Assembly: GCF_037392515.1 (NCBI RefSeq)
Contig: NC_090280.1
Location: forward strand, 29,579,118 to 29,643,117
Direction of reading: 5' to 3'
DNA: 64,000 nt
Source: Haliotis asinina
Lineage: Eukaryota; Mollusca; Gastropoda; Lepetellida; Haliotidae
Shown: piece by piece, positions 1 through 64,000 of the stretch
How positions within the stretch are numbered: position 1 is the stretch's first letter
How the letters are laid out: the number at the start of each line of letters is the position of its first letter
Program-made: the position numbers and the translations under genes
The notes under the pieces: model-generated
The model's input: only the letters and a program-made list of their open reading frames with translations
Database searches by the model: none
Told to the model about the DNA's origin: nothing

Positions 1-1826
1 ACCTGTGCTTTCATTGTAAATTGTGGGCACTTTAAAAACGTCCTTATGGCACAACCTACTTCTTTAGATTATTCTGTCATGTTACAGGATGATGTTGATG
101 TTGTTGTTGTTGGTGGTGGTGGTGTGCTATCTAAGTGACTCCTCATAAGTAATATAGTTTGCATTACCCAGAGTGTCAGAAGGGTTGTGCCTCCGGTGGA
201 GAAACCAGGGCGCCCTCCTGATCTGCACCAAGAGATCAGGAGGTACCAAACCAAGGGCAATTGACAGAGAACAATGGTGACCCTGACGACAGTGTAGTTG
301 GGATGCAAGCGAGACATATTTTCTGGTCATACCAACAGATTCGGGGGGTCATTTAGGTGCACAGGGTTGTGTACTATACACTAGGGGTTGAGAAACCACG
401 GAAAGAGTCTGCACACAGAGCTGACTCCAAGGTTTTCACACCCGATCACAGGTGGGCTCGATCCCGACACCTCAACCTCACTGGATCACAAGCCTGGTGC
501 TTTAGCCAGCTCACCCATCGAGTCAACACTCACGATGGTATCTTTCAGCGTAACGCTTTCTTGTAAAACCATTTTGAAAATCATCATTTGAATACTTGTC
601 TCAAGACACCACAAAGAGATATGTCAAATGTGTACTTTAGATCCCAGCTTATCGTCTTATATCTGTTACAGGAATTGCAACAATGTATGTAGCGTAGCCT
701 TTAAGAACCTATCCCGTCTATCCAGAGTACATACATTGTCCACATGTTTCACTTGGAATATTCGGGATGTATCAGCGCGAATAATCGAGATCATAAGTGA
801 TCATCAGAGTGATTTTGGCAATGTATTTATTTATTATTATTTGCCCACATTTTGTAAGATTAGATGTTCCTGAAAGGTTTGTTAAAAAAAGATCCTTATT
901 TGTCTTATCAACCTTGTCAAATATTCCAAGTTGTGTGCGTTACTTTGGTGAATGCATAAGCATGTTCCACTGAAAAGTGCACCTGAAAAAATTCAGATAA
1001 GTTGGATTACATTTTATTGACCAAAGAAGTTCTCACTCGCGGGACTCCATGTCAGGTTTCTTATTTCCACACTGACTTAACTGTTCAGTGTTAACTGATT
1101 TGGACTAAAGTTTATAGGTATTTGTTTCTTAAATTGCATTTATGACACAAAGCCTTGAATTCTATAATTAAAGGTATATATTCAGTTTTTTGTGGTCAAG
1201 TGGCATATCCAAGCATGTAGATCATTTGCTCTCAGGTCTTGTTTAATTCCCCTTGCAACGTGCGAAGCCGATTTCTAGTGTTGAATTGAAATAATAATAA
1301 AATCCAAAGTCATTCACCTTATATTTTGTTACAGATACAAGGAACAGTGAAAACGTAGACCCCGAAAACATGCATTCAAATCTCAGACAATTGTGAATAA
1401 TGTTAATTTTGAATTTCCGATGCAAATTTAAATGAGCCATATTTTTGGTGTCATGCAAGTACTTCAGTTGCACCAACAAATTTCAGAAGAGAAAATGCCT
1501 CGTACAAAAACTGTTTACATTACAACTTTGCAACGCCATTTACAGTCTGTTTGATTCCATTTGAGACCGATGAATTGCTCACTAACACAAAGTCTAATAA
1601 TTGCATCAAAACCAAATTTTGCACAGCCACATGAAATCAACAGACGAACTCTGATGATGTGTCTCATAATTTGGGACACCCGAATATAAACGTTGTTTAA
1701 CAAACGATAATCATTTTCTTGTCACCTTTCGCTATTGAGGGGGCCTCTTGCTGGTAGAACAACCGGGTGGGCAAGGTGCACATGTGAAATTGACACTTGT
1801 GATTTTGATCGGCAAACCAGACATTC

Positions 1827-3080
1827 GTGATTGCAACAATGAGATTACCACATGATGCTAAGTCGATTATTTGCGAAGTATTTAACTTTTTAAAAAACGA
1901 AGGTGAAAGGGGTAAGCCCCAATATGCTTTGGCAAAGTATCGTTTACGAACTGCACGTGCTGTTGGGATGACGGAAGGGAAGTTAAAAACTATCTTGAAA
2001 AACTGTACCGATTCCACCTGCACGACACAACTGAGGGGACCGTCTCAAAACCCACACGACGTGAGAAAGTCGATGTATTTCAACAACAGCTGGTTAGAAA
2101 CGCCATTAAGTCTCTATATAAACAAAATACCTTTGTCTCTCTGTGTATTCTGAAAAAGCATATGGAGACAAATAATTCTTTGGTTATATCAAAATATTAT
2201 AGAAGTTGCTTCACAAATTTGGTTTCCGTTACAAAAAAGTAGGCTCAGAAAATAGACGTGCACTGTGCGAGAGGTCTGATATTGCTCGACTAAGAAACCA
2301 GTACTTACGCACAATTCGAAAGAAACGTACAGAAGGTTACGAGCCTGTATATTTGGAAACATGGGTAAATGCTTCCCATACTACAGGGACACTATGGTTC
2401 GCTAGCTCCTCTTCAGATTCCTGTGCCAGAAAATTACCACTTGGTAAGGGAGAGCGACTGATTGTCCTCCATGCTGGTTGCAAGAGTCAGGGATTCCTAC
2501 CTGGCTGCTCCCTAGTCTTCAAGGAAAACACACACACCGCACACCCCCTTCCCAAAAGTCTGATTGTCATGGATAACGCTCCACGTCATGGCGTTCAAGT
2601 ACCTAATACAAAGGCCCAAACATCTAACAGTAAGAAGGGGGACAGGATAGAATGGTTGCAAAACAAAGCAATATCATATCCAGAATAAACAACCAAACCT
2701 GTTCTGTATGACACCATAAAGTCAGACAAAACCACATCTGTCTTTAAGGTTGATGAGTACCTTACAGAACAAGTTCATTCAGTTTTGCGATTGCCACCCA
2801 ATCATTGCGATTTAAACTCAATAGAACTCATTTGGTGTATCATGAAATCAGATGTTGGCATGCAAAATGTAACATTCAAACTTCGGATGTACAGAGGATT
2901 GTTCAACAGTCAATAGACACCATCACGCAGGAACCATGGCAAAAATGCGTTGAGAAAGTTGAGAATGAAATAGAAAGACATTATTGGGAACAAAGTGGAC
3001 TGGAACATGCCACCATCAAGCCAGTCGTCATCAGGGTGACTGACGACAGCGACACCGATTCAGACAACAGCGTCTTCTGA
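1827..3080 (+). mobile_element. Dead Tc1/mariner-superfamily transposase (copy 1)
   Basis: A degenerate IS630/Tc1/mariner-type transposase. A helix-turn-helix-like N-terminal part lies at 1827-2153. The DDE core runs from 2206 and includes LETWVNASHT, GKGERLIVLHAG, VMDNAPRH and CDLNSIELIW. The C-terminal part (2887-3080) ends in an acidic DSDTDSDNSVF tail. I recall relatives with D-E-T-W at the first motif; here the Asp codon is missing, so the first catalytic acid is lost. The second Asp (VMDNAP) and the Glu (IELIW) remain. It is broken by a frameshift after about 2150, a TAA at 2686-2688 and a frameshift near 2885. The same element is duplicated at 54675-62006, where a LINE splits it. I cannot name the subfamily and did not find its terminal repeats. 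Confidence 0.75.
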
Positions 3081-3472
3081 AAGTGGCAACACTGACTCCC
3101 ATTGAACATCTCAAGTGATAACAAGATAACGGGGCTTTTGAGATGACCCCATCTTCACAACACACGCTTGTTGATTACCTGGCTGTTCTACCAGCAACTC
3201 GCTGGAATGTAATCAGTTTGAATCCAGGCAGAACTAGTGTAGAGTGGACAAAACGGGATAAGATAGCACTTAACAATATGAACGTTTATGATATTTCAAG
3301 TATTTGTGACGATATATTTATCATTCACTTCTTTAGCGCGCGAGTTTGGTTTTAAAGACTGCCAAGAGAGTTACCGACTAATATCGTTTGCTCTTATCTT
3401 GATTACACGCTCTAAACTTCACCTGACGAATGCCACATGCTCCTTTCACGTGTTGATTACAACCTTGAATGG

Positions 3473-3484
3473 TATATTTATAAG
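3473..3484 (+). promoter_or_regulatory. TATA box of GH86-like gene A
   Basis: TATATTTATAAG lies 41 bases upstream of the gene A start codon. That spacing suits a TATA box with a very short 5' leader. The duplicate at 62590-62601 is identical, and gene B has TATATATAAG at the matching distance. A palindromic E-box, CACGTG, sits just upstream at 3447-3452; in copy 2 it is CACATG. Placement is inferred from sequence only. Confidence 0.55.
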
Positions 3485-3524
3485 CTCATGTTAGTCAACA
3501 GAACTGTCAAAATACCGCAGGAAA

Positions 3525-3752
3525 ATGTTGCTACAGCTCCTTTCCACCCTACTGGTGTGGGGATCGACGTTCTCTGACACAACTGTCACAATCTACAACG
3601 AGTGGCTTTCCCAGGGTGGACGTGTCCATTATGAAGTGGAACGATGGAACAAAATCAATGGTCTCACCCACGTGAACCTAATACCAAAGTGTAAGGCTAT
3701 TGGAACGGCTGCCGGGCGTTGGGTGAACAGAGACATGCAGCTATTTACAAAT
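3525..3752 (+). CDS. GH86-like secreted glycoside hydrolase, gene A, exon 1
   Basis: First coding exon, 76 codons, phase 0 at its end (AAT followed by donor GTACGT). The protein starts MLLQLLSTLLVWGSTFSDTT, a typical signal peptide with likely cleavage around TFS/DTT, so the enzyme should be secreted. The mature N-terminus (VTIYNEWLSQGG, then GRWVNRD near residue 65) is shared with exon 1 of genes B and D, which supports the exon and its start. It joins in frame to exon 2 at 7156. The intervening 3.4-kb intron holds a Tc1 relic, a T-rich tract and a complete Tc1 element. The start is chosen because the hydrophobic signal follows at once, a TATA box lies 41 bases upstream, and the same ATG is kept in the duplicate at 62642. 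Confidence 0.85.
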
Positions 3753-3779
3753 GTACGTACAAAGTAAACCTCATCATAT

Positions 3780-4080
3780 TCTGTGAAGGTAGCCAAACTA
3801 CTGTGACTCCGCATGGTCCCTAGCATAGTAATATCCCTTTAGTTGCTGATCATCAACAGCCTGGTTTCTATTGTATTGTTACATATCATGATATATTTTA
3901 TGGTTCCATACTAGTTTTAAAGCAACATCTTTGATAACGAAGATATTTTAGGGACTTAAGCTTTCGGGATTGCGGTAGATGCCTTCATCAGGTAAAGATT
4001 CCGAAACATTGAAAAAACGATGACGTTTAAATCGATTAAAATATCTTGGTCATCTATGACAACTTCTAAATGCTTCTAAA
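3780..4080 (+). repeat. Old LINE 3'-UTR scrap and adjoining repeat relic (copy 1)
   Basis: Roughly 3780-3915 resembles the 3' UTR of the window's LINEs: the CATGGTCCCTA block, then a TTAGTTGCTGAT block, then a TATTGTATTGTT block in the same order as at 43870-43940. From about 3936, AAGCTTTCGGGATT followed by CCTTCATCAGGTAAAGATTC resembles the ends of Penelope-like elements, but only weakly. Both scraps are repeated in copy 2 at about 62890-63210, so they predate the duplication. Confidence 0.4.
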
Positions 4081-4364
4081 AGACATAAAGAAAACATCTT
4101 TCACAGTCTACTTATACTGATTCAAAAATAAAACTTCATAAAATGTAATTTTAAAAGAAAATAGTATTTTTTCTCTGATGATACATCTTTCTATCCGAAA
4201 TGGGATCCCTATATTTCGACTTTAGAAAAAAACGTTAGCAAAGCACACTCAAACCTATCCAATCGTCGTGCAAATGGCGTTAATTTCAGGTTTTCCACGT
4301 GCAGTCGATCACGTGATCTTCGCATCGAAGTTTTCTTCATTTGTATGTGTACGGTACTTTAAAT

Positions 4365-4690
4365 GCCACCATTGTCAAATGTGCAACGTGAACGTGCCGT
4401 TGGCATGTTGCAAGCGGGATGATCAGTTATTAACGTCACAAGAGCAATGTGATGAACCCGTCGTACTGTGTATGACTTGCGAGGTCGTCTACAACAAACT
4501 GGCACCACTTCTGATTGGCCAAGGTCGGGTCGTCCACGTGTGACGTCACGAGCTGAAGACTGTCAAGTCGTCCTACGTCACCTACGTGACAGATTTCTGC
4601 CGGCTACACGAACAAGGGTTGCGATGTTTAGAGGTCGACTGTCCTAACAGACCATTCGAAATCGGTTGCGGGCTGCCAATCCCCATTTGA
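4365..4690 (+). mobile_element. Tc1-like transposase N-terminal relic (copy 1)
   Basis: Translating with frame changes gives Tc1-family pieces: VQRERAVGML, then VYNKLA in one frame with a GRLQQTGTT-like block in another, then PRSGRPRVTSRAED-type sequence, HLRDRFLPAT and NRLRAANPH. These match the DNA-binding half of Tc1 transposases (the GRPRVT linker is characteristic). No catalytic half is present. The matching relic in copy 2 is at about 63545-63870, where the open part reads MYDLRGRLQQTGTTSDRPRS. It lies in intron 1 of gene A. Confidence 0.7.
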
Positions 4691-4909
4691 ATTTTTATCC
4701 TTGTGATCTGACATTTTGTATACCCATTTTTTGGAACGGCAGTGAAGCCTAATGGAACTAGTTGTGGCACTGTCAGTGTATGGAGTATATCACACAGATC
4801 TCAGCAATGCAATTATAACAATATAACCATCTTACCATCTCTTGTTCTTTTATAGTGGCCTAAAGAATGTGAATTTTCTTTTGACTCAGTATATTTTACC
4901 GTTCATTGA

Positions 4910-5340
4910 TGTCTGGGTATTTGTGTTTTTGTTTTTTGTTTTTGTTTTTGTTTTGTTTTTTTTTGTTTTTTTTGTTTTTTGTTGTTTTTTTGTTGTTGTT
5001 GTTTTTTTTTTGTTTTTTTTTTGTTGTTTTTTTTGTTTGTTTTTTTTTTGTTTTTTGTGGGTTTTTTTTGTTTTTTTTTTTGTTTTTTTTTTTTTTTGTT
5101 TTTTTTTTTTTTTTTTTTGTTTTTTTTTTTTTGTTTTTTTTTTTTTTTTTGTGGTTTTTTTGTGTGTTTTTTTTTCTGGGGGTTGCTTTTGTTTTTCGTT
5201 TTGGTGGTTTTTATGGGTGTTTTCGGTGTTTTGTATTTTTTATTTATATTTTTTTGGTTTTTGGTTTTATTTGTATTTGGTTTGTTTGCTTTTTTCTCTT
5301 TCGTTTTTGTTTTTGTTTTTTTAATTGATTTTTTGGGGGT
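4910..5340. repeat. T-rich low-complexity tract
   Basis: About 430 bases made almost wholly of T runs broken by single or double G, with a few C. All long open frames here are an artefact of this composition: poly-Phe/Val on one strand and poly-Lys on the other. It lies inside intron 1 of gene A, upstream of the Tc1 element. Such tracts are often mis-sized in assemblies. Confidence 0.95.
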
Positions 5341-5642
5341 CCTTTTTTGGGTGGGTGGGGGGTGGGTGGTGGTTCTTTTTAAAATAACAAAATATATATG
5401 TTGCATACCAAAAACATTTGTAGTCTCTGTGACTTAAATACTACTGATGTCAATCTAAATTTTAACCCACTCACTATATCTGTAGAGTAGATCTTTAGGT
5501 TTTATTGTTTGGAATTCAGGTTCTTGCTTATCATATGCTATTAGCCCTCGCCAAGATAGGCGATCGTAAGTAAACTGTTGATGTATCTGGCACACATTTC
5601 TGTATCTTAGATAATTTGAAGTCTTCATATTTCAACAATATA

Positions 5643-6939
5643 TAGTATTCACAGAAATTATTGAGAATCATGTTGCGTCATGTAACTCATTACGTTTATT
5701 AACCTCTGGCGTTTTACTTACATAAACATGTTAAAACATCATCCTTTTACAGTCTCAGTCTTGTTTTAGTACTTTGTTAGACCTCCTCGCTCAGCAATGC
5801 ATGCCTGAATACGCCAAGGCACACTACCCACCAAAGTTTGTAGGTAATCGTGTGACAGGGTATCCCAATATTGGACCACCTCGGCCTTCATATCTTCAAT
5901 ATTTCTCAGTCCCTTTTGGTTTATTCTGTCCTTCATGACTCCCCACACATTCTCAATTGGGTTTAGGTCTGGGATGTAACTGGGCCAGTCTAAAACTTGA
6001 ACATTTTCGCCCGACAACCACTGTTTTGTGTAGCGCGCAGTGTGTTTTGGCTCATTATCATGCTGGAAAATCCAATCATCTTCATACAATGTTTGTGCTG
6101 TCGGAAGAAGGTGACAATTTAGAATGTCAACGTATCTTTCTTTTGTCAAGTTTCCCGTGAAAACACACAATGGCGTCACTCCGCGAGCCGATATGCCACC
6201 CCACATGTGAAACTTCGGGCTATGTTTTGGTCGCTGGTAGATAGGTTTGACAGTATCTTTGGTCCAAATTTTCACACAATTAGGGAAAAGCCAAACAGAA
6301 CTTTCATCCGAAAAGAAAACATTATCCCAATCTTGATTTTCATGAGCCCGACACCAGTTTAAACGTTTTTCCTTTTGTGCATCTTTCATCAACGGCGAGG
6401 GAATTCCACGTTTTTTCACCCAATTCAGTCTCTGTAATTCCTGACTAACTGTTTCATTGCATACCTGAGGACATCCTCTGCTAATCATTTCATTTCTGAT
6501 GTTCTCAACACTTTTCAATTTGCCCCTACTCACAATCTGCCCAAGTCTTCGGCGATCCACAACACTGAATTTCCTAGGCCGACCTGCCCCTGCTTTGTGC
6601 TCTATCCCGGTTCCTGTTTGAATATTCTTCAAAGTTCTGTATACTGTAGACAGAGGAATACCATGTCTACAAGCTAACACTTTAGCATCAGCCTCACCCC
6701 TTTCAAAATCATCTAGAATGAGCTTTCTTTTCTCTCTTGCTGTAAATTCTCCCATGTCAACACAGGAAGCCGTCTGCTCAGACAAGGGAGATAACTCTTG
6801 GCGTAATGAGCTGCCTTCTAAGCCTTCAAGAGTTGTCTCCCTTGTTTGGTATGCTTAGTGCATAGTGAAAGCCCTTTTTCCAATATTAGCATCATTAGAA
6901 AAAAAACAAAGATTTTCTCAATAATTTCTGGGAACACTG
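5643..6939 (-). mobile_element. Complete-looking Tc1 transposon in intron 1 of gene A
   Basis: A 1297-bp element with terminal inverted repeats and TA at both outer edges (5641-5642 and 6940-6941). The inner part of the repeats, CAGAAATTATTGAGAA, is identical at both ends. The outermost bases differ slightly: left TAGTATTCA, right (reverse strand) CAGTGTTCC. TA target-site duplication, size and repeat layout are the classic Tc1 pattern. One open transposase gene lies inside on the minus strand, so the element may still be functional or only recently silent. Confidence 0.9.
5766..6785 (-). CDS. Tc1-family transposase, 339 aa
   Basis: A single uninterrupted reading frame encoding a DD34E transposase that cuts and pastes the surrounding element. 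The N-terminal third has paired helix-turn-helix DNA-binding motifs (REKRKLILDDFERGE, then HGIPLSTVYRTLK near residues 41-53) and a GRPRK linker near residue 68. The catalytic triad is visible: D160 in FFSDESSVWLF, D243 in QHDNEPKHTA and E278 in IPDLNPIENVW, with 34 residues between the last two. Length is normal for Tc1 (about 340). The usual SP before DLNP reads YIP, a minor variation. The frame runs opposite to host gene A and sits in its intron, so it is not part of that gene. Intactness suggests a fairly recent arrival. Confidence 0.93.
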   Translation of the reverse strand: MSEQTASCVDMGEFTAREKRKLILDDFERGEADAKVLACRHGIPLSTVYRTLKNIQTGTGIEHKAGAGRPRKFSVVDRRRLGQIVSRGKLKSVENIRNEMISRGCPQVCNETVSQELQRLNWVKKRGIPSPLMKDAQKEKRLNWCRAHENQDWDNVFFSDESSVWLFPNCVKIWTKDTVKPIYQRPKHSPKFHMWGGISARGVTPLCVFTGNLTKERYVDILNCHLLPTAQTLYEDDWIFQHDNEPKHTARYTKQWLSGENVQVLDWPSYIPDLNPIENVWGVMKDRINQKGLRNIEDMKAEVVQYWDTLSHDYLQTLVGSVPWRIQACIAERGGLTKY

Positions 6940-7155
6940 TATGTCTCATATGACATCATGGGTGGGTGAAACATGAAATATTTCAATGGTCTTTTAAGCA
7001 GAAAACCACGCCAGCAAATAAGGTAACCGCAGTAGAGTGAAAGATTTTTTACTTACACGCCACTCTCAGAAAAAATCAACTTTCATGTCGGCGGTCTGAC
7101 ATTATCGAGTCTGGACCAGATAATGGTTATTATTTCATTGTCACTTTTTATTCAG

Positions 7156-7300
7156 TGGCCCCAAAGTACAAGTCACCATGGTTATCCAGACCCCACCTAT
7201 CTTCAGGACCACGCACTTCAGTCAAAGTCATTCACGTATTACATGCAACAACTAGCTGACTATGGGAATAACATCTCCGACATGGTCTGGAACATACAAG
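7156..7300 (+). CDS. GH86-like gene A, exon 2
   Basis: A 145-base internal exon. The acceptor is a T-rich stretch ending TTTTTATTCAG at 7155; the donor is CAAG/GTATGT at 7300/7301. It enters in phase 0 and leaves in phase 1, which fits exons 1 and 3. It encodes WPQSTSHHGYPDP... through DYGNNISDMVWNIQ. The last 61 bases of the exon, plus the donor and 20 intron bases, form the first unit of the tandem array that follows. No counterpart of this exon was found near genes B or C. Confidence 0.8.
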
Positions 7301-8457
7301 GTATGTAATACCGCTAAATGTACATGCAACAACTAGCTAACTATGGGAATAACATCTCCGACATGGTCTGGAACATACAAGGTATGTACTGCCGCTAAAT
7401 GTACATGCAACAGCTAACTAACTACGGGAATAACATCCCCGACATGGTCTGGAACATACAAGGTATGTAATGCCGCTAAATGTACATGCAACAACTAGCT
7501 AACTACGGGAATAACACCCCCGACATGGTCTGGAACATACAAGGTATGTAATGCCGCTAAATGTACGTGCAACAGCTAGCTAACTACGGGAATGGCATCC
7601 CCGACATGGTCTGGAACATATAAGGTATGTAATGCCGCTAAATGTACATGCAACAACTAGCCAACTATGGGAATAACATCCCCGACATGGTCTGGAACAT
7701 ACAAGGTATGTAATGCCGCTAAATGTACATGCAACAACTAGCTAACTACGGGAATAACATCCCCGACATGGTCTGGAACGTACAAGGTATGTAATGCCGC
7801 TAAATGTACATGCAACAAGTAGCTAACTATGGGAATAGCATCTCCGACATGGTCTGGAACGTACAAGGTATGTAATGCCGCTAAATGTACATGCAACAAC
7901 TAGCTAACTACGGGAATAACATCTCCGACATGGTCTGGAACATACAAGGTATGTAATGCCTCTAAATGTACGTGCAACAGCTAGCTAACTACGGGAATAG
8001 CATCTCCGACATGGTCTGGAACATACAAGGTATGTAATGCCTCTAAATCTACATGCAACAACTAGCTAACTATGGGAATAACATCTCCGACATGGTCTGG
8101 AACATACAAGGTATGTAATGCCTCTAAATGTACATGCAACAACTAGCTAACTATGGGAATAACATCCACGACATGGTCTGGAACATACAAGGTATGTTAC
8201 AATGCCTCTAAATCTACATGCAACAACTAGCTAACTATGGGAATAACATCTCCGACATGGTCTGGAACATACAAGGTATGTAATGCCTCTAAATCTACAT
8301 GCAACAACTAGCTAACTATGGGAATAACATCTCCGACATGGTCTGGAACATACAAGGTATGTAATGCCTCTAAATGTACATGCAACAACTAGCTAACTAT
8401 GGGAATAACATCCCCGACATGGTCTGGAACATACAAGGTATGTAATGCCGCTAAATG
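7240..8457 (+). repeat. 81-bp tandem array of exon-2 end plus splice donor
   Basis: Fifteen head-to-tail units. Each has 61 bases copied from the end of exon 2 and 20 bases of intron, including the donor CAAG/GTATGT. Donor GT positions are 7301, 7382, 7463, 7544, 7625, 7706, 7787, 7868, 7949, 8030, 8111, 8192, 8276, 8357 and 8438. Spacing is 81 throughout except one 84. Unit variants fall into two groups (TGCCGCTAAATG and TGCCTCTAAAT-). All downstream units read AAC where the exon reads GAC. The array lies wholly in intron 2 of gene A except its first unit. Reading from exon 2 into the intron meets TAA soon after the first donor. Confidence 0.95.
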
Positions 8458-8755
8458 TTTTCAAGAGGTATATAAATACCCTGATAAACTTATTGTAAAC
8501 TTGACAAGGCCGTCATGGAACGGATGTAACGTGCCAAAGGATAAACTGCGTGTTTTAATGTTCATTTTCTTTCCTTCGTCTGAAGTACGCGTCCTAATCA
8601 GTTGGCAGCAGAGTACCGATGGCGAAAGAGTTCTAAATGTCTACAATGTAACTATTCACATACGCTTATTTAACTTTGAAGATGTCCAACATACGGTGAC
8701 AATGTTTGATGTTTGACGTACATTTTCTATCACTGCATATGGTCTTCCCATAAAG

Positions 8756-10221
8756 GTAGGAGCTGGCCCGCCTGGATAGATACGTCTCATCATCATGGCG
8801 GATTCCCAAACAACATTGACGCTGCATCAGAGTTTGTATCGCTGATGGTTCAGAGTGCCAAGGACTACACAGGAGGTCGCCTTCCCCACATATTTGAGGT
8901 CATCAATGAACCTGACTGGTACGAAGATATTATTGACCCACAAACTAATGTAGACTTTCACAGAGCCGTGGCCGACAAGCTGAAATCAAGATTTGGAATG
9001 AAAGTTGCCGGACCATCGTACACTAGTATGGCATTACGAAAATCAGACGAAAATAACTTCAGCTCATGGAAGAGAACTGCGAAGTTTCTGGACATGTCTC
9101 TTGATCACTTGGACTTTTTCTCTTTCCATTCCTACAACTATCTGCATATATCAGGTGGAAATCACACCTACTTTGGAATTAACGAAGCTCGTCTGGTTGC
9201 TTCTCTTGACATGGTGGAGAATTATTCATATATCAAAAAAGGAAAGAACGTTCAGTTAGTTAACACTGAATTTGGATTAGGTCTGGGTAACCTGAAATCA
9301 TTTGGCCCAAATTTTGAAAATGGAATGACGGACTTTGAAACAATATACCAAGAAAATGGCTTCATGTTTACTTTCCTTAACCTGAGAGAGTTTATCGACA
9401 GAGTTACCGTATTTCTCCTTTCAAATGAACAATTTCGAGGCCATACTGCCCTTCGATACTCATTGTTTACCAGGGATGGTCATCCTCTTCAAAATACGAA
9501 ATTCTTCACGTTTTGGAAAAACTTCATCAGTGATCAAAAATTTCTACGAGTCTCAAGTCAGTACGATGGACAGGAGAGAATTGTTTCACCTCTTGCCCTA
9601 GCCAATCCTCGCACCAAAGAGATGGTGGTTCTACTCCACAACTATGGGAGTAAATGGCAGAATGTAAAACTGGACTTTCCCAACAACTGGCTTAACCCTA
9701 CCACGGGCGAAGAAACATGTGTTCTGTTCGAAAATGATAATCCATCTATTCATGCCAACTACCATTTCGACAGGTCTAAGCTGCATGGCACCGTCGGTCT
9801 GCCTGGATCGTCAACATGCTTCTACAAGTTTAAAACTAGCTACAACTTTAATGGAATACGCACGGACAACGAGAACACATACTATGGCAAGAAAATTATC
9901 ATCCCTATCAGCAACGGACGTGCACAGACAACCATCGATCTACCCAGCTCCGGATACCATTCATCATATCTTAGAGTAGGAATTAGCCGCGACAAGAATG
10001 CCGATGCAAAGCCCAAGGCCGTTGTCTTCAATGGCCACACGTTATCTTCAAGTTACATGCTGTTTGATGCCATGAAGGTTGACGGAAAAACAAAATGGAA
10101 TGTGTGGGTGTTCAAAGTGCCTCAAGGACAGGTCCACACGTCAAATACAGTCAGCATGACGTTTGACGGAAACGGTGGTCACGTGACATCCGTGGCACTG
10201 GTTGTTGGAAAATTTCATTAG
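8756..10221 (+). CDS. GH86-like glycoside hydrolase, gene A, exon 3 (catalytic exon)
   Basis: Last exon, acceptor AAAG/GT at 8755/8756, stop at 10219-10221. The spliced gene (228+145+1466 bases) encodes 612 residues. This exon carries the clan GH-A (beta/alpha)8 core: WPAWIDTSHHHGGFPNNIDAASEF near its start, acid/base E176 in HIFEVINEPDW and nucleophile E296 in LVNTEFG, then MFTFLNLREFIDR. After the barrel come beta-sandwich-like C-terminal domains (GSKWQNVKLDF, CFYKFKTSYNF, TIDLPSSGYHSSYLRVG). The layout and motifs suggest GH86, secreted enzymes that cut agarose or porphyran of red algae. That family is inferred and substrate cannot be told. The frame is intact. Gene C is a near twin and gene B a more distant one. 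Confidence 0.85.
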
Positions 10222-12569
10222 ATAAAATCCTCGTCCAGAACACAAGCTGTTGATTTGAATATTCTGAGACATGTAGATACTTTTTGCTCAGACCTGCAAA
10301 CCATAGATCTCTTACATAAAGAAAGGTCGAAGTAAACAGAAAAGATTCATACATAATGAAGTGGCAGTAATGAAGAACTTAGCTGATTTTAGAATATTCC
10401 AAAATTCAATACAGTCGTATCAGGATGCTGATATACAACCGGTCTTGAGCAATCATTGCTAAAGTGAATGTTAGACAAGATAAGACATTTGGTAAAAGCC
10501 TTGGTAATTCTAGCAGATTTCCAGCTGAGGTTGCACAGCGATATACCCGTGAAGATCCGGTTTAACACTGACCAGACCCTGTATTAACGAAGAAGAACTT
10601 TATTCTCATATATCACATGTAGGGACATAGAGAATGTACAGATAATTCACATTATGGTAATTATGAACTTAAATATAAGGGAAGTTAAACATGATACATT
10701 CATTTGTACAAACACAAATCTTTCTCGATGTGATGATGTAAATACGATGAAAGTGGTCTCGATTCGACAAGTTAAGAAATGATTCAAATGTCAGTAAAAT
10801 ATAATGTCTCATGACCAAATGACATAGGGGTCATAATCCACGACCATACAGCTTATCAGACGAGTCGATTTTATAAATATCTGCTACTTTAAATGTCAAA
10901 ATTATATACAGTTTTGGACTCACTCTCTTCTTGGAACGACTGTCTATCGTGGGAAATGGTACTTGACGATGGCTAGCTTCTGGTTGAGTATAGAGAGCCT
11001 TTACCCCTATGAAATAACATACTACAGACGTAAACGTAAGAGTTTGATTTCAAAGAGAGTTTAAATTATATATTGAAAATGAATATTATCAACAAAACCT
11101 CATTTTGTGGGTTTTACATGAGCAGTTAACAAACAAAACATTGAACTGGGCCATTGAGTAAAATACGTTAGGCTAATTGAAGAAAGTGAAATGTTACTCG
11201 GGCATCGGCGTGTCACTTGACATAGGGGTTACTAAAAGGGTCAAAGGATGAAAATACCTCTTAAATGCAGGGAATAAAATACTACATCATTAACACAATA
11301 TGTAATCTTGTAATCGCTTAAGACATATATTAAATTTGCAATAGCTACTTACTTAGCATTCAGGTAAAAAGTAGGTTATTTGAGTTTTCTATTTGAGACA
11401 TGGAGGGGGCAATTTAAAATTTAACTCACTCGCTTACACTACACATGATTTTAATCATCTGTGCATTGTTTACAATCCACAAGGAACCTAATTCTGAGAG
11501 ATAATTTGTTGTCGTATCGTCAAAGCGATGCAACCCGGACTCTCTGTATATTACTGCCGACAGAAACAATGCAACGGATGATTTAACATGGATTCCTCGC
11601 AGCGACATTTCATATCATGCCTGAACATCAAGATATGTACGCGCAAAAAATGTGCGCCTGCAAGTTTGCACATATCGTATCCCAGTGCATTGACCGATGC
11701 TCATGATGTTGATCACTGAATCATCTGGAGACATCACGAGAAGCTTGACGTCTTGCAACATGATTCAATATGTGAGATGAGAGACATGCTATGGTATACT
11801 GTGAGTGTCGCAGCTTACGACAAGCATGGGTTACTGAAGATCAATTCGAACACCGATCTTCACGCGTCCATACAATTGCAACTGGAACATTGTTTCACAG
11901 TAAACATCACTGTCTCCTAACCCGAGGAAAGCAATATTCACCTAGCCTCTGAAATATAACCATGCACCGACTTGATAGGAGCACCTCCTTAAAAAGTACC
12001 CTGAATGTTTCATACTTCTTTACTTGTTACTTCCATTCCGTACGCTACACCATCTCTATTCGTAGCTTGAAAATACCGCACAAATTTTCTGTTATTCATA
12101 CATTTTCTGCTTATGTGCCTTCACGTCCGCAGAAAATTAAAGACCTTTTTTCTCATTTTGACATATCTAGTAGCATTAGTGTTGCATGCAGAGTTACACA
12201 TTATGACACATACTGTTTATCTGCAGTCACGACAGCCCATCCTGATAAGCTGTGTGTATCTTGAACGAGGAGACTACCTTCTTGCCAAATCCAACTTGAG
12301 ACAATTGCCTCGATCGAGCCCCGAGTGATGTATGTTAAGTCTACACGCCAAAAGCCATAGCATCAGTACAGAACATAGAGAAAGATGGACGCGCACTGTT
12401 CAATGGTTCAATGATTCAGGATCAATGGCCAATACACACTCACTTATACGCTAAAGAAATGCATTGTGTCAGCTCTTCCTCATGAAATCGCACACTGTGC
12501 CTGTAATAAAAACCTGTAATAGGTTGTATGCGCCAAAACACCCATTGGTTAGATACTTACTGACATTAC
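10222..12569. other. Gene-poor interval downstream of gene A
   Basis: No coding region recognised. It holds only repeat shreds: a SINE-head scrap at about 10536-10575 (CCCGTGAAGATCCGG) and a SINE-middle scrap at about 11668-11727 (GACCGATGCTCATG, GTTGATCACTGA). Short open frames here show no family resemblance. No clear AATAAA signal is visible directly after the gene A stop. Confidence 0.6.
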
Positions 12570-12797
12570 ATGTACCCGTGAAGATCCTGGAAAGAATTCA
12601 TCTTCAATAACCCATGCTTGTCATAAAAGGCGACTAACGGGATCGGGTGGTCAGGCTGGCTGACAGAGTTGACACATATCATCGTATCCCAATTGCGTGG
12701 ACTGACGTTTCTGATATTGATTACTGAAATGTGTAAGTCCAGACTTGATTAATTACAGACCGCTGCTATATAGCTCAAATACTGCACAGTGCGGCAT
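12570..12797 (+). repeat. SINE (GTAAGAGGCGACTAA family)
   Basis: A nearly complete but diverged SINE. It starts CCCGTGAAGATCC, continues with AACCCATGCTTGTC, GGCGACTAACGGGATCGGG and GGTCAGGCTGGCTGAC, and ends GACCGCTGCTATATAGCTC then GTGCGGCATTAAAC. The same order is found at 18970-19197 and, degraded, at 16375-16580 and 33746-33930. Its tail resembles the LINE 3' end. The middle block is shared with the LINE 5' UTR. Confidence 0.85.
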
Positions 12798-13070
12798 TAA
12801 ACAACAAACCAACCGCATTACATGCCTGTACGCCAAGCCGACCAGCTGACACTTACCACAACTGCTAAAGTTATACAACAACCTTAGAAGGCTAGTGTAC
12901 TTTTGTGTTTAACCTCCCATGCCTCCCCAAATTCAAACTGAACACTCTACGAGGCATAAATTCTCACTGTTTAAAAAGACGTCGGACAATCCAACCTTGA
13001 TAGCTGTGTGCAGTGTCTGCAGACATGTTAACAGATGATCGTTTTCCCACATACAGGCATGTCATCGCTC

Positions 13071-13080
13071 TATATATAAG
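13071..13080 (+). promoter_or_regulatory. TATA box of gene B
   Basis: TATATATAAG ends 31 bases before the ATG of gene B. The arrangement parallels genes A and D, although flanking sequence is otherwise different, so the promoter layout of the family is kept even though B's coding sequence is broken. Confidence 0.5.
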
Positions 13081-13111
13081 CTTATATATAACACAAGTTT
13101 ATTTTCTGAAA

Positions 13112-13351
13112 ATGATATTCCTCGGACAGGTGGTGCACATTCTGCTGCTGGGGCACACGGTGCTGTCGGATACGACCGTCACCATCTACAACGAATGGCG
13201 TTCCTAAGGAGGTAGAGTCCATTATGAGGCCGACAGATGGAACAAACACAATGGGCTGGACCGACTCAGTCTCATCCCTCATTGTAAATCTCTAGGAACT
13301 CCGCCTGGACGTTGGCTGAACAGAGACATAAATGACCATTTCTTTGAAAAT
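13112..13351 (+). pseudogene. GH86-like gene B, exon 1, with in-frame stop
   Basis: An 80-codon exon matching exon 1 of gene A: signal peptide MIFLGQVVHILLLGHTVLSD, then TTVTIYNEWRS, then GGRVHYEADRWNKHNG and PPGRWLNRDI. It ends AAT/GTAAGT in phase 0, as in gene A. Codon 32 is TAA (13205-13207) where A and D have CAG (Gln). Translation would stop after 31 residues, little beyond the signal peptide. Together with the exon 3 frameshift and the missing exon 2, this makes B a pseudogene. The donor and TATA box still look normal, so it may still be transcribed. Confidence 0.85.
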
Positions 13352-14169
13352 GTAAGTACATCACTTTGGACAAGCCTCTATCTGTTAGACTATGTTAGTG
13401 AACTGGTCCTCGTCAGATAGTAAGAAGTGTGTCCTTGAGACCGGACAAAACGACCTGAATCTTTACAAGAATATACGGCTGCTACCGATTGCGATCACAG
13501 CGCTGAAATCACCATTTGTTTTCTATGTTGCCAAACAAAGGGACAAAGGAGACCCTGAACCAGTACTTATCAACGGAACAGAGCTGTTTACTTAAAGTAC
13601 CATTCTGAACCGACCACTCTTCATGTTTACTCTGAAATCTGAATACGTCTACACGTGTCTTGCCATCTTTTATTTGGAAATCGGAAACTCTAAAGTTCAC
13701 ACAAAGTTAATGTGAGACCATATTAAAGACACAGTGTCACACATGCATGAGAATGTCAAACATTTATACCGAGAACTGTCGGTGTTGTCAGTCTTTGTCG
13801 AACTGGTATCAATTACAAGTTGTACGTAGGATATTCGTAGGATATTCGTAGGATATCTTATTTTCCGGGGATTCTATGGTAGTTTACCCAAATGCTGGTG
13901 GTATTATTATGGGGAAAGGTATTAATTATGCCTTTACACGCAAGTGGAATGGCGACTTCCGCCCTATCAACTCATCAGTATTCTCAACCTTGATCTGACT
14001 CTGAGAGGTGGAAACATCTCCATATCACTTGTCATTTTGTATTTTGAATTCTAAAACACTTTACAGTTCATATAAAGGCAGTTCTTATATATCATGGTGT
14101 TTATACTGTTTTCGATTCACAAAATAAGTAGACACAGGTATAGATACCTTCATAGAGTGAGTAATTCTG

Positions 14170-14420
14170 TTTATATTTAACGTCACATCGGCAATATTGC
14201 AGCCATATCGTGACGGGAACATTCTTGACATACAAAAGGAATATATGTCTATTATTGAAAACAAACTGTCGACGAAGGACAATAAAACCACCAGAATATC
14301 AAAGTTTAAATTAAAACTAGCGTGGAAAGCTAAAACTAATAGCACTATATGGACAGTACAATATAAACCCTGGGTATTGAAAGTAGATCGCCATACTAGA
14401 AACATACCTGCACAGATAAG
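14170..14420 (-). repeat. LINE 3'-UTR fragment, minus strand
   Basis: The sequence ATTTAACGTCACATCGGCAA followed by TATTGCAGCCATATCGTGAC is the reverse complement of the LINE tails at 44080, 50540 and 61090. The following GACAATAAAACCACCAGAAT segment also matches their 3' UTR. It lies in the intron of gene B and has no coding part. Confidence 0.8.
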
Positions 14421-14805
14421 ATTGTTTAACAGACTGTTAGCTTTATCGTTCAAATGTGCAATCCCACATGTAGCCTCAAGATATTCCAACACGATCAACG
14501 TAACGAAAATTTCCTCTTAAATATAAACCTTATCTGAATTCTGAATTATCTTCATAAAGTGAAAAGGCCCATCACAGGTGAACGTGCATAAGTATTGGTA
14601 GGTTTATTCCGGAATGTTGGACAAACTAAGAAATATAACTACATGAATGTTTTTTTCGGGTACAGCAAGTATAACTGCAAACTGCACTGTATCAAATACC
14701 TCTTTGCCTTTTCAAACACAGCCCATCTCAAGCGCAGTAATAAACTTCGTTCTGTTTTGCCAATTCTACACCTGGTTGATGTTGAAGGAATATTGTTTCA
14801 ATCAG

Positions 14806-16255
14806 GTACACGCTGGCCCAAGTGGATGGACAGATCTCAACATCAGGGCCAGTTTCCAAACAACCTGGACGCTGCATCAGAGTTTGTGTCGCTGATGGTT
14901 CAGAGTGCCAAGGACTACACAAATGGACACATCCCACACATATTTGAAGTCATCAACGAACCAAATACTGACTGGCAATTCCTGTCTGACCAGACTGCTG
15001 TTGACTTCCACCGCATCGTTGCCCAAAAGCTGAAGTCACGCTTTGGGATGAAGGTCGGAGGTCCCACATATTCTGGATACCGCCTTCAGATAGGCGATAT
15101 GGACAATTTCCGTTTGTGGAAGAAAACGGCCGAGTTTTTGGACATGTCTTTGGATCATCTGGACTCTTCTCATTCCATGCTTACAATAAACTTCGAGTTT
15201 CAGGGGGAAATCACATCTTCACTGGCTTCAATGAGGCTCGATTTGTTGCTGCGGTTGACATGATAGAAAATTATTCGCATATCAAGAAGGGTAAAATTGT
15301 TCCCATCATTATCAGTGAGTATGGAAGGGATCGAGTTATGGGCATAGACAAATGGTCCCCCAGTGGCTTGATAGATTTTGCAACCATATACCAACCAAAT
15401 GGGTACATGTTCACCTTCCTTAACCTTAGAGAGTTTATAGATAGGGCCATTGTGTTTATACTGTCCAATGAACAACGTCCTGGACACACCAGCCTCAACT
15501 GGTCCTTGTTTACTCAGAATGGTCAAGAGACTGAAATGACCAAATTCTTCAAGTTCTGGAAATACATGTATAATAATCACAAGTTCCTTAGGGTCACCAG
15601 CCAGTACTCGGGATGGCAGAGACAGGTTGCTTCCCTGGCTCTGGCTGATCCAAACAACAATGAGAAGACGATCCTTCTCCACAACTATGGCACATCATCA
15701 CAGAAGGTCAGCCTGGATTTTAAGAACGGGTGGATTAATCCAACATCTGGTGAATCAACTTGTATTCAGTATGAAAAAGGTAAGCCAGCAATGCATTCGA
15801 ATGTCCATTTTTCCACCAGCGGGACGGTTAGCCTCCCTGGGGAATCTACCTGCTTATATAAGTTCAAAACTAGCTACAACTTCGGAGGCGTGAGGACCAA
15901 CAATGAAAACACATACTATGGCAAGAACATGATAATCCCCATCAGCAACGGCCAGGCACAGACCACAATCAGTGTACCAAGCTCTGGCTACCATTCTGCG
16001 CTGTTGAGAGTTGGGGTGACTCGCAATAAGAACACAAATGGCAAACCACTCAGTGTCACGTTCAATGGGTTCAAACTACCATCCACATACATGCTGTTCG
16101 ATACTGATAGCCCTGACGCTAAAACGCAGTGGCAGGTTTGGGAGTTCTGGGTTCCTGAAGGTCGGGTACAGTCAATAAACACTGTCTCCATGACATTTGC
16201 TGGGAACGGAGGACACGTGACGTCTGTGGCACTGGTCGCAGGGAAACTTCAATAA
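14806..16255 (+). pseudogene. GH86-like gene B, catalytic exon, frameshifted
   Basis: Homologous to exon 3 of gene A over its full length. The acceptor CAATCAG/GTACACGCTGG gives the same phase. Catalytic motifs remain: HIFEVINEPNTDW and IIISEYGRD. One base is missing near 15163-15166, in the DHLDFFSFH block (here HLDSSHSM), so the frame changes from 14806-15263 to 15116-16255. The second frame then runs cleanly to TAA at 16253-16255. No exon 2 homologue is visible in 13352-14805. It is more diverged from A than C is. An assembly error could explain the lost base but not the exon 1 stop or the missing exon. Confidence 0.85.
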
Positions 16256-16256
16256 A
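16251..16256 (+). promoter_or_regulatory. Possible polyA signal overlapping the gene B stop
   Basis: AATAAA overlaps the stop codon of gene B. If used, the 3' UTR would be extremely short. The motif is common by chance, so the call is weak. Confidence 0.25.
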
Positions 16257-16295
16257 ACATTTATCATATCCGTGTAGCTTTTGTTTATATATATA

Positions 16296-16327
16296 TCGTA
16301 AAAGATTGGACCCGTACTGAAGCCGTT
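16296..16327 (+). repeat. 32-bp direct repeat, first copy
   Basis: This 32-base segment (containing TTGGACCCGTACTGAAGCC) recurs at 17169-17200 with one mismatch. The flanks differ: AT-dinucleotide runs here, non-repetitive DNA there. I do not recognise its source. Confidence 0.8.
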
Positions 16328-16374
16328 GAAGTATATATATATATGAGCGATCCAGTTTGTGTCCATGCTAGTAG

Positions 16375-16580
16375 AGACGTGTGAAGAACCAGGCTGGAAA
16401 TGGTCTTTACCTTGTTGTAAGAGCTGACTGATCGTGTGAACAGGCTCACTTACAAGGTTGGCCACATTTTCGCATCCGAAGACCGATGTTCATGCCTTTA
16501 GGATATCTGGTCCAGATTCGACTAACTACACAGCGCCGCCATATATCTGGAACAGTGTTAAAACTAAACTCATCCACACA
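16375..16580 (+). repeat. Diverged SINE (GTAAGAGGCGACTAA family)
   Basis: A strongly worn copy. Recognisable blocks in order: GTGTGAAGAACCAGGCTGG, CTTGTTGTAAGAGCTGACT, GACCGATGTTCATGCC, GGTCCAGATTCGACTA and CAGCGCCGCCATATATCTGG. The end is AAACTAAACTCATCCACACA, a decayed (TCAC)n tail. Confidence 0.7.
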
Positions 16581-16611
16581 TTGGTGGTGAAGTTCACACG
16601 GTGGCTAGTAT

Positions 16612-16745
16612 GGTGGAGGGGTCGGGTAGCCTAGTGGTTAAACAGTCCGCTCGCCACGTTCGATTCCCCACGTGGGTACAATGTATGAAACCCATTTCAG
16701 GTATCCCCTGTGTGATGTTCTTGGAATATTGCTTCAGAATTCCCT
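16612..16745 (+). repeat. tRNA-headed SINE
   Basis: It starts with a pol III-type head. Box A-like: GGTAGCCTAGTGGTTAAAC. Box B-like: GTTCGATTCCCC. These are followed by ATGTATGAAACCCATTTCAG and a worn tail. It lies directly after another SINE. It is not a tRNA gene, because the stems of a cloverleaf are not kept past box B. Confidence 0.75.
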
Positions 16746-17442
16746 CCCTCATTCTCCTGCTAGTACCCAGCTTAAAATTATACACAAAATCGGAGATGTA
16801 ATTTATGGAATATTTAGAAATGGTGCGAATCCTGAGACATGCTACAGATTGTGACCAGTTGTATATAATCTCCGCTTTAAGCAACGTTACTCTCTAAATC
16901 ACTGATCAGATAGATAGATCCAAGTGCTGAATTTCATCTTTTCATCGTATTTGGATTTGAAATTCATTTAGTAGAATAATATCAAATGTCACTGGAAGAG
17001 GACAGCCAGCTTTAGATCTGCAGTTGAAACAAATCCCATTAAGTGCAAAAGTCAAGATAGTGGAGAAACACATTTGACTGGATGATTGAAACTTTGTGTG
17101 AACAAATATCATATATTTGATGACAAACATACCACTATTTCTTCGTTATCTGTCTACTGGACGAAGTGTCGTAAAAGGTTGGACCCGTACTGAAGCCGTT
17201 CTCGGATCATACTGGTCATAGTGCGTCCGTCACCAGCGAATTCGGATGAAATAGCAGCCGCACTGAATAATTTCTCAATAATTACGCAGTCCATAATTGA
17301 ACGTGTGTATAACGTGTATCCGTAAATCAGGTCCAAAGCTTTGCACGTTACCTACATGAAAGTGAAACATCAGGAAGTGACAACTCTGATGTTTTCAGCC
17401 TGTCTCTCCAGCCAGTCTCTTACAGGGGCGTTGTGGTAAGTA
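16746..17442. other. Unassigned interval with second 32-bp repeat copy
   Basis: Nothing coding is recognised. The second copy of the 32-bp direct repeat lies at 17169-17200. The rest is AT-rich and without family resemblance. Confidence 0.5.
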
Positions 17443-18147
17443 CTGTCGGAAATAGAAAAAATAAAAAGACAGTTGCTAGGCTGTTATTCGTGCAGCCCTC
17501 AAAGGGTCATCTCAAAGATGTTTTTGTCTCATCTATCGATTAAGATCTTCCGTGCCTTTCTTTCATGAATGTATGTTAAGCTATGTAAAGGAGTATGATA
17601 CCTGATACCCACAGAAAAGCATCGTTTTAAATGTCTCAAAATATATAGGTGGCATGACCACCCGAAGATCGACAGGACTGGATATTGTTATATGTGTTAG
17701 CGCATGCCGTGTACTTCCTTACTTGAATTCCCCTATAGGATTATCATATCTTAGCTGATATCGCTATCCCTCAGTCCGACCATCGTCCTGTTTCTCTTCA
17801 CAGCAGTAGTGAGCTCAGTGGTAGCTACATCCTTCATAGTTTCAGCATTAAAGTTAATATTGTTACGTCAGCTATACGTTATAATGAAGATAAGTCTAAT
17901 TTCAAAATTTAAAATTGAATTGAATGTTATCACATAAAAATTTGCATAAAGTCATGTCCTTTTCCAAATAAGTCGCACTAATCTCTTCTCAGTAAAGTCT
18001 TTTTTCGCGTTTCCTATCTCCCTACCACTCGAACTGTAGTTAGGTCGAACTTAGTTCAACAGATGTGTTATACTTTCACATATCAGCTAGATAAACTGTA
18101 GAGATAAACGGGGTGAAATAGGGTTGTTTTTTTTCTATTTCCGACAG
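17443..18147. mobile_element. MITE, 705 bp, 19-bp perfect inverted repeats
   Basis: CTGTCGGAAATAGAAAAAA at 17443-17461 is the exact reverse complement of 18129-18147, and TA flanks both ends (17441-17442 and 18148-18149). That is the layout of a non-autonomous Tc1/mariner-type element. The inside has no open frame of note. It abuts the start of a tRNA-headed SINE on its right and may have landed in that SINE's head. Confidence 0.8.
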
Positions 18148-18305
18148 TAATTTAGTGGTTAAAGAGCTCGCTCGTCACGTCAAAGACCCAGGAATTTCCG
18201 CACACTGGCACAACGTGAGAAGCTCATTTCTGGTGTCCCCCGCCGTGATATTGCTGAAATATTGCTAAAAACGGCGTAAAGCCATACTCAGTCACTCACT
18301 GTTTA
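18148..18305 (+). repeat. tRNA-headed SINE
   Basis: TTTAGTGGTTAAAGAGCTCG (box A region), CACGTCAAAGACCC, GAGAAGCTCATTTCTGGTG, then CCCCCGCCGTGATATTGCTG and AACGGCGTAAAGCC, ending CAGTCACTCACT. This tail resembles the LINE tail (GATAT-GCTG-AATATTGC order, then (TCAC)n). The head is cut by the MITE on its left. Confidence 0.85.
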
Positions 18306-18824
18306 CAAACACTGTGCAGTGTGCATGCTGAATGCGCCAGTTAAAATGGGAAAAGTATGCACATCAAAGTATTATTTCTGTTCATATCCATATCTCAGTG
18401 TGTGAATCACTTGAGCCATGAGTCACCAAGATACCCGCCCACTGAGAGATCAAGAGGTTGTTACCCGTACGCAAAGTACACATGATTAATATGGTGCTCG
18501 TGCATGCATTATTATTACACTTGCATGGAGAATTATTACGATGCATGGATTTCTAATTCGTAAAAGACCCTAAAGCACATTTTGCACATAGACGCACATA
18601 GTAATGTCTAACAGTGAGGGATGTACCGGTCCTGAACGACACAATATAAGGGAACAACGAATTGAGCAAGAAGCTGGGGTAGGGGGATTTAAACGATTTG
18701 AAGGATGTTGTTTAACGCAGCACTCAACAATATTCCGACTATTTGGAGGTCTGCTAGGAGTGGAATCCCCTCACTACACCAATCTTAACCATATTTTACA
18801 TATGGTCTAACTTTACGTTTGTTG
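18306..18824. other. Unassigned interval
   Basis: About 500 bases without a recognisable gene. A 68-codon open frame at 18604-18810 shows no family resemblance, and its end overlaps GTTGTTTAACGC-type repeat sequence. Confidence 0.5.
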
Positions 18825-19345
18825 TTTAACGCTCAATAATATTTCAGCTGTATATAAATAATAGAGTCTGAATCAGACAATATACGCATCTGTGAGGCGA
18901 TGACATGATTCAACCAAGCCAGCGAATCTAACCACCTGATCCCGTTAGTCGCCTCTTACGAGACTCGTAAAGAACCGGGGTAGAATAGGTCTTCAGCAGC
19001 CCATGTTTCCCACCAAAGGCGACTATGCTTGTCGTAAGAGGCGACTAACGGGACCGGTTGGTCAGTCTCGCTAAATGACACATGTCACTGTATCCCAAAT
19101 GCGTATATCCATGCTTATGCTTTTGATCATTGGTTTGTCTGGTCCAGATTCGAATATTTACAGATCGTCTCCATATAGTTGGAATACTGCAGACTGCCAA
19201 ACTTCTTCGTGGCAGCCAACGCTCATCACGTCGGGGACCCGAGTTTGATTCCCTACTTGGGTACAATGTGTGAAGCCTGTTTCTGGTATCCCCCGCCGTG
19301 ATATTGCTGGGTTATTGTAAATCTAAACTCGCTCATTCACACCCA
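18825..19345. repeat. Inverted SINE pair followed by a tRNA-headed SINE
   Basis: Three SINE bodies in a row. 18825-18968 is a minus-strand partial copy of the GTAAGAGGCGACTAA family: its CCCGTTAGTCGCCTCTTACGA is the reverse complement of the core. 18970-19197 is a plus-strand copy starting GTAAAGAACCGGGGTAGAAT and including GTCGTAAGAGGCGACTAACG. 19198-19345 is a tRNA-headed SINE (GTTTGATTCCC, CCCCCGCCGTGATATTGCTG, worn tail). The first two are head to head, so a transcript could fold back on itself. Confidence 0.8.
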
Positions 19346-19551
19346 CAGCTGAATATCAAGTCGTTGTTTCTTAACTATTCACGCTATATTTGTATATTCG
19401 AAATATCTGTATCAATTCACATTGGGGAGCATGTCTGTTTATATCTATTACACAATCTTACTTCCCTTTATGACACTTAACGGACTACCAAGGGGATGAG
19501 GTTAAATAATATCTGCATTAAAAGCATATACGACTCAAATATATTTATTAT

Positions 19552-19807
19552 AGCGATTGCCTGTTGCAGCATGCTATTGCGATAGCGATTGCCTATTGCA
19601 GCATACTATTGCGATAGCGATTGCCTGTTGCAGCATGCTATTGCGATAGCGATTGTCTATTGCAGCATGCTGTTGCGATACCGATTGCCTGTTGCAGCAT
19701 GCTATTGCGATAGCGATTGCCTATTGCAGCATACTATTGCGATACCGACTGCCTGTTGCAGCATGCTATTTCGATAGCGATTGTGTATTACACCATTCTG
19801 TTGCGAT
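19552..19807 (+). repeat. 32-bp minisatellite, 8 units
   Basis: Units start at 19552 and then every 32 bases to 19776. Each has AGCGATTGCCTGTTGCAGCA-like sequence followed by TGCTATTGCGAT. Variants are CCTATTG, ACCGATTG and CATACT. The array ends at 19808, where a LINE scrap begins. Open frames across it come from its repeat structure. Confidence 0.93.
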
Positions 19808-19808
19808 A

Positions 19809-20000
19809 GCTGGATTTACACCATCACTTCAGCTGTTAGGAATTTAGACACATCTAGACAGAAAATAAAAATACATATATACTACGCTTATAATCAGTGG
19901 AAAGTTTAAATTTGCAGTGAATGTTTCAGGACTTCTGTGCCCTCTCAGGAGGGAATAATTTTACATTACCTTAACTCCTCTCGATGATACCGTATAGGTA
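19809..20000 (-). repeat. LINE 3'-UTR fragment, minus strand
   Basis: GCTGGATTTACACCATC and CCTCTCAGGAGGGAATAATT followed by TTACATTACCTTAACTCC are reverse complements of LINE 3'-UTR blocks (for example 50100-50290). It is old and without coding sequence. Confidence 0.75.
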
Positions 20001-20449
20001 TGTAATAAAGCTGTTCTTTTGTACGACTATTTTGACCCTTCGGGTATTCCATACATTCATTGTCAGGTAACAGTTTAAGGAATTCTACCTAATTCTAGAG
20101 AATGCTCTCTAATAGAATTCCAACAGGAGTTGTGGAAGGTAGACGACATATCCAACCAATCAAAAAGCACGTTACATTTGGAACATCCCCATTTTTTGTA
20201 GACCGAAGGCCATGTCACTCCAAAGAGATAGCTGAGTGGTTTCATGTAAGTCACCTTTTGGAAAGCAGAACTTCACATTGGCTAAATACCTACTGTATCT
20301 ATCCCTTGTATATGTTGTTCCCAACGCAGTAGAAAATAATAATTTCTTTACGTTAGCTTAAACGTCATCCCTGTGTCAACGCGAATGTGTCGACCGAAAC
20401 TAGCTCAAAATTGTTTCTTCTGCCCAAAACTCTTTGATCGGTAATGCAA
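20001..20449. other. Unassigned interval
   Basis: No gene recognised. A 76-codon frame at 20102-20332 has no resemblance I can name. Confidence 0.5.
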
Positions 20450-21060
20450 TGGCTGATTTTATTTAATTATTGCATTTTCTTAAAAAGTACATTTGTTAAC
20501 TGATTTATAAGTAGACAAATATCGTAAGATTAGAATATCGTTTAAATTAGTAACATATATAGATTGTCATTAGCTGTATCCTCAAAGGGGGTTAAATTAC
20601 CGTAAAATTATTGCCCTCCTAAGATGGTACGTAAGTCCCAAAACATCCCTCGTAAATTCAAACTTTCCATGTTCTTAGTCGTAGCGTATATGCCTTTTTA
20701 TAATCTATGGCTTACTGTATCTAAATTGCTAACAGCTGAAGCTGGTGGTGTAAATCCATCTAGGGTCCATGCAGGAAGCAAATCTACCATACGTTCCCAT
20801 TGTCTCTGGCATGGTGACCTACCTTCAGTTGCTAGCAGTCTATAGCCTCATTTTACTTTGTGTAGTTATTTCTGGTTAAATGTTTTGGTTAAAGATTTAG
20901 TTGCTAGTTTTATATGGCTATCTGTGATACACTAGTGGTGTTACTGTTTGTCGTCAGCTGAGTTTTAGTTTCTAATTTTTGTGATTTAGAATATAATTAT
21001 TAATTGTTCTCATGATATGAAATATTGCCGATGTGACGATGAATATTACATCCACTCTTA
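20450..21060 (+). repeat. LINE 3' end, plus strand, degraded
   Basis: It begins in the last codons of ORF2 (TTTAATTATTGCATTTT) and continues through the 3' UTR: GTAAAATTATTGCCCTCCTA, GTGTAAATCCATCTAGGG, GGTGACCTACCTTCAG, and the terminal GCCGATGTGACGATGAATAT. The order matches 50020-50590. There is no intact coding sequence. Confidence 0.8.
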
Positions 21061-21061
21061 A

Positions 21062-21945
21062 TAGAAACTATTGAATTGTATAATGATCTTATTGGCCAAT
21101 GCGACATCGTGATCTATTGCTTACCAAATCGTTTTGGAATCTCTGGTAATACGATGGACGATTTTGCTCCAATGCCAAATTAAATCTGTGACGCCACTTC
21201 TTATTCGATACATGGATTACAAAGCTCGCCGATGCAGAAGAAGTATGACACCCTAGCAGGTATCAATAACTAACATGCAATGAAACCATATCGGTTACAC
21301 TCACTTGGGTTGTCAGTCCAGATTTGAAGACGTCGTCATGCAACCATGTCGCGTTGGCCATATATGATATACTCACGATTATTTTATGAACGGCGAAGAT
21401 CCTCCTTTTCCATCCCTTGTGAATCACTGTCTAGAACATCCCGATAGACTGTGTTTAGTATTCCATCACAAGGGATACCTATTTCAAATCAAGAACTATG
21501 AACGATCTTTATAATAATGTCAGTTCACATTTAATCATTGCATTTGTAAACAATGAGAATTATTATTATCATTATTATTAAACTGATTTGTAATTAGATA
21601 AATATTTTAGGATTGGAACTTTGAATTAGTAACTCAGATGGTTAGTGGCTGAATCATCGAGGAGGCTAAGGTACTGTAAAATTATTGTCCTCCTGACAGG
21701 GTACGTAAGTCGCAAAAAACATTACAAGTACATTAAACTTTCCACTGTCTATAATCGTAACATTTGTGTGTTTTTAATTTTTGGATAGATGTGTCTAAAT
21801 CGATAACAGCTGAAGTGTATATCTAGCTAGGAAGCAAATGTACTGTAAGTCCACATGGTCTCAAGTGTGACACCAAGTTTGTCACGATATGGCTGAAATA
21901 TTGACGCTGTGACTTTGAACTCACTCCCTCTCTCAGAGATATATA
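21062..21945 (+). repeat. 5'-truncated LINE (RNase H end plus 3' UTR), degraded
   Basis: Starting with AACTATTGAATTGTATAATG, this matches the RNase H/C-terminal part of ORF2 from about residue 1045 (the GQYDIVFCWLPSHVGISGN region), with many stops and small indels, then the 3' UTR to a TGTGACTTTGAACTCACTC tail. It directly follows the tail of the previous LINE fragment. Confidence 0.8.
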
Positions 21946-22099
21946 CAATCACCACCAAAAGTCACGTGAATAGTGTGAAATGAAGGTATTGACAATGAAT
22001 AAAACATGGCATTTTTTGGACTAACTTTACTTTCAAAAGAGACAGCGATACCTCGAAAAAAGCACTTGGTATGTTTATTTTTCACATGACAGGAAAATC

Positions 22100-23110
22100 C
22101 AATAAATCAATTTGGAAACCTTAAAGGGAAACACACGTTAACGTCAATAACGGATGTGACCTCCACTGGCATCAGTAACATATCACCTCCCAATGCTGTT
22201 GAACTGACGTTGAATGGACATGTTGGGAATGTTGTTATAGGCGTCAACAACATTCCGTTGTTGTCGTTGCAAGTTATCTGTGCGTGCTTACTGTTGGTGA
22301 ACTTGTCTTTCCATCTCATCCCAGAGGCGTTCGATGGGATTCAAATCAAAGCTGGCTAATCATTGTATGAATGTTGTTGATCTGGAAAAATGTCTGTGTC
22401 AGTCTTGCAGTGTGCACTCTCGTTTCATCGTGTTGAAAAACAAGATGACGTCTTCCAAAGAAAACTGGACGAATTACTAGTCTCAACACTTCGTCGATGC
22501 AGGGCTGCGCATTAACACCCCTGCCAAGACCGTGCGAATTGGTCTGAAAGATTACATGTTGTACATGTCGCCCAAACTTATTTCACCCCAAAACATGAGG
22601 GGATGCCTTCCTCAATGATCTCTCTCCAAAACGCTTGGTTCTGAGAATCTTTCACCTTGACGACGTCATATTTTCACTCTGCCTTCTGAGATGACGATAC
22701 AAAAGCGACTTTCATCTGAGACGACGATGTTCTGCCACTATCCATTGCACCAGTTGCGATGGACTGCCGCCCAGTTCAGTCCAGCACGTCAAACGTGAAC
22801 TAACGTGTGCTCAAAGTAAACCAGAGTATGATGGCGACGTGCGACAATGTCACTAATGGGTCTGCTGTGTCTTCCTACGCTCTTACGTGCTGCTGTGGTA
22901 GCTGATATGAAGCAATTTGTCAAATGAGAGGTCACAATGGAGTGGTCTTGCCAGTGTGACGTTTACACGTGGACGTCCGCCACGAAGGTGGTCAGCAACG
23001 GTGTTTGTCTGCTGATAGTGGTCAGATGAACTGATGAGTTCCATAATGCCTGGCGACGCGTTGGAAGCTCCAACCTGCTGCCTCAATAGTCCCTACAGCT
23101 CTCTGACGTT
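22100..23110 (-). mobile_element. Dead Tc1-family transposase, minus strand
   Basis: Read on the minus strand, it starts with RATERQRAVGTIEAAGW-like sequence near 23100, RVARHYG, then PSWRTSTC (a worn GRPRVT linker). Further on comes the conserved DLNPIERLWDEM block near 22300-22340 (reverse of CATCCCAGAGGCGTTCGATG). Many frame changes and stops interrupt it. It is a different, older Tc1 lineage from the intact element at 5643-6939. Inverted repeats were not resolved. Confidence 0.75.
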
Positions 23111-23889
23111 CGGTAGCTCTTAAACGGGACTATTAAACGGTCACTGTTGTGAACATGCGAATACAGACGTTAAGCAGTAACATCTATCATCGGCATCATA
23201 AGAACAAGAGCATCATGGAAATAATGTCATTCTATTTCACGACCTGTCTCGGCACTACGTTCACATCAGCCATGTGTGACGTCACATACGCTCTGTTTGT
23301 GGTAAACAGGTTTTGCCTCGAAATACAGCATTAACGGAATCAATTACATATCAGAAAGCCACTGTTGATTTACGTCACAGTACATATTGAGGAATTTCGC
23401 GTTTCTTTTGGTGGTGAGTATAAAAAGTGATGGAGTTAATATTTAACGTCACATCGGCAATATCTCAGCCATATCGTGACGAGAACATTTAATACTAAAA
23501 TGAAATATATGTCTATTATAAAATCTGTCAGCGAAGGACAGTAAAACAACTAGGATATCACAGGGTAGAATATAAAACTAGGAACTATACCTAAAACAAT
23601 TTATCTATACAGGACAATACAATGTAAAAATGGGCTATAGATTGCTAACAACTGAAGGTAGATCACTATACTAGGGACCATGGGGACTTACAGTACTTAT
23701 GCTACCTGCATGGACCCTAGCTGGATTTACATCATTTCCTCAGCCGTCAGCAATTTGTGAAATCTAGCCATGCAATAAAAAGACGATTACAAACCTGGAA
23801 ATTTAGAATTTACTTCCACTGTTTGTGGACTTACGTACCATCTCAGGAGGACAATAATTTTACAATACTTCAACCCCATTTGAGGGTAC

Positions 23890-26800
23890 AGCCACTAACA
23901 ATTCTAGTTACAAATCTAAACAACCAATAATTAAAATACATCTATTTACAGAACATGTTATTGAACATTCAACCAAAAAATCAATTTCTTTTAAAAAACC
24001 TATAATTAAATGAGAACTAATGTTTGTATAAAGATCCTGTACAGTTTTCACATTGAAATATTTATCCCTTGTGATGGAGAATTCGACACAGTCATGCAGA
24101 ATATGCTTGACCGTGACTCTCTCATCACAAGGGATACAAAATGGAGGATCCTCACCTTTTAAAAGATATGAATGAGCATATCTAGCATGGCCAATACGAC
24201 ATCGTCTTAAAATAACCTCTTCAAATCTGGACTGACAACCCAAGTAGGTGTAACCAATATACAGTTTTATTTCGTGTAATTTATTTATACCTACTTGGGT
24301 GTCCCACTTCTTCTGCATCAGATATCGGATGTAACTTCTAATGCTAACTTTGTAATCAGTGTATGGAATAAGAAGTGGTGTCACAGATTTGTTGAGTGCT
24401 GCCTTGGCAGCAAGATCGGCCATTGCGTTACCGGATATACCTACGTGGCTGGGTAACCAACAAGAGACGATGTCGTATTGGCCAGTGGCAAGATTATTAT
24501 ACAATTCAAAAATTTCTATTAAATGTGGATGTTTACAAGAAATATTTTTAATAGCCTGAAGGCAAGAAAGAGAGTCTGAATAGATTATATATTGTTTACG
24601 TTTAGGGTGTCTTTGAATATATTTGAGAGCTGTTAGTATGGCGTTAGCTTCTGCTGTAAAAATAGAACTGTTATCAGGTAATCTAGACGATGTTGTTCTG
24701 GATCCAACGACAGTGGAACAAGCCACAGCGCCACCGTCCTTGGACCCATCTGTAAATAAGGATTTATAATTGCTGTATTTATGTTTCAGTTGATTATATT
24801 CTTGTTTATACTGTAATTCATTCGTTTCTGATTTTTTAAAAGTCGTCAATGTTAGGTCAACTTGTGGCCTAACCAACTGCAAAGGAGGAGAAGAAAGAAG
24901 ATGGGAACGAGCTATGTTTTCCAGCTCAATGCTTGCAGCAGAAATAAGTGGTTTTATTCTTAAACCAAGAGGCGGAACAAGAGAAGATTTCTTATTGTAT
25001 AAATCCTCATACAGAGTTATATGCAGGGTTTGACTCATTTGAATGTAGTTTTGTTACATATTGTAAAGCTAATTTTATACGTCGTTGCTCAAGAGATGGT
25101 TCATCAGCCTCGACATACAGGTGAAGTTCTAAAGGAACCAAGACAAAGTCTTACACCTTGATGATGGACAGAATCTAATAGTTTTAAGTTGCTTTTGCAG
25201 GCTCCATCATAGACGATGGAGCCACAATCAAGTTTAGAACGAACGAGTGATCGATATAGGTGGAGAACGGTAGCTTGATCCCCTCCCCATTTTGAATTTG
25301 AAACCACTTTCAACAAGTCAAGAGCCTTCAGGCATTTAGTTTTAAGGGACTTAACATGGGGCAGAAATGTTAAGTGGGAGTCAACGATTAGGCCCAAGAA
25401 CTTGCCCTCCTTTACAACTTTGATCAGCGTGCCATTTAGAGATAGTTCAGGGTCCCTATGTGGCTTATATTTTCTGCAAAAATGTATACAATTAGTTTTG
25501 GATTCAGAAAATTTAAAGCCATTTTCAAAACACCATTTATTAATCTTGTTCAAACACAACTGCAATTGCCGTTCAATAGTATGCATATTTTTACCACGAC
25601 AAGAAATATTAAAATCATCCACAAATAACGATCCATCAATTGAATCGTTTAAAACTTTTGATAAACTGTTGATCTTGATGCTAAAAAGAGCCACAGATAA
25701 GATACTGCCTTGTGGAACACCCTGATCCTGATTGTAATGATCAGACAGGGTAGAACCCACACGGACCTGGAATTGTCTGTCATTTAAAAAGTTGGCAATA
25801 AATTCAGGCAAACGACCTCGCAAGCCGAAGTCATGTAAATCTCTCAGAATTCCATACTTCCAGGTTGTGTCATATGCTTTTTCAAGATCAAGAAAGATAC
25901 ACACAGCATGTTCTTTATTAATTAGTCAATTTTTCACAAACGATTCTAAACGAACTAAGTGATCGACAGTACTTCTGTTTTTACGGAAACCACATTGTAT
26001 ATCTGTCATAAGGTTATTTGTTTCCAAGTACCAAACAAGTCGATTATTTATCATGCGTTCCATGGTCTTACAAACACAGCTAGTTAATGAAATCGGACGA
26101 TAATTAGGGGGGATCCGTATGATCACGTCCAGGTTTAGGTATTGGTACTACTATGGCGTCACGCCATGACGGAGGAAAGTTACCTGATGTCCAAATATCA
26201 TCAAAAATATTGAGAAGAGTTTCTAGGCAGGATTCCGGTAAGTGCTTCAGGAGTTGATAATGTATGATATCAGCTCCAGTAGCAGTGTCATGAGCTTGAT
26301 CAAGAGCAGTATGGAGTTCATGAATAGAAAACGTTTCATTGTAATCTTCCCCATTATCAGAATTGAAATTAATAGTTTTCTTTTCTTCTTGTTTTTGATA
26401 TTGCTGGAATTTTGGTACATAATTTGAAGAGGAAGAGTGTTTAGCAAGGGTTTCACCTAGTTTATCAGCAATATCTGATTTATCAGTAAGCAATTGATCT
26501 CCATGTTTAAGATGATGGACAGTAGATTTAGTACCTTTACCTTTGATTTTCTGGACCATGTTCCATACCTTGGACATAGGTGTCCGAGAATTTATTTTAG
26601 ATACATAATTTTGCCAAGATTGGCGTTTGTTTTGTTTAAAAGTACGCCGTGCTTTAGCATTTAAAATTTTAAATTTACTTAAATTATGCACCATAGGATG
26701 CCGACGGAAATAATGTTCAGCTTTCTTCCTTGCCTTCCTAGCTTGTTTGCACTCATCGTTGAAGCATGGTTTTCTTATGTGTGGAACTACAGAGGAATTT

Positions 26801-27310
26801 GGTATACACTCATCAGCTATGGAATTCAATTCATCAGAAAAAGATTTAATAGCATCGGGAACGTCAATAAAACGTTCAGGTTTAAGTTTTTCAGCACACA
26901 GTGTTTCATATAAAGCCCAGTTAGCCTTTTTAAAATTTCGTCTTGATGATGGAGGAACATCGGATGGAGTTACAGCTTTTGGCAAACGCCAAAGACGGCG
27001 AAATATAAAGAGAGCACAGTGTAAACGCTACATGTAACGTAATTCTCACTGCAACAGCCTGCATATTAGTATTAAATGAAACAGAGCTTTGAATAACGTT
27101 TTGTTTGACTAGAATGGATGATCCGCCAGTGGCCCGATCACCCGGAGGTGCAAAACAATGATATGCATTAAAATGACGAAAATTAAATGTATCTGTTTGT
27201 TTTAAATATGTCTCTTGGAGACATATCGCTGAAGGTATAAAATCTTGGACTAATAGCTGTAATTCATGTAAATTAGTCCTCAATCCTCTGCAGTTCCACT
27301 GTACAATATT
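23890..27310 (-). pseudogene. LINE ORF2 of head 1, broken
   Basis: An endonuclease/reverse-transcriptase/RNase H polyprotein in pieces. The start of the endonuclease is at 27283-26995 (ICLQETYLKQTDTF to SLAFAK). The frame then jumps to AVTPSDVPPSS at 26985, which removes much of the endonuclease domain (a deletion of roughly 370 bases compared with 46355-50044). RT pieces follow at 26985-26104, 26126-25926 and 25904-25104 (FLDLEKAYDTTW, GVPQGSILS, SLFVDDF). RNase H and the C-terminal zinc-knuckle region are at 25038-23908 (TDGSKDGG, YSDSLSCLQA, WLPSHVGISG). Besides the deletion there is an in-frame stop near 25920 and frameshifts near 26110 and 25070. It cannot make a working protein. Confidence 0.9.
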
Positions 27311-27321
27311 ATTGGAATAAA

Positions 27322-28596
27322 CTATCTTTTGGGGGGATTTATTGAGGATCTACCCCGCACTCTTTTGGAGGGCGACAAGCTATGTGCCCTAGAATGGACG
27401 TTTTCAGAAACGTCCATATCTTCAAGAGACCCATATTTATTGTACAATTGAATTTTATTTTGTGACCCCTTAGGAGCTCTGCTACTGTGTTGTTTTAAAG
27501 CATCAGGCTTTGGCTTTGGTTTACTTTTCACCGTTTGCTGACTATCAGATGTTGATTGAGACCTTGAATGTGACTGAGATGATGATGATTTGTGATCAGA
27601 AGACGACTTTGAGCTACTAGGGAGTGGTTCCTCAGTCTGTGATGATATAGCTGGGTACAAAAGCTGTGGAGAATCGCAATTTACCCAAGTCAAGGTAGTT
27701 TGGCAGCCTGTGGATGATTTTGTTATTTTAGAGCGTGACTCCAATGTTGTTTTTGCTACTGCAGCATAGCTTTCTGGAAGATCAGATCTTTTTACTATAT
27801 TTTTGGCCTCAGAAAAAGAGATATTTTGAGTGAATTTGATTCTATTTATTTCCATTTGTTCTTTCCAAACAGGACATTGTTTAGAAAATGAGGAATGGTC
27901 GCCTGAGCAGTTGGTGCATTTTTTAAAATCACTGGTACAATCTTCTGTTAGGTGTGTCTTCTCACCACAGTGGGCACACACAACGGACAATGTACAAGTA
28001 TTTACACCATGGCCGTACTTCTGACATTTAAAACACCTGAGCGGGTTCGGAATGTACACGTCAACCTTGATGTTGCAGTAACCAGCCTTCAATGATTTTG
28101 GAGCTGTCGGAGATGAAAAGGAGAACAGATAAGTATTGGTTGGAACACTTTCATTGTTTTTGCGGACTGAAAAGCGTTTGACGTCGAGCACACCTTGATC
28201 TTTCATTTCAGTCATGATGTCAAGTTCTGTCATGTCAGAAAACAACCGATCACGATCTCTGATGATTCCTTTGCTCGTGTTTAACGTCTTATGGGCAGAT
28301 ACAGTAACCGGAATTCCAACAAACGATTCTATGCTCATCAAATTGACTGACTGCTCCCGTTTCCCACACTCAACCTGCAGTGCACCTGAACGTAGCCGTT
28401 TAATGTTCTTAACTTCCCCGGCAATACCTTGAATACCTTTGGCAACTGCGAACGGGTTCAATTTTAGAGGCGTTTTATCAGCAGATTCGATCACAAGAAA
28501 GCGTGACCAAAACTCAATTGATCTGGACGGTCGAAGGTCATTATCATCGACATCATTTTCAAGAGGACGTTTGGGGTTTTTTTGTGGGGATTTCAT
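27322..28596 (-). CDS. LINE ORF1 protein of head 1, 424 aa, open
   Basis: An open nucleic-acid-binding ORF1. An RRM-like front part (EFWSRFLVIES, LKLNPFAVAKGIQGI, LRSGALQVECGKREQ) is followed by three zinc knuckles: CFKCQKYGHGVNTC, CAHCGEKTHLTEDC and CTNCSGDHSSFSKQC. A Ser-rich low-complexity stretch (SSSKSSSDHKSSSSQSHS) and a basic end (KRVRGRSSINPPKR) complete it. It stops with TAG and lacks the ATGA overlap with ORF2 seen in the intact copy at 46355. Although open, it sits in a dead element. ORF1 proteins of this type coat the LINE RNA. Confidence 0.88.
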   Translation of the reverse strand: MKSPQKNPKRPLENDVDDNDLRPSRSIEFWSRFLVIESADKTPLKLNPFAVAKGIQGIAGEVKNIKRLRSGALQVECGKREQSVNLMSIESFVGIPVTVSAHKTLNTSKGIIRDRDRLFSDMTELDIMTEMKDQGVLDVKRFSVRKNNESVPTNTYLFSFSSPTAPKSLKAGYCNIKVDVYIPNPLRCFKCQKYGHGVNTCTLSVVCAHCGEKTHLTEDCTSDFKKCTNCSGDHSSFSKQCPVWKEQMEINRIKFTQNISFSEAKNIVKRSDLPESYAAVAKTTLESRSKITKSSTGCQTTLTWVNCDSPQLLYPAISSQTEEPLPSSSKSSSDHKSSSSQSHSRSQSTSDSQQTVKSKPKPKPDALKQHSSRAPKGSQNKIQLYNKYGSLEDMDVSENVHSRAHSLSPSKRVRGRSSINPPKR

Positions 28597-29081
28597 AAGC
28601 CATATTTAGGGTTGAGATTTCATCATCCGAGCTCCCCACCCACCACGGAGTATCACAAGGACAATGCTAAAAACAAGCGGATCTCCAGCTTGCAGCAGAA
28701 AAATTAAAAGATTAATAATTCCACCAGATTGGCCCATGAGCCACCGCCTTCTGGCATACGACTCTAGGCAAAAACAAACAACATTAAGATCAAAACATTC
28801 GCCAAGTCTTTAGACACGTTATAATTTCGTAATTTTCTCACAACAGTAAACAAATGTAGCACAGGGCTTGGCGTGACCAGCCGATTGGTCGAACCGGGCC
28901 TATTCGACCACCCGTCAAGGCGAAGTCAGGGCCAAAGTGGTGTATTGAGCAACAGGAACACGATTGCAGGCCCCTATTGCCCTCAACCACCAGGATCCCC
29001 TCCTCCGCCGACACAGGCCGCAACCCACGGCAAACGGGTTGGTGGACCAAATATCGCCCCGGGTCCACTACGGGGGGTGTC

Positions 29082-29139
29082 GGCGAGCTCTTAGCGTGAC
29101 CCAGCACCCACCACGAGGAGGTGGCTCGCCACGGGTGCC
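29082..29139 (-). ncRNA. HDV-like ribozyme, head 1
   Basis: First 58 nt of head 1, read from 29139 downwards. P1 is GGCACCC (nt 1-7) with GGGTGCT (31-37), G1 facing U37. P2 is GGCGAGC (10-16) with GCTCGCC (52-58), all seven pairs kept. P3 is ACC (18-20) with GGT (28-30). L3 has CTCCTCG, and the catalytic strand is GCTAAG (45-50). Compared with the copy at 44499, nt 42 is C and nt 51 is A, both unpaired. Confidence 0.8.
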
Positions 29140-31463
29140 TCGGAACAAAAGTCATCCAACGATTTACCTTTAGTATTTACACTACCCCAGAGTGGGTTGT
29201 GCCCATTTAAATCTCCCATTGTAATACAGGGCTTCGGGAGCTGATCATATAAAGCTTGAAGATCGGTTTTGGCAAACGCCAAAGACGGCGAAATATAAAG
29301 AGAGCACAGTGTAAACGCTACATGTAAAGTAATTCTTACTGCAACAGCCTGCATATTAGTAACAAGCGAAACAGGACTTTGAATAACATTTTGTCTGACA
29401 AGAATGGATGATCCGCCAGTGGCTCTATCACCCGGAGACGAAAAACAATGATATGCATTAAAATGACGAAGGTCAAATATATCTGTTTGTTTCAAATTAT
29501 GTCTCTTTGAGACATATAACTGAAGGTGTAAAGTCTTGGACCAATAGCTGTAATTCATGTAAATTAGTCCTCAGTCCTCTGCAGTTCCACTGTACATTAT
29601 TATTGGAATAAACTATCTTTTGGGGGATTTATTGGGGATCTACCCCGCAATCTTTTGGAGGGCGACAAGCTATGTGCCCTAGAATGGACGTTTTCAGAAA
29701 CGTCCATGTCTTCAAGAGACCCGTGTTTATTAAACAATTGAACTTTATTTTGTGACCCCTTGGGAGCTCTGCTACTTTGTTGTTTTGAAGCATCAGGCTT
29801 TGGCTTACCTTTCACCGTTTGTCGATTATCAGCTGTTGATTGAGGCTTTGAATCTGACTGAGATGATGATGATTTGTGATCAGAAGACGACTTTTAGGTA
29901 CTAGGAAGTGATTCCTCAGTCTGTGATGATATAGCAGGGTACAAAAGCTGTGGAGAATCACAATTTTACCCAAGTCAAGGTAGTTTGGCAGCCTGTGGTT
30001 GATGTTGTTTTAGAGCTACACCCTGATGATGTTTTTGCTACTGTAGCATAACTTTCTGGAAGATCAGATCTTTTTACCCGTTTTTTTTGCCTCAGAGAAA
30101 GAAATATTTTGTGTAAATTTGATTTTGTTTATCTCCATTTGTTTTTTCCAAATTGGACACTGCTTAGAAAATGAAGAATGGTCGCCTGAGCAGTTGGTGC
30201 ATTTTTTAAAATCACTGTCACAATCTTCTGTTGTGTGTGTCTTCTCACCACAGTGAGCACACACAACAGACAATGTGCAAGTACTAACACCATGACCAAA
30301 CTTCTGGCATTTAAAACACCTTAATGGATTGGGTATATAGGTGTCTACATTGATGTAACAATGGCCTGCCTTTACTGATCTGGGAGCTGTTGGAGAGGAA
30401 AATGAAAAGAGGTAGGTGTTAGTCTGAATGGTCTCCTGGTTTTTACGTGTTGTAAAACGCTTAACATATGTGACCCCTTGATCTTTCATTTCTGAAACAA
30501 TATCAAATTCAGACATGTCGGCGAATAATCCATCTCTATCCCTGATGATTCCTTTGCTTGTGTTAAGTGTCCTATGCGGAGATACTGATACTGGAATGCC
30601 GACGAATGTGGTGGTAGACATCAGGTTAGTAGTCTGTTGTCTTCTGTTGCACTCAACGAGCAACGCACCTGAACGCAAACGTCTGATATTTTTGACGTCA
30701 CCAGCAATTCCTTGTATGCCTTTCTGTATTGCAAAAGGGTTCAACTTTAGTCTACTGTTATCTTGAGTCTCAATCACGACAAGACGTGGCCAGTAATCAA
30801 TGGAAGTGGACAGTCTTTGGTCGTTATCATCTGGATCATTGTCAAGTGGACGTTTTTTCTTTGTAATGGGGATTTGAGAAGCCATGGTTATGGTTGAATA
30901 GTTCATCATCCGAGCTCCCCACCCACCACGGAGTATCACAAGGACAATGCTAAAAGCATGCGGGTCTCCGGCTTGCTGCACCAAGGATACTCGGATGATA
31001 TACTCCTGCAGAAAAATTAAAGGATTAGTGATTCCACCAGATTGTCCCATGAGCCACCGCCTTCTGGCATACGACTCTAGGCAATAATAAACAGTAACGT
31101 TTTCAAATTCTGTTTCGAAATTCGCCAAGGCTAGAAAATATAAACATACAATTCTCAATTTTTTGTGCAACACTACAGAGTTGTAGCACAGGGCTTGGCG
31201 TGACCAGCCGATTGATAGAATCGGGCCGATTCTACCACCCGTCTAGGTGAAGTCAGGGCCAAAGTGGTGTGTTGGGCAATGGAACGCTGTTAAAAGCCCC
31301 AGTGCCCTCAACCACCAGGATCCCGTCCTCCACCGACACGGGACGCAACCCACGGCAAACGGGTTGGTGGACCAAATATCCCCCCGGGTCCACTACGGGG
31401 GTGTCGGCGAGCTCTTGGCGTTACCCAGCACCCACCACGAGGAGGTGGCTCGCCAAGGGTGCC
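29140..31463 (-). mobile_element. LINE head 2: 5' UTR, ORF1 and start of ORF2
   Basis: Begins with the ribozyme at 31463 and has a 5' UTR to about 30886. ORF1 starts at 30885 (MASQIPITKKKRPLDND) and is open to 30064, with its last part in another frame at 29815-29600. Zinc knuckles CFKCQKFGHGVSTC, CAHCGEKTHTTEDC and CTNCSGDHSSFSKQC are intact. ORF2 follows at about 29590 and ends abruptly at 29140 after GDLNGHNPLWGS and SLDDFCS, inside the endonuclease domain, where head 1 begins. ORF1 has at least one frameshift near 30050 and a stop near 29895. Confidence 0.87.
31406..31463 (-). ncRNA. HDV-like ribozyme, head 2
   Basis: Same 58-nt layout as the other heads, read from 31463 downwards. P1, P2 and P3 pairs are all kept. 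Differences from 44499 are U at nt 8 (linker), C at nt 47 inside the catalytic strand (GCCAAG in place of GCUAAG) and A at nt 51. The base taken as catalytic, C46, is present. Confidence 0.75.
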
Positions 31464-33610
31464 TGAAGACGGAGAAACATACAGAGAACACAATGTAAAC
31501 GCAACGTCCAAAGTTAGTCGCACTGCAACAGCCTGAAGATTAGTAGTAAGTGTAACTGGGCTATGGATAACGTTCTGTTTAACTAGAATGGAAGACCCTC
31601 CAGTGGCCCTGTCACCCTTAGGCGAAAAACAATGCTATGCACTGAACGAACGTACGTTAAGAACATCTGTCTCTTTCAAATATGTTTCCTGCAGGCAAAA
31701 CGCTGAGGGTGATACATCTTGGATTAAAACTTGTAATTCATGGAAATTATTCCTTAGTCCCCTACAATTCCATTGCATAATAGGATTATGATAATCTATC
31801 GTTTGGGAGGATTTATTGGGGATCTTCCCCGTACCTTTCTGGCGGGCGACAAGCTGTGTGCCCTGGAGCAGACGTTTTCAGTCACGTCCATGTCCTCAAG
31901 GGATCCATATTTGTTGTATAAATTGATTTTATTGTCTGACCCTTTTGGGGCTCTACCACTAAGTTTTTTCAAAGAATCTGGCTTTGTACCTTTGCCTTTA
32001 GAGAGTTGTTTAGACTTTGTAGGCTGAGGTGATGCGTTAATATCAGAGGATGTTTCACATTGGCTTTGAGATGTACTAGGAACTGATTTTGTTGTTTGGG
32101 TAGATATTGCAGGTGAGAATATCAGAGGAGATTCCGTTTTAACCCAGGTCAGGTTTGTCTGACAGCATACAGATTACCTTGTTGTTTTAGCGGTTACTGC
32201 TTCTGACGATGTTCTGGTGATAGAAGCATAGCTCTTCTTATGTTCTGAGCTTTGCACTAGCTTTTGAGCTTCCGCAAAACTAACGTTTTGAGTGAATTGT
32301 ATCCTATTTATCTCCATTTGATGTTTCCAAACAGGACAACTTTTAGAGTAGGAGGAGTGGTCACCCGCACAGTTAGTACATTTTTTAACATTACTGTCAC
32401 AATCTTCTGTTGTATGTGTCTTTTCGCCACAGTGAGCACATACAACAGACAATGTGCAAGTATTGACGCCATGACCGAACTTTTGACATTTAAAACACCG
32501 CAAAGGGTTTGGAATGTACATGTCCACATTGATGTTACAAGAACCTGCTTTAAGAGATTTTGGAGCAGTTGGTGAGGAAAAGGAGAACAGGTAAGTATTG
32601 GTGTTTGTAACAACATCATTCTTCCGGATTGTGAAACGTTTTACATTGAGTACTCCCTAATCTTTCATCTCAGAGATGATGTCAAGCTCTGTCATATCCG
32701 CAAACAATCGGTCACGATCTCTGATGATTCCCTTGCTCATATTGAGTGTTTTATGAGCCGTAACCGTGACTGGAACGCCGACAAACAATTCTGTGCTCAT
32801 AAGGTTTGTGGCATGTTGCCTTTTCCCACATTCAACCAACAAAGCACCAGAACGCAAACGTCTAATATTCCTGACATCACCTGCAACGCCCTGTATAGCC
32901 TTGGATATGGCAAAAGGGTTTAACTTTAATGGAGTCTTGTCAACAGTTTCAATTACAAGAAATCGTGGCCAGTATTCAATTGACGTGGGCAGTCTTTGAT
33001 CAGTATCAATTGGATCAGTTTGGTTTTTTTAGGAGGGTTTTCACAAGCCATGGTTAATTTTCAAAAGTTCGTCATCCGAGCTCCCCACCCACCACGGAGT
33101 ATCACAAGGACAATGCTAAAGTGGGTCTCCAACTTGCTGCACCAAGGATACTCGGATGATATACTCCAGCAGAAGAGTTATTAGTAACACATCTACCAGA
33201 TTGGCCCATGAGCCACCGCCTCCTGGCATAAGACTCTAGGCAAAGTGCCAAACAGCATACATCAAAATCATAAACATGTTTAGAGAACAATTCTGCCAAG
33301 ACCACAAGTAACATATTTTCCAAACAGATTAGTGTAATGACAAAAATTTAAGTCTATGCACACGGCTTGGCGTGACCAGCCGATTGATAGAATCGGGCCG
33401 ATTCTACCATCCGTCTAGGTGAAGTAAGGACCAAAGTGGTGTGTTGGGCAAATGGAACGCCGTTAAAAGCCCATCTGCCCTCAACCACCAGGATCCCGTC
33501 CTCCACCGACACGGGACGCAACCCACGGCAAACAGGTTGCCCAATTTAGTCGCCTCTTACGACAAGCAATGGGGTGCTGTGGACACATTCTGTCCCGGGT
33601 CCACATGGGA
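31464..33610 (-). mobile_element. LINE head 3: 5' UTR (no ribozyme), ORF1 and start of ORF2
   Basis: The 5' end at 33610 lies just after where the ribozyme would end, compared with 39220. The 5' UTR runs to 33052. ORF1 starts at 33051 and continues with breaks to about 31800. Pieces are 32857-32657 (LRSGALLVECGKRQHATNLM type) and 32527-32174 with knuckles CFKCQKFGHGVNTC, CAHCGEKTHTTEDC and CTNCAGDHSSYSKSC. ORF2 begins near 31790 and stops at 31464 after CSLYVSPSS, inside the endonuclease, where head 2 begins. ORF1 has several stops or frameshifts. Confidence 0.85.
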
Positions 33611-33745
33611 GAGTATAAAAAGAGTGATATAGCGTTAGAGAGATACCTTGGACAAAGCCAACCTCGAACAGGTGTCCCAGTGTCTAATGCTAATCTGAAT
33701 GCTTTACCTTTCACAGTCCTATCAGTCTATAGTGCAGGTCCTGAT

Positions 33746-33930
33746 CCTTGAAGATCCGGGGTAGAAACTCGTGCTTGCCTTGTTGTAAGAGGCGACTAAT
33801 GTGATCAGTTGGTCAGTCGTCCTGACTTGGTTGATACGTCATCGGTTCCCCACTGCGCATATCAGTTTTCATGGTAATGGTCACTGGATTGTCTGATCCA
33901 GACGAGTGCGGTATAAACATGACCTTACTC
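33746..33930 (+). repeat. SINE (GTAAGAGGCGACTAA family), internally shortened
   Basis: CCTTGAAGATCCGGGGTAG, TTGTTGTAAGAGGCGACTAA, GTTGGTCAGTCGTCCTGAC, ATCGGTTCCCCACTGCGC and GGATTGTCTGATCCAGAC follow in family order. A stretch before the tail is missing. Confidence 0.8.
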
Positions 33931-34109
33931 TCTCACTCTTGTGCGAGTTCTATTCAGCACGTAAATGGGCATTGGGGACACAAAACCTGCAACTGGAAAT
34001 TATTAAGGCCCAGCAATTCACTTTCTTATTTACTCAATCATTTTATTATCACGTGCTTCAGGTGTCTGCCATACGTAAATCCTAAAACATTCGAGGTAAA
34101 TGTTGTTCT

Positions 34110-34392
34110 ACCAAACTTTTAATCGTAGTGTATTTGTTGTTTTGGATAATAACAAAAGATCAATACAATCGCCAGTGCCTGAAGGGATGGTGTAAATCCA
34201 GCAAAAGTCCGACAGTACTTAAGTCCTAATAGATCCAAGTATGGTGATCTACCTTCAGTTTTTGGCATTACAATGGCCTGTTTTTATGTTCTAATGCATT
34301 GTATTTATTGTGCATGCAAAATATTTCTCATCAATATACGACTAAAATGTTGCTAGGATGACGTTAAATTTTTAACTCAGTCACTCACCCCT
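34110..34392 (+). repeat. LINE 3'-UTR fragment, plus strand
   Basis: TTTTAATCGTAGTGTATTTG, GGGATGGTGTAAATCCAGC and TATGGTGATCTACCTTCAG followed by GATGACGTTAAATTTTTAAC and CAGTCACTCACC match the LINE 3' end. It lies just upstream of the gene C exon. Confidence 0.8.
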
Positions 34393-34571
34393 TACATTAT
34401 CTCTTCTCATACATGTTTCTGTCACGTAGTGGTAAAGTCTCACTTGTCATGATGAAGACCGCTGTTCACTTCCATATATGGGAATAATGCATGAAGGCCA
34501 ATTTTTGCAATGATATTGATGGAAACGTCCTAAAAGTAGAATAAAAGTGAACTAACTCGCTCATGTTTCAG

Positions 34572-36028
34572 GTAGACATTGGCCCGCCTGGATAGATAAG
34601 TCTCATCATCATGGCGGATTCCCAAACAATGTTGACGCTGCATCAGAGTTTGTGTCGCTGATGGTTCAGAGTGCCAAGGACTACACAGGAGGTCGCCTTC
34701 CCCACATATTTGAGGTCATCAATGAACCTGACTGGTACGAAGATATTATTGACCCACAAACGAATATAGACTTTCACAGGGCCGTGGCCGACAAGCTGAA
34801 ATCAAGATTTGGAATGAAAGTTGCCGGACCGTCGTACACCAGTATGGCATTACGACATGCAGATGAAAATAACTTCAGCTCCTGGAAAAGAACTGCGAAG
34901 TTTCTGGACATGTCTCTTGATCACTTGGACTTTTTCTCTTTCCATTCCTACAACTATCTGCATATCTCAGGTGGAAACCATACCAACTCTGGCATGAACG
35001 AAGCTCGTCTGGTTGCTTCTCTTGACATGGTGGAGAATTATTCCCATATCAAGAAAGGAAAGAACGTTCAGCTAATTAACACTGAATTTGGATTAGGCGT
35101 GTCAGGAGTTCCAGCCGGTTTTGAAAATGGACTAATAGACTTTCAGACCATTTATCAATCAAACGGTTTCATGTTTACTTTCCTTAACCTGAGAGAGTTT
35201 ATCGACAGAGTTACCGTATTTCTCTTTTCGAATGAGCAATATCCAGGTCATCCTTCCCTTCGGAATTCCTTATTTACAATGCAAGGACAACCCCGTGAAA
35301 TAACAAAATTCTTCACGTTTTGGAACAATCTTATTTATGACCACAGATTCCTCCGTATCTCCAGTCAATACAATGGACAGGAGAGAACAGTTGCATCACT
35401 CGCCCTTGAAACTCCACACACAAAAGAGATGATGGTTCTACTTCACAACTATGGAAGTAAATTCGAGAATGTTACACTGGACTTTCCCAACAACTGGCTT
35501 AACCCTTCCACTGGTGAAGAAACATGCGTTCTGCTCGACAATGGTAATCCATCTATTCATGCCAATTAACATTTCGACAGGTCTAAGCTTCATGGCACCG
35601 TCGGTCTTCCTGGATCGTCAACATGCTTCTACAAGTTTAAAACTAACTACAACTTTAATGGAATAAGCACGAACTACGAGAACACATACTATGGCCAGAA
35701 AATGATTATCCCTATCAGCAACGGACGTGCACAGACAACCGTCGATCTACCCAGCTCCGGATACCATTCAACTTACCTTAGACTAGGAATTAGCCGCGAC
35801 AAGAATGCCAATGCAAAACCCAAGACCGTTGTCTTCAATGGCCACACGTTATCTTCGAGTTACATGTTGTTTGATGCCACAAAGGTTAACAGAAAAACAA
35901 AGTGGAACGTGTGGGTCTTCATGGTTCCGGCATCACAGGTCCACACGTCAAATACAGTGACCATGACATTTGATGGAAACGGTGGTCACGTGACATCCGT
36001 CGCTCTCGTTGCTGGCAAGCTTCATTAG
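34572..36028 (+). pseudogene. GH86-like gene C: orphan catalytic exon with in-frame stop
   Basis: Near twin of exon 3 of gene A. The acceptor TTTCAG/GT at 34571/34572 gives the same phase: WPAWIDKSHHHGGFPNN, then HIFEVINEPDWYEDI (acid/base) and LINTEFGLG (nucleophile). At 35567-35569 the codon is TAA where gene A has TAC (HANYHFDR), cutting off the C-terminal domains. The frame is otherwise open to a stop at 36026-36028. No exon 1 or exon 2 was found in 33623-34571 or, on either side of the compound LINE, back to gene B. It may have been copied without its 5' half or lost it. A truncated barrel-only product is possible if an upstream exon exists outside what I recognise. Confidence 0.85.
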
Positions 36029-37072
36029 ATAAAATCATTGTTGAGTTCTTTGTTCGTTGTGTATATATAAAAAGGGTGCCATTTACAAAAAGCAGACAAG
36101 TCTGAAATATACTGAGCAAACGATGAGCAAGCTACAATGAATGACAATGCAGATTTTTAGTACACTGCAACTGAGTTAGAAGTCTAAGTAAATAGGACAA
36201 GAAAAGTAACTCACCAGAATCTTGGTATTGCACAGAGAGAGCAGAAATACCAAATGAAGCTTGTTCACAAAGTCAGAAGATGTTGTTGACAAATAGGCGT
36301 TGATAGGCAGAGGCACACAACTCCAGAAATTCCGAGTGTACAAGCCTTGATATACACTGACACAATGTCGGGCACATTGGAGCAATGTGCGGCTGTCGCC
36401 ATTCACTTTGAAATTTCTCGAACAAGGATAGTTAACTCTGGTGTGCTATCTAAAGAGGCCTGCCGCTAAAAATACTGTTGACATCATATTACACATATAA
36501 TGCGAAATGTGACCCACAACCCACACTCAAAACGCCAAACATTGCGAACCATTGATAACTATCACCTAATCAATGATTATACAAATTAGAAAAAAAACGC
36601 TCGTAACATTGGTGAGGTTTAACGTCGCTCTTTACATTATGTCGCTCATATGAAGGCGTGATGTCTTAAGCTGTTGTATAGTGCTGGCGCACAGAGATAC
36701 TACAAAGAATGCCACATGTAATCATAAGTACCACACTCAGACACATTATACTGACTAAGAGCCGACCAGTCCTTGTTGTACCTATTCACCTCCAACGTCG
36801 GGCAGTTAATGAAAGACCTCGGGCTTCTGCAAATGATAATGCCCTGAAAAGTAGCGTTACCCTTATATTAACACACAGCAACGTTTTGAAGGGAGGGTCA
36901 GTAGTATTGATCAAATTCTCAATTGACTTTAATATGAGGAATTCAATATGTCTGTCATATGAACCATGAGTCAAATCAAATGAAAAGAGCACTCACTTAA
37001 TGCGTGCAAGCCACAACACACAGTAAAAATAATAAAAACAGCAATAAAAATTTGAAAATTCTTCAAAGGCAT
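36029..37072. other. Unassigned interval after gene C
   Basis: No gene or familiar repeat was recognised over about 1 kb. Short open frames on both strands have no family resemblance. Confidence 0.5.
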
Positions 37073-38190
37073 TTAGAAGTTGGTGAGGTAATACAAGACA
37101 CTATTATGGATGACAACTTCTTTAATTCTTTTAACACGACGTTTCAAGGCTAATTCTTGCCCCTTCATCAGGTGGATAATGAGCATAGGTAACATTGCAG
37201 AATATATATAGGTGAAGCCAAAAACAACTGAAAACATTGAAAACAAAAGCAAGCCATAGTCTCCACCCTAACCAGACGTGCCAAAGCCATCTGTGAACCA
37301 GCCCACCTCCAAGATGAAATTGACCACCTCAAGAGAACTTTCATCACCCTCAATGGATACCCAAAACAACTCGTTGACCAGACTATAGCCACAACTCTCC
37401 AGCATCAGAACGACCGCCTCCCTAAACCTGAGCCTGCACCCATCCGAGTCAACATTCCATACCAAGGCAAGATAAGTCATCAAATCAGTCGACTCCTCAG
37501 AAAAACTGCCAGCGTTGATGTGACCTTTTATTCTGATAAGACATTGAAAAACATCCTTAGAGCAAATGGTGGCATTGATCAAACCAACCCCAACCCCAGA
37601 GGCTGCATCTACAAGATAAACTGTGATTGCGGCAGCAGCTACATAGGTGAAACCTGCAGACCATTCAACATCAGACTCAAAGAGCACAAAACTTCAGTAA
37701 GAAAATTAGATCTGAAATCGACCCTCTCTGAACACATCGTCAACTATCCAAACCACTCCATCAACTGGAAAAACACCGAGATCCTGGCTTCCAACATCAG
37801 TGATTGGCGGAGAAGGAAGCTTTGGGAAGCAACCACCATCAGAAGATTAGAACCTCAGATCAATAGAGATCAAGGCGTGTACCTACCCTCTGCCTGTTGT
37901 GTCAACAAGGACTCATAGACTCTCAATCTATCAGCTGTGTAAACAACCATGTACTGTTAAAACATTCCTCCTTTTCATCTCTCCTCTGTGATTGTACACA
38001 CCTAATTACATTTATGTGCTTGTATATACATCTTACCTCTCTGGCTTCATGTATACCTATATATATTCTACAATGTTACCTATGCTCATTATCCACCTGA
38101 CGAAGGGGCAAGAATTAACCTTTGAAACGTTGTGTTAAAAACAATTAAAGAAGTTGTCATCCATAATAATGTCTTGTATTAGCAATAATA
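37073..38190 (+). mobile_element. Penelope-like element remnant with inverted arms
   Basis: The core reads as the end of a reverse transcriptase (TLTRRAKAICEPAHLQDEID, then HLKRTFITLNGYP) followed by a GIY-YIG endonuclease (CIYKINCDCGSSYIGETC, then RPFNIRLKEHK). This pairing is diagnostic of Penelope-like elements. Flanking arms of about 125 bases, 37089-37213 and 38055-38181, are inverted copies of each other with high similarity. Inverted terminal repeats are known in this group. Most of the RT is absent, so the copy is a truncated fossil. A similar but different arm-like stretch follows at about 38195-38300. Confidence 0.85.
37241..37918 (+). pseudogene. Penelope-like RT end plus GIY-YIG endonuclease, partial
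   Basis: Open reading sequence of about 225 codons covering the end of the RT and the GIY-YIG nuclease. The nuclease's two motif strands are seen as CIYKIN and SSYIGET, with the following Arg in RPFNIRLKEHK. The family uses this nuclease to nick the target for integration. No start codon or RT palm domain is present, so it is a fragment. Confidence 0.85.
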
Positions 38191-38300
38191 ATGTATTCAC
38201 TGTCATTCACCTGATGAAGGCTAAAGTATAAGCCAAGCAACGTCTCGTGTAAATAATAAAGAAGTTGAACATCGATATCAAGTGTCTAGTATAGTAATGA

Positions 38301-39161
38301 TGTTTTTTTCTCAATTACTTAACACCAAAAACTGGGGTTGTAACGATGCATCGAACCATCAATGGGTTGCAATTGCGTCATCGATAGCAATTAAGCGATG
38401 CCAGAAGCGAAAAACTATTGATGCATAGATAAAGTGTGTGATTATCGACGGTTTAGTTACTAACTTCCATTGATTAAATGCTCAGAGCAAAATACAGTGA
38501 ATTTGGATGCTGACTTGCAGCTTCATTGAGTTTACGTTTTAACTTCTCGGTCCAAGTTTCAAGCTTCTTGTCAGTTATTAAAAGAGACTGAAACTACTTC
38601 CGCTTGTTTTTATTTCATATACACTATACAAATATTTTGGAAATAACTCCAAATGAGACAACTCAAGAAGAAACAATACCTTTTTCTATATTATTGCAAT
38701 GCTGTTGCAGCTGTATGTTGTAACATAATGTCACTGTCGCAATAGTCCCCCTCAGTAGTCATCCCTGCTGAACACAGGTCAAATGTAGATACATTGCGAT
38801 GCTTAAAACATGGTGCATGTGACTATCATAGGTTAAGGAATGTATTTAGAGACTGCGCAGTAGTTGCTAATCCAACCAGTCTGAAATGGCATTTTTATTT
38901 TGATAGATTGCACTCCTCAACTGTTCAGCAATATCGTGGCCAAGTCATATAACATTATTGCCCCTTGTCAGCAAAGAACAGTAAAACAACTCAACTATAA
39001 CATATTTGTTAAAACTAGATGAAGGGAAATTAAAATAATACATGAACAATTGATTAAACGAGATGACAAATTGGTACGAGATCGCTTGCAGTGGCAGTTA
39101 ACACCAAGCAGAAATATGGCATCTTGCTATGTCGAACTGGACTGTCTTAAATCAATCAAGT
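38301..39161. other. Unassigned interval with a faint LINE scrap
   Basis: No gene recognised. At about 38930-39010, CAATATCGTGGCCAAGTCAT and AACAGTAAAACAACTCAACT vaguely match the minus-strand LINE 3' UTR. A GGTTGTAACGATGCATCGAA stretch near 38335 is like hAT-type ends, but no partner end was found. Confidence 0.4.
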
Positions 39162-39219
39162 GGCACCCGTGAAGAGCCACCTCCTCGTGGTGGGTGCTGG
39201 GTCATGCTAAGCTCTCCTC
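39162..39219 (+). ncRNA. HDV-like ribozyme, LINE at 39162
   Basis: P1 GGCACCC (1-7)/GGGTGCT (31-37), P3 and the CTCCTCG loop are unchanged. P2 has changed on both sides: nt 11 is A and nt 57 is T (a kept pair in place of G-C), but 12/56 is A-C and 16/52 is C-T, so the stem is weakened. nt 42-44 read CAT. The GCTAAG strand is kept. It may be inactive or slow. Confidence 0.65.
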
Positions 39220-39783
39220 TCCCGTGTGGACCCGGGGCAGAATGTGTCTACAGCACCCCATTGCTGGTCGTAAGAGGCGACTAAATTGGGCAACCTGTTT
39301 GCCGTGGGTTGCGTCCCGTGTCGGTGGAGGATGGAGCCTGGGACGTGTTCCTTTTGCTCAACACACCACTTTGGCCCTTACTTCACCTAGACGGGTGGTA
39401 GAATCGGCCGGTCACGTCGTGCAATGAGCATGGACACATTCATCCTGAAATTGACAAATGTTAAAATTATTGTGAATGATTTGAATGAATATCATCCATA
39501 ACCTGTTCTCTTCAATTTGCCTAGAGTGCTCTGCCAGAAGGCGGTGGCTCATGGGCCAATCTGGCAATAAAGACCTCTGAATTCTGTGTTTATCCGGAAA
39601 GGTGTCAAGGGCGAACCAGCCTGGCATTCTTCTGTTTGATTCCATAGCTTTTCAAGTTTTTATTAGCTGGAGTATAACATCCCTGTAGCCCTGGTGATAT
39701 AGACTGGTTTCCGCTGTTTCACCGTCCTCGTTGACACTCCATGATGGGTGGGGAGCAGGGATGTCGAACGCTTTTCCTACACC

Positions 39784-40893
39784 ATGGCACTTTCTATTCC
39801 ATCTGGTTCATCCAAACATAAACGCAGATATGTGGAGTCTACATCGTCTGATGAAGGATATTCAGATATTATTGACTCGTGGCCGAGGTTCATAGTTATC
39901 TCATCTCCAAACGATATTCCGTTGAAACTTAACCCCTTTGCAAAGGCATTCAAGGTGTCTGTGGAGAAGTCAAGGACGTTACACGTCTCCGAAATGGTTC
40001 GCTTTTAGTGGAATGTGCACGGAGACAACAATCGGAAAATCTGTTGAAACTAAAACAGTTTGTGAATACACCTGTTGTTGTCTCAGTGCACAGAACTCTG
40101 AATTCCTGTAGAGGTATAGTCAGAGACAGAGCACGTTGCCTTTATGACATGAATGAGGATGACATTGTCAATGAACTGAAAAGCCAGCGAGTAACCGGAG
40201 AAAAGCGTTTTAAAGAAAGATGATGGCACAATCATGAAGCTGAACACTTAGCTCTTTACGTTTTCACTTTATTCACTTCCAAAATACGTTAAAGCTGGAT
40301 ATTTTAATATCGGAGTTGAGGTGTATGTACCATCTCCACTCCGATGCTTTAAATGCCAAAAGTGTGGTCATGGGGCCAAGTTCTGTCGTAACAAGACGAT
40401 ATGTTCTCGTTGTGGTGATGCACATGAACTCTCTGAGTGCACAAATGTCATCAAGTGTGCCAACTGCAATGGTGATCACTTGGCTTCATCTAAATCTTGC
40501 CCTTCTTATGAACTTGAAAATAAAATCCAAAATATCTAATACACCAGCAATATTTCACATGCTGAAGCTAGAAAATTGGTAGCTATTTCAACCACTTCAT
40601 CAGTGTCATATTCTGACGCAGTTTCATCACGTGCCACTACTTCTAAACATCCCATGAGATCTACGTCATGCCAAACGTCAATATCATGGGTCCACAAACA
40701 ACTTACAATAGGTGACACAGATAAGACCTCTCAAATGGTCGAATCCAATACTTCAACATCGGCCTCTCAGACAGATACTGTCACATCGACTCCTTCAGCT
40801 GATCCTTTGTCTGTAACAGAATGTACCACAGATGCATCGAAAATACAACATAAATCATCTACAAATGTGCAAAAGGAAAAGAAGCAATCGAGA
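39784..40893 (+). pseudogene. LINE ORF1 at 39784, broken
   Basis: Starts MALSIPSGSSKHKRRYVEST, then DSWPRFIVISSPNDIPLKLN. The frame changes near 39950, and pieces continue at 40008-40223 (ECARRQQSENLLKLKQF, NSCRGIVRDRARCLYDM) and 40321-40539 with zinc knuckles CFKCQKCGHGAKFC, CSRCGDAHELSEC and CANCNGDHLASSKSC. The last part is at 40576-40893. Several frameshifts and at least one stop make it non-functional. Confidence 0.88.
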
Positions 40894-41050
40894 TGAACCA
40901 GAACCATCCAACACTTGGAGGTGCCTTCCTCTCAGTCGTCCCCCATACAGGTTCAAAATCAATTTGATCCTTTGGAGATGGAGGTCATCCATCTCCCCCA
41001 GTCTGTGGGAGTAGACCCCACACCAACTCACGAACTCCGATTGAGCCTCC

Positions 41051-43508
41051 ATGAGTAGTTTAGACACCATTGTTCAGTGGATATGTAGAGGACTAAAGAA
41101 TAATTTTATTGCTTTGCAACTACTAATGACTGATTTCAAACCATCGGCATTTTGCTTACAGGAAACTTATTTTAAAGCAACAGATCTAACTTCTTTTCTC
41201 CTCCAGGATTTAGAGCTACTGGGGGATCTTCCATTTTGGTGCGACGGGGTGTCATTCACAGCCCTGTTCCCCTCAATACAACACTTCAGGCCGTTGCGGT
41301 CAGATTAGCTTTGAACATTGTTTTTACATTATGCTCCCTATATATACACCACCATCTACTCATCTTCACCAAACTGATCTTCAGGCGCTCTATGACCAAC
41401 TGCCGAAACCATGTATCATTATGGGTGACTTAAACGGTCATAATCCACTTTGGGGTAGTTCTGACACAAACCAAACTGGAAAGATACAGGAGGATTTTCT
41501 TTCAAACAACATCTGTGTATACTTAATGATACTTCGAATACATATTTCCATCCTGGTACAGGTACATATTCATCTCTTGATTTGTCCCTCACTGATGCAG
41601 ATCTGTTAAATGAATTTGAATGGTCTGTCCATAGTGACCTGTGTGGCAGCGATCATTTTCGAACCATTCTGAAACCATCAATCCCGGCTGATATTCCTCC
41701 ATCGTCACGATGGAACTTCAGCAAAGCTAACTGGCCTTTATTTGAATTACTATGTACTAACAAACTGAATCCTGCTCGTTTTATTGGTGCTCCTGATTCT
41801 GTGCAATTATTCTCTGATGAACTAAACAAAATTGCCGATGAATGTATTCCTAAGTCCTCTACCAATCCACACATACGTAAACCGCGGTTTAATAATGACT
41901 GCAAACAAGCTCGAAAGGCACGGAAAAAATCTGTCTCAACAAAATTCATAAATGGTGCCTTGAGAATGGGTTTACATTTTCTCAATCTAAGACAAACTGC
42001 ATTCACTTTTGCCGAAAATACAAACCTCATAAAGGCCCTGACTTGTCCTTAAATGGTGCACCCATCAAAGTTGTTAAGGAAGCTAAGTTCCTTGGTCTCA
42101 TCTTTGACTCACACTTAACCTTTCTGCCACATATTAAATACCTAAAGACCAAATGCTTGAAGGCGCTTGATGTGTTGAAAGTCGTTTCAAATACAAAGTG
42201 GGGAGGAGACCAATCAACCCTCCTACATTTATACAGGTCACTCATCCGTTCTAAACTGGATTACGGCCCCGTTGTTTATGGTGGAGACTGTAAAAGCAAC
42301 CTCAAAATACTTGATTCTATCCATCATCAAGGGCTAAGACTTTGTGTCGGATCATTCCGAACTTCCCCTTCCCCTGTTGACAGTCTATACGTTGAAGCAG
42401 ATGAACCTTCCCTTGATCAACGCCGTATTAAATTATCGTTACAGTATCTTACTAAACTGTATTCAAATACGTCCAACCCTGTATATACTTGTGTCTTCAA
42501 TGCCCCGTATGGGGATTGGTACAATAAAAAGCCTTCACTCGTTCCACCTGTTGGACTAAGAGTGAAACCTTTTCTCTCATCTGCAGGCATTGAGCTAGAA
42601 AATATAGCCGATTCTCGCTTGTTTTCTTCACCTCCTTGGCAACTGGTTAGACCACAAGTTGACGTTACATTAAGTACATTAAGTAAATATAAAAAATCAG
42701 AAACTAATCAATTAAAATATAAACAAGCATATAATCAAATAAAAAGTTACTATAGTACTTATAAATCCTTATGTTCAGATGGGTCCACGGATGTTGGCGC
42801 AGTTGCTTGTGCCACTGTCATTGGATCCAGAAGAATATCTTCCAGATTACCAGACAGCAGTTCCATTTTTACAGCTGAAGCACATGCCATATTAACAGCC
42901 CTAAAATATATTTAAAAACACCCACAATATATACAATATATCATTTATTCAGACTCTCTTTCTTGCCTTCAGGCTATTAAAATGTATCTTCACAACATCC
43001 ACTTTTAACTGATATTGTTGAATTGCATAATAATCTTGCTACTGGCCAATACGACATCGTCATTTGCTGGTTACCAAGCCATGTTAGAATCTCTGGTAAC
43101 ACAATGGCTGACCTTGCTGCAAAGGCAGCACTCAACAAATCTGTAACACCACTTCTGATTCCATACTCTGATTATAAAGCTGTTATTAGATCTTATATCC
43201 GTGATCTGATGCAAAAGAAGTGGGACACCCAAGTATGTATCAATAAATTACACCAAATCAAGCCAACAATCGGTTATACTTACTTGGGTTGTCAGTCCAG
43301 ATTTGAAGAGGTCATAATGCGACGATGTCGTATTGGTCATACAAGATACACTCATGAATATTTGTTAAAAGGCGAAGATCCCCCGTTTTGCATCCCTTGT
43401 GATGAAGGAATCACTGTCAAGCATGTCTTGCTTGACTGTATTGATTTTGCCATCACAAGGGATAAATATTTCAATATCAAATCAATTAAGGATTTTTTAA
43501 TAAAGTAA
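41051..43508 (+). pseudogene. LINE ORF2 at 41051, broken and internally deleted
   Basis: Endonuclease fragments at 41051-41308 and 41331-41609, then 41582-41935 up to NDCKQARKARKKS. There the sequence jumps to the region coding NKIHKWCLENGF in the late RT domain, a loss of roughly 1.15 kb that removes most of the RT including the catalytic Asp pair. Later pieces are 42043-42915 (PIKVVKEAKFLGLIFDSHLT to the RNase H start) and 43023-43508 (GQYDIVICWLPSHV to the C-terminal knuckle). It is dead. Confidence 0.9.
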
Positions 43509-44127
43509 ATTATCATTTAATAATTGGATTTTTAAATGAAATAGAATTGTTGGCTAAATTTTGAATAATATGTTTTGCATATAGAATAAAGTTATTTTAT
43601 TAATGGTAGTCTAAATTAGCAACTGCGATTGTTAGTGGCTGTGCGTTCATAGGGGGTTAAAGTATTGTAAAATTATTGTCCCCCTGAGAGGGTACGTAAG
43701 TCCCAAAACTTTCAAAGTAAAATTTTCACATACCAAGTTTTTAATCGTAGTATTTTTGTTATTTTAAATTTTGGCTAACTTGTCTTACAATCGCCACTGG
43801 CTGAGGGTATGGTGTAAAACCAGCTGGGATCCATGCAGGTAACAAAAGTAGGCAATAAAAGTCCCCATGGTCCCTACTATGGTAATCTACCCTGAGTTGT
43901 TGCTGATTTATAGCCCGTGTTTACACTGTATTGTCTTCTCTCAATACAGTGTTTTAGTTTTACATGCTAGTTTTATGTTCATACCTGGGATAGTCTAGTA
44001 GTTTTACTGTCCATTGTCGACAGGTTTTACTCTTGCAGACGTTTTCATTTTATTAAGTGAATTGTTCTCGTCACGATATGGCTGCAATATTACCGATGTG
44101 ACGGTAAATTTTAACTCACTCACTCAC

Positions 44128-44498
44128 TAAATCAATCAATTCATAGATAAAACACGCCTGATCTTGCGAAGTGCAAGATATGTGTCCCGGCAATAATCAC
44201 GTTGTCCTCTCAATCCAGACATTGTGAGGTCCAGATATTTTCTGGGCTTTTACATTTGAACAAATGCATGTCGAATTGATTACAACAACTTTCCAGACAT
44301 CGCAAAAGGCTGAAGGTTAGGATTTCAAAACGGTCGTCATAAGACATAAGCTTAGTGCCCCAATTTTCCTATCTTTGAGGGATAATAGTTTTGATACGTC
44401 GAGACGTGTAAGTCAGATATGAGATACAGAAACTGTCTACAGAGCACACAACATATGTTGATGCGAAGGCATGGTGATCGAACTGTCAATTGGTACCT
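44128..44498. other. Spacer between two LINEs
   Basis: About 350 bases of unassigned DNA between the right target-site duplication of one LINE and the left duplication (TCAATTGGTACCT, 44486-44498) of the next. No gene seen. Confidence 0.6.
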
Positions 44499-44556
44499 GG
44501 CACCCGTGGCGAGCCACCTCCTCGTGGTGGGTGCTGGGTAACGCTAAGTGCTCGCC
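44499..44556 (+). ncRNA. HDV-like self-cleaving ribozyme at LINE 5' end
   Basis: The double-pseudoknot layout of HDV ribozymes can be drawn by hand. P1: nt 1-7 GGCACCC with 31-37 GGGTGCT, G1-U37 wobble as in HDV. P2: 10-16 GGCGAGC with 52-58 GCTCGCC. P3: 18-20 ACC with 28-30 GGT. P1.1: C22-C23 with G38-G39. J1.1/4 is GGGTAAC, and the catalytic strand GCTAAG has C46 in the role of HDV C75. P4 is essentially absent. Cleavage would fall just before nt 1, the exact element start next to the target-site duplication. Ribozymes of this class are known at 5' ends of R2, L1Tc and some other LINEs. Activity here is inferred. Confidence 0.83.
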
Positions 44557-44866
44557 AACCCCCCGTTGTGGACCCGGGGGCATATTTGGTCCACCAACCT
44601 GTTGGCCGTGGGTTGCGGCCCTGTGTCGGTGGAGGAGGGGATCCTGGTGGTTGAGGGCAATAGGGGCCTGCAACCATGTTCCTGTTGCTCAACACACCAC
44701 TTTGGCCCTGACTTCACCTAGACGGGTGGTTGAATGGGCCCGGTTCAATCAATCGGCTGGTCACGCCAGGCCCTGTGCATAGTTAGTATTATTGCACACA
44801 TCTATTTTTCTGGTCTTGGCTATTCTAAATTCAAATTATTCATGATATTGTTTTGCCTAGAGCACT

Positions 44867-44923
44867 ATGCCAGAAGGCGGTGGCTCATGGGCCAATCTGG
44901 CATTACTGACCTCCAGGTTCTAA
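44867..44923 (+). other. Conserved 5'-UTR block with 18-codon uORF
   Basis: A small open frame, MPEGGGSWANLALLTSRF, lies in the LINE 5' UTR. The underlying segment, CCAGAAGGCGGTGGCTCATG followed by GGCCAATCTGG, is nearly identical in every head: 28725-28764, 31036-31073 and 33196-33233 (minus), 39532-39566 and 55507-55540 (plus). Surrounding UTR is much more variable. The ATG is missing in the copies at 39162 and 55069, so the RNA sequence rather than the peptide may be what is kept. Confidence 0.6.
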
Positions 44924-45122
44924 TTGTCTTTAGAAATTGTCATGGATGGAACCAACCTGACATTTATTCTTTTTGACAGTATTGGCTACCTGTGTCTGTA
45001 TTGCTTGAGTATAACATCCCTGTAACCCTGGTGTTTCATCGTTGGTTTCCACTTTAACGCCGTCCTTGTTGACACTCCATGGTGGGTGGGGAGCAGGGAT
45101 GTCGAATCTACGTCCATTCATT

Positions 45123-46358
45123 ATGGCTTCCCAACAACTCTCTGGTTCTCGATCTAAATCCAAGAGAAAACATGTAGACCTAGAAACTGTCTCGTCTTCT
45201 GATGATGAATCAGAAACAACAAATTTAGATTCTTGGCCCCGTTTCCTGGTTGTCGAGGGAATTGAAGGACAACCATTAAAACTGAACCCTTTTGCAATAT
45301 CAAAAGCAATTGCAGGAATATGCGGCGAAGTGAAAAACGTTACTCGGCTTAGAACAGGTTCCTTGCTGGTGGAATGTGCCAGAAAACAACAGGCTGTTAA
45401 TTTGCTTAAAGCTCGTCAGTTTGCAAATACAAGGATTGCTGTGTCACCACACAGAACGTTGAATTCGTGTAGAGGCATTGTTCGTGATCGGGCAAAATGT
45501 CTCTCTGACATGTCGGAAGTTGATATCGCAGCAGAACTTAAGTCTCAAGGTGTCACCTCTGTGAAAAGATTTACAAGAAAAGATGGCGATAACACTGTCA
45601 AAACAAACACGTATCTGTTGACGTTTTGTCTTGCTACAGTACCAAAATCAATTAAAGCTGGGTACTTTAATATTGAGGTAGAAGTCTACATCCCTAATCC
45701 ACTCCGGTGCTTTAAATGTCAGTTGTTCGGACACGGTGCTAACACGTGCAAAAACTCCCCAAAATGTTCTCGTTGTGGTGAGAAACATGAGAATGCCGAC
45801 TGCACAAATGCCATCAAATGTGCAAACTGTCATGGAGATCACATGTCCTCATCACGATCCTGTCCAGTCTTTGAACAACAAGCTCAAATTCTCAAACTTA
45901 AACATACCAATAATATATCTTTTGCTGAGGCAAAGAAACTGTTACCAGTCACTGATAGAATCTCCACACAAAAAACTTACTCTGCTGTTGTATCTACCTC
46001 CCGTCCAAAAGTTGATCACGAGTGCCAGACCTCCATTTCCTGGGTCTCAGAAAAACAGAACATTCTGTATGCAATTTCTGATGAGGATACAGGAACATCC
46101 ACCCAGACAGACATGATGCCTGAACCAAAAAATCACCATGAACCTGAAAGGAAAACAACAATGTCCAGAAAAGAACAGAAACAACTAAGACGAAAGGAAG
46201 CCAGGGCCCTTAAACATATTGAGGTGCCTTTACCATTACAAGTGCCTGTAGAGGTTCATAACACCTATGAACCACTAGATATGGAGACAAGCCCTTCAGA
46301 GTCATCCCAGCATAAAGGGACTTCGTCTCGTTCACGCTCTCCTATTGAGCCCCCATGA
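45123..46358 (+). CDS. LINE ORF1 protein, 411 aa
   Basis: RNA-binding protein of the element. The start MASQQLSGSRSKSKRKH is chosen because heads 1-3 and the copy at 55691 begin at the matching place, after the conserved GTGGGTGGGGAGC leader; an in-frame ATG at 45042 lies inside that leader. An RRM-like part (SWPRFLVVEG, LKLNPFAISKAIAGI, LRTGSLLVECARKQQ, TLNSCRGIVRDRAKC) is followed by three zinc knuckles, CFKCQLFGHGANTC, CSRCGEKHENADC and CANCHGDHMSSSRSC, then a Ser/Thr- and Lys-rich tail. It should coat the LINE RNA as a ribonucleoprotein. Its stop TGA overlaps the ORF2 start as ATGA, which suggests coupled re-initiation. Confidence 0.92.
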   Translation: MASQQLSGSRSKSKRKHVDLETVSSSDDESETTNLDSWPRFLVVEGIEGQPLKLNPFAISKAIAGICGEVKNVTRLRTGSLLVECARKQQAVNLLKARQFANTRIAVSPHRTLNSCRGIVRDRAKCLSDMSEVDIAAELKSQGVTSVKRFTRKDGDNTVKTNTYLLTFCLATVPKSIKAGYFNIEVEVYIPNPLRCFKCQLFGHGANTCKNSPKCSRCGEKHENADCTNAIKCANCHGDHMSSSRSCPVFEQQAQILKLKHTNNISFAEAKKLLPVTDRISTQKTYSAVVSTSRPKVDHECQTSISWVSEKQNILYAISDEDTGTSTQTDMMPEPKNHHEPERKTTMSRKEQKQLRRKEARALKHIEVPLPLQVPVEVHNTYEPLDMETSPSESSQHKGTSSRSRSPIEPP

Positions 46359-49300
46359 GTTGCTCTCATAATGTTATCCAGTGGAATTGCAGAGGCCTTA
46401 GAAACAATTTTAATGATCTTCAACTATTATCACAAGATTTGAAACCATCAGCTTTTAGTTTACAAGAGACGTACCTGAGAAGTACAGATAGATTTGACTT
46501 GCGCCAGTATAACTCATTTCATTCATTTTCACCTCCAGGTGATAAAGCCACTGGTGGTGCTTCTATTTTGGTGAGGCAAGATGTTCTTCATAGCCCTGTT
46601 CCACTTAAAAGCAATCTTCAGGCTGTTGCTATACGGCTTTCTTTACAAATAACGTTCACGCTTTGTTCCCTGTACATTTCACCATCTTCAACTGTTCAGC
46701 CGTCTGATCTTCAGGAGCTATACGACCAACTTCCCAAACCCTGTATTATCATGGGTGATGTTAATGGACATAACCCTTTATGGGGAAGTACTAATACTAA
46801 CAATAAAGGGAAAATACTTGAAGACTTCATATCTAATAACAACGTATGCATATTTAATGATGGATCAGCTACTTATTTACATCCTGGTACAGGAACGTAT
46901 TCTGCACTTGATTTGTCACTCTCAGATCCCGATATATACAATGAGTTTGAATGGTCAGTCAATGATGACCTTTGTGGAAGTGACCATTTTCCAACAATTC
47001 TCACAGCTATAAATCCTACTGATAACCCACCTGCAACTAGGTGGAATTTTAGTAAGGCCAACTGGCCATTATTTCGGACACGCTGCACTGAAAACTTGAA
47101 TAATGATGTTTTTGTCAATAGTCTTGATCCGATTCAGGTATTCTCTGATAAACTGAAGAATATAGCTAATGAAACTATACCTAAGTCCTCTGCAACCCCA
47201 CACGTTCGTAAACCATGGTTTAATGATGAATGTAAACAGGCCAGAAAGAACAGGAAGAAGGCCGAGAAGTATTTTCGGCGACATCCTACAGTCCATAATT
47301 TAGACAAAGTTAAAATTCTAAATGCTAAGGCTCGACGCGCTTTCAAGCAGAATAAGCGTCAATCTTGGCGAAATTATGTTTCCAAGATAAATTCCCGCAC
47401 ACCAATTTCAAAAGTGTGGAATATGATTCAACGAATAAAGGGTAAAGGTTGCAAATCAACTGTCCACCATCTGAAGGATGGTGACGATGTATTGACAGAC
47501 AGGGGTGATATTGCCAATAAGATTGGTGTAACTCTCGCCAAACATTCGTCTTCATCAAATTACGTCCCTGAGTTTCAGAAATACCAGAAACAGCAGGAGA
47601 AGAAAAAGATCAATTTTAACTCAGACAATGGTGAAGACTATAATGAACTATTTTCATTACATGAACTATATACAGCCCTTGAGCAAGCTCATGATACAGC
47701 AACAGGTTCTGATGGTATTCATTATCAACTTCTGAAACATTTACCTGAATCATGCCTGGAAACACTGCTAAATATATTTGACACGATATGGACAACAGGG
47801 ACCTTCCCAGATTCATGGCGTAATGCCATTGTAGTTCCCATACCAAAACCTGGCAGGGATCATACTGATCCTTCGAATTACAGGCCAATCTCTTTAACGA
47901 GTTGTGTCTGTAAAACCATGGAACGAATGGTAAACAATAGATTGACTTGGTATCTTGAAACCAATAATTTTATAACAAATATTCAATGTGGTTTCAGGAA
48001 AAATCGTAGTACCATTGACCATTTGGTACGTCTTGAATCCTTTGTCAAAAACGCTTTAGTCAATAAACAACATGCAGTATCGATATTCTTTGATTTGGAG
48101 AAAGCATACGATACCACTTGGAAGCATGGCATTTTAAAGGATTTACATGACTTCGGTTTAAGGGGTCGTTTGCCTCTTTTTATCTCACAATTTTTAAAAG
48201 ACAGGCAGTTTCAAGTCCGAGTGGGATCAACCCTGTCTGACCATTATAATCAGGATCAGGGTGTTCCACAAGGCAGCATTTTGTCTGTAACACTTTTTAG
48301 CATCAAGATAAACAGTTTATCCAAGGTTTTAAATGATTCAATTGATGGATCATTATTTGTGGATGATTTTAATATTTCTTGTCGTGGTAAAAATATGCAT
48401 ACTATCGAACGGCAATTGCAATTGTGTTTAAACAAAATAAATAAATGGTGTCTAGAAAATGGCTTTAAATTTTCTAAATCAAAAACTAATTGTATACACT
48501 TTTGTAGAGAATATAAGCCTCATAAGGACCCAGAACTATTTTTAAATGGTTCTCCCATCAAAGTTGTAAAGGAGGCCAAGTTCTTGGGTCTAATTTTCGA
48601 TTCCCACTTAACCTTTTTGCCGCATATCAAATCACTAAAAACAAAATGCTTGAAGGCACTCGATGTATTAAAAGTGGTATCCAACTCAAAGTGGGGAGGG
48701 GATCAAGCAACTCTCCTACATTTATACAGATCACTTGTCCGTTCAAAACTCGATTATGGCTCCATCGTATATGGTGGAGCTTGCAAAAGCAACCTTAAAC
48801 TTCTTAATTCTGTCCATCACCAGGGTCTAAGACTTTGTCTTGGGTCTTTTAGAACATCGCCTATCGACAGTCTCTACGCTGAGGCTGATGAACCATCTCT
48901 TGAGCAGCGCCGTATAAAATTAACTTTACAGTACATTACCAAATTATACTCTAATGAATCTAACCCTGCATTTAATTCTGTCTTCAATCCCCTTTATGAA
49001 GATTTATACAACAAGAAATCTTCTCTGGTTCCACCTCTAGGGCATAGAGTGAAACCCTTTCTTTCTTCAGCTGGCATTCAGCTGGAAAACATAGCCCCCT
49101 CCCGTCTTCTTTCTTCTCCTCCTTGGCAGTTGGTTAGGCCACAAGTTGACCTAACATTAACTACATTTAAAAAATCAGAAACTAATGACTTACAATATAA
49201 ACAGGAATATAATCAAATGAAGCATAAATATAGCAATTATACATCCTTATTTACAGATGGGTCCAAGGACGGTGGCGCAGTAGCTTGTGCCACTGTCATT

Positions 49301-50044
49301 GGATCCAGAACAATATCTTCTAGATTACCAGATAATAGTTCTATTTTTACAGCTGAAGCTAACGCCATATTAACAGCTCTTAAATATATTCGAAGACACG
49401 CTAAACATAAACAATATATAATCTACTCAGACTCCCTTTCTTGTCTTCAGGCGATTAAAACTATTTCTTGTAAACATCCACTTTTAATTGAAATTATTGA
49501 ATTGTATAATGATCTTGCTACTGGCCAATACGACATCGTCTTTTGTTGGTTACCCAGCCACGTGGGCATTTCTGGCAACACAATGGCCGATCTTGCTGCC
49601 AAGGCAGCACTCAACAAATCTGTGATACCACTCCATATTCCATACTCTGATTATAAAGCTGCAATTAGAGCGTATATCCGTGATCTGATGCAGAGGAAGT
49701 GGGACACCCAAGTGGGTATCAATAAATTACATGCAATAAAACCCTATATTGGTTATACCTACTTGGGTTGTCAGTCCAGGTTTGAAGAGGTCATCTTGCG
49801 ACGATGTCGTATTGGCCATACGAGATATACTCATGAATACTTATTGAAAGGTGAGGATCCTCCGTTCTGCATCCCTTGTGATGAAATAATCACGGTCAAG
49901 CATGTTTTGCTTGACTGTGTTGAATATTCCATCACAAGGGATAACTATTTTAAATCCCGAACTATGAAGGATCTTTTTAACAATAACAGTGGTCATTTAA
50001 TTATTGCATTTTTAAAAGAATTAGATTTGTTAAAAGAATTGTAA
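46355..50044 (+). CDS. LINE ORF2: endonuclease, reverse transcriptase, RNase H, 1229 aa
   Basis: Enzyme of target-primed reverse transcription. An apurinic-type endonuclease lies at about 5-225: N11 in QWNCRGL, E38 in LQETYL, GDVNGHNPLWG and GSDHFPTIL. The reverse transcriptase lies at about 480-760: YRPISLTSCVCKTMERM, FFDLEKAYDTTW, DQGVPQGSILS, and F668-V-D670-D671, with Val where many LINEs have Ala. RNase H has acids D968 (TDGSKDGG), E1001, D1026 (YSDSLS) and D1079 (MADLAAK). A C-terminal knuckle follows (CRIGHTRYTHEYLL, then FCIPCDE and HVLLDC). It is fully open and of normal length for the I group. The start is fixed by the ATGA overlap with ORF1. It is the best-kept enzyme in the window. 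Confidence 0.95.
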   Translation: MSCSHNVIQWNCRGLRNNFNDLQLLSQDLKPSAFSLQETYLRSTDRFDLRQYNSFHSFSPPGDKATGGASILVRQDVLHSPVPLKSNLQAVAIRLSLQITFTLCSLYISPSSTVQPSDLQELYDQLPKPCIIMGDVNGHNPLWGSTNTNNKGKILEDFISNNNVCIFNDGSATYLHPGTGTYSALDLSLSDPDIYNEFEWSVNDDLCGSDHFPTILTAINPTDNPPATRWNFSKANWPLFRTRCTENLNNDVFVNSLDPIQVFSDKLKNIANETIPKSSATPHVRKPWFNDECKQARKNRKKAEKYFRRHPTVHNLDKVKILNAKARRAFKQNKRQSWRNYVSKINSRTPISKVWNMIQRIKGKGCKSTVHHLKDGDDVLTDRGDIANKIGVTLAKHSSSSNYVPEFQKYQKQQEKKKINFNSDNGEDYNELFSLHELYTALEQAHDTATGSDGIHYQLLKHLPESCLETLLNIFDTIWTTGTFPDSWRNAIVVPIPKPGRDHTDPSNYRPISLTSCVCKTMERMVNNRLTWYLETNNFITNIQCGFRKNRSTIDHLVRLESFVKNALVNKQHAVSIFFDLEKAYDTTWKHGILKDLHDFGLRGRLPLFISQFLKDRQFQVRVGSTLSDHYNQDQGVPQGSILSVTLFSIKINSLSKVLNDSIDGSLFVDDFNISCRGKNMHTIERQLQLCLNKINKWCLENGFKFSKSKTNCIHFCREYKPHKDPELFLNGSPIKVVKEAKFLGLIFDSHLTFLPHIKSLKTKCLKALDVLKVVSNSKWGGDQATLLHLYRSLVRSKLDYGSIVYGGACKSNLKLLNSVHHQGLRLCLGSFRTSPIDSLYAEADEPSLEQRRIKLTLQYITKLYSNESNPAFNSVFNPLYEDLYNKKSSLVPPLGHRVKPFLSSAGIQLENIAPSRLLSSPPWQLVRPQVDLTLTTFKKSETNDLQYKQEYNQMKHKYSNYTSLFTDGSKDGGAVACATVIGSRTISSRLPDNSSIFTAEANAILTALKYIRRHAKHKQYIIYSDSLSCLQAIKTISCKHPLLIEIIELYNDLATGQYDIVFCWLPSHVGISGNTMADLAAKAALNKSVIPLHIPYSDYKAAIRAYIRDLMQRKWDTQVGINKLHAIKPYIGYTYLGCQSRFEEVILRRCRIGHTRYTHEYLLKGEDPPFCIPCDEIITVKHVLLDCVEYSITRDNYFKSRTMKDLFNNNSGHLIIAFLKELDLLKEL

Positions 50045-50610
50045 ATATATAAATATTTTATGATTGGAATTTTGAATTAGTAACTAAGATTGTTCGTGGC
50101 TGTATCCTCGAGGGGGGTTAAAGTACTGTAAAATTATTGTCCTCCTGAGAGGGTACGTAAGTCCACAAACGTTCAAAGTAAATTCAAACACTCCGCTCTT
50201 TTAATCGTAGTATATGTGTTCTTTTAAATCTATGGCTATATGTGCCTAAATTGCTAGCGACTGAGGGGATGGTGTAAATCCAGCTGGTGTCCATGCAGGT
50301 AGCAAAAGTAATGTAAGTCCCCATGGTCCCTTGTATGGTGATCTACCTTCAGTTGTTAGCAATCCATAGCCCATTTTTATATTGTCTTGTTCACTATAGT
50401 TAAACTGTTTTAGATCTAGTCACTAGTCTTAAATGTATATCTGTGATATATACTAGTGTTTTTACTGTTCGTTGTCAACAGGGTTTTATTTTCTTATATT
50501 CATTCATTCTACAATGTCAGTATTACTTGTTCTCGTCACGATATGGCTGCAAGATTGCCGATGTGACGATAAATATTAACTCACTCACTTAACTCACTCA
50601 ATTGGTACCT

Positions 50611-51155
50611 CATAAGGATGAGAAAACCACAATTACTCGGTGCGGCTAGTGGCTGCAATAGTTGTGTGATCCCCGCGGAGTTGAGATTGATAATACGATG
50701 TGCCGTTGAGATTGACATTTAGTGATCGAGGGGAAAATACCAGCGCTTTGAGTGTGTACTAAATGGGTGGATATGTGCGCTATATAAATATCATAAAATA
50801 AATAAAATAGTGTCTCTAATACGGGCCCCGTTTTATCATATCATTATTCTTTTATACATGTACATATGTTCTGTTCACTGGTAGCAATTATACCTCAATA
50901 AAGTAGGTCAAGTATCATATGAAAACACCCCATACTCTCCTTGGTATAGTGTATTTGTCCTACCTCCAGTTGCTAGTGATCTCTGGACCGTTTTCACATA
51001 TTGTATCGTTCGTGGCTTTTGTTAAGTTTACAGTTAAATGCTAGTCTTAATTCTGTTCTTCGTCTTTTTATGATTTGAGTATATTAATTTATGAATTTCT
51101 AATTTGTCAAAGTCAAAGCTGAAGTAATGCCGACGTGACTTTTTTTACTCACTCA
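50611..51155 (+). repeat. Old LINE 3'-UTR scrap and flank
   Basis: About 50880-51155 keeps worn 3'-UTR blocks in order (CAATAAAGTAGGTCAAGTAT, CCTACCTCCAGTTGCTAGTG, ATGCCGACGTGAC, ACTCACTCAC). The part before it has a CGCTTTGAG...GCGCTATATAAAT motif (50758-50790) of a kind common at repeat ends in aquatic animals; I cannot assign it further. Confidence 0.55.
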
Positions 51156-52030
51156 CTCCGATGACATTTGTGAATGCATGTGAGAATCCATGGACCCAGG
51201 AACAGGTGGCAGGTGACATCATGTAACTCTCTCAGGCTGTAAGCCGTCTCATTCACACATGCAACATGCAACAATCACATTTTCCTAGTATCTTTTCATT
51301 GTACCTGTAAACTGTTTTCTTGGGTAAACTCACAGGTATGGAGGATAGAATCGATTTTCGTTATGGTGACATATGATATTTTTATAGCTGAATTATCTAT
51401 ATTTATTAAAGCCAGGACAACTCATTTTTGGTATTTAGCACAGAACTAAGATATCCCACTATCAACACGATGTCACGTATGATCTCGAAAACAGAATTTG
51501 TGTTCTTGTAACCTCCAAACATGTTCTCACTGCCTGCAGTGGCCACGATAACATATAGATCTTTTTTCCTGCTTCGTCTGGCTAACGAGTACTGGTTGTT
51601 TCTGATGGAGATTTTACGACCGATTCTATCTTCGTTTTTAATGTAAAACATGTCAAGCAAGGTTTCACCAATGACGATCCATTAGTGGTTGCGATGCTAC
51701 TTGATCTAGGGGGACTTTTTGTGCCAAAGCAAACGTCACCCTTTACACGGCTCTTTACAGTACTGATATTCGGGGAGATGAACATACATAGTATCTATGA
51801 ATTCATTAATTTTATACATAAAGTAAATAACGCCCCAGACAATTAACATATGTTCAACTGCAAACATGGGGCTAGATTTCCGGAACCCTCTTAGCGCTAA
51901 GATAGTCGTAAGTTAATGTGCCACTTACGACTATCTTTGGTCATGTACGTCGAGTAGGTGAGTACGTGAGCATGGTGTTATGATGCAATAACGGTGACAC
52001 TTGAAATGTCGGAAAATCACTCTCCAACAA
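51156..52030. other. Unassigned interval before duplication copy 2
   Basis: No gene recognised. A minus-strand open frame of 84 codons (51406-51660) overlaps another of 67 (51582-51785), and neither resembles a family I know. An inverted stretch with AGATAGTCGTAAGT (51899-51912) and ACTTACGACTATCT (51923-51936) could form a hairpin. Confidence 0.45.
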
Positions 52031-52196
52031 ACCTGTGCTTCCGTTGTAAAATGTGGGCACTTTAACCACTTCCCTATGGCACAATCTACTTCTTTAGATT
52101 ATTCTGTCATGTTACAGGAGGATGTTGATGTTGCTGTTGTTGTTGGTGGTGGTGTTGCTATCTGAGTGACTCCTCATAAGGAATATAGTTTGCATT

Positions 52197-52523
52197 ACAC
52201 CACCATGATGGATTGAAACACACTTAAAAACATGCTGCACCTGAATCCTGAATATATTGCTGTGCAACAAACAAGTCGGTAATTCTTATTTGAAGCGTCG
52301 CACGTTTATATTATGTTTTACAGATTGAAGATAACATGCAGCAGAGAGGGTTCGGGTGGTCCTGGCAGTCAGGCCGGTAAGGCTAATCCTCAGCTGAGGG
52401 CCCTTGCCCCCCTCTACACGCAGGCCAGAGAGCGAATGGAACTACGGAAAACACTGCTTAGTCTAACCCACCAAGAACTTTTCGGAGAAGATGAGGGCTC
52501 CCCAACACTGCAGCCTTCTGCAT
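52197..52523 (+). other. Extra block in copy 2 with an unrecognised open frame
   Basis: Absent from copy 1, where one of the flanking TGCATTAC repeats remains. It includes most of a 78-codon frame (52313-52549), with TTTTACAG just before GATTGAAGATAACATG, so it could be an exon. The frame reads SREGSGGPGSQAGKANPQLR, then ERMELRKTLLSLTHQELFGE. I do not recognise the protein. The sequence on either side is shared with copy 1. Confidence 0.4.
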
Positions 52524-55068
52524 TACCCAGAGTGTCAGGAGGTCTGTGACTCCGGTGGAGAAACCCAGGCGCCCTCCTGATCTGCGGCAAGAGATCAGGA
52601 GGTACCAAACCAAGGGCACCTAACAGAGAACAATGGTGACCCTGACGACAGTGTACTTGGGATGCGAGCAAGACAAATTGTTTTATATGTACACACAAAG
52701 TATGCGTATGGCACAAATAGTGCACATATTCATGTAACTATCGCTTGCTCAAGGCGCTGGTATTTGTTCACCTCGATCGGATGTCAATTTCAGCTTCACA
52801 ACATGTTATCAATCTCAGCTCTTTGGGGGAGTATACAACTCCAGTTGCCACTAGGCGCAATGAGTTTATTGTGGCTGTCTCATCCTAACGAGGTACCCAA
52901 TTCATAACTGGGTGGACTGGAACAGATAGTCACAGTATTTTGTCCAAGTCTACTATACGTTGCGGTACCCGCAAATAGGTGTATGCATATATCTATGTGG
53001 CCACCATCTGGTCATACCAACACATTCGTGGTGTCATTTAGGTGCACAGGGTTGTGTACTGTACACTAGGGGTTGAGAAACCACGGAAAGAGTCTGCACA
53101 CAAAGTTGACACTAAGGTTTTCACACCCGGTCACAGGTGGACTCGATCCCGACACCTCAACCTCACTGGATCACAAGCCTTGCGCTTTAGCCAGCTCGCC
53201 CATCGCGTCAGCACTCACTATGGTATTTTTCAGCGTAACGCTTTCTTGTAAAACCATTTTGAAAATCATCACTTGAATACTTGTCTCAAGACACCACAAA
53301 GAGATATGTCAACTGTGTACTTTTAGAATCCAGGTTATCGTCTTATATCTGTTGCAGGAATGGCAACAATGTATGTAGCGTAGCCTTTAAGAACCTATCC
53401 CGTCTATCAAGAGTACATACATTGTCCACATGTTTCACTTGGAATATTCGGGATGTATCAGCGCGAATAATCGAGATCATAAGTGATCATCAGAGTGATT
53501 TTGGCAATGTATTTATTCATTGTCATTTTGTCAGAGGAGATGTTCCTAAAAGACTCTGTAACATATTGTTGTCAACATTCCGTCAGTGGTGTGCCAGCGA
53601 CGCATTATAGGATGTCGATATTCTGTCAGAGATGTTCCAGAAAGGCATCGTATCGTATGTTTGTCGATATTCTTAAATTTGCCACACAGGCTTACCACAT
53701 GCGTATAGACATTACGTTTGTTAAAAAAAGATCCTTATTTGTCTTATCAACCTTGTCAAATATTCCAAGTTGTGTGCGTTACTTTGGTGAATGCATAAGC
53801 ATGTTCCACTGAAATTGCACTGAATAATTTCAGATATGTTGGATTACATTTTACTGACCAAAGTAGTTCTCACTCGCGGGACTCCATGTCAGGTTTGTTA
53901 TTTTCAACACTGACTTAACAGTTCAGTGTTAACTGATTTGGACTAAAGTTTACAGGTATTTGTTTCTTAAATTGCACAAAGCCTTGAATGCTATACTTAA
54001 AGGTATATATTCAGTTTTTGTGGTCAAGTGGCATATCCAGGCATGTAGATCATTTGTTCGCGGGTCTTGTATAATTCCCCTTGCAAAGTCCGAAGCCGAT
54101 TTCTAGTGTTGAATTGAAATAATGTTAAAGTCCAAAGTCATTCACCTTATATTTTGTTACAGATGCAAAGAACAGTGAAAACGTAGACCCCGAAAACATG
54201 CATTCAAATCTCGGACATTTGTGAATAATGTTAATTTTGAATTTCCGATGCAAATTTAAATGAGCCATATTTTTAGTGTCATGCAAGTACTTCAGTTGCA
54301 CCAACAAATTTCAGAAGAGAAAATGCCTCTACAAAAACTGTTTACATTACAACTTTGCAACGCCCTTTACAGTCTGTTTGATTCCATTTTAGGCCGATGA
54401 ATTGCTCACTACACAAAGTCTAATAATTGCAACAAAACCACATTTTGCACAGCCGCATGAAATCGACAGACCAACTCTGATGATGTGTCTCATAATTTGG
54501 GACACCCGAATAAAAACGTTGTTTAACAAACGATAATCATTTTCTTGTCACCTTTCGCTATTGTGTACGAGGGGGGCCTCTTGCTGGTAGAACAGCCAGG
54601 TGGGCAAGGTGCACATGTGAAATTGACACGTGTGATTTTGATCGGCAAACCAGACATTCGTGATTGCAACAATGAGATTATCACACGACGCTAAGTCGAT
54701 TATTTGCAAAGTATTTAACTTTTTAACGAAGGTGAAAGGGGTAAGCCCCAATATGCTTTGGCAAAGTATCGTTTGCGAACTGCACGTGCTGTTGGGATGA
54801 CGGAAGGGAAGTTAAAAACTATCTTGAAAAACTGTACCGATTCCACCTGCACGGACACAACTGAGGGGACCGTCTCAAAACCCACACGATGTGAGAAAGT
54901 CGATTCATTTAAACAACAGCTGGTTAGAAACGTCTCTATATAAACAAAATACCTTTGTCTCTCTGCGTATTCTGAAAAAGCAGATGGAGACATATAATTC
55001 TTTGGTCATATCAAAATATCAGTTATGGAAGCTGCTTCACAAATTTGGTTTCCGTTACAAAAAAGTAG

Positions 55069-55126
55069 GGCACCCGTGGCAAGCCACCTCCTTGTGGTGG
55101 GTGCTGGATAACGCTAAGAGATTGCC
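55069..55126 (+). ncRNA. HDV-like ribozyme, LINE at 55069
   Basis: P1 is unchanged. P2 reads GGCAAGC (10-16) against GATTGCC (52-58): pair 13/55 is A-T where other copies have G-C, a compensatory change, while 15/53 is G-A. The loop base at 25 is T (CTCCTTG). nt 38-44 are GGATAAC, keeping the two Gs of P1.1. The GCTAAG strand is kept. Confidence 0.78.
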
Positions 55127-55690
55127 AACCCCCGTGTGGGCCCGGGTCAATTTGGTCCATAGCATCCCATTGCTGGTCGCAAGGAGCGATCGAATTGGGC
55201 AACCTGTTTGCCGTGGGTTGCGTCCCGTGTCGGTGGAGGACGGTAGGCTGGTGGTTGAGGACATTGGTTCCAGGGATAGCGTTCCTTTGTCCAACACACC
55301 ACTTCGCCCCTTACTTCATCTAGACGGGTGGTAGAATGGGCCCGATTCTACCAATCGGCTGGTCATGCCAAGTCCTGTGGTATTACTTGTATCTGTACAA
55401 TTTATCTTATGAATTATATTTTGACTTAGGTCTTGGCTCGTTTTTTTGGTTGTACAATGTCATTCAATTTTGAAATATGTCTTCTTTCATTTGCCTAGAG
55501 TCTTGTGCCCAGAAGGCGATGGCTCATGGGCCAATCTGGTAGACTGATTACTTGTTTAATCCTTCTGCTGGAGTATATCACCTCAGTATCCTTGGCGCTG
55601 CAAGTCGGAGACCCACTTGTATATAGCATTGTCTTTATGATACTCCGTGGTGGGTGGGGAGCTGGGGTGATGAATTTTTACAACTTCAAC

Positions 55691-56933
55691 ATGGCTCTTG
55701 AAACCCCCTTGAAAAAGAAGCGTCAACTTGATAATGATCATGATGACAATAATGGTTGTCAAACTCCTAAACAAATTGAGTACTGGCCGAGATTTCTTGT
55801 CACAGAATCTCCGGACAAACAACCTATAAAGTTAAATCCATTTGCGATTTCAAAAACTGTATATGGTATAGCAAGAGATGTAAAGAACATCAGGCGTATG
55901 AGATCTGGATCACTTCTAGTTGAATGTGCTAAGCGACAGCAAGCTACCAACTTACTCTCTCTCTTGATACATTGGCTGGACTCCCTGTTTCAGTGTCAGT
56001 TCACAGGTCACTTAATTCAAGCAAAGGCATTGTAAAGGACCGAGATCACCTCCTAGATGACATGTCTGAGCTTGATATTGTTTGTGAATTAAAGGATCAA
56101 GGCGTGACAAATGTGAAACGCTTTACTCGGCGTAAAAACTCAGAAGTAATTCCAACCAATACTTACTTGTTTTCTTTCGTGTCTCCTTCTCCACCAAGAA
56201 GTATCAAAGCAGGTTATTGCAGCCTTGCAGTTGAGCAATATATCCCCAACCCACTGAGGTGTTTTAAATGCCAAAAGTTTGGTCATGGGGTAAATTCATG
56301 CAAAAATGTTATTACTTGTGCTCACTGTGCAGAGAAAACTGTTCTGGTCAACATTCATCTTCATCTAAAGATTGTCCTATATGGAAAATAGAGATGCAGA
56401 TTAGTAAAATCAAAGTTGCTCAGAACATTAGTTATAATGAGGCTAGGAAACTCGTACCATCCAGTGATCCAAATGGTTCATATGCTTCTGTAACTAGAAA
56501 AGTAGCTGCAGTAAAATCTTCAATTGGCTGTCAAACAGATCTGACATGGACACATTCTATCAATCCCGAGCCCACCTGCACGTCAGAGTCCAGTACACAA
56601 ACGCCTGTTGAGCCTTCTTCAGCTAAACAAGTTCCTGTTACATTATCAGCTGTTACTGTAACTTCAGTTCAGCCGACAGGAGCACAGAATGATTCAGCCA
56701 GTTCACAGTCTAGGAAGGGGAAAAATTCGTTATCTAGATATAAAACTGACTCTTCTCGTAACAACGAAACGGGTAGAGTATCAAAAGGTTCTGATGATCC
56801 CATCAAACTTTATAATAAGTTTGGATCACTTGAAGTAATGGATGTCTCAGAGAGCATCCGTCAGAGAACAACAAGTTTATCGCCGAAACGTAATGGGCGA
56901 ACAAGATCTCCTGTTAACCCGCCCAAGAGATGA
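55691..56933 (+). pseudogene. LINE ORF1 at 55691, frameshifted
   Basis: Starts MALETPLKKKRQLDNDHDDN, then YWPRFLVTESPDKQPIKLN. The frame changes near 55970 and again near 56340, giving pieces 55691-56035, 55972-56391 and 56268-56933. The first knuckle CFKCQKFGHGVNSC is present. The second (CAHCAEKT...) runs into an apparent deletion so that the third knuckle's start is lost and only HSSSSKDC remains. The end NPPKR/TGA overlaps the ORF2 ATG as ATGA, as in the intact copy. Confidence 0.88.
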
Positions 56934-59900
56934 ATACTTCTCAGCCTTTGATTCAGTGGAATTGCAGAGGATTGAAGAATAACTTAAATGAAATCCAGTT
57001 ACTCATACAAGATCTTAAACCGTCAGCATTATGTCTTCAAGAGACATATCTTAAAAATACAGATAACTTTAATCTGAGACAGCACAGTGATTATCACTCT
57101 TTTTCTCCTGCAGGAGATAAAGCTTATAGAGGCACTTCTATTTTGGTTCATCAGAGCGTCATCCATAGCCCTGTCGCTCTGAATACACATTTACAAACTG
57201 TTGCTGTTCGTCTTACTCTGCACATGGCACTGACATTGTGCAGCTTGTATATACCTCCCTTGTCAAATATTCAACATTCAGATCTGCAAAATTTATATGA
57301 TCAGCTTCCGAAACCATGTCTTATCATGGGCGATCTTAACGGGCACAACCCACTTTGGGGTAGTGTCACCACAAATACTAAAGGTAAAATCCTTGAGGAA
57401 TTCATTTCCGATAATAATTTATGCATTTTCAATGACGATTCAGCTACTTACCTACATCCAGCTACGGGAACGTATTCTTCCCTGGATATATCATTTGCCG
57501 ACTCGAATTTATGTAATGAATTCGAATGGCAGGTGCATGATGACCTATGTGGGAGTGATCACTTCCCAACTATTCTTAAAGGCATTATCCCTGGGGATGA
57601 TCCACCCTTATCCAGACGGAACTTCAAGAAGGCTGACTGGTCCTTATATGAAACACTTTGTATTGATCATTTCAAACCTGATGTTTTTGTAAACAGCGAA
57701 GATCCTATACAGCTGTTTTCAGATATAATTCAATAACATTGCTGACCAAACTATCCCCAAGTCCTCTGCAATTCCACATATTCGCAAACCATGGTTTACT
57801 AATGACTGTAAACAGGCCAGAAAGAGTAGGAGGAAAGCGGAAAAGTATTTTCGCCGCCACCCTACAGTACATAATTTAGATAGAGTAAAAATTTTAAATG
57901 CCAAGGCTCGACGCACTTTTAAATAGAGTAAGCGTCTGTCTTGGAGGAACTATGTTTCCAAAATTAATTCCCGTACACCTATGTCTAAGGTGTGGAATAT
58001 GATACAAAGAATTAAGGGCAAAGGTTCCAGATCTACTGTTCATCATCTGAAGGATGGTGACCGGTTATTAACTGATAAATCTGATATTGCCAACAAGCTT
58101 GGTGAAACTCTCGCCAAACATTCTTCTTCGTCCAATTACGTACCTGAATTTCAACACTACCAGAAACAGCAGGAGAAGAAGAGAATAAATTTTACCTCAG
58201 ACAATGGCGAAGACTATAATGAATTATTTTCATTACATGAGCTACACACTGCCCTTGAGCAAGCTCATGATACAGCGTCAGGAGCTGATGGTATTCACTA
58301 TCAGCTCCTGAAACATTTGCCCAAATCCTGTTTGGAAACAATGCTAAATATTTTTGATTCAATATGGACTTCGGGAAATTTCCCGTCTTCTTGGCGTAAT
58401 GCTATTGTAGTTCCTATTCCAAAGCCTGACCGGGATCATACTGATCCGTCGAATTACAGACCAATTTCTTTAACGAGTTGTGTCTGTAAAACCATGGAGC
58501 GTATGGTAAACAATCGATTAACATGGTATCTTGAAACTAACAACCTTATCCCAAATATTCAATGTGGTTTCAGGAAGAATCGTAGTACCATTGATCATCT
58601 GGTACGTTTAGAATCCTTTGTAAAAAATGCATTTATCAATAAGCAACATACTGTATCGATCTTTTTTGATCTCGAGAAAGCATACGATACCACCTGAAAG
58701 CATGGCATTTTAAAGGATTTACATGGTTTCGGTTTAAGGGGTCGTTTACCTCTTTTTATATCACAGTTTTTACAATACAGGCAATTTCAAGTCCGGGTAG
58801 GTTCTACCCTGTCTGATCATTACAATCAGGATCAGGGTGTTCCACAAGGCAGCATTTTGTCTGTGACCTTATTTAGTATCAAGATCAACAGTTTATCCAA
58901 GGTTTTAAACGATTCAATAGATGGATCACTTTTCGTGGATGATTTTAATATTTCCTGTCGCGGTAAGAATATGCATACTATTGAACGGCAAATGCAATTA
59001 TGTTTAAACAAAATAAATAAATGGTGTCTTGAGAATGGTTTTAAATTTTCTAAGACAAAAACTAATTGCATCCATTTCTGCCGTAAGTATAAACCACATA
59101 AGGACCCAGAATTATTTTTAAATGGCACTCCTATCAAAGTCGTTAAGGAGGCCAAGTTCTTAGGTTTGATTTTCGACTCTCATTTAACTTTTCTTCCGCA
59201 TATCAAATCCTTGAAAACAAAATGCCTGAAGGCACTTGATCTATTGAAAGTTGTGTCAAACCTGCACCTATACCGTTCACTTGTCCGTTCGAAGCTTGAT
59301 TATGGTTCCATCATTTATGGTGGAGCCTGTAAAAGCAATCTAAAACTCCTTGATTCTAACCACCACCAAGGTCTGAGACTTTGTCTTGGGTCGTTCCGAA
59401 CTTCTCCTATTGACAGTCTCTATGTCGAAGCCGATGAACTATCTCTTACACAGCGCCGTATCAAATTAGCTTTACAATATATTACGAAACTATACTATAA
59501 CGAATCCAACCCTGCTTTTAACTGTGTTTTCGATCCTCTTTATGAGCATTTATACAACAAAAAGCCTTCTCTTGTTCCGCCTCTTGGGCACAGAATTAAA
59601 CCATTCATTTCTGCTGCCGGCATTGAGCTGAAAAGTATAGCGCCTTCTCGTCTTCTTTCTTCTCCTCCTTGGCAATTAGTGAGGCCACAAGTTGACCTCA
59701 CATTAACAAAGTTCAAAAAATCAGACACAAACGAATTACAATATAAACAAGAGTTTATGCAATTAAAAAATAATAATAGTACATACAAATCCTTATTTAC
59801 AGATGAGTCAAAAGATGGTGGCACAGTTGCTTGTGCCACTGTCATTGGATCCAGAACAATATCTTATCGATTACCTGATAACAGCTCCATTTTTACAGCA

Positions 59901-60590
59901 GAAGCAAACGCAATATTAACGGCTCTTCAATATATCCAAAGACATCCTAATCATGTACAGTATATACTTTTTTCTGACTCTCTTTCTTGCCTTCAGGCTA
60001 TTAAAGAATTGTCTTGTAAACATCCACTTTTAATTGACATAATTGAATTGTATAATGATCTTGCCACTGGCCAGTGCGACATCGTCTTTTGTTGGTTACC
60101 CAGCCATGTAAGTATTTCTGGGAATGCAATGGCCGATCTTGCTGCTAAGGCTGCACTCAACAAATCTGTGACACCACTTCTTATTCCATACAGTGACTAT
60201 AAAGCTAGCATTAGAACTTACATTCGTGATCTGATGCAAAAGAAGTGGGACACCCAAGTGGGAATAAATAAATTACATGAAATAAAACCTTATATTGGTT
60301 ACACTCACTTGGGCTGTCAGTCCAGATTTGAAGAGGTCATTATGCGACGATGTCGCATTGGCCATACGCGTTACACCCACAGTTATTTACTAAAAGGCGA
60401 TGATCCTCCGTTTTGTATCCCTTGTGATGAGAGAACCACGGTCAAGCATATCCTGCTTGACTGTGTTGAATTCTCCATCATAAGGGATAACTATTTCAAT
60501 GTCAAAACAATGAAGGATCTTTTTAGCACAGTTAGTACTCATTTAATTCTTGAATTTTTAAAAGAAATTGATTTTCTTATTGAATTGTAA
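56930..60590 (+). pseudogene. LINE ORF2 at 56930, few breaks
   Basis: Endonuclease open at 56930-57736 (WNCRGLKNNLNEIQ, LQETYLKNTDNF, GDLNGHNPLWGS, GSDHFPTIL). After a frameshift near 57730 and a TAG near 57925, the RT runs at 57981-58697 and, after a TGA in the AYDTTW block (58697), at 58857-60590 (SLFVDDF, RNase H TDESKDGG, FSDSLSCLQA, WLPSHVSISGN). About ten codons (SKWGGDQATL) are missing near 59262. The RNase H motif has DES for DGS. It is recently dead compared with the other broken copies. Confidence 0.9.
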
Positions 60591-62271
60591 TTGATATGTT
60601 CTGTAGATAGTTGTATTTTACTGATTGGTAGTTTAAATTAGTAACTTAGATTGTTGGTGGCTGTACCCTCAAAGGGGGTTGAAGTATTGTAAAATTATTG
60701 TCCTCCTGAGAGAGTACGTAAGTCCAATACTCGCATAGTCAATTTAAGTCTACTACTAGTTTTTAATCGTTGAATATTTGTTGTTTTAAGTAATGGCCAA
60801 ATTTCAGGATAGTCGCCAATAGCTGAGGGGATGGTGTAAATCCAGCTAGGGTTCATGCAGGTAGCAGAAGTAATGTAAGTCCCCATGAACCTCAGTATGG
60901 TGATCTACCTTCAGTTGTTGGCGATCTATAGCCCCGGTTTTATGTTGTATTGTCTTCTTTAATTCCAATGTTTTAACTTTCAATGCTAGTTTTATGTTCT
61001 GTGATACTCTAGTGTTTTTACTGTCCTTCGCTGACAGGTTTACCTTTTCTCTTTTCTCATCCTAACATTACTATAACTTATATTGTTCTGGTCACGATAT
61101 GGCTGCAATATTGCCGATGTGACGTTAAATGTTAACTCACTCACTCACTCACTACAAAAAAGTAGGCTCAGAAAATAGACGAGCACTGTGCGAGAGGTCT
61201 GATATTGCTTGACTAAGAAACCAGTACTTACGCACAATTCGAAAGAAACGTACAGAAGGTTACGAGCCTGTATATTTGGAAACATGGGTAAATGCTTCCC
61301 ATACTACAGGGACACTATGGTTCGCTAGCTCCTCTTCAGATTCCTGTGCCAGAAAATTACCACTTGGTAAGGGAGAGCGACTGATTGTCCTCCATGCTGG
61401 TTGCAAGAGTCTGGGATTCCTACCTGGCTGCTCCCTAGTCTTCAAGGAAAACACACACACACCACACCCCCTTCCCAAAAGTCTGATTGTCATGGATAAC
61501 GCTCCATGTCATGGCTTTCAAGTACCTAATACGAAGGCCCAAACATCTAACATTAAGAAGGGGGACAGGATAGACTGGTTGCAAAACAAAGCCATATCAT
61601 ATCCAGAATAAACAACCAAACCTGTTCTGTTTGACACCATAAAGTCAGATAAAACTACATCTGTCTTTAAGGTTGATGAGTACCTTACAGAACAGGTTCA
61701 TTCAGTTTTGCGATTGCCACCCTATCATTGCGATTTAAACCCAACAGAACTCATTTGGTGTATCATGAAATCAGATGTTGGCAAGCAAAATGTAACATTC
61801 AAACTTCGGATGTACAGAGGATTGTTCAACAGTCAATAGACACCATCACGCAGGAACCATGGCAAAAATGCGTTGAGAAAGTTGAGAATGAAATAGAAAG
61901 ACATTATTGGGAACAAAGTGGACTGGAACATGCCACTATCAAGCCAGGCGTCATCAGGGTAGGCTCTGACGACAGCGACACCGATTCAGACAACAGCGTC
62001 TTCTGAAAGTGCAACACGGACTCCCATTGAACATCTCAAGTGGTAACCAGATAACGGCTTTTGAGATGACCCCATCTTCACACGCTTTGTTATCACCTGG
62101 CTGTTCTACCAGCAAGCCGCTGGACTGTAATCAATTTGAATGCAGGCAGAACTAGTGTAGAGCGGACAAAACGGGATAAGATAGCACTTAACAATATGAA
62201 CGTTTATGATATTTCAAGTATTTGTGACGATATATTTATCATTCACTTCTTTAGCGAGCGAGTTTGGTTTT

Positions 62272-62465
62272 GAACCGCCTTTATAAATATTCAAGCAATT
62301 CCACGGCGGGGAATGCCAGAAATAAATTTCACTACAATGTATTTATATGGGGAATCGAACCCGTGTTTTCGGCTTAACGAGCGACTGCTTTCACCACTGG
62401 ACTACCGTACTGTCCTTTTACATCTTGAGGTTGAAACAAACTAAATGTTTGAAGACTTCCTAGTC
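62272..62465 (-). repeat. tRNA-headed SINE, minus strand, only in copy 2
   Basis: Read on the minus strand: GGTAGTCCAGTGGTGAAAGC (box A), GGGTTCGATTCCCC (box B), TTTATTTCTGGCATTCCCC, CCGTGGAATTGCTTGAATAT and AGGCGGTTCAAAACC. Copy 1 lacks it at 3350-3358, so it inserted after the duplication or was lost from copy 1. A convincing target-site duplication was not resolved. Confidence 0.8.
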
Positions 62466-62589
62466 AGTTTAAAGAATGCCAAGAGAGTTACCGACTAACA
62501 TCGTTTGCTCTTATCTTGATTACACGCTCTACACTTTACCTGACGAATGCCACATGCTCCTTTCACATGTTGATTACAACCTTGAATGG

Positions 62590-62601
62590 TATATTTATAA
62601 G
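62590..62601 (+). promoter_or_regulatory. TATA box of gene D
   Basis: TATATTTATAAG, identical to the gene A box and at the same distance from the ATG. The upstream E-box CACGTG of copy 1 is CACATG here. Confidence 0.5.
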
Positions 62602-62641
62602 CCCATGTTAGTCAACAGGACAGTCAAAATACCGCAGGAAA

Positions 62642-62869
62642 ATGTTGCTACAGCTCCTTTCCACCCTACTGGTGTGGAGATCAGCGTTCTCTGACACAAC
62701 TGTCACAATCTACAACGAGTGGCTTTCCCAGGGTGGACGTGTCCATTATGAAGTTGAACGATGGAACAAAATCAATGGTCTCACCCACCTGAACCTAATT
62801 CCAAAGTGTAAGGCTATTGGAACGGCTGCCGGGCGTTGGGTGAACAGAGACATACAGCTATTTACAAAT
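62642..62869 (+). CDS. GH86-like gene D, exon 1 (rest beyond window)
   Basis: Duplicate of gene A exon 1: MLLQLLSTLLVWRSAFSDTT signal peptide, then VTIYNEWLSQGGRVHYEVER and GRWVNRDIQLFTN. It is 76 codons, donor GTACGT at 62870, phase 0. The frame is intact and differences from gene A are few. Exons 2 and 3 would lie past 64000, so it is not known whether a whole gene follows. Confidence 0.75.
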
Positions 62870-62889
62870 GTACGTATAAAGTAAACCTC

Positions 62890-63215
62890 ATCATATTCTG
62901 TGAAGGTAGCCAAACTACTGTGACTGCGCATGGTCCCTAGTATACTAATATCCTTTTAGTTGCTGATCATCAACAGCCTGGTTTCTATTGTATTGTTACA
63001 TATGATGATATATTTTATGGTTCCATACTAGTTTTAAAGCAACATCTTTGATAACGAAGATATTTTAGGGACTTAAGCTTTCGGGATTACTGCAGATGCC
63101 TTCACAAGGTAAAGATTCCGAAACATGTGGAAACATTGTGTTGGAAAGAACGATGACGCTTAAATCGATTAAAATATCTTGGTCATCTATGACAACTTCT
63201 AAATCCTTCTAAAAG
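62890..63215 (+). repeat. Old LINE 3'-UTR scrap and adjoining relic (copy 2)
   Basis: Same content and order as 3780-4080 in copy 1, including the GCATGGTCCCTAGTATACTA stretch and AAGCTTTCGGGATT. It is present in both copies, so it predates the duplication. Confidence 0.4.
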
Positions 63216-63544
63216 ACATCAAGAAAACATCTTTGATAGTATACTTATACTGATTCAAAAAAAAATTTCACAAAATGTAATTTTAAAAGTAAAAAGTCCT
63301 TTTTCTCTGATGATACATCTTTGTATCCGAAATGGGATCCCTATCTTTCGACTTTAGAGAAAACGTTAGCAAATCACACTCAAACCTATCCATTCGTCGT
63401 GCAAATGGCGTTAATTTCAAATCAGGTTTTGCACGTGCAGTCGATCACGTGATCTTCGCATCGAAGTTTTCTTCATTTGTACGTGTGAGCATTGACCTCA
63501 AGAATTGAAAAAAAATTTTCAAACCACTGTTCCAACGGTACTTT

Positions 63545-63870
63545 AAATGCCACGGCTGTCAAATGTGCAACGTGAACGTGCCGTTGGCATGTTGCAAGCG
63601 GGATGATCAGTTATTAACGTCACAAGAGCAATGTGATGCAGCCGTCGTACTGTGTATGACTTGCGAGGTCGTCTACAACAAACTGGCACCACTTCTGATC
63701 GCCCCAGGTCGGGTCGTCCACTTGTGACGTCACGAGCAGAAGACCATCAAATCGTCCTATGTCACCTACGTGACAGATTTCTGCCGGCTACATGCACCAG
63801 GGCTGAGATGTTTAGAGATCAACTGTCCTCACAGACCATCGGTTCCGGGCTGCCAATCCCCATTTAAATT
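63545..63870 (+). mobile_element. Tc1-like transposase N-terminal relic (copy 2)
   Basis: Counterpart of 4365-4690. The open stretch 63652-63867 reads MYDLRGRLQQTGTTSDRPRS, GRPLVTSRAEDHQIVL and HLRDRFLPATCTRAEMFRD. It keeps the Tc1 linker and second DNA-binding motif but no catalytic domain. Confidence 0.72.
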
Positions 63871-64000
63871 TTTGTCCTTGTGACTTGACATTTGTATACC
63901 TATGTTTTGGAACGGCGGTGAAGCCTAATGGAACTAGTTGTGGCACTGTCAGTGTATGGAGTACATCACACAGATCTCAGCAATCCAATAATCACAATAT

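Follow-up and report, generated by a model that had tools for sequence, protein, structure and literature searches.

A predicted P4-less HDV-like ribozyme at the 5' end of a LINE family in Haliotis asinina

A LINE and its sister copies

We analyzed a 64,000-nt stretch of Haliotis asinina DNA, referred to here as the window, to characterize an element, E1, that extends from 44499 to about 50597 (Table 1). E1 encodes an endonuclease and a reverse transcriptase, has target-site duplications (TSDs) and ends in a simple-repeat tail, placing it among the LINEs, or non-LTR retrotransposons. The order of endonuclease, reverse transcriptase, and RNase H fits the I superfamily, and an I-type LINE is plausible. 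The tail motif resembles abalone repeats. Further copies of the same LINE, E2 to E5 and the 5'-shortened copy A, lie in the window on both strands.

Other features are scattered around these elements. Three related frames on the forward strand (8710-10221, 14592-16255, and 34556-35569) look by eye like heparanase-type glycosidases, and the third had only a sub-threshold Cellulase hit in Pfam. A Tc1/mariner-type transposase occupies 5766-6854 on the reverse strand, in an open frame of 362 amino acids. At 37241-37918 on the forward strand there is a frame with a stretch that appears GIY-YIG-like by eye; the frame had no Pfam hit and is possibly part of a Penelope-like element.

Table 1. Features of E1 and its sister copies, in window coordinates
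Feature	Position	Strand	Remarks
Predicted P4-less HDV-like ribozyme of element E1	44499..44556	+	predicted cleavage between 44498 and 44499
P1 5' strand GGCACCC	44499..44505	+	partner strand 44529-44535; pairing in 97.9% of cells, compensatory change absent
P2 5' strand GGCGAGC	44508..44514	+	partner strand 44550-44556; four pairs with compensatory changes
P3-L3-P3' hairpin ACC-TCCTCGT-GGT	44516..44528	+	5' side of P1.1 formed by CC at 44520-44521
P1 3' strand GGGTGCT	44529..44535	+	
GGGTAAC	44536..44542	+	first GG is the 3' side of P1.1; continues into J4/2, no P4
J4/2 GCTAAGT	44543..44549	+	putative catalytic C46 at 44544
P2 3' strand GCTCGCC	44550..44556	+	pairs with 44508-44514
ORF1 frame of E1 (stop to stop)	45015..46358	+	zinc-knuckle-like cysteines by eye; no Pfam hit
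ORF2 frame of E1 (stop to stop)	46349..50044	+	endonuclease, reverse transcriptase, RNase H
3' end of E1	50537..50597	+	CACGATATGGCTG...GTGACG block, ACTC repeats
5' TSD of E1, TCAATTGGTACCT (13 nt)	44486..44498	+	abuts G1
3' TSD of E1	50598..50610	+	recurrence of TCAATTGGTACCT
Predicted ribozyme of element E2	55069..55126	+	one P2 mismatch; TSD TACAAAAAAGTAG (13/13) abuts G1, recurs at 61153
Predicted ribozyme of element E5	39162..39217	+	2-nt deletion, one P2 mismatch; TSD of 14 nt with 1 mismatch, recurs at 44128
Predicted ribozyme of element E3	29082..29139	-	
Predicted ribozyme of element E4	31406..31463	-	
Copy A, ribozyme absent	31464..33610	-	starts just 3' of the would-be ribozyme end (nt-59 class, against E5-type copies); extends to E4 start

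The first 58 nt match an HDV-like fold without P4

A sequence-only reading of this DNA had proposed that E1 begins with an HDV-like ribozyme, and the sequence and pairing it described are present. Positions 44499-44556 (forward strand) consist of the strands listed in Table 1, with GT between P1 and P2 and a single C between P2 and P3. They form an HDV-like double pseudoknot in which P1, P2, P3, P1.1 (CC/GG), and the GCTAAG strand with C46 follow each other in HDV order. In ribozyme numbering, P1 joins 1-7 to 31-37 (7 bp, with G1-U37), P2 joins 10-16 to 52-58 (7 bp), P3 joins 18-20 to 28-30 (3 bp), and P1.1 joins 22-23 to 38-39. The 3-bp P3 hairpin is there as described, but the register of its loop had to be revised: L3 had been read as CTCCTCG, whereas the Rfam models give P3 as ACC/GGT and L3 as TCCTCGT.

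The absence of P4, also suggested earlier, is evident from the sequence, as GGGTAAC joins GCTAAG directly. With 0 nt between these two strands there is no P4 helix of the classic form, while P1, P2, P3, and J4/2 are kept, placing the fold in the minimal (P4-less) HDV-like class. No inserted P4 was seen by eye in 60 genome copies with mutations in P1' or in 20 copies of a fourth P2 type described below.

An Rfam scan of the whole window returned no match at gathering score. On the ribozyme region, RF02682 scored 26.3 bits against a gathering score of 44 (E value of 0.0061 in 401 nt) and RF00094 scored 24.6 bits against 50. Across four loci of three subfamilies, RF02682 gave 23.4-30.7 bits, with the best score, 30.7, still below gathering. 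The HDV models of Rfam, put forward earlier as a check on the ribozyme, thus find the region, but all matches are sub-threshold.

We also searched with a descriptor of our own that leaves out P4, a second check suggested by the earlier reading. It specified a P1 of 7 bp (G-U allowed, no mismatch), a P2 of 5-7 bp (one mismatch allowed in 7), a P3 of 3 bp, P1.1, and C.A in J4/2. The descriptor found 44499 and matched only five places in the window (39162, 44499, and 55069 on the forward strand; 31463 and 29139 on the reverse strand), all of them starts of copies of the same LINE. Dinucleotide shuffling of the window produced 12 matches in 400 shuffles, or 0.03 per window, and when the local 600 nt were shuffled 20,000 times, 12 of the shuffles contained a match. 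When C46 was replaced in the descriptor (gap 12) and the same five elements were searched, A matched 3, T matched 4, and G matched 0; loose spacing in J4/2 blurs this control, and the descriptor alone cannot pin C46. P2 in the five window copies has two broken cells (E2 15-53 and E5 11-57) and two compensatory ones.

Copies in the home genome

We searched the home genome (1.143 Gb in 159 contigs) with the first 202 nt of E1, E2, and E5, and listed about 40 matches for each, the best of 2068-3202 first-look candidates. Among the matches listed, nt 1 was reached by 39 of 40 for E1, 38 of 40 for E2, and 39 of 40 for E5 (plus two fragment rows). A 79-nt query of the fourth type reached nt 1 in 40 of 40 matches listed, the best 40 of 1168 candidates. 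Because the queries themselves begin at nt 1, it is the flanks and duplications that define the boundary there. The flanks that were read look unrelated, save for three sets of duplicated loci (L023-L025, L166/L167, and L018/L019). Four other loci among the matches listed are about 100% identical to E1 over 202 nt, a figure that reflects rounding, since their bit scores are 361 against 365. The LINE family looks young.

For the ribozyme itself, we extracted 93 genome copies through nt 18-36 (up to 5 substitutions); no locus that was tried was lost, and the set includes E1, E2, and E5 of the window, fetched again. These copies comprise 39 unique sequences and three main P2 types. All 93 keep CC22-23, 92 keep GG38-39, 91 keep G1, and 88 keep C46, the position in J4/2 with the putative catalytic role. 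Comparison of subfamily representatives gives identities of 93.1, 91.2, and 84.2% for the ribozyme and, in the same pairs, 79.1, 81.1, and 85.7% for nt 59-260, so the ribozyme is the best conserved part in some pairs, not in all. Past nt 260, identity between subfamilies is about 50%.

Compensatory changes are concentrated in P2

The copies fall into four P2 types (GGCGAGC/GCTCGCC, GGCAAGC/GCTTGCC, GAAGAGC/GCTCTTC, and GAACGGC/GCCGTTC), and by eye the fixed differences between them are in P2 or joining positions. For covariation analysis we used 41 unique rows. These leave out five unique sequences whose 3' half contains indels, as well as the 60 copies picked for a mutated P1', and they include seven unique sequences from the 20 copies read of the fourth type. 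In these rows, 98.2% of 779 cells pair, compared to 91.9% in shuffled rows and 34-49% in slid structures. Double changes occupy 52 cells, against 15.8 +/- 2.7 in shuffles, none of 500 being as high, and 0-3 in slid structures; these cells count sequences rather than events, and four subfamilies imply few independent events. Every double change is in P2, at pairs 11-57 (GC/AU), 12-56 (CG/AU), 13-55 (GC/AU/CG), and 14-54 (AU/GC). Two other tallies are not in excess over shuffles: pairs showing any double change (4 versus 3.8) and further pair types (13 versus 14.5).

P1 and P3 had no double change in the 41 rows. The copies selected for mutations in P1', a selection that favors dead copies, were compensated in 2 of 40 (from 79 places) and 0 of 20 (from 94 places), and among the copies read, both mutant patterns returned only members of E1's LINE family. 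P1 is held by near-invariance and complementarity. The helices differ in kind of support, with covariation for P2 and complementarity for P1, P3, and P1.1.

Target-site duplications abut G1

We read the 5' junctions of 40 genome copies (20 E1-type, 13 E2-type, and 7 E5-type), and a 3' tail was readable in 29 of them (15, 10, and 4, respectively). The TSD ends exactly before G1 in 25 of these 29 copies (13 E1-type, 8 E2-type, and 4 E5-type) and one nucleotide earlier in 3 of the 29, namely L010 and the pair L018/L019, which is one duplicated locus. The TSD at L073 is weak and that at L041 is only 9 nt. At L039, L018, and L019 the script took another repeat further on, and the match adjacent to the tail was read by eye. 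In a control with non-matching pairs, a score of 10 was reached in 1 of 210 and 3 of 182 cases, with maximum scores of 11 and 14.

In the window, the TSDs at G1 are perfect for E1 and E2 and have one mismatch for E5. Together with the genome copies, these duplications bear out the earlier claim that the ribozyme starts at the first base of the element. By our own reading, none of the 29 copies has an extra G at the junction, which is what an uncapped template should produce.

A second 5' end at nt 59

Copy A begins at the position where the ribozyme would end. We searched the genome with a pattern for the E5-type 5' UTR from nt 59, preceded by any base but C. The pattern gave 171 matches, which we treat as candidates, and the reversed control gave 0. 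Reading 20 of these candidates showed that 19 lack a ribozyme and begin at nt 59, with 18 distinct flanks, and that one is a ribozyme-bearing copy with a changed nt 58. Copy A, at 33610 on the reverse strand, has a changed base and so falls outside the 171. The corresponding patterns for starts at nt 60 and nt 58 gave 15 and 59 matches, both unread; by our own estimate, the 59 are about what nt-59 starts with a chance preceding C, plus point mutants, would give. Copies in which nt 53-58 are kept amount to 542, counted irrespective of whether they reach nt 1. The count of starts covers nt 58, 59, and 60 in one subfamily, the E5-type. Both borders of the ribozyme, nt 1 and nt 59, occur among the 5' ends of this subfamily.

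The nt-59 ends are best read as arrest of the reverse transcriptase at the folded ribozyme. A second transcription start at nt 59 would account for them as well, and would produce a boundary as sharp as the one observed, with 171 candidates at nt 59 versus 15 at nt 60. That start, however, would have to coincide by chance with the first base 3' of P2, where an enzyme entering the fold would stop, and we consider it rather unlikely. It is also conceivable that the nt-59 copies descend from a master lineage without a ribozyme. At the R position of the pattern, A is present in 94 of 100 listed nt-59 rows, compared to 76 of 100 among the listed rows with P2' retained (both lists follow chromosome order and are not random samples), and thus the two classes are not equal samples. 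Against descent from one lineage, the nt-59 class includes R=A as well as R=G types, and the 19 copies read have 18 distinct flanks, although a master lineage also gives distinct flanks; on balance such a lineage seems quite unlikely.

Relatives in other sequence collections

Relatives of ORF2 in protein collections are at most 64% identical (best 120 of 649), and a few are named from clam-symbiont assemblies. In bacterial genome records, eight contigs (L001-L008) contain LINE copies related to E1 at 26-51% identity. These records are from Solemya and lucinid symbionts, Sulfurovum, and Flavobacteriales, and the LINE copies in them are probably animal contamination. None of the eight contigs has a credible ribozyme by descriptor or Rfam, with no HDV family among four Rfam matches, and our evidence for the ribozyme therefore comes from one genome. 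Two loose descriptor matches in these contigs were judged by eye to be chance, one being far from the LINE and the other in apparent coding sequence.

The contig L002, a Solemya velum gill symbiont scaffold, contains ORF1, ORF2, and, by eye, the conserved 5' UTR block of E1, with no recognizable ribozyme on the contig. The 5' UTR 3' of the ribozyme (44557-44758), 79-86% conserved between subfamilies, is by eye partly common to L002:6010-6210. A short block, GGTGGGTGGGGAGCAGGGATG, lies at 45062-45101 (forward strand), ahead of ORF1; the stretch is 87.5% conserved in E3 and E4, and L002 and L006 have something similar by eye. One core pattern each, both narrow, gave 0 matches in genome-contig and viral-contig collections, and none of 8 stretches found as ORF2 relatives in viral contigs was confirmed.

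Comparison with known HDV-like ribozymes

HDV-like ribozymes at LINE 5' ends form an established class, known from R2, R4/Dong, Baggins, L1Tc, and RTE. In the available text of PMC3774820, R4, Dong, baggins, L1Tc, and RTE are given as elements with ribozyme cleavage at the 5' end, and that of PMC4035085 assigns L1Tc, with its HDV-like ribozyme at the 5' end, to the ingi clade of LINEs. The sequence-only reading also named R2, L1Tc, and some other LINEs, and because the class is established, the novelty is smaller than that reading implied. E1 shares with these systems the 5'-end position, the predicted cleavage site at nt 1, and the HDV fold. The trypanosomatid L1Tc/ingi Pr77 is likened to it, by description, as a 5' HDV-like ribozyme on a LINE. 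In the available part of PMC10294476, the I-superfamily clades with a name that are reported across molluscs are Nimb and ingi, besides one Unknown clade.

The likeness to R2 extends to the sequence: the E1 hairpin CCTCCTCGTGG is the same as in the R2 core, and the core CCUCCUCGUGG is identical (PMC5035012, available portion). Unlike the known LINE systems, E1 has no P4, its ORF2 combines endonuclease, reverse transcriptase, and RNase H, and its tail consists of ACTC repeats. R2s that cleave at their own 5' end are described in the available text of PMC3774820 as having variable junctions, whereas most E1-family junctions are exact (25 of 29), with TSDs.

P4-less HDV-like forms were found first in metagenomes and then in gut phages, according to the accessible text of PMC10879173. 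Like these minimal P4-less and theta ribozymes, the E1 ribozyme has no P4 and otherwise the same fold, with the (here putative) catalytic C in J4/2. That text places about 99% of P4-less/theta ribozymes in Caudoviricetes phages, with theta often beside tRNAs; screening of sequences that took in bacterial, human, mouse, and protist genomes added just 12 matches, in bacteria. The E1 ribozyme, in contrast to the phage forms, has a LINE context, and ARAGORN found no tRNA genes in the window, which sets it apart from theta ribozymes, with their cleavage at a tRNA 3' end. The best Rfam match, the Faecalibacterium prausnitzii HDV ribozyme (RF02682), has a P3/L3 of equal size; unlike E1, with 1 position between GGCAA and GCUAAG, the model has 15 positions there that are not displayed, and the score is below gathering. 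In the literature searched, to the extent that its text was available and with a search partly too broad to weigh, we found no report of a P4-less HDV-like ribozyme on an animal LINE, and the word ribozyme is absent from the main texts of two mollusc LINE surveys.

A ribozyme that would set the 5' end of the template

We consider it highly probable that this LINE family opens with a minimal, P4-less HDV-like self-cleaving ribozyme of 58 nt that sets the 5' end of the template, with reverse-transcriptase arrest yielding the nt-59 copies. The computed basis for this is the complementarity of the fold, the compensatory change in P2, the TSDs at G1, and the nt-59 class; from these we infer catalysis, a 5'-hydroxyl, read-through transcription, and arrest. 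P2 compensation across four subfamilies, with the G1 duplications and the nt-59 class, likewise upholds the proposal that an HDV-like ribozyme of minimal form defines the 5' end of this LINE.

Under this scheme, the LINE would be transcribed by read-through from upstream host sequence or from a flanking promoter. The ribozyme would cut just 5' of G1, leaving an RNA with a 5'-hydroxyl G1 and a compact pseudoknot, and this cleaved RNA would be the template for target-primed reverse transcription. A reverse transcriptase that unwinds the ribozyme would reach G1, and the new copy would join the target at G1. If the folded ribozyme instead stops the enzyme, nt 59, which lies directly 3' of P2, would be the last base copied into cDNA, and the inserted copy would lack the ribozyme.

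Alternatively, the 58 nt could be a 5' motif that works at the DNA or RNA level, such as an internal promoter or a protein-binding hairpin, with transcription from G1 and an HDV-like fold that is incidental or inactive. A 5' ribozyme segment can double as a promoter, as stated for L1Tc in the available text of PMC8256844; the downstream 5' UTR is conserved too (79-86% at nt 59-260), and a fixed start site would equally fit the nt-1 junctions. Such a motif would leave unexplained the compensatory change in P2, the near-invariant P1.1 bases, the R2-identical core CCTCCTCGTGG, and the lack of a cap-like extra G at the junctions, and we regard it as improbable. A chance fold in a GC-rich repeat is barely credible, for while the element start is GC-rich and the Rfam scores are sub-threshold, both sets of shuffles (12 of 20,000 local shuffles; 12 matches in 400 window shuffles) and the covariation disfavor it.

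Returning to the self-cleaving ribozyme, we lean, with less assurance, toward a wider role in which it sets both of the sharpest ends left by reverse transcription, one by self-cleavage at G1 and the other through a folded P4-less pseudoknot that often stops the reverse transcriptase at nt 59. The genome would then hold well over 100 natural records of a folded ribozyme on the template during target-primed reverse transcription. If the ribozyme is active, genome sequence alone would suffice to test how often the reverse transcriptase passes a folded 5' ribozyme during integration.

The smallest HDV fold, described from metagenomes and phages, here heads an abundant LINE in an apparent animal. 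If it is active, P4 would be dispensable in a successful retrotransposon. An active ribozyme would also supply RNA-templated insertion systems with a compact 5' module of 58 nt; in such systems, 5' HDV-like folds bring gains according to the available text of PMC11331408.

The reverse strand of the window also holds three copies in tandem at 23428-33610. Copy A meets E4 at G1, E4 meets E3 at G1, and the tail is on E3. No separate duplication for E3 or E4 was found at the tail of E3; instead, the whole A-E4-E3 array is flanked by one 12-nt duplication, CTTTTTATACTC. The array may have arisen in a single integration during which the enzyme jumped template twice, each time from a 5' end defined by the ribozyme, or else by nested insertion followed by recombination.
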